Positions 1 to 64,000 of a stretch of 64,000 bases of DNA are shown piece after piece. The notes under the pieces are model-generated. The model saw only the letters and a list, made by a program, of their open reading frames with translations, was not told where the DNA came from and searched no databases. The stretch comes from Physcia stellaris. Taxonomy: Eukaryota > Ascomycota > Lecanoromycetes > Caliciales > Physciaceae. Positions within the stretch are counted from its first letter, which is position 1, and every line of letters begins with the position of its first letter. The stretch is taken from the NCBI GenBank assembly GCA_018902385.1, contig JABSSW010000039.1, forward strand, positions 310,001 through 374,000. Direction: 5' to 3'. The position numbers and the translations under genes were made by a program.

Positions 1-230
1 GATAAAATTTAATAACAATTTTTGAAAACATTTTTGACACGATTCAGTTTTTCATGCGACGTAAATTCTGACTGTAAATAACATCGAAACGATAACGAAA
101 ATTAGAAATTGCGAAAATGTTGCGAAAATGAAATCGAAATGAATGTATTGAATTCGAGATTTTCAAATTCTAATCGAATGTAATTTCGATTAATATCAAC
201 ATGACGATTTTTTTTCGAAAGCGACGACGA
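1..230 (-). mobile_element. Element B (Ty3/gypsy), downstream end, cut by window edge
   Basis: AT-rich DNA flanking element A on the left. Positions about 15-80 resemble 1190-1260 inside element A and, inverted, about 19730-19790 inside element C. All three are the region beyond the integrase of related gypsy elements. The five bases 226-230 (GACGA) recur at 7820-7824, so this stretch and 7820-8054 were contiguous before A inserted. I infer that this is the 3' untranslated part of element B, whose 3' LTR lies to the left of the window. Confidence 0.55.
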
Positions 231-436
231 TGTGAAATGTTATGCAGAAATATAATACTACTACATAATTACACGAGAATATCGAAATGAAAAGCAAATA
301 CATAAAATTTGCAAAAACATATGTAGAAGATTTGATTTTTTGAATGCGTCAAATCGAATTTCGATTCTAACATTCGATGTGATAAAATAAAAATGTTAAT
401 TTTGTCAAATGTTGAATTCGATGTACGTTCGTCACA
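231..436 (-). repeat. LTR of element A (left copy)
   Basis: 206-base direct repeat of 7614-7819, bounded by TGTGA and TCACA. As the element is on the minus strand this is the downstream LTR. It is the more mutated copy: most differences are A or T here against G or C in the right copy. A purine-rich stretch on the minus strand, at about 437-457, precedes it as expected for a polypurine tract. Confidence 0.93.
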
Positions 437-559
437 TTATTTTTCGTTTTTTTTCAGTTTCGTCTCGAAACGATCAACTGAATTCGTTTTTTTTTAATGA
501 TGAACGTTTTGCGCGATTTAAATGCGCTGTTGAATGACGTTGAATTGAATGATTGATGA

Positions 560-1090
560 AATGAAAAAATAGATTCGAAGTGTTGTGAAATCGATTTCGT
601 TCGCGAAATCGATTCGTCAAACATCGTGAAAACATCAAATCGATTTACAATGAAATGAACAATTTGATCATGTTAATAAAATCATCGTAACAATGTTTAA
701 CGTTTTGATATTTTCGCGTATGCGAGAATTCGTGTGTACATTGCATGCGATAAAGCGTGAATGTAATAAATATGTTGAAAAATAATCAATTCATACGTTT
801 CGTAAAAAGTAACTTCGACGAGCATTAATAAATAAAAAATTGTGAATTTGATTTAGCGCGTCAACAATTTTGAGAATTTTTGCAACATCAAATTGATATC
901 ACGAGACGAGCAATTTGAACAAATCGATAAAATTTTTATCATCATGATTAACGCGTTGATGTTATCGCATATACGACGTCTGATTCGTACATTGCATTCA
1001 ACGAAATATGCATGTATTAAATTTTTTGAAAAGCAAATATTTTGAACGAATTTTACAAATAGTTTCGCGTGTCATTAGTAAGCAATTGAA
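560..1090 (+). repeat. Two diverged LTR-like units related to the element C LTR
   Basis: Positions about 640-785 and about 883-1045 resemble each other and both resemble the middle of the element C LTR (about 14215-14375). They share an ACATCAAAT motif, a TTAATAAAAT/GATAAAAT block and a GTACATTGCAT/GTACGTTGCAT block in the same order. They lie on the plus strand, antisense to element A, so they look like old solo LTRs, or one duplicated LTR, inside A. Exact ends could not be set. Confidence 0.5.
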
Positions 1091-4000
1091 AATCTTGTTG
1101 ACGAATTCGTAAATATTCAACTTTTTTGACAATTTGTTGTTTACTCATAATATTGCATGACATTTTACATTACTACTCATTGTTCAATAAGATTTGACGA
1201 CAATTTTTGAAAATGTTTTTGACACGATTCAACTTTTCATGCGACGTAAATTCTGACAATAAATAACGCGAAATAGCATGAAAGCGAAAAATCGAAACAA
1301 AGACTTTTTGAATCAGTTTGACAATGAGTCGTAACGAACTCATGTTGACGTTTTTTGATCGATCATAAACGATGTTTACAATCTAGTCGTTTCGTAAAAC
1401 AGATTTCGTTGTTTCTGAACTAGTTTCGTGAAAGACATTCACGATGTTTTGAGCATTTTGAAATTCGTCATCGTCGACATAATATCAAATTCGATTATGA
1501 AAATTTCAACTCGATCATTTGCAACGATACTGAAGACGATGATAATGATATCGAGATTGCAATATATCATCGAATTTTCATTCAAACATTTCGTTTGCGA
1601 TAATTGATTTTGAAAAATCGTTATGTTGTCTTTTCAACGAATTTCTAAAATCTTTTCTTAATAGTCAGAAATGAAAGATTGAATGAATGTGCATATCGTT
1701 GAGCAATTTTAACTCATAAACGAGATTTCTTCTTTTGATCATTTTGTATGAACTCAATTTTTTGTCGTTCAATTTGTTTGACGAACGAGTCGTTTTAATA
1801 TGACGACGATTCAATCAAACGTAATTTTCTATTTCAAAATTTATCGAAAAACGCGATTTGTTGATTCGAGCAATCATTTTTTGTTTTGCATCGACAACAT
1901 TAATTTTGACGTATTCGATGATACGATTCATTTTTTCGACAATGAATTCGTTTTGCTTAGTCAGCAAACGTTCTCTAATGATCTCGTAATCATCTAGATT
2001 TGATTCAAAAATCATTCGAGAATGATAATTTTTATTAGTGAAAAATGAAATGAATTCGATGATTGTTGAAACATCGTTGTTGTCAACGAACTTCATGATG
2101 TCTATTCAATCAATTCAATCGTTTTGACGATAATTGCAATACAAACGCAATCGAATCTCGATATTTTGATTCGTTCGCTCGATTTGATCATCAATTTTCG
2201 ATTGAAAAACGATGAATAATTTACATTTGATTTCTAGTCGTTTACAGAAAGCTTTTCAAACGCGATTTACGAATTGATCATCTCGATTTGAAATGATGAA
2301 AAAAAATAATTCATGAGTACGAAATACGTAATGTATTAATATTTTGACACAAATTTGCATTGCTAAATCATCGTCATCGATCACGCAAAAAACGTAATGA
2401 CGTTTTTTGATTAAACGATCGATAATAATACAAATGACATTGTTGTTTCTGAAGTCAAACAGTTCAATTATGAAATTCATCGATATATCAATTCATCGTT
2501 GACTAGAAATCGACAATGAAATCAGCAATTCGTGACGATCATCGTGTGAAAACTTCGATCGTTGACATTTGTGACAATTACGAATATAGCGCTTGATGAA
2601 TAGTTTCATACTAAATCAATAATAATAGCGTTTAATGAGTTTCTCAATACGATTCATGCTCGAATGTGTACAGAAAAATTGATCGTGAACGTCACGAATT
2701 ATTTTCATCATAAAATCTAATTGATCGAGTACTCATAAATTTTCGTTTTTAAAAAAAATTTCGTTTCGATCGAAGCAATTTTGCAAATTTACGTTTTCGT
2801 TGATGATATGTTCATCGATCAAAATCTGACGATAACTAATACAGTTTTCGTTTTCTCGATTGATTTGTATGACGCGTTCGTACAGATCGTTTTGAACGTC
2901 AATCGAACATAATTGCAATCGAAAAAATGACAACAAAATTTGTTTTTTATAGAGTTCACGTTCGTCGTTTTCGACGAAACGAAATTCAAACATTCTAGTC
3001 AAAGCATTCGCTTTGACGTTCTTGATTTCGAATTGATATTGAATTTTGATGTTGTAATTCGTCAAAGTTTCGATTCAACGTATTTGACGAAAAATGAGTT
3101 TTTTGCTTGTCATAAAGATTTCTAAATCTTTGTGATCGATGTAGATTTCAATTGATTCATCGATATTTTCGAGCTCGAATCTTCAATGCTTCAAACATCG
3201 AATAATGATCAAAAATTCTTTGTTATATATTTCGTAATTGCACTCGACAAAAATCATCTTTTTGTTGAAAAAAACTATCGAATGAAAAACTTCGTCGTCG
3301 TCGTATTGAAATAAAATTTCATTTAAACATCAATTTGAAAAATCGATTTTCAGAATAATTTTACGATTGCGATCGTAATGTCGAAAAATTAAAATTTCGA
3401 TTATTTGTTTTTTCAAAACTTCGAATGCTTCGTTAGCGAAATCGATTCATTCGAAATCAATCTTCTTTTTGATCATTCGAGTTAAAAACTTGACGAGTTT
3501 CGAGAACGTTTTGATGAAACGTCGATAAAAATTGCAAAAGCTCACAAACGTTTGCATCTTTTTGATGCATGTTGAGCGAATTCAATTGACGATGTTTTGC
3601 ATTTTTTTGAAATTCATGCGTAAATCTTTTGTCGATAATATGACTTCTAGAAATGAAATTTCTGTTTGAAAGAATTCGCACTTTTTGATATCGATCTGAA
3701 AATCAATTTTTTTCAATTTTTGAAAAACTTGAGTGAAATGTCGCTCATGCTGCTTTCGAATTTTACTGTAAATGAAAATATCATTCAAATACATTTGACA
3801 AAAATGATTAATGTATTCAAATAGCAAATCATTCATGTAATGCTGTCAATTGATTAAATCATTGATAAAATCGAAAAACAACACATGATATTTGTAAATG
3901 TTTAACGAACATATGAAAATAGTAAAATTTTCGTTTTGTGAATTCATTCGAAATTTATTGAAAATCGATATAATATTCAATTTGAACAAGAATTTGCAAT

Positions 4001-7000
4001 CGATAATTCTAGTCAAAATCTTTTCAATTAGCGAAATAGAATAACTATTACGTTTGATTATGACGTTCAGTTTTCGATAATCGACACACAAACGAAATTG
4101 CTCGTTCGATTTGACGACGAATAAAATGAATGAAACATAAAACATCTTGTTTGAACTGATAAATTTTTTTTGAAAATTATCGTGTAGATACTTTTGAAAA
4201 GTTTCGAATTTTTTAGACGATAGAGAATAGACTCGACTTCGAGACAATCGATTCGAATTTTTCGTCAACTCGATTTTGTGATCGTAAAATTTATGAAAAA
4301 ATAATTTGTCGATCTCGTTCGAGTTGAATACATTCTCGAATCGTTTAAGAAATTCAAAGATTTTACGTTCTAATTTCTCGACGATTGTCTTCATGATTTT
4401 AAAAGCTTTTTTGAAGTTCAAATCAAAATCAATCTCTATTTTAACTAATTTTTTTTTGACGTTGTCAATAATTTCGTTCAATTTTTTCATGATCAACGAG
4501 AATGTCTTGATTTTTTTTCTCTTTTCTTTAGATTCGATTAGCGATTGAAAAGTCGTCGCGTCAATAAAAACGACATTCAACGATATATCAAAATCGAGAT
4601 TTTGTTCGTCATTTTTCATTTCGAAAATTGTAATTTTGAGTCGTCGATTAAATCGACGCGTAAATTTTTTGATTATGTCGAATCTTTTTATTGATGCGTT
4701 GATCAAAATCGACTTTTGAGTTTCGCGTATAACTTTCAATTTTCGTTTCTTTTTGAAAAATTTATTTGAGAAATAATTCTTGTTTATTTTCTCAATGACA
4801 TATTTGAAATCTGAAATCAAAAACTTTTCTATTGATTGTTCGTTCTTTTTCGAGTCTTTCACAGTAAAGCGAGAAAGAATTACTCGAAAAAATGTCGAGA
4901 CGAATCGTTTTTGAAATATTTGATATTTCTGAACGTTTGTCGACGAAAACGACGTTAAAAATCGTTTCGAAAATGATAAATAAAGCGTTTTATTCGATTG
5001 CTGAATCGAATTAAACAATTTCTGAAATATAGACGAACGTGAAAGCAAAAAGAGAATTTCAACGTGATCACAATGATTTGAAATGAAATAACATTCGTCA
5101 TTGATCATATTGAAAATCATTTCGTGTTTGTTCATTCAAAATTTTTTTAAAATCAACGAGTGTTGTTCTATTCTGATGATGAACAATGAAGCGAAAAATT
5201 CTAAATGATTTTGTATCGTCATTTTGAGCAATATTTGATGAGTAATAGATTTGATTTTCGTTTTTTCGAAATTAAAAACTTTTTTAGATCGAGATAGAGA
5301 AACTGAAATTAATTTTAATTTATAACATATTTTTTGCGCAATTTCTTCATTAATGAAAGCGTATTCAGAAACATCGATATCAATTAAATCATGAATCATG
5401 ATTTTTCTATCGTTCGAAAACAAATTTATTTTTTTAATTAAAAATTTACAATGAAATTCGTTAAAGATGCTATGTTGAAAATCTCGTGAACAAATTCTGA
5501 TAATTTTTTTCGCGTTTTCGAAAAAGATTGTTAATTTTTCGATTCAACGTCGAATGTGATTGAAACATCGAAATTTATATTATCGTCGTCGATGTTTGAA
5601 AAATTATCGTTGATCAAAAAAATGATTTGCAAATTAAACATTTTTTGTTTGATCAAACTGTCGATTCAACTATCAAAAAATTTGTCAAAAATGCATTTTT
5701 TTTATCAATGATTTTCTTCATCACATTTTCGACATTTCTTTTTCAGTTTAAACAAATTAGAACGAGCAATGACAATTTTATACGTTTTTTTCTCTAAAAG
5801 AGTCGTATATCTAGTTTTCAGATTTTTTATATATTGTTCATTGCGACGAGCTCGAGAATTTAATTGATTGATCGATGATTTGTTTCTAGTGAAAAAAATG
5901 TTGATTTTAGCATCGTTGTTTTTGATGCGACGATGTTTGTTATTCATGATCTAAAATTTGCGAAAATAATCGTCAAAAGTTTCATAATCGTTCAAAGCAA
6001 CGTCGACGTGTTGAAATTTCGTTGTGATCTTTTTTTCGAGATCGTGAATTTTGTTTTTTTCATTCTTTTTGAGCAGTTGATTGATCAGAAAATGAATTCG
6101 AAATAAAACTCGTTGAAAAGCTCAATGAATTTCATTTTCAAATCATCGTATTGACGACGAACGTTTCGAAAATGATTAACATCGATATAAATGTCGTTCA
6201 AAAATTTGAAAATTTGATCAAATGATTCGAAAAAATTGCGTTTAGTTTCACGTCGAATATCGATATGTTTCGCAGATTTTTTTTTTGTTCAATCAATTAT
6301 TGCAGAAATTTCTTTGAATTCATCGACGTATCAATCGAAATTGATTTTCAATTTATCAATGCATTTATTTTTCCAGATATCGTAACGAATATATTCAAAT
6401 GTATTGAAATTTTTATGCTCAAAGAAAATAGAGAAATCAAAATGTTTGAACGAGCGCGTTTTAGAATCAGATCGAATTTTTTCAACAGAAAAATCAGATT
6501 GTTTGAACGAGCGCTTTTTAAATTCAAAACGAAATTTTTTCTCGAAATTGAAAAATTTCTCGAGTTCTGATAATTTAACAGTTTTTTTTCGTTGTTTATT
6601 TTTATTTTCACGAACTCGTTGAGTTTTGAAAAATTCATTACATTGAGTTTGAGCAACAGAAGTTTCGACTTTGACGACACGCAAAATCTCGTTGATTTCA
6701 TATTTCTTTTTATTATAATTCGAGATTTTGATTTTCATGTTCTTTATTTGAAGATTTCAGACTCGAATGACGATCACTTTTCGATCTCGATCTCGTCGAA
6801 AAGTCTCGAAAATAGTTCATAGCTCGTCGAAATGATTGACGATCATTGATTGAAATTGTTGCTTCGAGAAGATGTTTATCGAATTAACGATTTTGAGCGA
6901 TTCATTTTCATCAAATTCATCGACATTCTGATTAAAATTTAAAACAAAAAAGATGTCGATGATATGCTGCTCGAAATCTGTGATTATTCGATCAAAAACA

Positions 7001-7613
7001 TACACGTTCAATTGTGTGATTTCGCTAAACAATAATCGATTTTTCAGATTGATTTCGAGAAGAAAACTTGAAAAAATCATGACTGTGAACTGAAATCGAA
7101 TAATTGTTGAAAAAAAAAAAAAAAAAATGAACAAAGCAATGATTTAAATAGATCTTGATGATTGAATTTCACTCAAAATGACAGATTCGATGTGATGTTG
7201 AGTGAAATTTCTAGATGTTTGCATTATGATGAAACAGATAAATGTTGAATAAAAATATTTGTTTGTTGATGTGTTTTTCTAATAATCTGATTTGATGATT
7301 TTCTGATTTTCAAGCACGAATATTTCGTCAGAAATGATAAAAAAGAGAAATTTGTTGTATTGTGAATCGAGACTATCGCGTGAATTCGTCTGTTCTGAAC
7401 GTTTTTTAAAACAAAACAAACGAGTTTATTATGTTTCGTTTCTTTCAATTTATAACGAATCTATTATGTTTCGTTGTTTTCGTTGAATGATCAAAATCAG
7501 ATTGAGTCTATTATGCTTCTATTCGTTCATTGAATTTAATTGTAGAAAGTTTTGTTTATTTGAATGTTCGCGTATCATGAACGAACATGAAAAAAAAAAT
7601 GACTTCGATATAA

Positions 7614-7819
7614 TGTGAGATGCTATGCAGAAATATAGTACTACTACATAATTACACGAGAATATCGAAGTGAAAAGCAAATACATGAAATCTGCAAAAA
7701 CATATGTAGAAAATTTGATTTTTTGAATGCGTCAAGTCGAATTTCGATTCTAACATTCGATGTGATAAAATAAAAATGTTAATTCTGTCAGATGTTGAAT
7801 TCGATGTACGCTCGTCACA
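7614..7819 (-). repeat. LTR of element A (right copy)
   Basis: 206-base partner of 231-436, with TGTGA...TCACA ends. It is the upstream LTR of the minus-strand element and abuts the GACGA target duplication at 7820-7824. It keeps more G and C than the left copy. Confidence 0.93.
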
Positions 7820-8054
7820 GACGATTCGTTGAAAAATTTGATTCGTTGACGACGTTTTGAAATATTGAAATCAACGTTTTGAACGATTTTAAATTTACAA
7901 TCGTGAAATGAATGCAATGAAAATCGTTCATCACGTCGCGAACATTATCAAATTTTTCGTTGTCGATATAAAATCATGTTCGATTATGCGATCAATTCGA
8001 TCAATTGACACGATATTGAGAACGATTGTAATGATATCGAAATTTCAAAATATC
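7820..8054 (-). mobile_element. Element B fragment: chromodomain-like integrase tail
   Basis: Minus-strand reading here shows a chromodomain-like pattern (tyrosine/valine-rich strand, spaced aromatic residues, terminal FH), and the stretch resembles 1340-1570 of element A. It lies between the insertion sites of A (left) and E (right) and continues element B. The last five bases (ATATC, 8050-8054) are the target duplication of E. Confidence 0.6.
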
Positions 8055-8261
8055 TATTGAAAGAATCATGGATGACTATCATTCTATTGCTCTGAATCTC
8101 GTTGTTCTAGTGACATACATGAAGTGACAGCACAAGAAGTGTGCGAGTGCCAAGGCACTAGTCCCAACAAGGACGCACTAGTCCTTCTTTCGTCAGGTTA
8201 TACTAACTGGACCCTGACTGCAGCACCCGCGGAGAACACCTGCGGAGGCTGTATTTCAACA
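8055..8261 (-). repeat. LTR of element E (well-preserved copy)
   Basis: 207-base repeat matching 11303-11499. From about 8120 on it keeps many CC, GG, CT and AG dinucleotides where the partner has T or A. This makes it a near-ancestral reference for reading the mutation context. Confidence 0.75.
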
Positions 8262-8346
8262 CTTTTCCACAGCAACCGCTTGTGCCTCCTGCCCTGTATC
8301 CTAACGAGCCCAGCCTGAAGCTTCCGTGCAAACTCCCCCGGCGATG

Positions 8347-8450
8347 AGTCCTGGAGCTCCCCCAGCGATGTAGCTCCCCCAGCGATGCGCATCCTAGAGC
8401 TCCCCCAGCGGTGTGTTGCCTGAAGCTTCCGAGCAAGCTCCCCCAATGAC
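8347..8450. repeat. Short GC-rich minisatellite (GCTCCCCCAGCGATG-like units)
   Basis: Four to five imperfect copies of a unit close to GAGCTCCCCCAGCGATG, flanked on both sides by a second repeated phrase (CCTGAAGCTTCCG). Lies just inside the left LTR of element E. Confidence 0.75.
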
Positions 8451-8984
8451 GTAGGTCCTGTAGGGCTAGGTCATACACCGATGCGAGGGCTGCAGAAACG
8501 AACGAATCGAGGTCCGATGTGCTTCAGATATGACGTAAGGTCGATTTGTAAGACGTGCGACCGAGTGACTGAAGGCGTTCTGGGTTTCTCCATTAGGTGA
8601 GGCATCGACGCGGGATCTGGTACCTAGAATTGGATGGACGGTACATCATGGAGCAAGTACCCTGTGCCTGAGTAGTGCGATATTGACGAGAGTGCGGGTC
8701 ACACCATGATCTGGTAGCATCATTGTGGATCTCAGGGTTCTCAGGTACTTCTTGCGACAGCAATGGGCCGATACCTATGCGATTTGGCTGTAGGAAGTCC
8801 ATAAGGTATGCCAATGCGATGTGCAAACTGGAGACGGTCGAGAAATCGATATGGAAGGAGTGTACCGATGCAATGAGTGCGGAATCGAGCTTTTCTGACC
8901 TGACTAAGACCTGCCAGAGAACCAGGTCGATTAGTATGCGAAAAGGTCAGATATCTCCAGTCCTTCTTGATCGAGTTTCTGCTC

Positions 8985-9210
8985 TGCAAAACCGAGTATG
9001 TAATGACTGCATAGTACGCTCCCCCGAAGCGATACTATGTGACTTCATCGAGTTTCGAGTGTGTAATGACTTCATACAGTACGCTTTCTCGAAACGATAT
9101 TGCATGACTGTATAGTACGCTTTCTCGAAGTCGTACTATCTAGTCTGTTTTTTCTCTTTTAACAAATCTATTCTGGCGACTGTACGCTTCTTCGAGCTGT
9201 ACTGTCACAC
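8985..9210. repeat. Degenerate tandem repeats around an AGTACGCT...CGAA motif
   Basis: Units of roughly 45-50 bases share TAATGACT or TGACT, then AGTACGCT, then CGAA and a short TACT/TATT ending. Four copies are recognisable, the last near 9175-9210. They lie in the untranslated part of element E. Confidence 0.55.
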
Positions 9211-9263
9211 TCTTTCTCTCGTATTTATCGGGCGACTAAGTCTCAAAGATAATAGAGAAAGAG
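9210..9263. other. Inverted repeat / hairpin in element E
   Basis: CTCTTTCTCT at 9210-9219 is the exact complement of AGAGAAAGAG at 9254-9263, with a further partly paired TTTATC/GATAAT inside. It could form a stem with a loop of about 18 bases. No function is claimed. Confidence 0.45.
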
Positions 9264-9529
9264 GCGATAATTAGTCGTGTTAGATGAAAACGAAGTCACA
9301 ACAAAGATAAGTTTCTACCATATTCGTTAAACAATAATACAAAGCATACAAACTTTTAAAGCTTTCTCAGGCCATAGAGCGGGAGGGGCGGAAACAATTC
9401 ATTAAAACAACAACTTTTATGCTCTTCCAGGCCATGGCCGATCAACGGTTAATAGGGAGGGCGGGCGGGCAAAACAACAAACAAACAACATGCTAACTCT
9501 TCCAAAGTAGTGACTTTTCCGAGCAGGGG

Positions 9530-10570
9530 TCAATACTTTCCCAAAGTAGAACGAGAAGGAGCGAAACTCCAATAGCGTTGCCTCATGAGTATCTCATTGT
9601 TTCCAACTCTTGAGGCAGTTCGCATGGCCCAATCAGTAGACCAATAGATGACGAAACGTCTTTGGCAATGTCTGCAAACAGAAGATGAACGCGAGAATGT
9701 CGAGAAAGAGATGCGCATCGAAGAAGAAGAATATCGAGAGATTCGCGAAAATGATATGCGAATCGACTGTTTGATCGGTGCATGCATTGCTGAAAATGCT
9801 TCGAATTTGACCGATTTGAAAGCAGATAAAATCATCGCATTAAAGTATGACGTAATGCGGCTTTGTATGGAGCCAGATTTGCAATTGCTTCTGCCAGTGA
9901 CCTTCGGAGAAGAGGAGCGCATTTGGTGTCGCTGCAGGCCAAATGGACTCGGCTTCCCAGCGAACATGCGGAACAGATCGTCCACGGTGAGATAGGATCT
10001 CGGTGTAGAAGTTCGAGGCGAAGTAGACGGGCAAGCAATGCTTGCATTCTCCAAGAGTTTGCACATCGATTTGGATGTCGCAATCGGGAGACGAGAGGGT
10101 TTCGGCGCAACGACTGGTCGTGAGACAATTTCTGCCCAAGATATCGGCTTTCTTGGTGTTGCAACCGACGAAGTAGATGATACGCTCTCTGAACGCTCGC
10201 GCACAATTTCTGGTGTAGAAATCGCGAGAGATAAGAGCTTCGATGATGCGGGCGATGAGAAGATGATCGATTGAGATGACGAAGCAGATGAGAAGAATAT
10301 CGATCGAGACGGCGTAGAAGATGAAACAATTGACTGCGACTTCGATTTCTTCGCATGCCGAGTGCGAATATGCTCATGAAGCTTGATGTTGCTGTCGAAT
10401 TTCGTACTGTTTTTGCAACGTTTACAAGTAAATTTTTCAACTCGTTTCTTGATCAGACGAATTTCTTTCTGTTGTTTCAACAATTTCTTCGCTTTCTGTT
10501 TGATTTTGCTCTTCATTTGCAATTCGTGTTTACGCAAATGATATGTTTTTTGTGTCTTTTTGATTTGCAC
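9530..10570 (-). CDS. C2H2 zinc-finger protein of element E
   Basis: Open frame of 346 codons. The N-terminal 48 residues are rich in Lys, Arg and Gln and look helical and basic. A single C2H2 finger follows (Cys49, Cys52, His65, His71; CX2CX12HX5H), then a long Ser/Pro-rich low-complexity tail. The tail contains a segment with the phrase YLTVDDLFRMFAGKP, which I recall from high-copy C2H2 ORFs of plant-associated ascomycete genomes (memory, not a search). It is therefore probably an element-borne gene rather than a host regulator. The upstream continuation towards 11119 is AT-rich and damaged while this part is not, so the true N-terminus is uncertain and may lie further upstream. Role unknown; nucleic-acid binding is inferred from the finger and the basic N-terminus. 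Confidence 0.5.
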   Translation of the reverse strand: MQIKKTQKTYHLRKHELQMKSKIKQKAKKLLKQQKEIRLIKKRVEKFTCKRCKNSTKFDSNIKLHEHIRTRHAKKSKSQSIVSSSTPSRSIFFSSASSSQSIIFSSPASSKLLSLAISTPEIVRERSESVSSTSSVATPRKPISWAEIVSRPVVAPKPSRLPIATSKSMCKLLENASIACPSTSPRTSTPRSYLTVDDLFRMFAGKPSPFGLQRHQMRSSSPKVTGRSNCKSGSIQSRITSYFNAMILSAFKSVKFEAFSAMHAPIKQSIRISFSRISRYSSSSMRISFSTFSRSSSVCRHCQRRFVIYWSTDWAMRTASRVGNNEILMRQRYWSFAPSRSTLGKY

Positions 10571-11302
10571 GTATCAATTGCATCTTAAAGTTTTGACGTT
10601 TTCATTCAAATGCATGTTGTAAAGCGTCTTGAGATCTTGCGTCATGAGATGATTTTCAGAAACGTGATCGCAAAGAGCAGACGAAAAAAGTAAAAAATCA
10701 AATTCGAAAATGAGAGATGCGAAGTTCGCAAAGATTGTGAACTTCGCAAAAGTAAAAATAGAAAAAAATGCACTCTTTGAATGTTTGCATACGATTTCTG
10801 ATGCACGAATCGAGAAAGACGAAAATTTTGATGACGAAAAAATAAATTCGACTACTCGTGACGATGACGCAAAACGTAAAAAAGAAAACGCAATTTTCGA
10901 ACTCTTGCGTACAATTTCTGATACAAGATTCGAAAAAGCTGATAATTCTGATGAAAATGACATGATCGTCAAATCGAATGTAAATGTTGAAGTCGTCAAT
11001 TTGATTGAGTGATAAATAGACGAATTTGCGAAGAATTCGTAAAATGAGTAGATAGATGTTATCGATGTAACTGAGAATGTACTGATTGTACTGCGTATCA
11101 AGATACTGAATGTTGTCAATGCAATTAAGTCAATTCTGATTTGACAAAATTGAATATTTCATTGAATTGATATTGCTGTTGTATTGCAAATCTGCTGTAC
11201 TGTTTGCGACTAAGTTACTATGCACGTGATTTTTCTTCGAAAACGACTGTTGCTGTAACTGATACTAAATGTAGCGAAAATTGTTAATTCGATTTCATAA
11301 TC

Positions 11303-11499
11303 TATTGAAAGAAATCAATCATTCTATTGAACGATTTTGAATCTCGTTGTTCAAGTAAAATGAAATGATTGTCGAAAAAATCGAGTGTCAAGACATTAGT
11401 TTCAACAAAGACGCATTAGTTTTTCTTTCGTCAAATTATATTAATTGAATTCTGATTGCAACATTCGCGAAGAACATTTGCGAAGATTGTATTTCAACA
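11303..11499 (-). repeat. LTR of element E (RIP-damaged copy)
   Basis: 197-base counterpart of 8055-8261. Over the last 110 bases it differs by about 25 transitions, all towards A or T, with almost no other change. This is the clearest sample of the local mutation process. Confidence 0.75.
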
Positions 11500-14138
11500 A
11501 TATCGTTCATTTTTTATTCGAAATTTTCGTTGACTATGACAAAATCAAAAAATTTATTGATTTGATTTTCGAACGAATCACGAAAATTTTTGCGCAAAAA
11601 TCAACAATGAAACACATCGTAAATATGCATGATTTCAAACAATTCGAATCGATATAAATTGTTTATACATTGTAATATTTTGTAGAAATTTAGTTTTTTG
11701 TCATCGAATTTGTCAAACGATTTGATCGTTTTGATGTTTCGTCGATCGAAAAAAACGAAATTTTTCTCGACGTATTTTACGATTTTTCGATGTTTGTTGA
11801 TTTGAATTGTTATACGTTTTTGAATCATTTTTGCATGATTTCGTACGTAATTGAAAATATTTTGCATCGTATCGATAATATTTTTTGTTTTGACGATTAA
11901 AAGTCGTTTTCTCGTTGTAATATACGAAATAAAATTTAATAAAAAATTCATACGAAAATGAAAATTTTTATTGATGAAAAATGAAAATAATTTTGTTGTT
12001 GCAAATATTGCGTTGTTGTTTGCAAATTCGATTATAAACAATCAAATATTTTAATCGTTTTGCATGTAATTGCAATATTGTCACAATTGTTTTTCGATAT
12101 TTTGATTGATTTTTTCGATTTGTTCATCGATTTTTGAATGAAAAACGATGAAAAATTTACATTTGATGTCGAAAATTCGACAAAATGTTTGTTAAACGAG
12201 CGATATGAATTGAAAATCTCGATCAAACGTTATCGAGAAAAATAACTCATGTGTACGAAATACGTAATTGATGAATATTTTGATCGTGATTTCAACATTG
12301 ATATTTTCGTCGTCGACGATACAAAACACGTAATGACGTTTTTTGTTAAATTTGTCAATTATCGTGCATATGACATTATGATCGTGAACGTCGAGCAATT
12401 CGATAATGAAATTCATTAATATGTCGATTCAACGTTGCAAAAATATAATCAAAAAATAAATAAATCGTTTTTGCGATTTTTGAAAATTTTTGTGCGTTGA
12501 CATTCATAACAATTACGTACGTATCGACGAATCGTTTTACGCATGTTGAATCAATAATAATCGCGACGTATAAAATTTTTCATGCGATTAAAATTTGAAT
12601 GTTTCGAAACAAAAAATTCATGAATTTTTTTGAAAAAATCAACGAATAAAAAAACATCGACGAACATTTAAAATCGATTTTCTCGATACAAAACGTCGTT
12701 TTTTTCAATGCAATTTCGTAAATCAATTTCATTCATTGAAATGAAATTTTGTTCGATGATTTTACGATAAATCGTGCAATCATCGTCAATTTTGTTGACA
12801 ACAAAAATTCGTTCATAAATAAATTCGTCAATTTTCATCGCGTGAATTTCGAGTCGTTTCGAAATAAACAATATTTGTTTTCGATATTGATGTCGTTCGT
12901 CAATATCGTTTTTTGATCGTGAGTCAAACATACGAATCAAAACATTTGTTTTAACGTTTTGAATTTCGAATTGAAATTGAATGACAATATTGAATTTCGA
13001 GAAAATTTCTGCTCAACGAATTTGACGAGAAATTAATTTCTTTGACGTCATGAAGATTTTCAGACTTTTGTGATCGATGAAAATTTTGATCGATTTTTCA
13101 ATGTTTTTAAATTCAAAACGTCAATGTTTTAAACAACGAATAATGATCAACAATTTTTTGTTATAAATTTCGTAATTGCATTCGATTGAAATCATGTTGC
13201 GATTATAAAAAATAACGAAATGCAAAAATTTTTCGTCGTCGTATTGAAATAGTATTTTCGCATTGACGTAATCAAAAAAAATCAATTTTTAAAATAATTT
13301 GTTTGATTCGATCGTAATGTCGTAATATGAAAATTTCAATCATCGTTTTTTTGAAAAGATTGAAAATCTTTTCGATTTCAACAATTCATTCGAAATTCAC
13401 GAGCTTTTTGATCATTCGAATGAAAATTCGATTTTTTTTCAAAAAATCACGAATGAATCGTTTGTAAAAATTGACGAAATTCACGAAAATTTGCATTTTT
13501 TTCAAATTTGTAAAACGTTTTCAATTGACAATGATTTTTATTTTTTTCGAATTTATGCGAAAATCATTCATCGATAATATGACGTTCAAAAATGTCATTT
13601 TCTTTTTGAAAAATTCGCATTTTTCAATATTCATTTGTAATTCGATTTTTTTGAATTTTTTCAACATTTTACGAACGTGAACGATGTGTTTCTTTTTGAA
13701 TTTATTGTAAATGAAAATATCATTTAAATAGATTTGACAAAAATCGTTCAAAAAATTGAACAACAAATCGTTTATGTAATATTGTCAACTCGCGAAATCG
13801 TTGATCAATTAAAAAAATAATATTCGATATTTGTACGATTTCATGAAAATAACGAATGTAATGAGTTTTTCATTTTTCTCATTCATTCGAAATTTGTTGA
13901 AAATCGATATAATATTCAGTTTGATCAAATATTTGCAATTTTGCATTCTAGTTAAAATTTCTTCGATCAAAGAAATGAAATATCGATTGCGTTTCGTGAT
14001 GTAATTAAATCGTCGATAATTCACACACAAACGTAATTGATCATTTGATTTAATTGCAAATAAAACGAACGAAACGTATGTTGTTTGATTGAATACAATG
14101 AAATTCTTTTGAAAATTATTTTTCAAATATTTTTTAAA
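11500..14138 (-). mobile_element. Element B, main pol segment (reverse transcriptase to integrase)
   Basis: Minus-strand remnants in gypsy order: the C-terminal part of reverse transcriptase about 13.5-14.14 kb (with a YLND-type active-site block near 13.73 kb), RNase H about 13.0-13.5 kb, integrase zinc-binding and core about 11.9-12.95 kb, and the integrase C-terminal region about 11.5-11.9 kb. The block matches element A's order and phrases (for example RLCVNYR against RLCVDYR). It is interrupted on the right by element C and on the left by element E, and broken many times by RIP-like change. Confidence 0.7.
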
Positions 14139-14449
14139 TGTAAAAAATTCAAAATTCAAAAATTTGCAGAAAGCGCGAATCGAATTTCGATTGTCGAAAT
14201 TTCAAATCAAACAAATTCGAAACATCAAATCGATTATACAATGAAACAAACAATTTCGTCATATTAATAAAATTAACGCAACAACGATTATCGCATCGAT
14301 ATTTGCGCATATGCGTTGAATGATGTGTACGTTGCATCAAACAAAACGTATATATAACAAACTCGATGAAAAATAGTTAATTTTGCAATTATTAATTTAA
14401 AAATAATATCGTTTTCTGTTATACATTTTTGATGCTCAAACTTTTTACA
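14139..14449 (+). repeat. 5' LTR of element C
   Basis: 311 bases, aligned without gaps to 20345-20655 at a constant offset of 6206. It differs from its partner by roughly 20 transitions and no indel. Confidence 0.9.
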
Positions 14450-17400
14450 TTTTAATAATTATCATAATTTACGATTAACATCATTCGTGTATAATTACAA
14501 TTAAATATATTTCAATGATTGCACGCGATATTTCATCAAATTCAAATACGAAATTTTTGTTCGAAAAATTTGAAACAAAAACGTTTATTGCACAATGAAA
14601 AATTTATACTCGTCAACAAATGATTTTAACACGTTAACGTTTTATACAGTCATCGTTTTTTGTTGCATTTGAAATTTCTCGTCGCAACGATAAATTTTAT
14701 CACATCAAAACAATTGAGCAAACATTTGCGTTTTACATCGAAAAATTCTACGTCGAATGAATATTTCATACTCGAATCATGAAAAATCAATTCAAAATCA
14801 ATCAATGCGATCGTTTCGCAAACGATTCGAATAATATTAAATTTGTGTACGTTGAAATTTTTTTGAAACGAGAAATCACTATTCACATGTTATGAAAAAT
14901 CGACGTCATTGCAAAATCAAATGAAAAACGCACTTGAATCGAATACAAAAAATTTTTGAAAATCAACGTACAAAAAATTTTCATCAAAATCGAAAATATT
15001 TACGATAAATATTTGAATTACAAGCAAATCAACAAACAATTTGTTATGAATTATGACGTCAATCGAATCGTTTTCATGATTCAATTTACGTCGAAATTGA
15101 AATTCAATAGTCACGAGAAATTTCAAAATTTTATAAAAGAATTGCTTTCGAAGCATAGACGTTTTCTCGTTAAAAAACGAGATATGCATACTAAAATTGA
15201 AATTTTTAATCGTCTCAAGAAAATCGAAAACGTTGATTATCAAAATAGTCAACATAACAAACAGAAAGTCATCGAAACTAACATCAACAATGATTTCAAC
15301 AAACGCAAAAGAGATGACGATAATTTCATCAACGAAAAAAACAATTCAACAAAAAGAACAAATTCAACAATAATGACAACGAAAATAGCAATGACAATGA
15401 AGAAAACGATAAAAAATTCAAATTCGATAATTTTAACAGAGATTCAGTCAAATTCAAACTGTATCGTTGAATCAAAATCGAATTCGTTGTCATAAAAAAA
15501 ATGAAAAATGTTTTGAATGTGATAAAAACGATCACGATATCAACGTTTGCATCAATAAAAAGAAATGCATTGTTTTTGCAAAATCTTTGTTCGAAATCGA
15601 AAAAACAAAAAATTAAACGATTTGACATTTTTCAGTCAAATTGACATAGTGAAAAATTCTCTAACGAGCAATAACAACGACGACGAATTTTTCTCGACGA
15701 ATTTTAACGATATCATTAACAAACGTCGTCGAAAAAAATTTCGCACGATTAAATGCGATAAAATCAAAATCAAAATCAATGACAATGAAATTTTTGCAAT
15801 CATGAATTTAAAAGCAGAAATTAATCTGATAAATAACGTTTTTGTTAAAAAGTTCAAACTAATTTTGTTCGACGTTTTTCTTTGTGAAATCATGATTTTC
15901 GACAGTAATCAATTCAAAATTTATAAAATCTATTTCGTACGATTAAAAATTTCGAACGAGAACGACGTGAGTCGTTTCTTCAACGAGAATTTTCTAAAAA
16001 TCGATTTACTTTGAGATATATCGTTAAATTTGTCATGATTTAAATTATCAAAAACAGAAATGAATTGAGCTGTCGATAAAATTCGATTTTGACAATTATC
16101 AACTCAAAATCTTTTTCTCATCATGAATCGTATCGAGAAAATCGAATCGAAAAAACTAATCAACGATGTAATTGACGAAAAGAATGAAATTTTCGTCATA
16201 TTCGTACGAGCATTTCATGACGAAAAGAATAATTTGAATGAAATACATATCGAGCGACGAGCTCAAATAGATTCAATTCTAATGAAAATAGAAAAAAAAT
16301 CAGATATCAAAATCATCATACTCGAAATTCTGAAGAAATTCGCAAAAATCTCGAATGAAAAAAAAATTTACGAATTGTCGATTCATGAATTTGACGATCA
16401 CGCAATAGATTTGAAATCGAACAAAAAATCTTTTTATGAATTTATCTATTCGTTATTTGAAAACGAGTTAACAGTATTGAAAATTTATTTGAACAAACAT
16501 TTGACGAACGATTTTATCAAATCGTTTATTTTCGCAATAGAGATTTCAATTCTCTTCGTCAAAAAAAAGAACGAAAATTTACGTTTGTGTGTGAATTACA
16601 AAGATTTAAATTTGTTAATCATTAAAAACAGATATTCTCTATCGTTGATCGATGAAAATTTAAATCGTTTGAACAAAGTTCGCATTTATACAAGTCTCGA
16701 TATAATCGCAGCATACAATAGATTTCGTATTAAAAAAAATGATGAGTGAAAAACGACGTTTCGAACGCGATATGAACATTTTGAATATATCGTTTTATTT
16801 TTTGATTTCATTAATGCATTTGCAACGTTTCAAAGTTTTGTCAACAAAATTTTGACAAAACGATTCGATTTTTGCGTCATAGTATATCTTGACGATATCG
16901 TCATTTATTTTATGAACAGAAAACAACATATCGAAAACGTCAAATGAGTTTTTCAACGTTTAAAAAAACATAAATTGTTCATCAATAACGACAAATGCAA
17001 ATGATTCATAAATAACATCGAGTTTTTGAATTTTGTCGTTTTTTCAAAGAATGTGCAAATGCAAAAAAACAAAATCGATGCGATACAAAATTGATCGACT
17101 TCGAAAAACGTGTTTGAAATTTTGAATTTTTTGAAATTGTGCAATTTCTACAAACGTTTCATCAAAAGTTTCAATAAATTGACATTATTTCTGATTTTCA
17201 TGTTAAAAAAATCAGCAAATTTTCATAAAAAGAAAATCAAACGAAAACGAATTGTCAATCGAAATCGAAATCGAAATAGAAAACGAATATCAAATAGTTT
17301 TTTGATTTTCGAAATTTTCGAAACGTTCAAACTTTTCAAACAAACGTTTTTGAAAGCATTCATTTTTCGACATTTCGATTCAATTAAACGAATTCGCGTG

Positions 17401-20344
17401 AAAATCGACGTTTCGAACAAAATTATAAAAAAAATTCTGTGTCAATGAGACGACGAAAAACATTGACATTCGATAATCTATTTCTCGAAAAAAATGATTT
17501 CGACGAAATGTCATTACGAAATTCATGACAAAAAACTATTGATCATTGTATTTGCTTTCAAACAATGACGTCATTATTTCGAAAAAATCAAAAAAAAAGT
17601 TTTCGTTTTGACGAATCATCGAAATTTTAATCGTTTCATGACAATAACGAAACTGTCATTTCGACAAATTCGATGAATTCAAAAATTATCACGTTACGAT
17701 TTCATTATCGATTATCGTTTTGATACAAAGAATTCTGCGAACGATTTGTTTCGACGATCAAATCATATGATAATCTTTGAGAAAAAAATCGAAAAAAATC
17801 GTCAAATTCTGAATCAATTGCGACGATTTTTTCAAACAAATTCGTTGAAGTTTCGAACTTGTATCGATGCGATTCAAACAACAATGCAAAAATCAAACTA
17901 TCAACACGATTCGTTTTCGAAATGTCAAAATGCTCAAGAAACGAAATCAGACGTGATCATCAATGAATGAAAAATCATAGTATTGAATAATGCAACAATT
18001 TTTCGATCGATCGATAAAATGATTGCGCGAAAACATATTCACGAAATCGAAACAACATACGACGAAAAAATTATCGAAAAGATTATTGAATTGATACAAT
18101 CATTGTTAAACAAAGATCTTTGCGTCGTACAAATGAGAAAGAAATTAACTATTTTTGATATATACAATGAACAATGACGAGACGAAAATGAAATGCTATG
18201 ACACGAGAAATGTTTGTATTTGTCATCAAATTTGAAAAAAAAAAACGTCATCAAATCGAATTATGACAATTTTTTGATCGAGCATTTTGACGTTGAACGC
18301 ATTTTAAAATTGATACAAAGAAAATATTATTGATCGAATTCAAAACGAAATGAGAAAAACATCGAGCAAAATCGTGACATGCGTGCACAAATCAAGAAAT
18401 ATTGCGAGACATGCGTCATTTGCAAAAGAAACAAAGTTTCTCGTCACAAATCATACGAAAAGCTATCGTCTTTTTCTATATCGAAATTCAAATGAATTGA
18501 TTTGACAATGCATTTCGTGACAAAGTTATTTAAAAACAAAATATGAAACGAGATTACACATGACTCGATACTCGTCGTGATGAATAAATTGACGAAAATG
18601 ATTCATTACATTTCAATCACGAAAACAGTGATCGCAAAAAATCTGACTGAAATTCTGATACGAGAAATAATAAGATTTCATGATTTTTCGTCGTCAATAA
18701 CAATTGATCGAAATTTCATTTTCACGTCAAAATATCACGATTCGTTGTGTTACGCATTCAAAATCAAATTCAAATTGTTCACGATATATCATTCGCAAAT
18801 CGATGATCAAACAAAACGACAAAATAACATCATGAAGCAATATTTTCGAACGTTCGTCAATTTCGAACAAAACAATTGAGTAAAATTATTGCTCATGACG
18901 AAATTCGTTTACAACAACAATAAACATGCGTTTATTCAAATATCATCATTCGAAATCATGCAAAAATACATTTCAAAAATGTCATTCGAAAATTTCATAA
19001 TTTCAAAATTAAATCAAAGTTTGTCAACGAACATGTCAAATATTTGACAAAATTGCTAAATGTATTTAAAATCAATCTAGTTCACGCACAGAAACAACAA
19101 ATCAAATACAAAAATGTTAAAACAAAAACGTCGATGAAATTCAAAATGAAAAATTACGTCAATTTCAACGTCAAAAATATTCGCACAAAACGTAATAAAA
19201 AACTCGAATGAAAATTTTTCGAATCATTCAAAATACTCGAAATCATAAAAAATTAAATTTATCGTATAAATATATCAAAACGCTGACGAATTCACAATGT
19301 TTTTCATGTGTCGTTTTTTGAAAAAGTCAAAACTAAACGAAAAAAGAGAGTTTCGCTAAAATTCATATATCAATTCAAAAATATTGATATTGAGAAAAAC
19401 GAAATTACAGAAAAAGTATACGACGTTGAGACAATTGAAAATAGTAAAATCTTCAAAGAAAATCAAATTTCGAAAAAATTATACAGCGAATCAAATCTTT
19501 ACTATCTCATTCGTTGAAAAAATTATGAAAAACGCATTTGAAAATCAATATCGATGATTAAACATTTGAGAAATTTGATACGGAAATTTCACACAAAGAA
19601 CTCGAAAAAAAACGATGTTAACAAATTGTCAAATCGACGTCGTATTCGACGTCAAATAAATGCAATCTTTTTGATGAAACAATTGATTAAACAACAGATT
19701 CATTCAAATCATTGATTTTGTGTTGTTTATTGTCAAAAATTTACGACGCATAAAGAACTGAATCGTGTCAAAAATATTTTTAGAAATTGTTGTTCGATTC
19801 AATTGAGCGTTAAATATCGTGAATGTAAATGTGAATAAAATGAAATGTAAAAAATCGAAAATTTCGAAATTTGATATATTCAATGCGATCGAAACTATGA
19901 CGTTTTTCGCGTTTAATTTTTTCTTTTCTCATCAACTCATCGATTCTAATATACGAAATGAGAAAATAGAAAGTGATAAAAAAATTCGAATTCAAAACTC
20001 ATTGTCATTCAATTAGTTGTCAGTCATCAAATCGAAAATTGTGAATTGTACGAAATTAAACTTTCGATATTGAAAGCAACAAACAAGAAAATTCATCAAA
20101 TCATGTTTTTTTTGAATCATTCAAGAAAATGTTTTCTCAAATTTTTAACGCAGACTGAATATGAATCGAGAAGAAAAATTTCGAATGCGAAAATCACGAT
20201 CATAATGATTTTTCAAATTTCAAAATTTTCAGATGCGAAAATCACGATTATAATGTTTTTTCAAATCGATACGAATATATCAAACATGTTTCAAACATAT
20301 AGTTTTGTTATTTCATGAAATTTCGATGTTTAAAAGAAAACGCG

Positions 20345-20655
20345 TGTAAAAAATTCAAAGTTTAAAAATTTGCAAAAAGCGCGAGTCGAATTTCGATTGT
20401 CGAGATTTCAAATCAAACAGATTCGAAATATCAAATCGATTATACAATGAGACAAACAATTTCGTCATATTAATAGAATCAACGCAACAACGATTATCGC
20501 ATCGATATTTACGCATATACGTTGAATGATGTGTACGTTGCATCAAACAAAACGTGTATATAACAAACTCGATGAAAAATAGTTAGTTTTGCAATTATTA
20601 GTCTAGAAATAATATCGTTTTCTGTTATACATTTCTGATGTTCAAGTTTTTTACA
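20345..20655 (+). repeat. 3' LTR of element C
   Basis: Gap-free partner of 14139-14449. A purine-rich stretch (AAAAGAAAACG) precedes it, as expected for a polypurine tract. Confidence 0.9.
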
Positions 20656-23600
20656 TTTGAATTTTTGAAATTTGAATTCGAACAGAAAATATATTCGACT
20701 TCGAAACAATGTATTGTTATCGTTTAAAAATTCGATTTTGTGATCGTAAATTCGATGCGACGACAATTCAATTGTTTTTTAAAAATCGAATATTTTTGAC
20801 AAATGTTTGAAATATTTCGATATTTTTTTCATTATACGTTCAAAAATCGATTTGATTTGTTCGTGTTTCAAAATCTTTTTGATCATGACGACAATTTTCA
20901 ACGATTCAAAATTTGTTCGCAATGTTTTGAATGCGAAATCGATTTAATTGATCGTAATAAAAAAACATTGCATTTTTTGTTTTCGATTTTTGAAATCGAC
21001 GAATAAATAAAAAAAAATCGTATCAATCATCGCGATATTTATCGAATCGTTTAAATTCAATTTCGAAAATGAAAAAATCTCGAATTGTTGTTTTTTGATT
21101 TTTCAACGTTTGTTGCGTTGTTTTTTTAAATTTTTTTTTTGACGAATGTCGTTTTCGTAATCGTTGTGATATCAATTTTTGAATGATTTCATTCAACGAC
21201 GAACGACTCGTCATTTTGATCGATTTTCGAATGAATAAAACAATTGAAACATTTTGAATCGAATACGTTTGATTCGTTTTGTACATAAAACGTTGAGAAA
21301 TTAGATTGCGAACGAAATAAAATCGTATATCGAAATTTTATTGCAACAATATGTTTCGCGTTATTTGTTTTCGATAAAAAAATATCGCGACGTTAACTAA
21401 ATACGTTTCATCGACGATTTGAATCAGAAATTTTCAAACGTCGAGTTTGCACTGTTTTGATGAATATATTGTCATAATGATTACATTTGAACGATTTGAA
21501 AATCAATTTATCGTAAATTATATTTAAAATAATTTCATATTTGTTCATTCACGATTTTTTTAAAATTATCGAATGATTGTTCAAATCAATGATAAACAAA
21601 AAAATTGTCAATTCGAAATGCAAATCAATTGTCAATTTGAAATAAATGACATGAATTATTGAAAAAATTTGACGATCGTCGAATTCGATAATAAATTTCG
21701 ATTTTAATAAAAATACGAAATTTATATTCAACATGTTGCATACAAATTGCGCAATTTTTTTATCAATGAAAACATAATCAATTGCATCAATGTTTATTAA
21801 AATTTTTAATTTATGTTTATTATCGTTGAATGACAACGTATAATTGATGACTAAAAATCGTTTGACAAAAAAATCAAACAATTCGTCATGATGAGTAAAG
21901 AAAATTTTTAAACATTTATCAATCGCGTCTTTGATGTAAATTATCAATTTTTCGAATCAAATTCGTTCGATTCGTTGATCATGTTCATGTAAAATATTTA
22001 CATTTTGTGTCAATGACGTTTTTGATATTTGTGAACGTTCGAACATTTTTTTTATACGTGATCGATTTCATCGCATGTAAAACATTTGTTCGTGACGATA
22101 AATTTGTTTGTCATCGAATCACGAATTTTGATTTCAACGTTGAAATGAAAATGAACGACAAATTTCACGAAAAGAATCGAAATAGCAAATTTCGTAAAAA
22201 ACATCGAAATCGAAACGACAAAAATGAATTTAAATTGAAACAATTCAAAACGTTGTTGACGTGTCGCGATTTTTTTTTTTTCGAAAATTCGATTGTCGAT
22301 TGTATATTTGTTGCAAAATGATTCGAATTTCATCGAACGTAATGAATTCACGTGAATATACATTCATCGTTTTTTTCAAATTTCAGAAAATTTTGTTCAT
22401 CAATTTTTCGATTTTGATGATTTCGCTATAATCGATTGAATTGTTAAAACGAAAAAAAATGAAATAAAAAAATTGAAAAAATTGAATATTCATGATCAAT
22501 GTTCGAAATTGAATACGCATATTGCGTTTGAAATCAAAATTTTCGAAAATGAAATTTAAAAATTTCAACATCATATGTCAATTTTTGAAATGATTCATGT
22601 CGATATCACGTATCGATTGTATATAATTATCGATATTATTTTTAATTTAATCAATTACAATAGTGATTGCGATCATGTTCGTGTCGTAATGATCGACGTT
22701 AATCGTCATTTTATTATACATTTTTGTTTTTCAAACACGTCAAATAAATTTCATTTCGTCGATGAATTTAAAAAAATTTGAATGAATTTTTGAACGTCGT
22801 TTGTTTTTATTGAAAAAACTAATTACGTTGATTTCGTCGTCGTTGTTTTTATCGTCGTCATTAAAATCTCGTGTACGATCGCGAATCGTGATTAGCAAAA
22901 CGTCATGATTTTTTTTAAAAAAAAATGTAATCGTGTTGTTTGATTAAAAATCGATCACGCGTTTGCTCGTAATTAATTTTCAATGTATTCATTTTTTTAC
23001 GAATTTCATCGAATTTAACGTTTGTATTGATCAATTCGTCACGATCGACGTTGACGATATTGTACAAATTTTGATATTGAGTCAAAATATTCAAATAATT
23101 GTCACGATCAATGCGTAATCGATCAAATTTTTTCAAAAAGTCGATAATTTTTTGATTGATTCATCATTTTAATTGATCGATAATGACGATGTTCAAAAAA
23201 TAAATGATTTCGTTATTTTTCATTTTTATGAATTCGATCGTTGAAACAAATCGACGACGTTTGAATTGTTCGACGAAATTCTCGTCGAAAAAATTGTCAT
23301 TGATTTTTTGTAATATACGATTCACATTGAAACGTAATGTTTTGAAACGTTGTTTCATCGAAATAGAAAATTCGAAAAAAATTGTTTCGTGATGATTTCG
23401 AGTCATAACTAGAAATGAAAAATTGAAAAATGATAAAAGAAAAAAAATTGATCGAGTCAATTTTTTTCTATCGTCGAGAATATCGTCGTTTGCGTGAAAA
23501 TTCGATTTGTTATTTCACGATTTTCGTCAAATGTCTCGTCAAAAAAATTTTTGATCGTTTGTTTGATCAACAAAGTTTTTCGTCGTTTGTTTCGTCAACA

Positions 23601-23700
23601 AAACTTGATCGATTTGAAATTTTATTTTTGAACGTTCGCGTATCACGACGAGCGATAAAATTGAAAATTTATTGTAATATCATGAGTCGTGTTTGAATAA
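20656..23700 (-). mobile_element. Element B, upstream segment (gag, protease, start of RT)
   Basis: Minus-strand remnants: gag about 22.05-23.46 kb, including a coiled-coil-like stretch near 22.9-23.1 kb, a zinc-knuckle remnant of the CX2CX4H type near 22.06-22.10 kb, protease about 21.6-21.95 kb, and the N-terminal edge of reverse transcriptase about 20.5-20.8 kb next to the element C insertion. The right end, with the expected 5' LTR, is not resolved and is placed by the start of element D integrase. Heavily decayed. Confidence 0.6.
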
Positions 23701-23799
23701 ACGTATTATTGATTAATTAAACGAAAACAATAAATTTGCAAAAACAAATAAATACAAAATGTTGAAATTGCAAACAATGTGCGACGTTAAATTTCAAAT

Positions 23800-26700
23800 C
23801 ACGTTAATTTTAACGTAAAATTAAAACATAATTCGTTGTTCGATCATATATTATATCAATTATCTATTTGTCAAATTTATTTGTCAAACATGTTCGTAAC
23901 AAAAATAATTTTTTAAAATGCGTTTCATTATCGTGATATATAATTTTTGAACATTCGAATACGTTCATCATTTTTTTTTCGAAAAACATGACAAAATTTT
24001 TAAAAATTGCGTTTGACATTGCGTCAACGAACAAAAATCGACACATGTAATCGACGTCAATTTGTATAAATTTCGTTTCATTTTTGACGATAGAATTGAT
24101 CGATTTCAAATAATTTGTTTCGACAAAGTCGAATGATTGAATGAAAACAATAAATAGAAATTTTTCAATCGATTTTAAAAAATTTAATATTTGACAATTC
24201 GAACATGAACGACAAAATTCAAAAATATCTTTAAATTTAATCGATCAATAATATTTTTCGATTGCTTTAATTTGTGTAATTTTTTTCGAAAAATGTTTAC
24301 ATACGTTGTGCAATAAAACAAAAATCTGAATTATTTTTTCGACATGAAAACAACGATTATAACGTTCGAATTTCTCGATGTACGTCAATTTTTTAAAATT
24401 TTTTAATTCAATTAAAAAAAATATTTTAATTTTTTTTTGACATTTTATAAATTGTTTCAAACAAAAAACTATTCGATTTAATAACATTTCGAATTTTGTA
24501 TTTCATTATGTTCGCATATCAAAAATCGTTTAATCATTTTTGTCAAATTATTTTTCAATTTTTTTTCGTGATAAAAAATATATTATCATTCGTCGTAATC
24601 GAATTTTTTGTTATTTTCGACAAATGATTCGTTAAAAAAAAAAATTATTCAACAAAAATTGTTCGTCATTTGTCGTAATTGAATCGTTTGTGATAAAAAA
24701 AATCATTATCGTAAATTCGAAATCGAAAAACGATAAAAATGAATAATTTATAATTTTTGACAAATCGTTTGTTATGATTAGTTTTTTTTTTTGAAACATG
24801 AATGATATTCAAATTGAATTTCGATAACGTTAATTGTCAACGAATTATTTTATTTGTTGTATTTTCGTTTTTCAAATATTTCGTTAATGTTGAATGATTC
24901 GTGTACAATTTGATCGAATATTGAAAATTTTGCATTAATCATTTGATTTTTGTCAAACATTTCACGATTATTAATGTTTCTTTTTCAATAATTTGATATT
25001 TGATTTGTAAAAAGTTGTATTAATAATTTAAAAATATTATTATTTGCATGTCGTTCAGAAATTTTTTACGATGAGCGATTTCAAACGAATGATTATCAAA
25101 TTGAAATAAAATTTCGTTTGTTTCAATTTTAAAAACGTCGATAACAAAATGTCATTGACGTGTATCATTTTCGTTTGAACATATAATTTTCATAATTGTT
25201 TTTTTAATTTTTTGAAACACTCGTTCATAATTGAAAATTCATAAAAATTTCTTTTTTTGTTTAACATTTTGTTTTTTGTTATTTCTCAAAATGATGATTG
25301 TTTTTTTCATTATAATCGTACGAAAAAAAAAAATCGATCGATATGTTCAAAAATGTATTTTTTAAAAAAAAATAACATGTACAAAAAACGTTTCAACTTC
25401 TCTTTACAAATAGACGAAAAATATTTTTTAAACATTTTTATTTTGTTTTTATTGAATCTAATGTTTTTAAAATTTCGTTTATGTTTTAGTAATTGTATTT
25501 TGAACGTGAAAAATTCGCATTTTTTGAAATTCAAAATAAATTTTGTTCATATTAGTTTTGAAAAATAATGAATATGTAAAAAATTAATCAATGTTTGTAA
25601 AATGTCGAATTTTTTTACGTTATTATTAATAAAATGATTAAATATTGAATGTTCAAAATTCACATTCGATAAAACAAATTTTAAATTCGATTTTGATATA
25701 TTGTTTGTAACAATATTTTTTAATTGAAAATATATTTCAAATTTTTTTGTTGTATTTTGTTTCATTTTAAAATAACAATAAAATTCAATGATTGTATTGA
25801 TGTCAAATTTGTACGCATAAAAAAAATGAACAAAAATCGTTCAAAAATCATTCGTCGCGTTCGTTTTAAATAGATATTTGACGAAAAATTGTGTTAAATT
25901 TTTAAAAATTGATTCGATTTTACGCATTGATTGATTCGTTTTGATAATGATTTCGTTTAAATTACAAAAAACATGCATCATTTTCAATTTTTCAATTGAT
26001 TTTCGAGAAAATCGTGTTTTTGAAAATCAAAAAAAATTGCATTTCATGATGATTTCAATTTCTTTTAACAATGAAATATTTTTTTTGTCATTTCATTTCT
26101 TTTGTTGTATGAAAAACAAATTTAATTATTCGCGAAATGATATGTTGATACGTTGAAATTTTGTGTTCAATTAAATTCGTAAAAAACATATTTTTAATAT
26201 TCGTAACAAAAACGTTTTTTAAATTTTTAATAAACAATGTATTTTATGCTTTTTTTGATTCGTAACGATTAAATTTTTCATCAAATTTGAAAAAGTTTTC
26301 AGTCATAAATTGAATTTCTTTGAAATTTTTATTAATAATTTTTTTCGAAATTCGATTGATTTTTTGTTAATAGAAAAATTCATTTTTTTTTTAAAAATTT
26401 TCTTTTCATCATGTATTTGCATCGAGATTTTTTAATGAATATTTACGATAAAAAAATTAAAAACGAAAATTTTCTTTTCAAACGATAATTTTGTTGATCA
26501 TTTTTGATAGTTTTCAATCATTTGTATTTGCGTTTTTTGAAATTTAATTTTCGTCGCATTTTTAATCGAATTTTTCATTTTATGTTCGAATTTTTGTCGA
26601 CAAACGATTTTTTCGTTTTCGTCATGTTCAATTTTCATTCATATCGTAAACAAATAATTTATGATAAAAAATTTGTAAAACATTTTTTTGTTTCGTCATT

Positions 26701-29700
26701 TATTTTTTTTTTTCGAATTTATTTTTGTCGTCAAAATGTTTTTCGAAACAAATTTACGTCGAATTTTTTCTATGACAGAAAATTTTGATGCAATAATGTA
26801 ATTTATCGATATGTCAATTTTTTGATGATAATTTACGTATGTAATTTCATCAATTTTCATTTTCGAAATCGTTTTAACAAATTTTTTTTTCGATTTTTTG
26901 TTTTTCGATTACATATCGTCGTTTTTCATTTTGACGTCGACGTTATTTTTTTCGATTTTATGTAATATTGTTGAATGATTTTTTTCGTTCATTTTACGTT
27001 TCAATGTCGTCGAAAAAACAATTTTTTTTTTGTTTTGTTTTTTTTTTCAAATTTATTTTTATCATTAAATCAATTTTTTCATTTTACATTTTTTTTTTTT
27101 TTCGATTTTTTTTACGATTTGTCGAAAAAAATTTTTCAATTTTTTTTTTTTTTTTTTCGTATTTCAAATCGATGAATGTTTCGACATTAACATTTTGTGT
27201 TAATGAAATATCAATTTCAATTTCGTAAATTTTTTTTCGATTTTTTTTTTTGAATTCGACATTTTTATTTTTTTGTAATTTTCAACAATCGCGTTTTTAA
27301 TTTAATATTCGTTAAATTTATATAAATCGATTGCGATCACGTTTTTTAATCACGATTTTTTTAAAATTATCGAATAAATCGTTTTTTTTAACATAATTCA
27401 AATTTGTATCACACGATTAATTTTTGTCGTAACAATTTTCAATTTGATATATTTCGAAAAACGAATTTTGTTTTCGTTTGTTATTATCATTGTCATAAAT
27501 TTTTTCGAATAAATGATATCGTTCATTGTTTTGAAAATTCGTTCAAAAATAAAATTCAAAATCGAATTCGAATCGATTAATATTTTTTTTATGTTTCAAA
27601 TATTTGATAGAAATTTTCGAAATTTCATAATCGTTTGAATATAAAAATTTTTCATTAAAAAAATTGCAAATGAGATTTGAAATAAAACGAAATTAATGAA
27701 ACGACGATAAAATTTTTTGAAATCGTTTAATGAATTTTTCGCAAAACGTTTCATTCGTTTATACAAATTTTTAAATTTTATAATGTGTCGAACATTTTGA
27801 ACATGATTGATTTTTTCTATTTGTTTTGCAAATTGAACATTTTTTTTGTTTTTTGTCGTAAAGAATTTTTCATTTTTTTTTCTATTGAAATTTGATTGTA
27901 ATTTTATTGTTTTCGTTAATTGTGTTTTTGTTCGTGAAACAATTGTTAATAATTGTTTCAATTCGATATTGATGTTAATTTTTTTGATTCAATTATTAAA
28001 ATTAAACATTTCATCGTTTGTTTCGACAATTTTAATGAATTGAATTGACGTTTTGTTTTTTGTTGATCGTTTTTGTTGAATTTTTTATATTGATAATGTC
28101 AATGAAACAAATGACGTATTCGAATTATTTCGTAACGTTTTCGAATTCGTTGATTTATTTTTCATAATTTCATCGATAAAATCAAATTTTTCAAAATTTG
28201 TAAAAAATTTCGATGTTTGATTTTGTTGAAATCGATTATTGTTGAAATTTTCAATGCGACGAGACATTTTGATTTTAAATTTTTTTTGATTCATTATTTT
28301 TCTCAAAATGAAATTTTGATTAATTTCGTATTCGATCGCATCTTTTTTAACGATCATCATTTTTTTTTTGTTTTTACAAAAATTCACATTGATTGTTTTG
28401 ATTCAAATACATTTGTTTATCGTTTAAATTTTATTCGTCGATTACATTTTGTCATTTTGAAATATTATAAATGTTTGTTGAACAACAATCGTGTTCGATT
28501 ATCGAAATTTCTGTCGTACGAAATTTTTTCGCAAATGATATTTGTTATGTCGTTGAATGTTTTTTTTTTCATTTTTTCGAAACAAACGATTTCTATTTTT
28601 TTTAAACATTTGAAAATGAAAACATTGTTTAAAAAAATGTTCGATTTTTTCACAATTATAACAAATAAAAAAATTAATATTATTGAACGACGTTGCAAAT
28701 GATGCAATTGCAAACGCGTAATACAAAAAATGTTATAAATTTTTTTTGAAATTTCTATTTTGTTGTTTTTTATATTTTTGAATTTGATATTTTTGTTGAT
28801 TATTTCGATTTTGATTGTTTTGATTTTGATTTTTTTGATTGTATTTTTGTTTTTTTTGATTAAATGCATCATTACGATAAAAAACAAAAACATTTTCGAC
28901 ATTTTTTTGTTTTTCAAATTGACGTTTTTTGAATGATGTTGAGACGTTGAAATCGACAAATTGACGAGTAAAAATCGAAATAATTTTGTTGTTTTGATTT
29001 AGAATGATTGCAAATATACGATTTTTTGAATTCATTTCTCGTTGTAATTTCGTTATCGAATTTTTTTTGTTTTGATTTTCGATAATATTTTTGATTAATT
29101 TGACAATGATTTCAAAATTGTACGTCGAATTTTCTTTTTGTGCAATTATTTTTCTAACGATTTTTTTTGTTATGTCATCGTTCAATTTCGAAATCATTTT
29201 GTATAACATTTAATTTTGTATTTTTTTGAAAAATATTCGTTGAATTTTTTTCGTTTTTTCAACATATTTATTCAACGATTTTTTTAATTGTTTGAAATTA
29301 TATAATGCATTTAACGTCGACTCGTATTCAATTTTTTTTTAAAAAATTTTTTTGCGAAAGTTTTTTTAAAAACATTTCAATTTTTCATCAAAATATTTTT
29401 TTGATCATTAATTCATTTGATTGCGTTTTTTTAATTTTGAATATCACGATGTAACATTGAAAAAATTTCTTGTTTTTCGTGTTTAATTGTGATTGAATCA
29501 AATATTGAATTTCGATGAATCGTAATTATCGAGAAAAATCTTTCGAAAAGTATTCGTGAAAATTCGAAATTTGTATAATTTTCGAAAATATTTTTTTTTG
29601 ATAATCAATTACGACAAACGTCTTTAACGTATTGATGTTTTTGAAAATGATAAATTGTTTCGTGAAATGTTGTGAAAATATTTTTACAAAAATCGTTTTA

Positions 29701-30620
29701 CGATGAAAATAATGAATTTTTCGTTGAAATTGTTTAGAAAATGAAATCAATTCGTCGATGAAAATGAAAATTCGATTTTTTAATTTTGAAAATTCAATAA
29801 AAATAGCGAAATTGTCTATCGCAAAAAATTTTGATGAATCAATAAATTCAATTAATAATTTAAAAATCGAAATGATTGCGAATGTTGAAATAATTTCGAA
29901 AAATTCGTTTTTCAAAGTTTTGTTATTTATCGACATTGAAATTTTTGATTTTTGAACAAATGATTTAATTGAATTTCACAAACGAATTTTTTTCGTTTGT
30001 TTTTTTTCTCGAATTTTGTACAAATCAAAAATAAAATCTATGTCAACATTCGATTTTGACATCAATTTACTTTTAGAAAAAGATTTATGATAGATGTTTT
30101 CAATATTTTTTCGTGAAAAAATTGAAAGATGATGAGTTTTTTTGAAAAAAATTATAACAAATGTTCTTTTTCAAAAATCGTTGAGAAAATTCAACGAAAA
30201 ATTTCATTTTTCGAAAGATGCGAATCTGTTGACTTCGATTAGAATCGATTATAATAGAATTGTCAAAATTGATAACGAAAAATGCGAATATCTCGAATAA
30301 ACAAATCGATGATAATAAAATAAATTGTTGAATAATTTTGCGATGTGATAAAATCGTAATTTTAATAATTGATGTATGAATGATGTTTTTGATATTGAAT
30401 AATCGTTATTGTATTGTAAATTTTGAATTTTGACGTTTGACGATTTTCAAATTTTTCTATCGTAATTTCAATTTCATTCGACGTTTTGTATTTTCGTGAC
30501 ATTCAATTTCGAATCTTGATTGCGAATCAATGATAAAAATTTAAATAATTTCTGACTAAATCATCAAATGAAGAATTCAAATAGTAAAAACAACAAAAAA
30601 GTCGATATTACGATAGAGCA
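23800..30620 (-). mobile_element. Element D: Ty3/gypsy retrotransposon, strongly decayed
   Basis: Minus-strand remnants in gypsy order: gag about 28.1-29.95 kb with a Gln/Asn/Lys-rich tail and a CCHC zinc knuckle (CYNCEKIEHFFKQC) near 28.63-28.67 kb, protease about 27.6-28.0 kb, reverse transcriptase about 25.3-27.5 kb (a KKCEFF block near 25.5 kb), integrase zinc-binding part about 24.2-24.5 kb and integrase core about 23.86-24.1 kb. The integrase stops abruptly where element B begins, so I infer that B inserted into D and the rest of D lies outside the window. No LTR was recognised. This is the most mutated stretch: GG and CC are almost absent. Confidence 0.65.
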
Positions 30621-31147
30621 CAATTGAATGATAAAGATGATTAATTTTCTATCTATGGTCGGAAATCAGATATGCAATTCGATGACTAACTAGTGATCAT
30701 AGCGGCCATCGCACCTGCAGGGCCTACAGCGTTTTATTAGAGTCTTCTAGAGATGATTGGCTCGGTTATTTAACCCCATACATGAGTCAATCAATCCATC
30801 AATCACGCAATATTTTAGTCTATATTTCAGCCTGCACCGGAACCGGCAAGGGTCAGAAGAAGTTCCATTATTAATTTGAAAATCCATGATGCAATTTTAC
30901 CTACTGTTTCACAAGAAACAAGCTCATCTGTTCCCCGCCTATAGCTGATGACAAATCGCCCGACAAACCGCTAACAACAAGGTACTTAGAGCATGGGGCA
31001 AATGGCTGGCTCATCAGCGGGCAGCATTTGTATAAGATCCCATCGATATCTGTTTGAGTAGATCGTCACTTTCAATCAGACCTTCTGCCTGCTTGTATCG
31101 GATTTCGACACATCATAAGACAAAAATAGCCTTTCACCTTCACAAGC
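30621..31147. other. Boundary from AT-rich repeat block to gene block, and upstream region of the NmrA-like gene
   Basis: Composition changes sharply at about 30640-30700 from RIP-like AT-rich DNA to balanced GC. The rest is presumed promoter of the gene starting at 31148. No gene was seen here. Confidence 0.6.
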
Positions 31148-32618
31148 ATGATGCAGCCCAATATATTGATCACGGGCGCTGCTGGCTACATGTATGCTCC
31201 ACAGCGTCGATACTTTCTTCCAACCGTTGACGTCTCATAGAGGAGGTTCCCTCGTTACGGACTTCTTATCCAGTAGCAGCGCTCTGTTCACCAAAGAGCA
31301 GATTCATGCTGCCGTTCGGTCCGAAGCCCAGGCCCAAGCTTTATCAAAACTGGGCATCAATGTGCTCCGACTAGACCTAGGCGACGAAGAGAGCGTGGTT
31401 GGAAGCCTGCGTGCACATGACAGTACTGAAGCTGCCGCCACATAATCAAGCCCGACATAAATGGCTGATCCCTTTCAAGTCAATATTGTCATCCACACTG
31501 CAAGCTCCATAGAGCCAAAGTTCGCCCTTCATCTTATTACGGCACTGGGCAAACGAAAAATATCGAGTGGACAGGAAACCTATTTCGTTCACGTGATTAT
31601 TCCACCCCCTCTCTTCGTTGCCTTCTAATTCTCAATGCGAGACAGACCTCGGCACTGAGCGCATTCTACGAACAAACTGGCTGGCCACGTGGGGAATTCG
31701 CAGACAATGGACCAGTATTCAATGTGGAAAAGCAGTTGGCAGACTCATATCCTGTTCGAAAAGTAATGCCAAGCGATCTCTGAGAGTCGTCTCATCGACC
31801 GGCGGCCTGCTAACTTGGTTAGACTGACGTGGCCATCATCGAGCATGCGGAAATTCGAGGGGTGACCAGCTTCGTTGTCATACCTTCACTAGTCTGTGTG
31901 TATTCGTAAAACAGTCAAGTTATTCAATCTTCTTTGCGCTGACAGTATGCAGATGGCAAAGGTACCGGTGAATGGAACAGGCTTTCCGTTGTCATTCCCC
32001 CTTATGTCGCTTCAAGTATTGCGAGCAAGAAAGTATACAAATTTGCCGAAAACACAGTAAGAAACAACTATCTACAGGTCGTTGAGCCACTGACCGTTGA
32101 GCCACTGACAAATCTCGCAGAAAGTCTCGGGAGTACACATATCAGACTTGACCGCCCTGTATGGACAGATTGTTCAGAAAATACTCCAGCAAGAAGCACT
32201 ACCAAGTGGTAAAGAAGGCTACTATTTCGCTCTAGCTCATGATCTCTATTCGTGGGAATATTTGGACCATCTAGCGGTCACACTCCACGCTCGCGGCCTT
32301 GTAAGCGAGCCGAAGACAGAACTATGGGCTAGTGACGAAGCTGCAGCAAAATCGCTGGGAGTGCCGGTCCAATTTTTGCAAACACTATGGAATTCAGGGT
32401 ATGTGCTTTCTAGTTTGTCGTTTGGGTGTCTATCCATCTCTAATCTAGACGCCAGTGAGAACATCACTGCCAAAAAACCGAGTGAAATTGGATGGTCACC
32501 CGAATGGACTAAGGACCGCTTCTTACAGAACATCGACGATGAGATCCAGGCTGTCTTAGAGGAGGATCAGACGAAAAGCAGCCTTATCGATTCTTTATTT
32601 CAAGCTGCTAAAGCATAG
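31148..32618 (+). CDS. NmrA-like / NAD-dependent epimerase family protein, 8 exons
   Basis: Exons 31148-31191, 31241-31422, 31480-31592, 31646-31762, 31823-31895, 31953-32056, 32121-32398 and 32456-32618 give 357 residues in one frame. All seven introns (49-64 bases) have GT..AG ends, and the fourth carries a GCTAACTT branch-like site. The N-terminus has a Rossmann NAD(P)-binding signature ILITGAAGYIGG (residues 5-16), with VIHTASS and PSLVYGKGTGEWN further on, as in extended or atypical short-chain dehydrogenases of the NmrA/epimerase group. No clear catalytic YxxxK pair was noted, so the protein may bind a dinucleotide for sensing or act as a reductase; substrate unknown. It appears intact. 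The last intron can be read through in frame, adding 19 residues. It stands next to the repeat block border. Confidence 0.85.
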
Positions 32619-33482
32619 TTGGAATTTTCCAGCCTGCGCAGTACATCGCTATGAGATCATGATCAGATTTATCTCCCCAGTTGATCATTACTTATAATTT
32701 CAAGCGAAGGGAAATTAATATTTTATTTAAACGTCAATCCAATAGCTTTCCTTTTTCGCAGAGTCGTTCTTCTCATCCATAGATGCACCTGTTGTTCGCT
32801 TAGCATTGTTATTCGATTGAAAGCATGTCTGCTTAACTGCATGCTCCAAACGGGTCATTGAACTGGAGGATTGAAATGGTCGATACAGTCAACTGTTAGC
32901 TGGATCACAGGATCAAGAGCTAAACGCGCTTTTTCTGTTTAAATATAACTTTTGGCCTCGATGTTCTCTGCTTCTCTACGGTCCTAGACATATGTTAGTA
33001 TCAAAATTATTCAGAGCATAAAAAACGCCTAATCTTCTCACTTACTTCCTCCGTATCCCTCTCCCTCTCGCCTTTCTTTCGTAAGGCTACTTCGGAACGA
33101 TTTCGTACTCTTGTTGAATCTCGAGCCTCTTGTTCAAACTATTGCTTTTCTAGTCTTTAGCTCTTTGGTTTCTTCTACATCGTCGTGATTCGTTCTATCG
33201 ATCGTTTTTCTGCCTCACGACTCAGGATGAAAAATCGTCGAGGCTCGGGGGGGGAAAAAAAAAAAAGAAGTCGTGATTCCGTCGAGGATGCTTTGCATCT
33301 GTTTTACCTCTTCTTTTCCCGACATCGTTGGAAAACACATAGAAGTATGGGTGAGTGACTTAGCGAAAGTCATCCAGTCCAGCTCAGATTTTTAACGCTA
33401 ATCCCAGCCATACGACGAATCGACCGATTTCTTTGAGAGCACATGCGTATGTTATGAAACATACTTTTCTCGTTCAATTTTA
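32619..33482. other. Intergenic region with a possible small coding relic on the minus strand
   Basis: About 33340 down to 32920 (minus) shows a possible start (MSGKEEVKQM) and a Lys/Arg/Glu-rich, coiled-coil-like stretch. A well-formed intron follows at about 33052-32991, with donor GTAAGT, branch TACTAAC and acceptor TAG. In-frame stops occur and a G8-A12 run lies at about 33248-33267, so this is more likely a relic than a gene. Confidence 0.25.
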
Positions 33483-33640
33483 AAGTTGCGACAGACCCTC
33501 CTGATAGCGCTTGTTGATCTCAGCCGCAAACCGGGTAATCGCAGGTTCGTCTTGGTACTGCAAAAGAGTCGCACCACTTCGTCCCAGGTCATCAGATAAA
33601 AGGAACGTGTAATTCAACCCGCGTTGTCTCCCGTCAGTTC
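33483..33640 (-). pseudogene. Possible terminal exon of an unrecognised gene
   Basis: Minus-strand open stretch of about 50 codons after a plausible acceptor (ATTGACAG). It contains GLNYTFLLSDDLGRSG and ends EINKRYQEGLSQL before a stop. Its composition looks coding. I could not trace upstream exons with confidence (33.65-33.96 kb has only short open pieces), and I do not recognise the family. It may be the remains of a gene that otherwise decayed. Confidence 0.3.
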
Positions 33641-34909
33641 GCGCTAGCTGTCAATCAGTTCTTGATATTCGAGCTGGTGGTTTGGGAGCGCGGATGATAA
33701 TGTACCTTGACACCACTCCATCGCCTACCCTAAACCATTTTACGCTCGCGGTCCAGCGTTGACGAATACCATGATCAATACCGAGATGAACGCAAGGAGG
33801 CCCACTCTTAGGTATTCTGGTGACGAAGTCGACGTAGCTAATGCTGGCTATCGAATGCATATTTCCCCACAGGCAAATTATCAAGATGGAGCGAGAAATC
33901 TTCCTACGGTACTTCTGCCACAGTTATCCTGGCGCTCCGTTCCATCTTCGTGGAAAACAAGGTCTTTCTTGCATTAAGCCCACTAATTAATCCTCAAGAA
34001 CTCCAGTGTTCAATGAATAGTGTCAAGTTTTTTCATGTCTTCACTGTGCTTAACCTCTCATCTGGCGTCCTAGGAATCCTAAGTGCTTCCGAGAACTATA
34101 GCATCTCGCCTCTCTGCTCCCAGGACTGTTTCTTTTATTCGCGCTTCTTGCATTTCCTTCTTTGCCCCTGCAGCCCTTTTAGCTTTGGCTGGCACGAAAG
34201 TTCTTCAATCAGCCAGAACGAGATGGAATGTCGGCCGTGCGGGAGTCAATGGGATTTTTGAACATATTCTTAGAGATGGAGTGATGCATGTGCTTTGCCC
34301 CTCCGTGGAATAGCTTGGCATTCTGTACTATTGATTGATGGAATTCTAGAGAGAAAAATCGTTCGTGTGTGATTTTCGATTAGCTTGCTATCGTGAGAGG
34401 ATTCGATTAAAGCATCGAATTAAGGCTCGAATATATATGGCCCACGTTGAGATTGTTAGGGTTTGATGCGCTTTGAACGAGGTTTCTTAGGGTAGATCGC
34501 TGGAAAGAAAGGGATGGATTAAGTCAGTTGAAACATCAGTCAAGATAGCAAGATCTCTGGCACTGGTGGAAGCCGCCTAGAACCCCACCAACGGCGTTAG
34601 TGCGGGCTGCCTCGGGCCTTGGCCCACCTGGCCTCTAAAAAAAGGTGCCATAGGTCTACCAGTAGTGCAAGGGATAATTGGAATATTTCGGCTGAGAGAA
34701 CACTCGTGTCAGAATACAGCCCAGGTATAAAAGACTTCATGTATGAGTCAACTAATATCATTTGCTGCAAAACTATGCTATGCTATCCAAACCGACAGAC
34801 CCCAAATCTATGAAAGTCCAGCTCTACGCAGCGCTATGCAAGGCCATGAGTCCTCTGTTAACATCTGATTCGGTACCCGTCCCGTCTTCAGCATCCTCCC
34901 TTCACATGC
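33641..34909. other. Intergenic region, no supported gene
   Basis: Short open frames exist on both strands (33.65-33.98 kb and 34.0-34.3 kb), but none shows a recognisable domain or consistent splice structure. The last 100 bases are the downstream region of the secreted-protein gene. Confidence 0.4.
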
Positions 34910-35467
34910 TCAACAATTGTCAATGAAAAAGAATAGCGGTGGCCCACAGCTGGCGCCGCCCGCAGAAGGGATTCGATCAGGACTGAACACGACGAATTGC
35001 CCGCACTGCTGAATGACCTTGTTTTGTCCCGCCCAACACATGTTGTACTGCGGAGTCTTGATGCACTCCACCTTTGGACTACGGCCGTTGCCACAATATC
35101 CCTTGTCAATGAAAACAGTCATGTTAGCTGGCTGGGTTGCCTCAGCCTGGTCGTCGGGGTAGTAGGGTTCCGTTGTGAGGCAACCAACATAGCCGCTGTA
35201 AGGATGGAAGAGGCTGCCGTCACTGTCCACTGAGAACGCCGAGACCGATGCGTCGTCTTTGGATTTTGTTGATCCTAAAGGGCCACCTAGATCCTTGGCG
35301 TATAGCCCGTTCCAGGCCATTTGCCCGTTGGAATTCTCGTAATAGTACTTCATGCGGAACGAACCGGGTGCGCAGGCTTTGGCGCGTTCGTGAATTTGAG
35401 TTGGTATGGCGGAGGTTGTGGTGATGAGGAGGGCGGCGAGGGAGATGAAGAGCTTTGTTGGAGACAT
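34910..35467 (-). CDS. Small secreted cysteine-rich protein (185 residues)
   Basis: One uninterrupted exon. Residues 1-20 form a typical signal peptide (hydrophobic LFISLAALLITTTSA, cleavage after Ala20). The mature part has eight cysteines (32, 96, 125, 135, 144, 155, 174 and 185, the last residue), enough for four disulfides, and one N-glycosylation sequon (NMT near 115). It is rich in Gly, Pro and Tyr. I do not recognise a family. Size, signal peptide, even cysteine number and closeness to a repeat-rich block fit an effector or cell-wall/antimicrobial protein, but that is inference. No intron was seen, and the start is the first Met of the hydrophobic leader. Confidence 0.75.
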   Translation of the reverse strand: MSPTKLFISLAALLITTTSAIPTQIHERAKACAPGSFRMKYYYENSNGQMAWNGLYAKDLGGPLGSTKSKDDASVSAFSVDSDGSLFHPYSGYVGCLTTEPYYPDDQAEATQPANMTVFIDKGYCGNGRSPKVECIKTPQYNMCWAGQNKVIQQCGQFVVFSPDRIPSAGGASCGPPLFFFIDNC

Positions 35468-37791
35468 TTTGGAGCGGCTTGAGCGGTGGTTGAAGTGGTT
35501 TTTTGAGAAATAGTCAGGTAATTGGTGGTGGTGGTTGTGAGTATTTGTAGAAAATGATTCTTATCGAATGGAGGAAAATGTCTTGAATCGCTGTGCGCTT
35601 GAACTGGTGTGCTTTGCTTGAGAATAATGAGCTGGAGGGATTCTGGTCGAGCAAGCGATACTTATACATGTTGAACAGCACAAGCTTCACTGACATTGCG
35701 ACAATTGATGGATGGTAGAAGCGTTACTCTGTAACTTCGTATCTACGGTGGCATGGCCTGTCCTTGAAGAGGGTCAACTGCAACACGTACCGTTACCTAT
35801 CATGTTCGAGGCGTGCAGTATTCTCAGCAGCTCGCTCAGCAGAAACGCTTTACGATAGTAGTTCACACATATCGTTACATTGACATTATGAGACTTCCAT
35901 TGTCGAGTATGATCCGGTTGGGAATGTACTTCGTGTCTGCAAAGGCTTGCTGCGTGAATGCCCCAATTTCGACAGACTAGCTATAAAGGGGGCGTTTGGT
36001 GGGTTACGATGGCGTGTGGTATCCCCCCTCAGCACGTGCCGCTAGCAGCACGCTATGCCTCACTGGCTTTCTGACTATGCCGAGACTGGTCATCCCATCC
36101 GAGATCTAGATCGCTCTATTCCAGTACGAGGTACGCGCAGTACACCTCGCGTCAGGGTCCACAACCTGTAAGGATTCCGGGATCTAAGGGGTCAAACTAG
36201 AGGTCACGATGGAAAAGAATTCCATCTGTCCCATTCAATCCATTGAGTTGTGGTCTATACTATGACTAGATGGCCATGTGGCATATGGGGGTTACGCGTC
36301 AAGTAACAAGGCCATGCGTGAGTAGGTCGCATGCAGGCCATGAACACCAGAAAGCGGACATGCCACGTGAATCGGCTACTGAACCTTTTATCTCTCGGCA
36401 CACGGACGTCTTCAATACATACGCAACACTAATTACCCCGTACCGTTGTGCACTACAACGGTAAAAGTCAGCTATTAAACCTCAAATAATGTTCTAGGAG
36501 AAACCGGAGAGAGGACACATGGTCCGATCTTAATCGTTCAGATTCCATGAATCCTCATCTTCCAGCTTTCTCAAGGTTTCCATTTCCCGTTGGTCATACT
36601 AAATTACCGTATCGTCGCGCAGCTGTGCAAAATCATCCACGATGCCGAATGATAAGCGCCTGTTATCCAAGAAAGGTAATCGTGCTTATCGACATGGGAC
36701 ACAGGGAACGCTGGTTGGATCTAAGTGCATCAGAAATGCCGAAAAGTCGCTACTGTTAACTCTCAGATAGGCTTCCATAGAGCGAGAGGCAGATCCTAAT
36801 GTCTTCATCTCATGCCAAGACGTCCAATTTTCAGCATACGATTTCCTCGTGACATTAATCAGCCTGCATAAAACCACGGCTGAGCTATTACGTAATTTAC
36901 CCCAAGACCCTAAAAGGTGTCAGACGCGACAAAGGTACTTATAGAACCAAAGATTTTTCGCTTTCGAGACAGAGAGCATCGAGTGTGGGTATAGTCCAAA
37001 AATGCCCACATATCTCAAGAACATCAGATTGGCAAGTATTCCAACAAACTCACCGCGGACATCAGCTTAGGAGATGTGCAAGACTGAAAAGATTCAACCA
37101 AAAAGCATGGCTGATATGCATAGTAGCTATGCTGCAAATCTAAAGATATCTAGGCCTTTGAGATCGACTTCGCGCAGATCGGAGTCCCAGAGCAGAGAAA
37201 GTCAAAATTGCGTAAATAGTGGAGCTTTGCATACAGCAGTGAAATGGATCTCAATGAGGAAAATTGCTTGCTTCCGCAGCAGTTGTCTCGGGTTGAGGAC
37301 ATGGTGACGGTCATTGCCTTTCTAATCAGATCAATGCAGGTCGGATAGGACCCGTAGATATAGATCTTCGAACGATCGATATAAATCGTGATCGCGTGCT
37401 GGTATGGCAATCGTTGTTCCGAACACGGACGTAAGGATAGTCTAAAACAAGCACACAGAGAAGCAAAGATTGAGTCGTGACGTGGTACCTAGGCCGTTGG
37501 GTACCATCCAAAGAGAAACAATTTTAACATCAGCAATCGAGTAAAACTAGATGCTTGACAGTGCTGTAACACGGACAGAGCCCTACGCACACTTGGAATC
37601 GAAGTCGCTGTTGGATTTCCACTAGAACATAGATGATGGATGTAAATGCAGCGCCAAGCATACCAAACACGACAACGACGAAGCGTACCAGAATGGCGTG
37701 CCTATTCAGGATGCATTGCGTCTTGACATTGACCTATTTTACTTCCGAAACAAGCATATACAGCTGCGCAATCACCGTATGATACAGCTAG
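35468..37791. other. Long intergenic region, no supported gene
   Basis: Balanced GC, with scattered short open frames that show no domain. About 37712-37530 (minus) reads one hydrophobic segment that could be a membrane helix, followed by a short tail and a stop; it may be a relic. I see no RNA gene or terminal-repeat element here. Confidence 0.4.
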
Positions 37792-38906
37792 CTACTCCAT
37801 CTGCTTCTCATGTCTCCTCTGATCAGCACTAATATAATAAATGCCTTTCCTCACTTGGATCAAAGGATCCTTGGACGAAGCAATGCCCTCGATCCCGCCT
37901 TTATCCGGCGTCGGACTGAAGGCAATCTGCTGTTGCCGAGCCGTATTATCACTCGCAACCTTACCAATCTCCAACTTGCCGACCGGCACAAAGGTGGTGC
38001 TCTTGTAAGCGATGGTGGCGTCGTCCAAGATATCATCGGGGTCCGCAATGTGTGCGTTGATGGTGAAGATAAGGGGCTTTTGCGGGAACCGCTGCTGGAG
38101 ATCATCTTCCAAATAGTTGGGGCCCAGTTTCTTCAATTGCTCGGGATCGGTGTGGAGATGCTCTCCGTCAGCGGGGATGAGGCGATATCGGACGTTTGTG
38201 ACTTTGCCGTCTTTGTTCGTGAGAACGTGAGTATTCGGTTCGTAGTACGTGATGGTGCCATAATTGAAGGGATTTGGCTTCGGGGCCTTCACGAAGGTCG
38301 CAGCACTTGGATGGCTGGCAAGAAAAGTTCCGAATGCCATTTGGGCTTTCTTCAAATTCTCTTCTTCCTTGGAGGTGTCGCCGTGGTTCTCCTTGGCTTT
38401 GTCAAGCAAGAATTGCGCAATTTTCATGGCGCGGAGCAGTTGAAGGAAAGCTAGGAAGTCCTCGCCGGTCCGGGTAGCGAAGCCATTAAAGGAATGGCAG
38501 ATTAGGTCTGTGTGGGTATGTTTGTCGATCTCGAAGCGAATGGCGATGCCTTTGGGAGTGGCGTTGTCATCCACATCGGCTATATGCGGCAGACCGCCGC
38601 CAACGGAGAAGCGTGCTAGCACGGGAGTCGAGGGGTTGTTGAAATGAGGAGCTATCGAAAGCGACCGGGCTTGCTCGGATGGTTTAAATGTCCCTTCGAC
38701 GAGAAGGCCTTTGGCGTGGGCTAGCGAAGGATAAGAATGAGTACAGTGTCCCGCTTGAAAATTCGAATATGCATACTTGTGCGATAGCCGGGATGTTTGC
38801 CAAAGATCGCTTGCATCTCATCCACCAGCTCCTTTGGAAGTTTCTCGTTTTGATGAGGTGCGCCATTCGTAGCGCCATTCGGGGCATTGATTGTTTGGGC
38901 AGACAT
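37792..38906 (-). CDS. Catalase-related heme peroxidase (SrpA / mini-catalase type)
   Basis: Two exons, 38906-38777 and 38720-37792, with a 56-base GT..AG intron, give 352 residues. This is about half a classical catalase and typical of catalase-related peroxidases. The distal heme motif is complete across the splice: YRTTHAKG, with His45. SVGGGLPHI and RFEIDKHTHTDLICHSFNGF (about 85-125) match the barrel core, and the C-terminus RKGIYYISADQRR supplies the expected proximal heme Tyr. There is no signal peptide and no clear peroxisomal tail. The family ranges from weak catalases to fatty-acid hydroperoxide-metabolising enzymes such as coral allene oxide synthase. Its head-to-head neighbour is a lipoxygenase, so I infer that it consumes fatty-acid hydroperoxides. 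The gene looks intact. Confidence 0.88.
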
Positions 38907-40276
38907 GGCAAGAAAAGGGCGTGAAATATCTTGAATTTGGTGCAAAGGTTTTTCGCAGTCTGGGAATGAATCAAACTTACTCCAGAGCTTGAAAACAGAG
39001 AAGGGGTAACAAGTTGCTCTTCAGGTCAAGCTCAACGCATTCGAGGGGGCTGATTGAACGAGACCTACGAACATGTTATCTTTCACATCAACGGGTCTGG
39101 CCACAAATTCCCGAGACTACACACCGTCACTGCAATACGGACTGATCCAGAACACCATTTGAACACAGTGATACGAGGTTGAAGGTTTACCCGCAAGCAT
39201 CAAGCCCTGTTCCAGAGCAAATAATGTTACATCGAGGTCAGATAGTCTAGGGTGAAAAGCTGCATGCATGTGAATTGGAAATGGGATTGCAGAATACTGT
39301 TTCGCAAGATAGTCTGTTGTATGCAGATCCTTAAACCTTGATGTGATCGAACCGTTGGGGCTGACGATTGGCCAGATGAAACCGGATATCCATGCCTTCA
39401 TTCGGCAGCTTCTGGGAGTGCTTCGCTGGCTATGGACCCAGTCGACACAGTAGCAGCACCAGAAGATAAGGAGAAGCCCACGATTGGGGGTTGGCAGATG
39501 GTGATTGACAAAAGGCTGGCTAAAAGTTGGATAAAGATAAGAAGGACGAAGCATATTTGGTAAGGGATAGTTGAATTCGAATACTAAACTTTTCTTGGCG
39601 TTTTTGTGGCTGGCTGAAGAGTTTGGTGGGAAGGTAAGATAGGCTACGGCTCAAGTATCCCTGTTTGTTGAGCTAATCGGGGATTTCCATCGGAACATTA
39701 AGGTTCCATGGCAGCTAATGCACGATCCACAAGGATATCAACGGCACTGTGCCACGATTGTTGACGCTCGGACTGGTATCCGATTCTTCTTTTGGCAGAA
39801 TGCATCTTCTAACCGCCTGCTGTGACTTTCCAAACATTAGATGAAGTCAGATACGTTCACCGAGTAGGTGCTCAGCCAGCCATATCCAGGTAGTTTGCAG
39901 ATTCTTGAACCCGATTCTTTGATCGTGGTATCCTTGGTTTCCTCTACAGAAGGGCTTAGTTGGGAGCACACGAATACTAAGCAGTACGTGTATTAGAATG
40001 ATTGAAGCATCACTTGAGTCTAGAGGGGGCCACATGCATGGAGTGCATCTTGATCACGCTCCAGACAATTCTCTGACCGCCTCAACAAGTAGCAAGCTGA
40101 AAGCCTAGTACCATACTTGCCGAAGCAGATAGTACTTGGGACGATCAGCTGCCCGGGTATATTTACCTCACCAGTGTAACGTACCAGCAGTGATCAAGAG
40201 CAGCATCTCTGCAGTATTGTATTTTCGATCACTCTTTGCTCCATCTACCTGCACAGCAGTAATCCAACTGTCAATC
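38907..40276. promoter_or_regulatory. Divergent intergenic region between catalase-related and lipoxygenase genes
   Basis: About 1.37 kb lies between the two start codons, transcribed outward in both directions, so it should hold both promoters. A TATA-like TATATTTA sits at 40158-40165, about 110 bases before the lipoxygenase ATG. The minus strand has open stretches (39554-39117 and 40035-39847) with two loosely similar segments (near 39295-39350 and 39885-39930). They have no recognisable domain, and I do not call them genes. Confidence 0.5.
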
Positions 40277-42521
40277 ATGTCTGTCGAAGTTCAATCTCCT
40301 CCCAAAGATGTTGGTGGGATGCCTACGTTGAATGATATCCTAAAGGGTGGTATCAAATATGATGTGGACAAAGATCCCATGCTTGTATGGGACAAGGGCG
40401 TTTTCTTGAACGAACTGCTAAAGCAAGGCCTGGTACTCAAGACCAAGGAAGATGGTGCTACTGAAGATGATCTCGTGGCCGAGAAAAGGCTCAAGAAAGG
40501 ATCCTACCAGGGCACACAGATGGCATTGACTGAGATTTACAGTCTGATCGAGGAAGCGTAAGGTCACTACTGAGCCTTAGATATTAGCAACCGCTGACAA
40601 AGAGTGTAGCCATGCATCTCACTTTGATACCCAAGGCTTCGAACCAATAATCCCCAGGCAGAGGTCTCTCAAGCAGAAAAAAGAAATATTCAAGTGGAGT
40701 GATCACAAAGCAGATGGCTATCCTCCGCACCTAGCCACACTTCCTGCCGATCAAGAACAGCACACGCCGGGTGTTGGGGACGTATTCAACTCTTCTAAAC
40801 TCAAGTTTGTTAGCGATATTGCACAAGTGTTCTCCTTCATTATTCCTGAAACCATCGAGCACACAGGAACGCCATATGCAGGACCGACACTAGCCGACTG
40901 CGAAAAGTACAACCGTGAGCATCAAAGTCCAGAGACGGATATCATGCGGGGTCAGAACATCGGCAACCTGACTGATTGGTATTCGGATGCGCGGTTCGCT
41001 CAACAGCATCTGAGTGGAGTCAATCCAACAACGATCGAGACGGCTCCGCCGGAGAAGGTGAAAGCCTATGTACTTGAAGCGAGCAAGCAGAAACTTGATG
41101 GCATGAAGAAGCTGCTGTCGGAGGGGAAAGACCTGCTTATTCAGGACTACTCATACTTCCGCGATGCTACTGGCCTTACGAACGACCAAGTCTTCCAGAA
41201 CGTCGTCCCAGAGCTCGTCCCGGTAAAGCCTGGGGATCCAGAGCACAAGATGAAACCAACAGGGATATCTGTAGTTCGGTACGCTTGTGCGCCGGTCGTC
41301 GTCTTTCAGCTCCACGAAGACGGTCGACTTCACCCTTTGGCTATCACGATTGACTACAGAGGCACCTTGGAGAACTCCGTTACCATCTTCAACCGACGCC
41401 TGCGTCCAGACGACAAGGGAGATGTCGACGAGAAGGATGACTGGCCATGGAGGTACGCCAAAACTTGTGCGCAAACTGCTGACTGGGCGAGGCATGAAGT
41501 AGCAGTACATCTTGTGGACACGCACATGGTTGAGGAGGCCATCATAGTTGCGACGAACCGAACGATTCCTGAAAAGCATCTGCTGTACCAGATCCTGAGC
41601 CCGCATTGGTTCAGAACTCTCGCATTGAATGCTGCTGCACGCCAGGTTTTGGTTCCCTTCGTCATTGCCAGGCTCGCTGGATTTGGACCTTCCACAGATC
41701 CGAAGACGAGTCGGGCCTTCAAACTGGTCAATTGGTCATACAAGAGCTTCAACTTCCAGGATAAGTACATACCGAATGATCTCAAGAAACGAGGGTTTGA
41801 GCTCGACGCGCAAGGCGACAAGTATCGCAACTATCCGTACGCCTACTGTATGTCATTCCTCTGGGAGATAATCCGCGAATTTGTGAAATCAGTGCTAGCG
41901 ACCGAGTATCAGTCTGACAATGACGTTCAAAAGGATTCATACATCTCTGATTGGTGTAAGGAAATCCAAACCAGCGGTCAACTCACTAGCTTTCCATCCA
42001 TCACCACGTTCGATCAACTCATCGATGCGGTTACCATGTGTATACATATAGCTTCGCCACAGCATACTGCGGTGAACTATCTCCAGGACTATTACTACAG
42101 CTTCGTCCCATCGAAGCCACCCGCGCTATGCACGCCTCTGCCAGATAATCTGCAGACATTACAGAGTTACAAGGAGGAAGACCTCACCGCAGCGCTTCCG
42201 ATAGGTACCGAAACCAAAAGCCCGAAGTGGAAGGACTGGCTCCTCGCTGCTCAATTGCCTGAGTTGCTTAGCTTCAAGGTTGAGAACAGGTACAACCTGA
42301 TCACCTACGCCAAGTCACTCTACAACGTGAACAAAGACCGGACCGCCTCCGAATACAAGCATTCCAGCGCCTTGGCCATTAAAGAAGCTGCCAGACGCTT
42401 CTATAGCCAGTTGAAAGACTGCGGCCATGCTTTTGAATACATCTCGGCTATTCAGACCGAGGGAAATGTTGAGTACAAGGTCTTGCAGCCAGAGTTGACT
42501 GCTGTCTCGATCTTGATCTAG
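40277..42521 (+). CDS. Lipoxygenase (fungal, cytosolic type; predicted S-specific)
   Basis: Exons 40277-40557 and 40610-42521, with a 52-base intron, give 730 residues. It oxygenates polyunsaturated fatty acids to hydroperoxides. The iron-ligand region reads WRYAKTCAQTADWARHE and continues to HLVDTH, giving the HX4H pair His389 and His394. LNAAARQ (about 434-440) and SPQHTAVNYLQ (His579, Asn583) follow. The protein ends in Ile730, the usual C-terminal metal ligand. The residue after Asn434 is Ala, which in most lipoxygenases goes with S stereochemistry (Gly with R). There is no signal peptide, unlike secreted manganese lipoxygenases of fungi. All ligands are present, so it should be active; iron is more likely than manganese, but sequence alone does not settle it. 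Start chosen as the first Met in a good context (AATCATGTC). Confidence 0.93.
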
Positions 42522-43630
42522 TGAACTGGTTTGGCAGGCGGACTAACAGCTATTGATTTGTCCGGATGTTGGTCTGGTAGATAGAAGCATGTTTCGCTAG
42601 ATAAAGCAATCCTCGGCGTCGTATCAACGAGACTGATGAAACCGTATTTGACTTTTCCTATTCCTTCGAAGCTATGCAACACTGAACTTGTGAAATCCTT
42701 GTTACTCTTTTGGCAAATGCCGTTTCGTGGGGGCGACACCCTAATCAGATACCAGCTTACAGTTAGAGTCACAGTCCAGCTCCTGTGGAAAAATGACAGC
42801 GCTAGCTGCTGCTCCTTTCAAAAATGGGTTAGTGTGCAAAGGAAACGTAACATCATGTTCTCGATCGGAACCCAGTGCCCACTGTAAGCTACCTCAACGG
42901 ACACATTTGGCCGGCGGTCCGTGCGTTTGACATCACCATTCAGTGGCTGGCTGAAGAATAGTAAGTCGCCCACCCAGAAATCCGGCTCGCTGCTAGGTCG
43001 CCAGGTAGTAGTGCTGGGGTCTTTTAATCACGAGGCACGAGGACCTACCTGCATTGGCGATGATTCTGAGCTCGATCGACGGATCGAGTGATGGTCACCT
43101 AGTCACACATCCTCGCCGCCTCCACGAGTACCGGAACGTCTAGACGGGACCGCAGACCCAATGTCGTAGATGATTGAGATGAGCAGGGGCCAATGATCAG
43201 TCTGCTCTACTAAGGCGGCTCCTATCGCTCCGGGCTGTTCAAATTCTCCGTCTGCGGGCTTTTCCACAACGAGCGGATTTCCAAGTGTGATAGCTCATGC
43301 ATACAGTATGTAGCTAAGGCCTAGCGTGACATTTCAGCCGCTGTCGAAACCTCGGCCCGCGGTCGCCGAGTTGCGCCGGGAAGGAATTCCAGGCGTCTTA
43401 AGCGAGTAGAAATGAGTCCGAATAGCCGAAGGTTAGGTACTTTAGGATGACTGCATAGAGAATTTGAATCTCCTCAGATCTTCTCAGCCCGCCACTAATG
43501 TTCCTCAATAACCGCTCCCGCATCATCGCTTGAGCATACGCCAAGGCGATGGATGGACACTGCCTCCGTGCCCACATAGGAGCCAGTGTCGACCTGGGCG
43601 CAAGAGATGCTGATGTGCCAAACCAGGAAA
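42522..43630. other. Intergenic region, no supported gene
   Basis: Holds the lipoxygenase 3' region and about 1 kb of balanced-GC DNA with only short, domain-free open frames. It ends at the GGAAA target duplication (43626-43630) of the next element. Confidence 0.45.
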
Positions 43631-43784
43631 TGTTGCGAATCCAAGCCTGAGCCCGATTGGGACTAGCCTATTGCCTCTGTATATTAGCGAGCAATTTCTC
43701 ATTTTCATTCGATGTATTCTACATCTACATTTCCATAGTCATAACAATCAATACATGATTATGAATTTTCATTATATTCTAACA
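43631..43784 (+). repeat. 5' LTR of the TRIM-like element
   Basis: 154 bases. Its outer (left) half keeps C and G where the partner has T and A, and its inner half has T where the partner keeps C. Confidence 0.88.
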
Positions 43785-43979
43785 AATTATGAGCTCGACG
43801 TTATACGCGTCGCAATCTCACGATGAACATTACATCGTTTTCTACAAACAAACAACGAGTGCACGATCGCAATTGATTTCACGATCGCAATTTGTCATTT
43901 CGAGCAAAAATTTCTCATCAACGCAACGCGTTTTCGTTACTATCAATTGTAACTAACATTGTTATAGTGAGTTCTGAGC

Positions 43980-44620
43980 ATACAAGTCATTGAAAACATA
44001 CAAATCATTGAAATTTTACATATCAGATCTATCAAATCTATTGAAACATATCAGATTTAATGAAACATATTCAAATCTAATGAAACATATTCAGATTTAA
44101 TGAAACATACTCAGACTCAATGAAACATATTCAAATTCAATGAAACATATTCAGACTCATGAATAAATGTGCAATCATTGTTGATAAATCAAAATCATTG
44201 ATGTTATATCAAATCATTGTTGATTGTATCATTGTTGATCATACACAATCGTTGCTGATAAATCAAAATCATTGATGTTATATCAAGTCATTGTTGATTG
44301 AAAATCATTGTTGATATTAAAATCATCGATGTTTATATCAAGTCATTGTTGACTAAAAGTCATTACTGATCGTTGATCATACATTATACAAAATCATCAA
44401 GTTGCAAATTACAAAATCATCAAATTATTATTTATACACACACAAAGTCATCAAGTTGCAAATTACAAAGTCATTAAATTGCAAATTACAAAATCATCAA
44501 ATTATCATTTATACATTATTCAGTCATCAAATTGCAAATTACAAAGTTATCAAGTTATCATTTATACATCATACAAAGTCATCAAGTTGCAAATTATCAA
44601 ATTATCAAACTATCATTACT
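43980..44620. repeat. Three AT-rich tandem arrays inside the TRIM-like element
   Basis: About 43980-44165 holds roughly six to eight copies of a 20-22-base unit close to ATGAAACATATTCAGATTTA. About 44165-44370 is built on ATCATTGTTGAT and TATATCAA phrases. About 44395-44615 holds about seven copies of a unit close to CATCAAATTGCAAATTACAAA. The open frames crossing it are repeat artefacts. Confidence 0.85.
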
Positions 44621-44985
44621 TTATACAATATCACGAATATTTCTGTCAATGATTGTTGAATATTTTTTTGTTCTGTTTCGTTCTAAAAAACTTTTCAATA
44701 CAAAGTTTTATAATTAAATACAAACAACATATTTATTTTGAAGTTGAACGATATGACGTCTCAACAATCACTGACAAAAAAAAGTTATGTAATGAAATAT
44801 ACATAACAAAAACGTCTATTATATATTGATCGAATCGATTTACATTTCATTTGTCGAAAATGTTGAGCATTCTTTTCAGTTTTCTCACAAAATTTTTAAA
44901 AATTTAACGAAATCAACGAAAACATAATTGAAAATTCATTAAAAAAACAACAATTCGTTTCAATCGAACTCGATTTGAGAAAAAA

Positions 44986-45139
44986 TGTTGCGAATTCAAG
45001 TTTGAACTCGATTGAGACTAGCTTATTGTCTCTGTATATTAGCGAGCAATTTTTCACTTTCATTCGATGTATTCTACATCTACATCTTCATAGTCATAAC
45101 AATCAATACATGATTATGAATTCCCATTATACTCTAACA
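44986..45139 (+). repeat. 3' LTR of the TRIM-like element
   Basis: 154-base partner of 43631-43784, complementary to it in damage pattern: inner (left) half mutated, outer half better kept. Confidence 0.88.
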
Positions 45140-45202
45140 GGAAATGATGCAGAACAGCGTACAGTATAGATGTCAAGTTCGCTCAAACACACACTTTTCT
45201 AA

Positions 45203-45518
45203 GGCTACCAGTCAGCCAACCTCATTCCGGGACGCGCATTCCCCGGCATGGTATGCGCACCTCCCCTCCCAGGAGGTTATTCGACCCTGGTGTTTCATTT
45301 CCGACCAAAGTTCGATTTCGCCAAACAAAAACGGACTGCTTTGTTGGAGATACTCAGCCATATCAGTAGTTCGTGTTATTGTCCCAGATATTTGCAGAGA
45401 CAAAACCCTGATTGAGTGTATAACAATACAGTTTCGATGGATTTATCTCTTGTATCTTATCCCAATCTCGTACTGGGAGGTGCGCGTACCGGAATTGGGG
45501 GTGCGCTGACTCTTAGCC
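45203..45518. mobile_element. MITE-like element, older copy (316 bp)
   Basis: The ends are imperfect inverted repeats: GGCTACCAGTCAGC on the left against GGCTAAGAGTCAGC as the complement of the right end. Further in, GGTATGCGCACCTCCC and GGTACGCGCACCTCCC agree. The flanks TTTTCTAA (45195-45202) and TTTTTCAA (45519-45526) look like a worn 8-base duplication (6 of 8). The core, AAAGTTCGAT followed by a CAAACAAAA block, GGAGATACTC and GCAGAGACAAA, is shared with the MITE at 54336-55026. There is no coding; probably a hAT-type non-autonomous DNA transposon. Confidence 0.65.
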
Positions 45519-46488
45519 TTTTTCAAACCCCCAAAAGTTGCTTGTGCAAGTGGTCTTAAACTTATTTCAGCGCAAGTTATTGCACAGCTAAAGGTCCGAA
45601 AATCCTCGTATGGCTCTCGTTCTCAGTCAGCAACCTTTGAAGCGACAACTTTGAGTGCGCTCACCTTGACTGCATCGGCATATGACCAAAGTTCTGAGCT
45701 TAGTAAGCAATCAATCTCTCAATAGTTGGTATTGAATCTCCTACAAACGGTATGTACAGTTATCTATAGATACTTTCCCTAAGCGTTACTGGCAATTGTA
45801 AGTCTCCCAACAAGTCGTCTTTCATGATGACGTGGAATCGCATCTTCGTCTTCATTTCGTGATCTGACAAGCTCGTCACAACCAGGGTAGTAATTCTAGT
45901 AGCGCACACTTTGGTAGGAAAGTGGTCTAATTTCTATCTACGGCGGAAGGCCGAATATGCTACCTGCTTAGTAAATAGTGCTCGCAGGCCTCACACCAAC
46001 CTCTCCCTGAAGGTGTGCTGATTTCCTCCATTTAACAGCCCCCTCCCTCAAGTCCATTCCTATCCAGTCAAGATCATAGTTCCAATACCAAGCTAGACCA
46101 GGCAAATTCGTGGTGAAACTTTTGAAGTGCCAACGAGCTCTTTGCCGTAAGTACCATCGTATATCCAGATCAAAGCAACGCATCTTTCTACCATAAATCG
46201 TAACCGTCAAGAACCACTGATATCAATCTGATAGTGGACATGAAAAGATAAGCTTTTGCCGCAGACCGAACTACTGTCTCGAGAGTTGTACTCTACTATC
46301 TACAGGCAGATATTAGCTCACAGGACGTGATTACCACTGTCTTCGAAATGAGTGACCCAGACAAAGCTTCGTCTTATGACTTTCTTTAGGACGCACTGAT
46401 CATTGCATTTGCAGTGCCAACAAAACGGCAGAACGGTTTCCCACTCAATACCGCAGACTGTGTTCCGATTTCCAACAGATTCTAGCCT

Positions 46489-46761
46489 CTATCTCCCGTT
46501 CATATCGCATCCATAAGTCAACACTAGTGCATATGGATTGATACCCAATTTGCTCCCAGATATCTCGTATTGTCCCTCCTTGACTAGAGGCGTTGTCGAT
46601 TTATTGGTGTAATTTCTCCATGAGTTAGATATTGGGAGATCAGTTGCTTTTGCGATCTCTGCTCCAGACCTCTTATAGCATAAATTCAACGCGTATAGAG
46701 AGCAGGACAAGACAATAGGGTCAGGGTCATTCCCATCTGGGTCCATACTTTGTGGTTCCAT
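46489..46761 (-). pseudogene. Coding-like open stretch, unrecognised
   Basis: Ninety codons starting MEPQSMDPDGND and ending YGCDMNGR, with protein-like composition (hydrophobic and charged residues well mixed, few repeats). No domain, signal peptide or membrane segment was recognised. No neighbouring exon with good splice sites was seen, so it may be a relic or a small gene. Confidence 0.25.
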
Positions 46762-47799
46762 CTAGGCGACTCGGCTGCTTCATTGGAAGCGGAGAACAAC
46801 GTATAGGAAGTATAGATCAATTCGAGGAAGTGTGATATGTCTAGGAGTAGCTACAGGGTATGTATTCCACATCCAATAAGGTCAACATCTCTATTCAACA
46901 ACAAACTCAATAGTTGAAACTCCCGCCTTGAAAGTCACGCCAATGGTTTCTTCTAGCTTTACTCCTTTCTTATCCCTTGAGAAGGCTATCTTAGACTTTG
47001 TTGTCGTGAATTGATCCATCAAAATTTAATGTCTCCAGATGCTACCTTATATAAAGACTAGAAACCATCCATCGATTCACTCAACGATGGTGCCACATGT
47101 TAAGAAACAATGCCAGTGGCCTAAAACAGGTGGATGATAGATGAAAAATCGATCATTCTCTTGCCACGATCACACGGACCAAATCGCCATCAAAGTAGTA
47201 AATGCGCGCCGAGACTGTTCCTGCGATCCAAGACGCCAAAAGCACATGATCAAAGGAAATACCATTGATATATTCGCCGACCGGAACGTCTCCTGGGTGG
47301 GTGTTGTGTAATCCATTGGACATTAAATCTCACTGCTGCCTCGGGGTGATCGAGATATCTTTAGATGGCAGGAAAGGCATCTGAGCGCCAACTTGAGAGC
47401 CTATTAGACAGATAGCATGAGTAGCATGAGATAAATCAGATCAATCCGAGAATTCTCATCAAGCTGGCGATTCAGCAAACTATATTCATTGACTCTTCAA
47501 TCAACGACTCTGAAGTCGACGCTCAAACACCCAGCCAAAATTTCACCTATTTTTGATTGCCAACAACATCATTTGGCGTTAATGCCATTGAGTCAGCTCT
47601 TTTGCGTCGTGAATGCGAGCTCCAGTGTTCTCAACTAGTGTGACAGATTGAGCTGAACCCACATCATTCCACGCTAGCCGCACTCTCAGTCTGTTCGTAG
47701 CACCTTCACGCTCATTGCCGATTTCTATAGACTCTTCACAGAGAGAGCAATTGTCAAGGTATCAATCATGTCTTGCCAAATCCGAGTTTAGTCGACGTC

Positions 47800-48330
47800 G
47801 ATAGCCTCCGGTTCTAGGACCGAACACCTTTGCCTTCAATAACCCCCTGAAGCCATAAATCCCGTCCATAGAAGCAATCTAACGAATGAAGCGAGGCCCA
47901 GTGGCTGCGGGCACAATTCTCAGATTCCGAAGCGCAGAAGCGTCACGACGAAACAAGATAAGAGCATGCTGGCCTGATGATCAGTCCTCCATTGCGTTGG
48001 GGTCTCCTGCCTCTTTCAGGTGCTGCAACCCGCCATAGTGCACAAGCCGCTGTTGAAATCGGTGCAGTGTTGGTAGACTGAATTGCGTGCGTCTTTAATA
48101 GATTCATGGGAGCACATTGCGCGGATAATGAGTATTCTCTATCATATGCTCAGGCCATTGTTCGCATCGAGCGGCTTCGATGGTTGTCCAGGTCTTAAGC
48201 AGCTTTTCTGCATTCTCCAGTAGAGTGTAGCCTTTATGACACTCTTGAATTAGTCTCATTTCTCGATCTGGACTCCTGATATCGAGGCCTTAAACATTGA
48301 TTCCCTTTCAGTCAACCATAATGCCGCAGA
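47800..48330 (-). pseudogene. Decayed coding sequence, unrecognised family
   Basis: The minus strand reads about 55 coding-like codons (containing LLENAEKLLKTWTTIEAARC and then EHMIENTHYPRNVLP near 48120-48270). Further coding-like segments in compatible frames, down to about 47800 and including GGLQHLKEAGDPNAMED and GIYGFRGLLKAKVFGPRTGG, are each closed by stop codons. It reads as a host gene lost to point mutation rather than a RIP target, since GC is normal. I do not recognise the family. Confidence 0.4.
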
Positions 48331-48691
48331 CGCAGATGTCTTTGCCGAATGAAATAAAGTCTGGCTGCCTATGCCTTCGATACTGCACGAGCGACTGTAT
48401 CCTAGGCTAGCACGGCCCCAAGGGCAAATCAAGGACATTGCGCTCGATTCCGTTGGTCGAGTTGGTGCCAGGCCGGGCCGGTGCATTCTTTGGAAAATGG
48501 CTTTTGATGTGACCACGAAGATTCCCGGTAACGGAGTAGCGTTTCTAATATATTGTCAATATATTGTCAATGCTTTGACTCTAACTCACATTTTACAAGC
48601 AGAACATCGATGGAACCTCTTCATCGGCCACATTGATACGGCAGAAGAGCTCGCCGGTGATCAGTGGAGCGTAGAGACCGATTTTTCTGGC

Positions 48692-48855
48692 TAATGCTGC
48701 GTACTTTCTTCATTGCTATGTACAAAATCTTTGATGTTTTGGGCATGGCCGGCCTGCAAACAATGACTTTGCAAAACAAAATGATTTTGCAAAATCGATT
48801 TCGTTGAACAAAATGACTCAACAAAACAATTTTCAAAATTTAACTATTTTTTTTG
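48692..48855 (-). repeat. Split direct repeat B2 of the Ngaro-type element
   Basis: Matches 49079-49241 over about 160 bases, starting TAATGCTGCGTAC. It is the outer copy and keeps CC and GG (GGCCGGCC near 48747) that are lost in B1. Confidence 0.85.
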
Positions 48856-48954
48856 TTTTTGCGATTGAGTTTTGAAGCGAAAAAAAAATTTTCAAAAAAA
48901 ATGAAAACGTCGAAAAAAATCAAAAACAAAACGTGAATGAACGAGCAAAAAAAG

Positions 48955-49080
48955 AAACGAAAAATGAAAAATGAAATGAAAAAAACAATGATTTTCTATT
49001 TAATTAGAAAATCGATTTTTTCAAATTTTTTTCATTTCGTCATTTTTGCATTAACATTCATGTTTAGTTTAAACGAATTA
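48955..49080 (-). repeat. Split direct repeat A2 of the Ngaro-type element
   Basis: Matches 53454-53582 over about 127 bases (GACGAAAAATGAAAAATG at the start). It abuts repeat B1. Confidence 0.85.
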
Positions 49081-49241
49081 ATGTTGCGTACTTTTTTCAT
49101 TGCTATGTACAAAATTTTTGATGTTTTGAACATGATCGATTTGCAAACAATGATTTTACAAAACAAAATGATTTTGCAAAATCGATTTCGTTGAATAAAA
49201 TGACTCAACAAAGCAATTTTCAAAATTTAATTATTTTTTTA
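49079..49241 (-). repeat. Split direct repeat B1 of the Ngaro-type element
   Basis: Inner copy of 48692-48855, directly adjoining A2. About 14 transitions to A/T relative to B2. Confidence 0.85.
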
Positions 49242-52200
49242 CAATTTTCAAAACACGTCGAGAAACGACGTCGTCGTCAAAAAAACGAAAAAAAAATTGT
49301 TTAATCGTTTTGATAATGTCGCGATATTTGAAAAATGTATTTTTTGTTGTTTTCAATATACAACAAAAACGTTTCGAATTTTCATTTTTTTAGAAATTTG
49401 ATTAAATCGTCAAAAACGTTCGTATTGCGAGTCTCAATTGCAACGTTTCGTCGAAAAAAATGATTTAAATAATTGTTTTCGAAATTTAAATTTATAATCG
49501 TTTTGCGTAACACGATGATGACGTAATTTGCATTGAAAAATTTTGATTGATCGATTTGAAATAAAAAAAAAATGTCGAAACAAAAAAACGTTCGAAAAAA
49601 TTGCGTAATGAAATTATCGCACAAACGACATCGTCGATGATCGCAATGAATATCGAAATTTTTTTACGAAATGAATCGATTTTCGAAACAAAAAACGTTA
49701 AAATAAAATAATTATCGAAAAAAATCATCGAAAAACGAATAACGTTTTATTTGTTGAATTCGAAAATACGATCAACATTTGATTAAATAAATTCATTTAT
49801 ACGCAAAAAATTTGCAAAAATCAAACAAAATGCGACGTGCAACGTTGCATTTTTTTTAATGCGAATATCGAAAAATTGCAAAATATTTAGCAAAATATCA
49901 CGAATAATAATTTTTTTTTCACGTTTTTCGTTTTTTTCATACATACGTTTGATTTCATCGATTTCGCGTTGCAACAGAAATTCGTTGAAAACGTTAAAAT
50001 CGAAATATTTTCGATTCACGCAAACAGAACGTAATGTCGTGATATAAATTTTAATAATTTTCGATTTGAATCGTTTTATGCTCAACGAGTTCACTCAATC
50101 ATCGATAACGAAAATGTTGAAAAAAAATATTTGAAAATCATCAAATGCGCAAAATTTCACGTATAATTTGATTGCGAAATTGTAAATTTTGCGAATACTC
50201 GAAATCAAATTTCATTATAGAAAACGTGCTGTCATTCTGCTCAACGAAATCTGAATATATCAATATTTTGAAACGTCGTCGCTGAATGCGAGATTTAATT
50301 CGCGAATTGATCATGACGAGTTTGCAATTGTGAATATTCGTCAACGATTTTATCGTGTTCATTTCGCGAGAGTAAATCAATCAAATGATTAAATTTCGAG
50401 TTTAATCATTTCATTTCAACGAAAATATCGTGAAAAACAAACAACATAACGACGTTTCGAAACGACGTCATTGTCGAATCGTGTATCGTGTTTTTGATGA
50501 ATTCAAAACAAACGATTTGATTATCGCAATGAATGATGATTTTGTTATTTTCGAAATGAAATAATCATTGACGCAAAATTTTCAACACGATTCGCATTTT
50601 TTTGATTTGAATATCGAACATGCGATTACGATAGCGAGTTGAATATCGTAAATTGAATTTTTCGAGAAATTCGTTTTGACGATTACGAAATCAAAAATCA
50701 TCGATGTTTCAATTGTTTGAAACATTCGTTCAAATGTGATTCGAAAATTTAGACGAAATCGCTCGCAAAATTTTGATGTCGTTTCATTGAAATAGAAACG
50801 TTTGTCATCATTGCAAATTCAAACGCATTGTTTCAATGATTTTGCAAAATTTGTTGACGTTTCTAGTTCGATTTCGAACGATGTAAAATGAAATAAAAAA
50901 AAAACGTTCAAAAATGACGATTCTCGTGCAAAATGACAGAAAATTCACGAAAAAATCGATTTGACGATACGTGAAAAACTTTTTGATGAAAATCTCGTTA
51001 ACAAATTTCATTGTTCTCGTCAACTTTGTTGAAAAAAATCTGATTTTCATGATCTCGCTATCGAGTTCGATGTCTAAAAATTCGAATCTCGTATCAAATT
51101 TCTTTTTCTTTTGATTGATTTCGAAATCGAGATTTTGACAAATATTTTGTCATTTTTTTTTAAATGATTTCGAATTCGTGAAAAATTTCATAATGATCAA
51201 GAAATCGTTTAGATAGTGAAAAACTATGCGAAATTCGCAAATCTCGATCAGAATTCAATGCAACGTCTTAACAAATAAATCGAATAAAAAAAAAACAATA
51301 CGTAAATCGAACGATAGAAACAATTTCATATAATACATTTTCATTCATTCGAAATCGAGTAATCAACGATTCAAAAAAATCATCGAAATGTGTTTGAATG
51401 CATTGACGAGATTTTTTTTGAACATAACAACATTTCGTTTTTGAAATATGAATATTGCAATGATTTCATCGAACGTAACGTATTTCAAAATTTTTGCATT
51501 TTCGATAATGTTTTCATTGATTGAATTATTTTTGAAATACGAAAAATCGTGAATACGTTTTCATTCGTCGTCGTGTTTGAAAATCAAATTTAAAAACGAA
51601 CAAATGTAATTTGAAAAAAAAGAAAAAAACATTTTTGACATTCGTTGAACAATCAACTGCTTGTTGAAATCGACAATGAATATATCGAAAATTTCGTTGA
51701 TCGAACGATGATTGTTGAAAACAAAAAATTTTTTATTTTCGATATATTCGACGTTCGCGTTTCGTTTAATAATGTCAAACAATTTCGAAACAAAATGCTG
51801 ATCGAAATGTTTTAATAAATAAAATTTTCATGTTTTGATTTTCAATGACATTTTGATTTCGAGCGTGAAAATATTGTCGAGAACGACGTCATATAAAAGT
51901 CTCTTTGACGATCATTCGATCGAAATTGACATGATCATTTTACGAGAATAAAAAAGAAAAAGAAAAAAAAAAATCGAAAAAAAACGCATCGATCAATCAT
52001 TTGACGATTTTGATTTCGAAACATTCGAAATTGTCATGATTTGATTGTTGATATTTGATACAAACATGTTTTCATTTGCAAAATTCAAATTCGCAACGAT
52101 TGTTGTTATTGAACGCGTGACAAATTTCGTTATTAATTGTCAAACGATCGAGTTTTTTTTTGATCGTGCGTGAAATGAAAAACGATTGCGAATTCGTCGA

Positions 52201-53453
52201 TTTTTGATTGAATTCGATGACGACGATATTTTTGAACATTCAATCGATAATATCGTGTTTAATAATTCAATTGATAACGATGTTTTGATTCGTGCGTATA
52301 ATTCGAATTAAATTTTTTCATGTCAAATCATAATCGATGATCACGTTTTGTAAATGTATGTTTTCAAAATACGAAAACGATATTGATTCATGACGTAATT
52401 CAATTCGTATCGAATGTTCGAATGCGCAAAATCAAACATCATATTGCAATACATTTTCAAAAACGTCAACAAAATGTGAAAATTTTTGAAGATTTTCGCA
52501 CGTGCATCGACGAGAACGTTGAAAATCGTTCAAAAAAAAAAAAATTTTTGAGAGATTTCTGAAATTCAACGTGTTGTTGTACATTTTTTTGAGTATACGC
52601 AACGACACGTTGAAAAATTTTCTTTCAATTTTCGAGTATTCGAAATTGTTGTTTTGCAAAAAACTCGTACGAACTTTCTCTGTGACGAGAAATCAAAAAT
52701 TCGATGAATCAAAATATGAATTGATAAAATCGTGCGCAAAGAACACGTTTTGAAAATAAAAATTTTGAAAATCGAACATAGAAGACACGACGAGCAAAAC
52801 GATGAAAAAATGTAAAAAAAAAAAAAAAAACAACGTACGTTGAATAGCGAAATTGATATTCAATTGTTTTTTCATCTTTTTGATTTTCAATTGACGACGA
52901 AAATCAACATGATATTTTTTCAAATTTTGAATTTTTGTCGTTCTCGAACGTGATCGTCGAGTTTGAAATGAATCGAAAACGTCGTCGTCGTTTACGTCGA
53001 TGAAATCGAAATCGTTGTGAATGTCGAAATCGATTACGTTCTCGATTTGATTTTCGAGATGTTCAGACGAAGAAATGATTTTGCGACGAGTGTTGACGAA
53101 CTTTTTCGAGAAAAAACGCTTCGAGATGAAACGAAAACGTGTATCAAATTTGTCAATTCGATTACGACTTTCTACGTCGAAAATGATTCGTTTGATGACA
53201 AACGATTTGAATTTGAATTTGAATACATCATTGTCATTGCTTTTTTTGACGACGACGACATTGTTTTTGTCAAAAACGAAAATGAATTTGATGTTCATAT
53301 TGCGACGACGAGAAAACAATAAAATCGAGTTTTAATTATGTCGAACGAAATGTTACATCAGAAAATGTGCGAAAATCGAAGAATTGAGATATATTACATC
53401 AAAAATTGATGTAAAAGTTTTTACAATTGATTTTTGCAAATATTTGCAAAAGA

Positions 53454-53582
53454 AAAGACGAAAAATGAAAAATGAAATGAAAAAAACAATGATTTTCTAT
53501 TTAACTAAAAGGTCGATTTCTTCAAGCTTTTTTCATTTCGTCATTTTTGCATTAGCATTCATGTCTAATCTGAACGATTTAT
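53454..53582 (-). repeat. Split direct repeat A1 of the Ngaro-type element
   Basis: Outer copy of 48955-49080. It keeps GGTCG, AAGC and TAGC where A2 has A or T. Confidence 0.85.
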
Positions 53583-54335
53583 TGCGAAAGCAATTAGTAA
53601 TGCGTTTTCAAGAAATTCAATTGTCATTGTTTCTTCAGATCAGATATAAATAGTATGTTAACAATATATTATCTAAAAATATGAAATGAATTTTTCATAT
53701 GATTTCTCGATTCTCATTCAGCGAATGAATTTTCAATAGATTGAGAATACACTAACAGAAAGAATTATATAATTCATCAAACAAATCTCAATGATTTCAA
53801 TATATTGAGAATACATTAAGAAGACTTTTATCAAAGTGAAAGCAAAACTCATCTTCGCTTTCAAGAAAAACTGTGCCGAACATTTGAAATTTAATTTTTC
53901 ATGATCGCTTTTTGTTGCATACATTGCTCAGAATATGAAAGCGAAAGCGATCTCGAGAACGATGAGGAAGATACGGACTGCTGGCGCTAGACGTCTAGTT
54001 GAAGATCAAGATTTGCAAAGAGGGCCAATGTAGCTGATATAATAGCCATCATCTAAAACCTTCTTCAGATGACGAGTCAGAACACTCTTGCTATCCAAAA
54101 ACAGAAATCTGAGCTGAAAAGATGACAGGAGAACGGCGGCTCATATCGCACGGCAGTCATAGTCTCTTTGGCGATCAGATGCTCACATGCAAGTCGCGCT
54201 CATTATATATAGGAGCGAGTAACATGATCTGATTTTATTTGAGTGATGAAGTTATCATGAATTTATTTGAGTGATGAAGAAGTCTATCACTGCTGCTGTT
54301 ATCATGATGGGATTATGCGTGAAGGGGATAATCAA
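53583..54335. other. Intergenic region, no supported gene
   Basis: Moderately AT-rich up to about 53930, with two similar TCAATAKATTGAGAATACA phrases near 53735 and 53800. It is balanced afterwards. Ends with ATAATCAA (54328-54335), the target duplication of the next element. Confidence 0.4.
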
Positions 54336-55026
54336 GGCTAGCAGTATACGGACCCCCCATCTTGGTAAATGGACCTCCCGCGTTCGGTAAATGGACTCCC
54401 CTACCCGGAACCGCCCCCGGAGTCGTTCCCGGGAACCTTCCGGCCCATATCTCTCGCCAAAGTTCGATCTTGCCATACAAAAGTGATCTTTCTGTTGGAG
54501 ATACCTCAAAGCAATCTATTTACTATCTACTTGTCTATCTGTCTATCCAACTCTCTACCTCTCTACCTCTCTACCTCTCTACCTCTCTACCTCTCTACTT
54601 TCCTACCTCTCTACCTTTTTGCTTCCCTACTTATTTACCTCTTCAGCTACCTTCCTACCTGTTTATCGTGATGGGTAAATAGGTGGGTAGATAGGTGAAT
54701 AGATAGATGATAGTAGATTGATAGAAGATGCGAGAGATAACTTCATGTTTCGCATCTAATCATGGCTTTGTCTCTGCATTTATCTCGGACAATAACATGA
54801 ACTGTTGAAATGGTTGAGTGTCTCCAATGAAAATGTCCTTTTTGTATGGCAAAATCGAGCTTTGACAGGAGATGGGGGTCGAAGGACCTCCGGGCTGGGT
54901 TCCGCGGGGGCGAGGACGGTTCCGGAGGGCGCGGGGGCGGTTCCGGGGGCGGTTCCGGGTAGGGGGTCCATTTACCGAACTCGGGGAGTCCATTTACCAA
55001 GATGGGGGGTCCGTATACTGCTAGCC
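54336..55026. mobile_element. Fold-back MITE with 8-base target duplication (691 bp)
   Basis: Terminal inverted repeats begin GGCTAGCAGTATACGGACC on both ends and extend, with small gaps, for about 170 bases (54336-54510 and 54840-55026), including GTAAATGGACC phrases and the AAAGTTCGAT core. Exact 8-base duplication ATAATCAA at 54328-54335 and 55027-55034. An 8-base duplication and no coding fit a hAT-type non-autonomous transposon. It is not RIP-damaged. The centre is a pyrimidine microsatellite. A G-run-rich arm lies at about 54890-54970. Confidence 0.85.
54540..54630. repeat. Microsatellite (CTCTACCT)n
   Basis: About seven tandem copies of CTCTACCT with variants, between the arms of the MITE. 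Confidence 0.9.
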
Positions 55027-55034
55027 ATAATCAA

Positions 55035-58000
55035 TTTGAAATGTCTAGCTTTGAAGTCTTTGGGTTTTTGTCATGATAAGCGTGTTTTTCAATGGAGAAA
55101 GCCGCGCACATTGAATACTAGTGGAAGAGAGGAATTTAGTGAGAGATGATAACTGGAGAATAGAGGTACTCTTCGTGTTTCAGGTCAGAAAAACAGAATA
55201 CTGTAGCTTCCAAGACTGAAAATGGATGACATCCTGAAGGAATGATAAGAGATTACCATGTTCGGTAACTACGACAGCTCGTATCATGACCTCGAAACGT
55301 GACTGTATCTTTAGTGTTAGTTCCCGAGCTGATATCGTCTTTTCTCTCCCTGTAAGAAGCATTGTAAGGCTAGGCATCCACAAAGCTATGGACGAAGAAA
55401 TGATTAGATTGAAAGAAACGACTGAAAAAAGAAAAAGAAAAAGATATATAATTTTGTATCTTGATCGATAAGTTGCTGCTAGCTTTAATTTGCTTTTGAT
55501 CGAGATATATGCCCCAGTAAAGGATCCCCTCCACAAGACAAGGGAACGAAGCTACGGCTGCCACAAAGATATTGCAATGTGCCATTCACAGTTCAGAGTG
55601 TGATGAAGCAGGCTGTGATGAGCTAGGTTGAAATAAGTCGATGAAAGTTTGAGGCAATGTCCGCTAAGAGCTGAGACAACCTCTCGTGTGAGAAATCTTC
55701 TCTGATGAGGTGTGCTTGTCTGAGAAATCAGTCTTTCAGTGACTTTGTAAGTTGAGCGTGAAGATACAGAAAATTATTGCTAGGATAAAGTATAGAACAG
55801 TAAGAATGGTCAATGCTTTCGAAGTTCGAACTTTTAGATGCAGCATAACTAAATCCTCTGAAGCGAGATTGAAATAAGATGAGACATGACTTGGGTTGAA
55901 TCATGATTCGAAGAGTGTTTTTGAATATAAATCTGCAAATGGAGGCAATCTGGTGAGGATACCAGTGAGGTAGGGTAGATGAGTGAATTCGAATCATTGA
56001 GATTGCGTTTAGAATTCGAATTACGGAATCCGTGGGAGGGAAGAGTGTACGACAAGGAGCTCTAATTTAGCAAAAAAAGAAATTGAAGATGTAGAGAGAA
56101 AATCAGCGACAGAAATTGAGGTCTCATACGCAGAAATCAGAGACAGCCTAACCGCGCTTGTTAAGTATTCAAGTTCCACGACGCAAAGCTGTCTCCTCGA
56201 CCTCAATTTCATCGCTGGGGATCGTGATGGTGCTTGATGAGACTGTCTGCGTCGCTTATATAGCCCCATCGAAGTTCCTTTGAACTATCCAGCATCGCAT
56301 GATGTAATATCCAAAGATCTCGGAGTTGCGAGCTAATGTACCGTCCACTAGAATTCAAGAGACGAACCTGATGAGTCACATCTAGTTTTCAGAGATGAGG
56401 AAAGTCTCGAAAGAAAGGAATCCGACACGTATATTTGATGACTGAGTGCAGACCGAGCCCAAAGGAGTCAAGACACAATTGACTACCGTTGAAACCAGCT
56501 CGCCATCTCCCAGGAACCCCTTGGCAAAGACCTCCATTTTTGTCCTTAAGGTCCGTAACGTCAAAGTATTCGGCTAACAAGCGTCCTCGGTAGGAGAAAG
56601 CATATGGTGCTTGGTAATGTCTCCAGCTTTCAACGCTCATGTATTTGGGTCTCGTCAGCGGAATGTTCTTGGCAATCTCACATAGCTCTTCCGTCGTTTT
56701 GCGCCGAGAAAGCTTCTTCTTCTCTGACTCTATCAGTTGCAATCTTCTCTCATCTGTCTGTTTCCTCTTCTTCTTCTCTATTGTACGTTACCTGTCTTCG
56801 TCCGACACTGGGGCAGTCCTCTTCATAGCTTCGATCGCAGTTGCGCTTCTCATACGAAGTTTTTCATGGTTTAAGAGGAGGGCTGTTATCTACTATCTAA
56901 CTGAGCAGAAGTGTAAGGCAAGTCCGTCCCTTAACAAAGCTAGTGAAGCTTCTTTATTGATCAGTCATAACGTTGATACGAGTACACTGATATAAGATTT
57001 AAACAGCAACGAGAAAAAATGAAACTGATAAGTCCATATGAGTGACGATATATGCGATATCAAAAGATAAAATCATGTCTTAACTTGTTTGCACAGGAGA
57101 AATTCGATATATAGCAAGGAGAGAAGAATATACAAGTGTCGAAAGCGAATCGATACAGATATCAAAAGTCGTTAATTCGGAAAGTGAAAAGTGCGTGATT
57201 TTGAAATATATATATACTCATCTTAAAAATTCGCGAGCAACAGCTCATCAATAGTGAAATCTATTCTCAAAAAGCTGTTGATGAGCGTACAAGATTTTAA
57301 AATCAAAGAGTTCAACGGTCATTCTGACGATGAGAAAAGAGTGATACGACGAGATGCTGATAGTACGTATCCTGTCTCTGGGATAAATCGTGAAGATGCG
57401 ATTGGACTTCACGAGAATGGAGTGGATATTTTTGGATGTCATACTTGTGGGTGTGGAAGAGGGGGGATGAGAGGCTTTCGTATAACAAGTTTGCCCAGTG
57501 AGGTGTGTGAGATAGCTGGATTTTGCATTCATAAGAAATAGAGTAAGAATCAGCAAAAATGTACTAGATCTCGGGTCAGCTAAGTAGTATCTTTATAACC
57601 GAAGAGGACTAGACCATCAGATGAAGCCTCAAGATACGCACAAAGACTTGGAAATGTATCGCTTGATACTCTCCCTGAAAAATCATCATGACCGATTTTT
57701 AGGAGCTGATATATATATACGGTTTTCTATGTACCTTTGTTTTTTAGAATTCTTCATGGCTGTTTGACGGGACGCTTGTCGAAATGTGGTTTTCCAGATC
57801 GCAGTTGGTGGAAGACAGCGAAGCAGAGTTGTCGTTTCCTACATTTCATCCCGATGTCTATTAGCTTCCCAAGCTGAGTCTTTAATAGACTGTGAAGTCT
57901 ATGATTCTCGCGGATCATAGGCCATCCCCAAGTGTAAGGTATATCCAAGTGCGAGCACTGCACCCAAGCAGGGGGATGAGGATACCAAACATCTTTCTCC

Positions 58001-58078
58001 CAGAAACTCCAAATACTGGTCCCGGGTCAAGGCTCCCAAAACAACCAAGTCAATCCATCTTATCCATTTACCCAGACA
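55035..58078. other. Intergenic region with one coding-like stretch
   Basis: Three kilobases, moderately AT-rich, with no recognised domain. Open frames at 55180-55540, 56.0-56.3 and 57.25-57.55 kb overlap on opposite strands and look accidental. The best candidate is listed separately (56389-56790, minus). Confidence 0.4.
56389..56790 (-). CDS. Coding-like exon, hypothetical
   Basis: About 130 codons, with a Lys/Arg/Glu-rich helical start (KKKRKQTDERRLQLIESEKKK, part of it) followed by a mixed segment with RPKYMSVESWRHYQAPYAF, YRGRLLAEYFDVTDL and RWRAGFNGSQLCL. Composition and length suggest real coding. No start codon context or upstream exon is convincing, and a potential start (MRSATAIEAMKR) about 130 bases upstream is not joined by a good intron. 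Family unknown. Confidence 0.3.
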
Positions 58079-59825
58079 TCACGAAATACCAACAGAAACA
58101 TTCCTCGTCCCCTCCCAAAACCCAGTCCCGTTCCAGAACTCCTCCGCCAAGACGGAGCCATTCAACTGATGATAAACATGCGTCTGCGTCCCATTGCCCG
58201 CAACCGCACTGCCCATCCTGCGAAACGGAAACGGGGTCTTCGGCACGGGCATGGTGTCGAGCTCGAATCCGGGCCCCGGGTCGCCTTGCAGGTTCGTGTC
58301 GTTGATCCACATCGCTTGGCCGCCTTCGAGGATCGTGATGTCTGTTTGGCTGACGTTTTTGAATCTGCCGGAGATGGGGCCGATGATCGTGCCTGACATG
58401 CCGCCCATTCCATCTGTCGAAAATAGATAGGTTAGAGGGCTTAGCTTTTTATTCTTAATTTTTTGTAGGAAAGGAAGAAAAGAGAACTTTGAATGACCAC
58501 GCAGGGAAGTTGGGGGACTCACTTGGTCCCTCAAGTCCTGACGAAGTTGGGGAGGGCGGATAGAAAGAAAGACCGATGATTCCTAGGGTGGGAGGCGCAG
58601 TACCGTTCCTGGTGAAACAGTAAAGCCATCTGCCAACAGTTGACATCGAAGGGCTACAAGTTCCCGTGAACTGGAGTGTGCCGCGAGTGGCCGTTGTCTC
58701 ATACTGCGAGCTTGCACTGGCCAGGAATTGGCTGCTCAAATTGAACCACTGAAACTTATGGGCGCGGTCGAAAGAACGCCACATGATGTTGACTACGCTC
58801 GAAATATCTTCGTAGACGAGGAGTATTCCATCGGTGTAATCGGCGGAGACCAGTGCGGCTGATAGGTGCCGCGAGTCAGGGTTTACAGGGGTTTTCGGAA
58901 AGGTGCTGTCGAGTAGGGAGTTGGCCTTGCAGACGGTATCGTCTGCACGGCCGCCATCCCATGATACACAGCTCAGGGTGTTTTGGTCTGCAGTCACGTA
59001 GAATAGAATCCAACTCTGTTGAGATCCGTTCAGCCCTTGGATCCCGCGAGTAGATTATTACTTACATCATTTGTGTGTACCGAGGAGCCATTTGGCCAAT
59101 ACACTGCAGCTAGCGGTGTATTGTTCTTCGCATTAGTAACCACCTGAAAGTCAGTCGTGGTCTCAGATGCCCACGCCTGCCCCTTCTGGGAGTACATAGC
59201 TAGACGAACAATCCCGGACGCTTCCTGGAAGAAAACCCGCCGGTCTAGATTGGGAAGGGTAAGTGCGGCGATTGAGGTGTCGTTCATAATAGCATGCTTA
59301 GATTGCTGGATACTGGACGTTGCGTTCGCTTGTCCACCCGGCGCTGCCGATGTTGTATTTGTAGATGTCGTTGCTGAATCTGGCACGCTTTCCTGGCTGG
59401 CATTGTTTTTATGTCGGCGCGTCAATCCTACGCCGAGACCGACGCCCAGAGCAACCGCTACCAAGAAGAAGATGAGGAGAGCCAGCCTCCTGCGCGAAGC
59501 CAACCTTCTACGCGAATCAAGATCTGCTTTAGCGCTGTCGGGCTCGGATTTATCGAAGCTCTCCTCAGATGAGGTGGGTATTGCTTCTGGTAGAGAGCGA
59601 TCATAGGCAGTTTGGAGACCAGACTTTGGAGTTACCTACTCAGTCGTTAGATGCGTGATATATCCGACCCATTGTTATATGCACCTCAGGAGCACTATTA
59701 CCCCCGCGATTAACATTCACCTCCGGAGCACCGTCATCTTCGCGATATTGGGGTGCCAGTGCCGCAGGGTCGACTTCCGGGGCATGAGCAGCTGGGTCGC
59801 CTCTAACATTTCCATTCTGCGCCAT
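58079..59825 (-). CDS. Type II membrane protein with lectin-like (fucose-lectin-type) ectodomain
   Basis: Exons 59825-59685, 59635-59066, 59015-58523 and 58413-58079 give 512 residues. The introns are 49, 50 and 109 bases; the first holds a CTAAC branch site. Residues 1-97 are polar, with repeated APEV phrases, and end in a basic RRRLASRRR anchor. One membrane helix spans about 98-118 (LALLIFFLVAVALG onward). The ectodomain (about 120-512) has about ten N-glycosylation sequons and beta-rich segments such as SGIVRLAMYSQ, SWILFYVTADQNTL, GILLVYEDIS and TLGIIGLSFYPP. These fit the repeated blades of fungal fucose-specific-lectin-like proteins, many of which share this N-terminal anchor. The lectin assignment is by pattern only; sugar binding is unproven. 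The gene looks intact. Confidence 0.72.
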
Positions 59826-60590
59826 CTGACTCCCAGCTGCGGGACATGTAAGGATGACGGAGGAGACGATGTGAAGAAAGACGATAACGCAGCCATCGAT
59901 TGAGGCAGTGTACCTTGCGCCATCGAGATCCTCCCGTCTTGAAGAGTCCCAGGTTGCGGCGCAGACGGTCTTGGCGGATCCTGCAATCTCATCTCGTCGG
60001 CAAGCGACAGCGACTTCAATCAACAGCCAATCAACAGCCTTTGGCATCAGAATCTAAAAGCGCATAAATCACGACTTGAAACATTTTCTATTTTCTCCTC
60101 TCTTTCTTCTAGGTTTCAGCATAGAAAGAACGAAACACATCGTTCAACTGTCTTCTAATTCTCGACCGATTTTACTCTTTTCTTTCGCCTTTCCAATAAT
60201 CACAAAAGGGATTAATATAATGCTTACTACGATTCGATCGCACACCTCGACAATCTTTAAACCTCTAGCTCCGCCAGTAGTAGCAAACACTGGATACTAG
60301 AGTACCTTAACGGTAAAGTATCTTCCAGTTTACCAATTCGCATAAGGTAAGCGAAACCGCCAGCCCTTATCTAATCTTATCGCTCCCCTCCACCCCTCTC
60401 CAAGTACTTTACGTCACCAATGACTTCACAGCCGCCATTCCCTCTATCCTCCTACCTCTACCCATTCCTCTGTTCTTATCCAAATATCCTCAAAAGTCCA
60501 TCCATCCTACATCCCACATACCCTACAAACCTCAGCACATCCAACTTCCCCTCGAAAAACCCAAGAGCAGACCGAGATCCCTGCGCAAAA
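59826..60590. other. Intergenic region between lectin-like gene and a small ORF
   Basis: An open frame runs upstream of the lectin-like start to 60047, but the Met at 59825 is preferred because the N-terminal extension has mixed, domain-free sequence. The rest should hold two divergent promoters. A CT-rich leader lies before 60591. Confidence 0.4.
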
Positions 60591-60710
60591 ATGTCCATGA
60601 ACGACGTCAACCTCGCGCCAGGCAACAACAACCAGCCGATCAAAAGCACAGGGGCCGAGAAAGAGGGCGAGAGCGTGCAGGCGCTGGGCGGGGGCAAGGT
60701 CGTTGGTTAG
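60591..60710 (+). CDS. Small hydrophilic protein, hypothetical (39 residues)
   Basis: MSMNDVNLAPG... ends ALGGGKVVG. The start has an excellent fungal context (CAAAAATGTC), follows a long pyrimidine- and CA-rich leader typical of a fungal 5' UTR, and the frame is Gly/Asn/Glu-rich and soluble. No domain. It could be a genuine microprotein or the first exon of a longer gene; a GTTAG just before the stop offers no clear intron. Confidence 0.4.
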   Translation: MSMNDVNLAPGNNNQPIKSTGAEKEGESVQALGGGKVVG

Positions 60711-61616
60711 CCCCCCTTCAGCTTCTCGGTCCAGGAATACCAAAAAAAAAAAAGAAATCCCGCGGCTCCCTCTACATGAAAACAAAGAAGCGATTGACGT
60801 TTTCCATTTTCGTGTTTTCTTCCAGCGGGATTTTTTATCGCTGTCCCTATCTACCGTTTTGGGCTCAATTGGTATGAGGACTACGAGCTGATATAAAATT
60901 CGCGATAGAACCGCCCTCAATCGGCTCAGGCACCGGGTCCTCGGGCCAGCGCCGCGAGGAGGAGTTGAGGGCCAAGGTCCCCGGGTTGGAGGAGAAGGAG
61001 AAGATGGAGCAGGGGAAGTGAGATTGGCCGGTGGGTGTGATTGTTGAGTCAAGAGGGGCTGGGTAGGTAATATGATAATTTGCTGGTATGGAGATTGGAA
61101 GATGAAGCGGGGAGATGGTTGATGGAACACCTTTCTGCGCGGAATCCAGCATCTCATACTCGTATGTATTCTTGCGTTGCTCGGAACCTTCAACATGATC
61201 ATCCGAACAGGTCGGTAGTTCGAACTCAGCACGCTTGGTAAAGTCTGTTGGCCTTCTCGCACCCCCCCCCTTTCCCATTCAAGCTTCAGAAGACTATTGA
61301 TCGTTGGCTCTAGCTCAAGAGATTCGAGTTCGACTTTACGTTGTGGGTATCTATTTCTTGTTATTGCGTGGTGGTACTGCTGCTGTCGTGTTTGGATTTC
61401 TCTGAAAGTAGAATGAGTTCAAAGTGTCTCTTTTCGTTATCAACAAGAAACCTCCAATCCCCTCTCCTCTCCACCACAACAACTTCTCCGCCCATTCACC
61501 TCTACTCTACCCCCCCGCTCATTATCAGGCCGTTCCATCCTCAATCACTCTCCCAACCAATAGCAACACCAGCAACCCCATTTCGCGCCACTCCCCCATC
61601 GATACCCGGGGATATT
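60711..61616. other. Intergenic region downstream of Argonaute
   Basis: Holds the 3' region of the Argonaute gene. It includes an A12 run near 60740 and a C9 run near 61262. Overlapping open frames on both strands (60.5-61.3 kb) show no domain. Confidence 0.4.
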
Positions 61617-64000
61617 TCAGATATAAAACATCGACTCCTTCAAATCCCCATGCACAGCCTCCCACCCGGAGTCATCGACACGGAACTCGTCCGAGTCGTT
61701 ATGAGCACCGAGATACATCTGCAGATACGCACGTCCACGGGTACAAGCCAAGTCAGCGTAGTAAGCCGGCGGACAGACCGAGACAGCCATCGTTGCGCGT
61801 CCGAAGAGATAGCACAGGTTGTGCGTCTTTACAGGTGTTCAATTAGTAACACAAAGGTATCGAAATTTATGCGGGATATGAAAACGTACCATCTGCTCGA
61901 CTTTGTCAACCGTAAGCTCCGGGCCAAATTCATTGTGAACGACAATGTAATGCGCAGGCTTAGCCGTTCCCTTCAGCGCTCGATGGGCCTGCAGGTAGAA
62001 ATCCCATCCTTTCTCCATGGTGATACCGCGATCGACGATCGTGCCCGGTTTGCAGTTTCCTGTCCTGGTGTCCATTACCCTACGATCATTCACTGCTGTA
62101 GGGAAGAAGCGAGTGTGGTGACGTTTAGCCACAATGATCATGATCAGCTCACTTCCCCTTGTGTTGCCGTACCGTTTCAGTCGTGTCTCGTTGATCTTCT
62201 CAACTTCGGCGTTGATGACCTCATCGTACTGAGAATCCGAGACACCGTCTCGATATATAACGATCTTCTTAGGCAATGCACCTCTGTGAGCGGTTCGCCA
62301 TGCGTCCAGTCGTTCCTCGAACATGCTCCCAACTTCTTCCACAATCTCTTGCCTACTTCGCTGAAGACGCAGGCTAGCCGGCCATTGCGCGAAATCGTCG
62401 TCGATACTGCCAACAACCACGGCGATACTGCTCGTGTTCTCCATGCTTCCTAAAGCTGGGTGAGTAACATCAATACCGATGATCATTGTGCTTCCACCCT
62501 TCAGGCATCCTATGTCGGTCTGTGGCAGACGTTGATTGACTCCGCCGAATTTCAAGTTCACTTTGAGAGCCATATTGGCAAATGCTTGTCCACCCAACAT
62601 CGTCTTTTTCGTGCAGCACACGGTGTGGATACCAAATTTCGTATCAGCTAGGTACTTCAATCTCGAATAGACGGCCGAACTCTTGGAACCGAGCGTCACC
62701 AGAAGAAGTTGAGGTTTAAGCTTGGAGATTTCGGTGAGTACAGCCGTGAGTTGTGTATCAATGCTTTGGTCATCTTTGTCTTGTACGCTAACACGGTAAC
62801 CATCGTACGGTTTCCCAATTGTGAGCCCAAAATTCCGAAGAGCCGTCATGAAATTTGTTACCGGCACGAAGGTATCCTCATGGAACGATAGGCCCGTCTC
62901 AACACTGAGGAAGGTCCAACGATCTATGCGCACGGGGATGGACAGTTTCCTGCTCGTGATGTCCCATTTGGCATCCTGGGGTGTAAAGGTAGCCTGGCTG
63001 TACATCACTCGCGGGGCCTGCAGAATACGCCCAAAGACTGTGAGCATTTCGGGCAATACTCTGACTCCAAAGCCTCGAAGCACGTCCAGCTGGGGATGAA
63101 GATTGAGGACACCCGTAACCGCGTTAGTAATTCTCTCAGCATTTGCCGCTGGAGGGCGAATGCCAATCTTGGACATTCGTATCTCGTCATTATCACGGAG
63201 CTTCTTTCGATAAGCTTGTCCTGGAAGCACTTCCAGTACCTCTGCGGGTAGATAACAAGCCGGGGTGCCGTCCTTGGAACCGACGTCAATTAATGGTAAA
63301 TTGGGGTTCTTGATCTTATAGTTGTGCTCAACCTCGAAATATCTCTGAACGGAGACCTGTGATCGGCCATCAATGGTTTTGCCACCTTCAAGATGGATCA
63401 TAAATCGATTTGCATCGGATTTGCAAATGCCATGGATCACTTTAACTTTGGGTTCCTTTGTATCAATCCTCCTAACCCGTAGCCCTGTGATCCATTGCAT
63501 AAGCCTCGGGGTGACTTGAGAATTTTCCTGCTGGAGGATAGCTATCATGATCCCTGCTAAATTGCCATGCTCATAGAAGGCCGAAGTACAGACATTGACA
63601 TTGGTGAGGACCCTCATCGTTGACGAGCGGACACTGATGAAATATCCTTTCAAAGCAATTATGCCAGGAGTGATTCTGTACGATTCAGTGCATGCCCCTC
63701 CCTGTTTCCATGGATAGTATTTAGTGTTCTTGGAGCCCGAGACATTTTCTCCCTTGGTATTCGCTTGGCGCACAATGACAGTCTGAAGGTCGTCCCGGGT
63801 CTGTTGCACATCGAAATCTATCGGCGTGTGAGGTTTCTTAAGATACTGTAGAAGATCCGAGACTGGTACTTGGTGACTGAATTTAACAACCATCCTGATC
63901 GGTTTTGCCCCCGGACGTGCAGCTAATTCCTGAGGGTCGACGTAGGTAATGTCGATCTCCTTCACGTCATTGTCTCCAAGCGCCAGCTCCTTGCATGTCA
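61617..64000 (-). CDS. Argonaute (QDE-2-like), N-terminus beyond window
   Basis: Exons >64000-61890 and 61826-61617, with a 63-base intron (branch TACTAAT). The frame is open to the right edge, so the N-terminal part is missing; about 772 residues are visible. Order seen: end of the N domain, linker 1 with GYFISVRSSTMRVLTNVNVC, PAZ (SVQRYFEVEHNYKI, then YLPAEVLEVLPGQ), MID (LLVTLGSKSSAVYSRLK) and PIWI. The slicer residues look complete: Asp in IGIDVTHP (about 62470), Glu in SRQEIVEE (about 62347), Asp in YRDGVS (about 62246) and His in VVHNEFG (about 61937), the DEDH set. The second exon supplies the usual HNLCYLFGRAT and PPAYYADL ending. It should load small RNAs and cleave targets, as in quelling or RNAi. 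It appears intact. Confidence 0.95.

What the first reader, a model, noticed from the sequence alone, without database searches (positions are those of the whole stretch)
8055..11499. RIP-like mutation with CpC/CpT (CpY) preference, CpA and CpG largely spared
Comparing the two LTRs of element E over 8145-8261 against 11385-11499, I count by eye about 25 transitions. All are C to T before C or T, or the complement, while more than ten CpA/TpG and several CpG sites are unchanged. The LTR pairs of element A and the TRIM-like element show the same bias; the Ngaro repeats show a few CpA changes and element C more. The most damaged region (22-30 kb) fits: GG/CC are almost absent and AG/CT rare, yet CG, CA and TG remain common. 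Canonical Neurospora RIP prefers CpA, so this suggests a differently targeted process.
Basis: partly seen in the sequence, partly recalled or inferred. Interest (0 to 1): 0.85.

Follow-up and report, generated by a model that had tools for sequence, protein, structure and literature searches.

The report
Repeat mutation aimed at CpC and CpT
In a lichen-forming fungus, copies of jumping genes have lost nearly every CC pair and many CT pairs of letters through C-to-T mutation while CA and CG pairs are spared, which looks like the fungal repeat-killing system called RIP working with an unusual target.

Summary
The window lies in the lichen fungus Physcia stellaris. Element E's LTR pair (118 nt) has 26 differences, all C-to-T or its complement, no transversion: CpC 15/16, CpT 11/19, CpA 0/17, CpG 0/12. 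About 33.6 kb of damaged window DNA keep one CC and one GG. In 16 genome copies of E, polarised against other copies, C-to-T is 38% at CpC, 18% at CpT, 1.4% at CpA, 1.6% at CpG, almost regardless of the 5' base and without strand clustering. A second family agrees; a third, with CC already gone, shows CpT and a small CpA excess. A reverse-transcriptase ORF from the damage has relatives in other assemblies; 66 of 120 listed lack every Pro and Gly, so one assembly's error is unlikely. The genome holds a DIM-2-like and two RID-class methyltransferases, one (RID-B) in its own clade. Best reading: a RIP-type process retargeted to Cp-pyrimidine. The enzyme and the sexual timing are not shown. Papers I saw name CpA, CpT or CpG as main target, not CpC; standard RIP indices score these regions negative.

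The parts
8055..11499 (.). LTR-bearing element E, intact in its left two thirds, CpY-damaged on its right; inserted in an already damaged block
   Evidence: CC/GG per 250 bp fall from 17-46 (8001-9000) to 0 (10501 on), and the left flank before 8000 has 0; 59 matches in the genome
8144..8261 (+). left (intact) LTR stretch of E
   Evidence: reference side of the 26 transitions
11382..11499 (+). right (damaged) LTR stretch of E
   Evidence: CpC 15/16, CpT 11/19, CpA 0/17, CpG 0/12 converted
1..8050 (.). damaged block holding Ty3-like retrotransposon remains
   Evidence: one CC/GG in 1-8000
3849..5135 (-). 429-codon open reverse-transcriptase-like stretch without any Pro, Gly or Trp
   Evidence: relatives carrying PF00078; no Pfam hit of its own
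10500..30400 (.). largest damaged block, made of repeats
   Evidence: one GG, no CC; 22001-30000 has 7 near-full-length relatives at 88-91% over its last 6.1 kb and many copies of its first 1.9 kb
43628..45139 (.). short TRIM-like element with 157-nt LTRs (43628-43784, 44983-45139), damage confined to it
   Evidence: LTR pair: 15 transitions, 0 transversions, all at CpC or CpT counting both directions; edges; intact relative L064
48692..53584 (.). Ngaro-like element with split direct repeats, damage starting about 100 bp inside its left end
   Evidence: repeat pairs 48692-48853/49079-49240 and 48945-49083/53446-53584; edge table; 84 matches in the genome
30751..43627 (.). intact gene-bearing DNA with normal CC content, the internal control
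   Evidence: 14-39 CC/GG in every 250-bp bin from 30751 to 43750; catalase and lipoxygenase genes

Best explanation
It is the product of a RIP-type genome defence: repeated DNA is recognised and cytosines are turned to thymine on both strands by a process that reads the base 3' of the target cytosine and accepts pyrimidines only, CpC first and CpT second, leaving CpA and CpG at background. Shown: the context, the repeat families hit, the absence of transversions, the equal use of both strands, the limits near element ends, the same signature elsewhere in the genome. Inferred: that a cytosine-5 methyltransferase of the RID or DIM-2 class in this genome does it, that recognition is by homology, and that it acts in the sexual cycle. 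A consequence that follows from the code: DNA without CC and GG cannot encode Pro, Gly or Trp, and the only new stop codon made is TGA from TGG, so elements die mainly by losing Pro and Gly rather than by stop codons.
For: Context: LTR pair 26 transitions, 0 transversions, CpC 15/16, CpT 11/19, CpA 0/17, CpG 0/12. Sixteen E copies, each site polarised by agreement of three other real copies: CpC 1039/2713, CpT 497/2763, CpA 42/2958, CpG 37/2273; most damaged copy L031 CpC 148/167, CpT 108/157, CpA 1/199, CpG 4/150. Second family: L064 to window CpC 117/142, CpT 84/162, CpA 9/221, CpG 5/76. No 5' preference (CpC .36-.42, CpT .16-.20 for the four 5' bases) and no strand coherence (896 of 1520 neighbouring hits on one strand, 876 expected, z 1.3), as expected of a 3'-reading methyltransferase on duplex DNA. 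Repeats: E 59 matches, TRIM-like 11, Ngaro-like 84, 22-30 kb 47, each counting itself; single-copy gene DNA 30.75-43.63 kb untouched. The 14 intact E copies I used are a median 78.4% identical to one another, just under the roughly 80% identity that a RIPCAL passage gives for Neurospora RIP (PMC2621366). Enzymes present: RID-A, RID-B, DIM-2-like, with open frames and catalytic PPCQ or SPCQ motifs. A toy model with CpC 0.3 and CpT 0.1 per round and nothing at CpA or CpG gives, after 20 rounds, GC .26-.28, CpG 3.1, CpT .20, CC 0.00-0.01; observed 10.6-21 kb is .274, 3.07.36, 0.00 (rates chosen by hand, not fitted).
Against: CpA, the defining preference of Neurospora RIP, is not used. Sexual timing, methylation and enzyme dependence could not be examined. 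Damage is patchy within E copies (whole halves intact) and some intact copies share stretches of 85.8-88.9% over 1.1-1.5 kb without being hit. The toy model overshoots CpA (1.36-1.42 against 1.16-1.27 observed in the four large blocks) and the 44-45 kb stretch does not fit it (CpG 1.44, TA .59), so slow CpA loss or other starting composition is involved. The Ngaro copies show CpA above CpG (11% against 6%).
Confidence: 0.78

Rival explanations
1. Slow, methylation-coupled decay: a DIM-2-type enzyme methylates CpY in heterochromatin and the 5mC deaminates over many mitotic generations, with no premeiotic RIP step.
For: Passages say Neurospora DIM-2 prefers CpT (PMC13297926) and that in Zymoseptoria Dim2 drives mitotic C-to-T at CpA (PMC8016269). 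Several elements are hit on only part of their length.
Against: Three young repeat pairs (118, 157 and 162 nt) have 26, 15 and 15 transitions and no transversion, and heavily hit E copies carry no more transversions than other copies (about 4-6%), so the process is fast compared with neutral change. Plain decay of 5mC would not be expected to take CC to zero in tens of kilobases.
Confidence: 0.13
2. A cytidine deaminase (APOBEC-like or another deaminase-fold protein) acts on the repeats.
For: The genome has 3 matches to the predicted deaminase family PF14441 and 8 to PF00383.
Against: From general knowledge AID/APOBEC enzymes read the 5' side and single strands; here the 5' base hardly matters, the second C of CCA is spared (6/636), and strands are not clustered. 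PF08210 gave no match, but its control rang nowhere, so that is not evidence of absence.
Confidence: 0.05
3. Assembly or base-calling artefact, for example methylated CpC read as TC by Nanopore.
For: The published assembly is Nanopore plus Illumina (passages of PMC7513301).
Against: Copies of one family differ in damage with limits inside elements; two CC/GG pairs are left in about 33.6 kb on both strands; proteins from other assemblies lack Pro and Gly too (66 of 120 listed).
Confidence: 0.02

Closest known systems
RIP of Neurospora crassa (RID, with DIM-2)
   Same: C-to-T on both strands of repeats, RID-class and DIM-2-class methyltransferases in the genome, AT-rich islands of dead transposons
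   Different: A passage gives Neurospora as CpA>CpT>CpG>CpC (PMC5496416); here CpC>CpT with CpA and CpG at background
CpT-leaning RIP (Magnaporthe, Botrytis, Colletotrichum truncatum, Anisogramma)
   Same: CpT is a main target there too (passages of PMC4352252, PMC6180176, PMC10998396)
   Different: In the passages CpA is a target as well and TpA/ApT is high (0.93-1.68 in C. truncatum); here TpA/ApT is 0.44 and CpC leads
CpG-type mutation of basidiomycete transposons (Microbotryum, Masc2-class enzyme)
   Same: repeat-directed C-to-T with a dinucleotide signature tied to an enzyme class (PMC4352252 passages)
   Different: CpG is spared here (37/2273)
RIP of the lichen fungus Cladonia rangiformis
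   Same: lichen fungus, sharp gene/TE compartments, later TE insertions less damaged, RID and DIM-2 homologues (passages of PMC12542154)
   Different: the terms dinucleotide and CpA do not occur in that text, so its target is unknown to me; its AT-rich peak is at about 16% GC, lower than here
Dim2-dependent mitotic mutator of Zymoseptoria tritici
   Same: methyltransferase-linked C-to-T in transposons that spares CpG
   Different: target is CpA (PMC8016269 abstract and passages)

Membership tests
RIP | C-to-T and G-to-A transitions almost alone | tested here: met
   26 transitions, 0 transversions in the E pair; 15 and 15 with 0 transversions in two more pairs, 15 with 2 in a fourth
RIP | confined to repeated DNA | tested here: met
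   the four damaged regions queried have 11-84 matches each in the genome; 30.75-43.63 kb gene DNA untouched. Not every damaged base of the window was tested for copies
RIP | both strands hit | tested here: met
   C and G sites hit alike; no strand coherence, z 1.3
RIP | CpA as preferred target (canonical, but known to vary) | tested here: not met
   CpA 42/2958 against CpC 1039/2713
RIP | RID-class methyltransferase in the genome | tested here: met
   two RID-class genes
RIP | dependence on RID and/or DIM-2 | not testable with these tools
   needs gene removal or enzyme transfer
RIP | acts between fertilisation and meiosis | not testable with these tools
   needs progeny sequencing
RIP | identity threshold near 80% | tested here: inconclusive
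   14 intact E copies: 91 pairs, median identity 78.4% of the best aligned piece, range 71.0-88.9%
AID/APOBEC-type deamination | 5'-base preference and strand-clustered hits | tested here: not met
CpG methylation decay | CpG lost first | tested here: not met
   CpG 37/2273 converted; CpG obs/exp 3.2 in damaged bins

The most novel reading that the evidence does not exclude
Physciaceae and related lichen fungi run a RIP system whose specificity was rebuilt around Cp-pyrimidine, possibly by the second RID-class enzyme (RID-B), giving transposon relics stripped of all Pro, Gly and Trp codons while staying largely open; RIP target choice would then be an evolvable property of the methyltransferase and not fixed to CpA.
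Probability: 0.3. Interest if true: 0.88.

Novelty: new variant of a known kind. Interest (0 to 1): 0.76.

Why it matters
A survey of 1,239 fungi concluded that RIP-like defences share a CpA preference (PMC12543289, section 9 read in full). This genome contradicts that, and the usual indices would not find it: in the damaged window bins TpA/ApT is 0.44 and (CpA+TpG)/(ApC+GpT) is 1.37, whereas a passage gives 0.89 or more and 1.03 or less as signs of RIP (PMC10998396). So RIP of this kind may be overlooked in other genomes. A strict CpY enzyme next to a CpA enzyme (Neurospora RID) would let the determinant of target choice, and whether RID itself touches the cytosine, be tested by swapping enzymes. 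The Pro/Gly-free ORFs also give a simple protein-level marker for finding such genomes.

Tried and rejected
Rejected: chance (Fisher p about 1e-10 on one LTR pair); low GC alone (CpG and CpA stay at or above expectation); an APOBEC3G-like CC-to-CT process (second C of CC before A not hit, 6/636); strand-processive deamination.

Led nowhere: tRNA and Rfam scans of the window (nothing); rRNA search for the species (tool busy, never answered); relatives of the damaged reverse transcriptase in viral contigs and genome contigs (3 and 56 pattern matches, none confirmed); comparing the target-recognition region of RID-A and RID-B with other RID proteins (differences seen, no way to tie them to context); SET-domain genes (17 matches, not followed). 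Raw pairwise counts against the window copy are blurred because that copy is itself partly damaged, so one search replaced them. PF08210 search is uninformative.

Literature: 10 searches; one search found no paper. None of the passages seen names CpC as the main target. The nearest mentions are CpC/GpG depletion beside dominant CpA in Stagonospora (PMC2621366), CpC-to-TpT double mutations in Monilinia (PMC8959702) and 3-8% methylation at CC in Zymoseptoria (PMC8016269). Clutterbuck 2011, which tabulates target preferences, was only seen as a citation. The library holds open-licence papers only.

Full report
Where it is. The window is G000:C39:310001-374000 of a 43.97-Mb, 147-contig assembly. 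The species follows from the RID-A gene: its best database match is 99% identical, named Physcia stellaris, and lies on a contig of 1,184,035 bases, the length of contig C5 here. Physcia stellaris is a lichen-forming fungus of the Caliciales, Lecanoromycetes. Passages of its genome paper describe an axenic ascospore culture, Nanopore plus Illumina, 46.57 Mb in 184 scaffolds, 43.3% GC; the three occurrences of the term RIP that the search reported there are not all accounted for in the passages shown, and I saw no analysis of it (PMC7513301).

The observation. In the LTR pair 8144-8261 / 11382-11499 there are 26 transitions and no transversion, all in one direction: CpC 15/16, CpT 11/19, CpA 0/17, CpG 0/12. 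Two more close pairs in the window give CpC 6/6 and CpT 6/9 with CpA 2/28, CpG 0/8 (48692-48853 / 49079-49240, plus one reverse CpT change) and, counting both directions, CpC 8 and CpT 7 changes with none at CpA or CpG (43628-43784 / 44983-45139). Of the other eight pairs compared, those between already damaged copies show mainly CpT changes or mixed contexts; the old pair 1998-4202 / 11934-14141 (69% identical, 215 transversions) shows changes in all contexts that still have sites (CpA 52/257, CpG 59/244, CpT 57/94), and two pairs in undamaged DNA near 45 and 54-55 kb show no clear bias. The four damaged blocks, about 33.6 kb, hold one CC and one GG.

How general it is. Twenty-nine other copies of E were fetched (30 loci with itself, of 59 matches). 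I set 14 aside as intact references by their CC content and treated 15 plus the window copy as test copies; one of these, L030, is nearly intact. Polarised site by site against the three nearest references: CpC 1039/2713 (38%), CpT 497/2763 (18%), CpA 42/2958 (1.4%), CpG 37/2273 (1.6%). The 5' base matters little; within CpC the rate is lower when the next base is again C (231/756 against 198/475 to 329/790), as a run of Cs would give. Changes fall on both strands without clustering (z 1.3). In the TRIM-like family the one well-preserved long copy, L064, compared with the window gives CpC 117/142, CpT 84/162, CpA 9/221, CpG 5/76; two of ten fetched loci could not be aligned. In the Ngaro-like family three copies, all nearly CC-free, differ from the window mainly at CpT (321/390) with CpA 198/1734 and CpG 108/1929, so a minor CpA component exists in older copies. 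A sample of 18 stretches of 2 kb at fixed places in 18 contigs has 13 of 144 250-bp bins with at most one CC/GG; they lie in two stretches (L043, L054) with the same signature. Nine per cent is a rough figure from so few stretches.

Where damage stops. The TRIM-like and Ngaro-like elements sit in otherwise intact DNA; CC/GG counts fall from normal to zero within about 100-200 bp of the element ends and recover on the other side, except that the 300 bp to the right of the Ngaro-like element are CC-poor while keeping CT. E sits in an already damaged block: its left end is intact next to a flank without CC, its right side is damaged. Several other E copies are damaged on one side only. Gene-bearing DNA from 30.75 to 43.63 kb is untouched.

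What it does to genes. Pro is CCN, Gly GGN, Trp TGG, so DNA without CC and GG encodes none of them. The 21 ORFs of at least 120 codons in the damaged blocks have no Pro, one Gly and one Trp between them. In the frame of the reverse transcriptase the ten stops of the stretch that continues the coding frame are all TGA; upstream, where this is not the coding frame, the other 27 listed stops are mixed (the division is mine, made after seeing the list). A protein search with the 428-residue stretch gave 183 proteins; of the 120 listed, 66 have no Pro and no Gly in 25,969 residues, 112 have at most 1%, five have more than 3%. In the 66, His and Gln are not depleted (2.5 and 3.4%, against 2.2 and 3.0% in the five Pro/Gly-rich hits), which argues against heavy CpA mutation there.

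Candidates. PF00145 matches three genes (four matches). RID-A: 932-residue database model. RID-B: 513 residues in three exons, with 29 database relatives at 60-94% identity and the next at 44-51%; in a quick tree of 53 rows it lies in a clade of 17 with SH-aLRT 100, apart from RID-A (the root is for drawing only). One Heterodermia assembly has both. DIM-2-like: a long open frame with PF00145 and DUF7893. Nothing here tells which acts. A 3'-reading, 5'-indifferent, duplex-acting process is what a cytosine-5 methyltransferase would give, which is why I prefer this class to a deaminase.

Against what is known. Passages give Neurospora as CpA>CpT>CpG>CpC and Trichoderma reesei as CpA about equal to CpG, then CpT>CpC (PMC5496416); CpA, CpT and CpG signatures over ten genomes, linked to enzyme classes (PMC4352252); CpA and CpT in Anisogramma and Colletotrichum truncatum; a passage of PMC7882544 calls CpT-to-TpT dominant in RIP-capable fungi by alignment. 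CpT as a target is therefore not new. What I did not find in any passage is CpC as the first target with CpA at background. Neurospora DIM-2 is said to prefer CpT (PMC13297926), so a DIM-2 route to CpY is a fair alternative to RID-B.

Verdict. Real, genome-wide in the parts examined, and best explained as RIP retargeted to Cp-pyrimidine. New variant of a known kind. The mechanism's enzyme and timing are open and directly testable.

Noticed in passing
L001 (G000:C6, about 790.9-792.6 kb): A second RID-class methyltransferase gene (RID-B), intact with two introns, in a clade of its own with relatives in Heterodermia and unnamed assemblies.
   Followed up: partly
window 3849-5135 (-) and other ORFs in damaged blocks: Long open frames without Pro, Gly or Trp; composition of this kind could serve as a protein-level marker of CpY damage in unnamed assemblies.
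   Followed up: partly
G000:C38:375945, C34:399643, C17:41218: Three matches to the predicted deaminase family PF14441; role unknown.
   Followed up: no
window 53585-53900: DNA just right of the Ngaro-like element is low in CC but keeps CT: slight spread of damage, or simply AT-rich DNA.
   Followed up: no
window 37795-38817 (-) and 40581-42518 (+): Catalase and a lipoxygenase close to the solved fungal lipoxygenase 6ns2, in intact DNA.
   Followed up: no
window 43850-44950: This damaged stretch has lower CpG (1.44) and higher TA (.59) than the other blocks, so its starting composition or history differs.
   Followed up: no
window 22001-23901: Repeat with about thirty listed matches over its 1.9 kb at 88-94% in the genome.
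   Followed up: no
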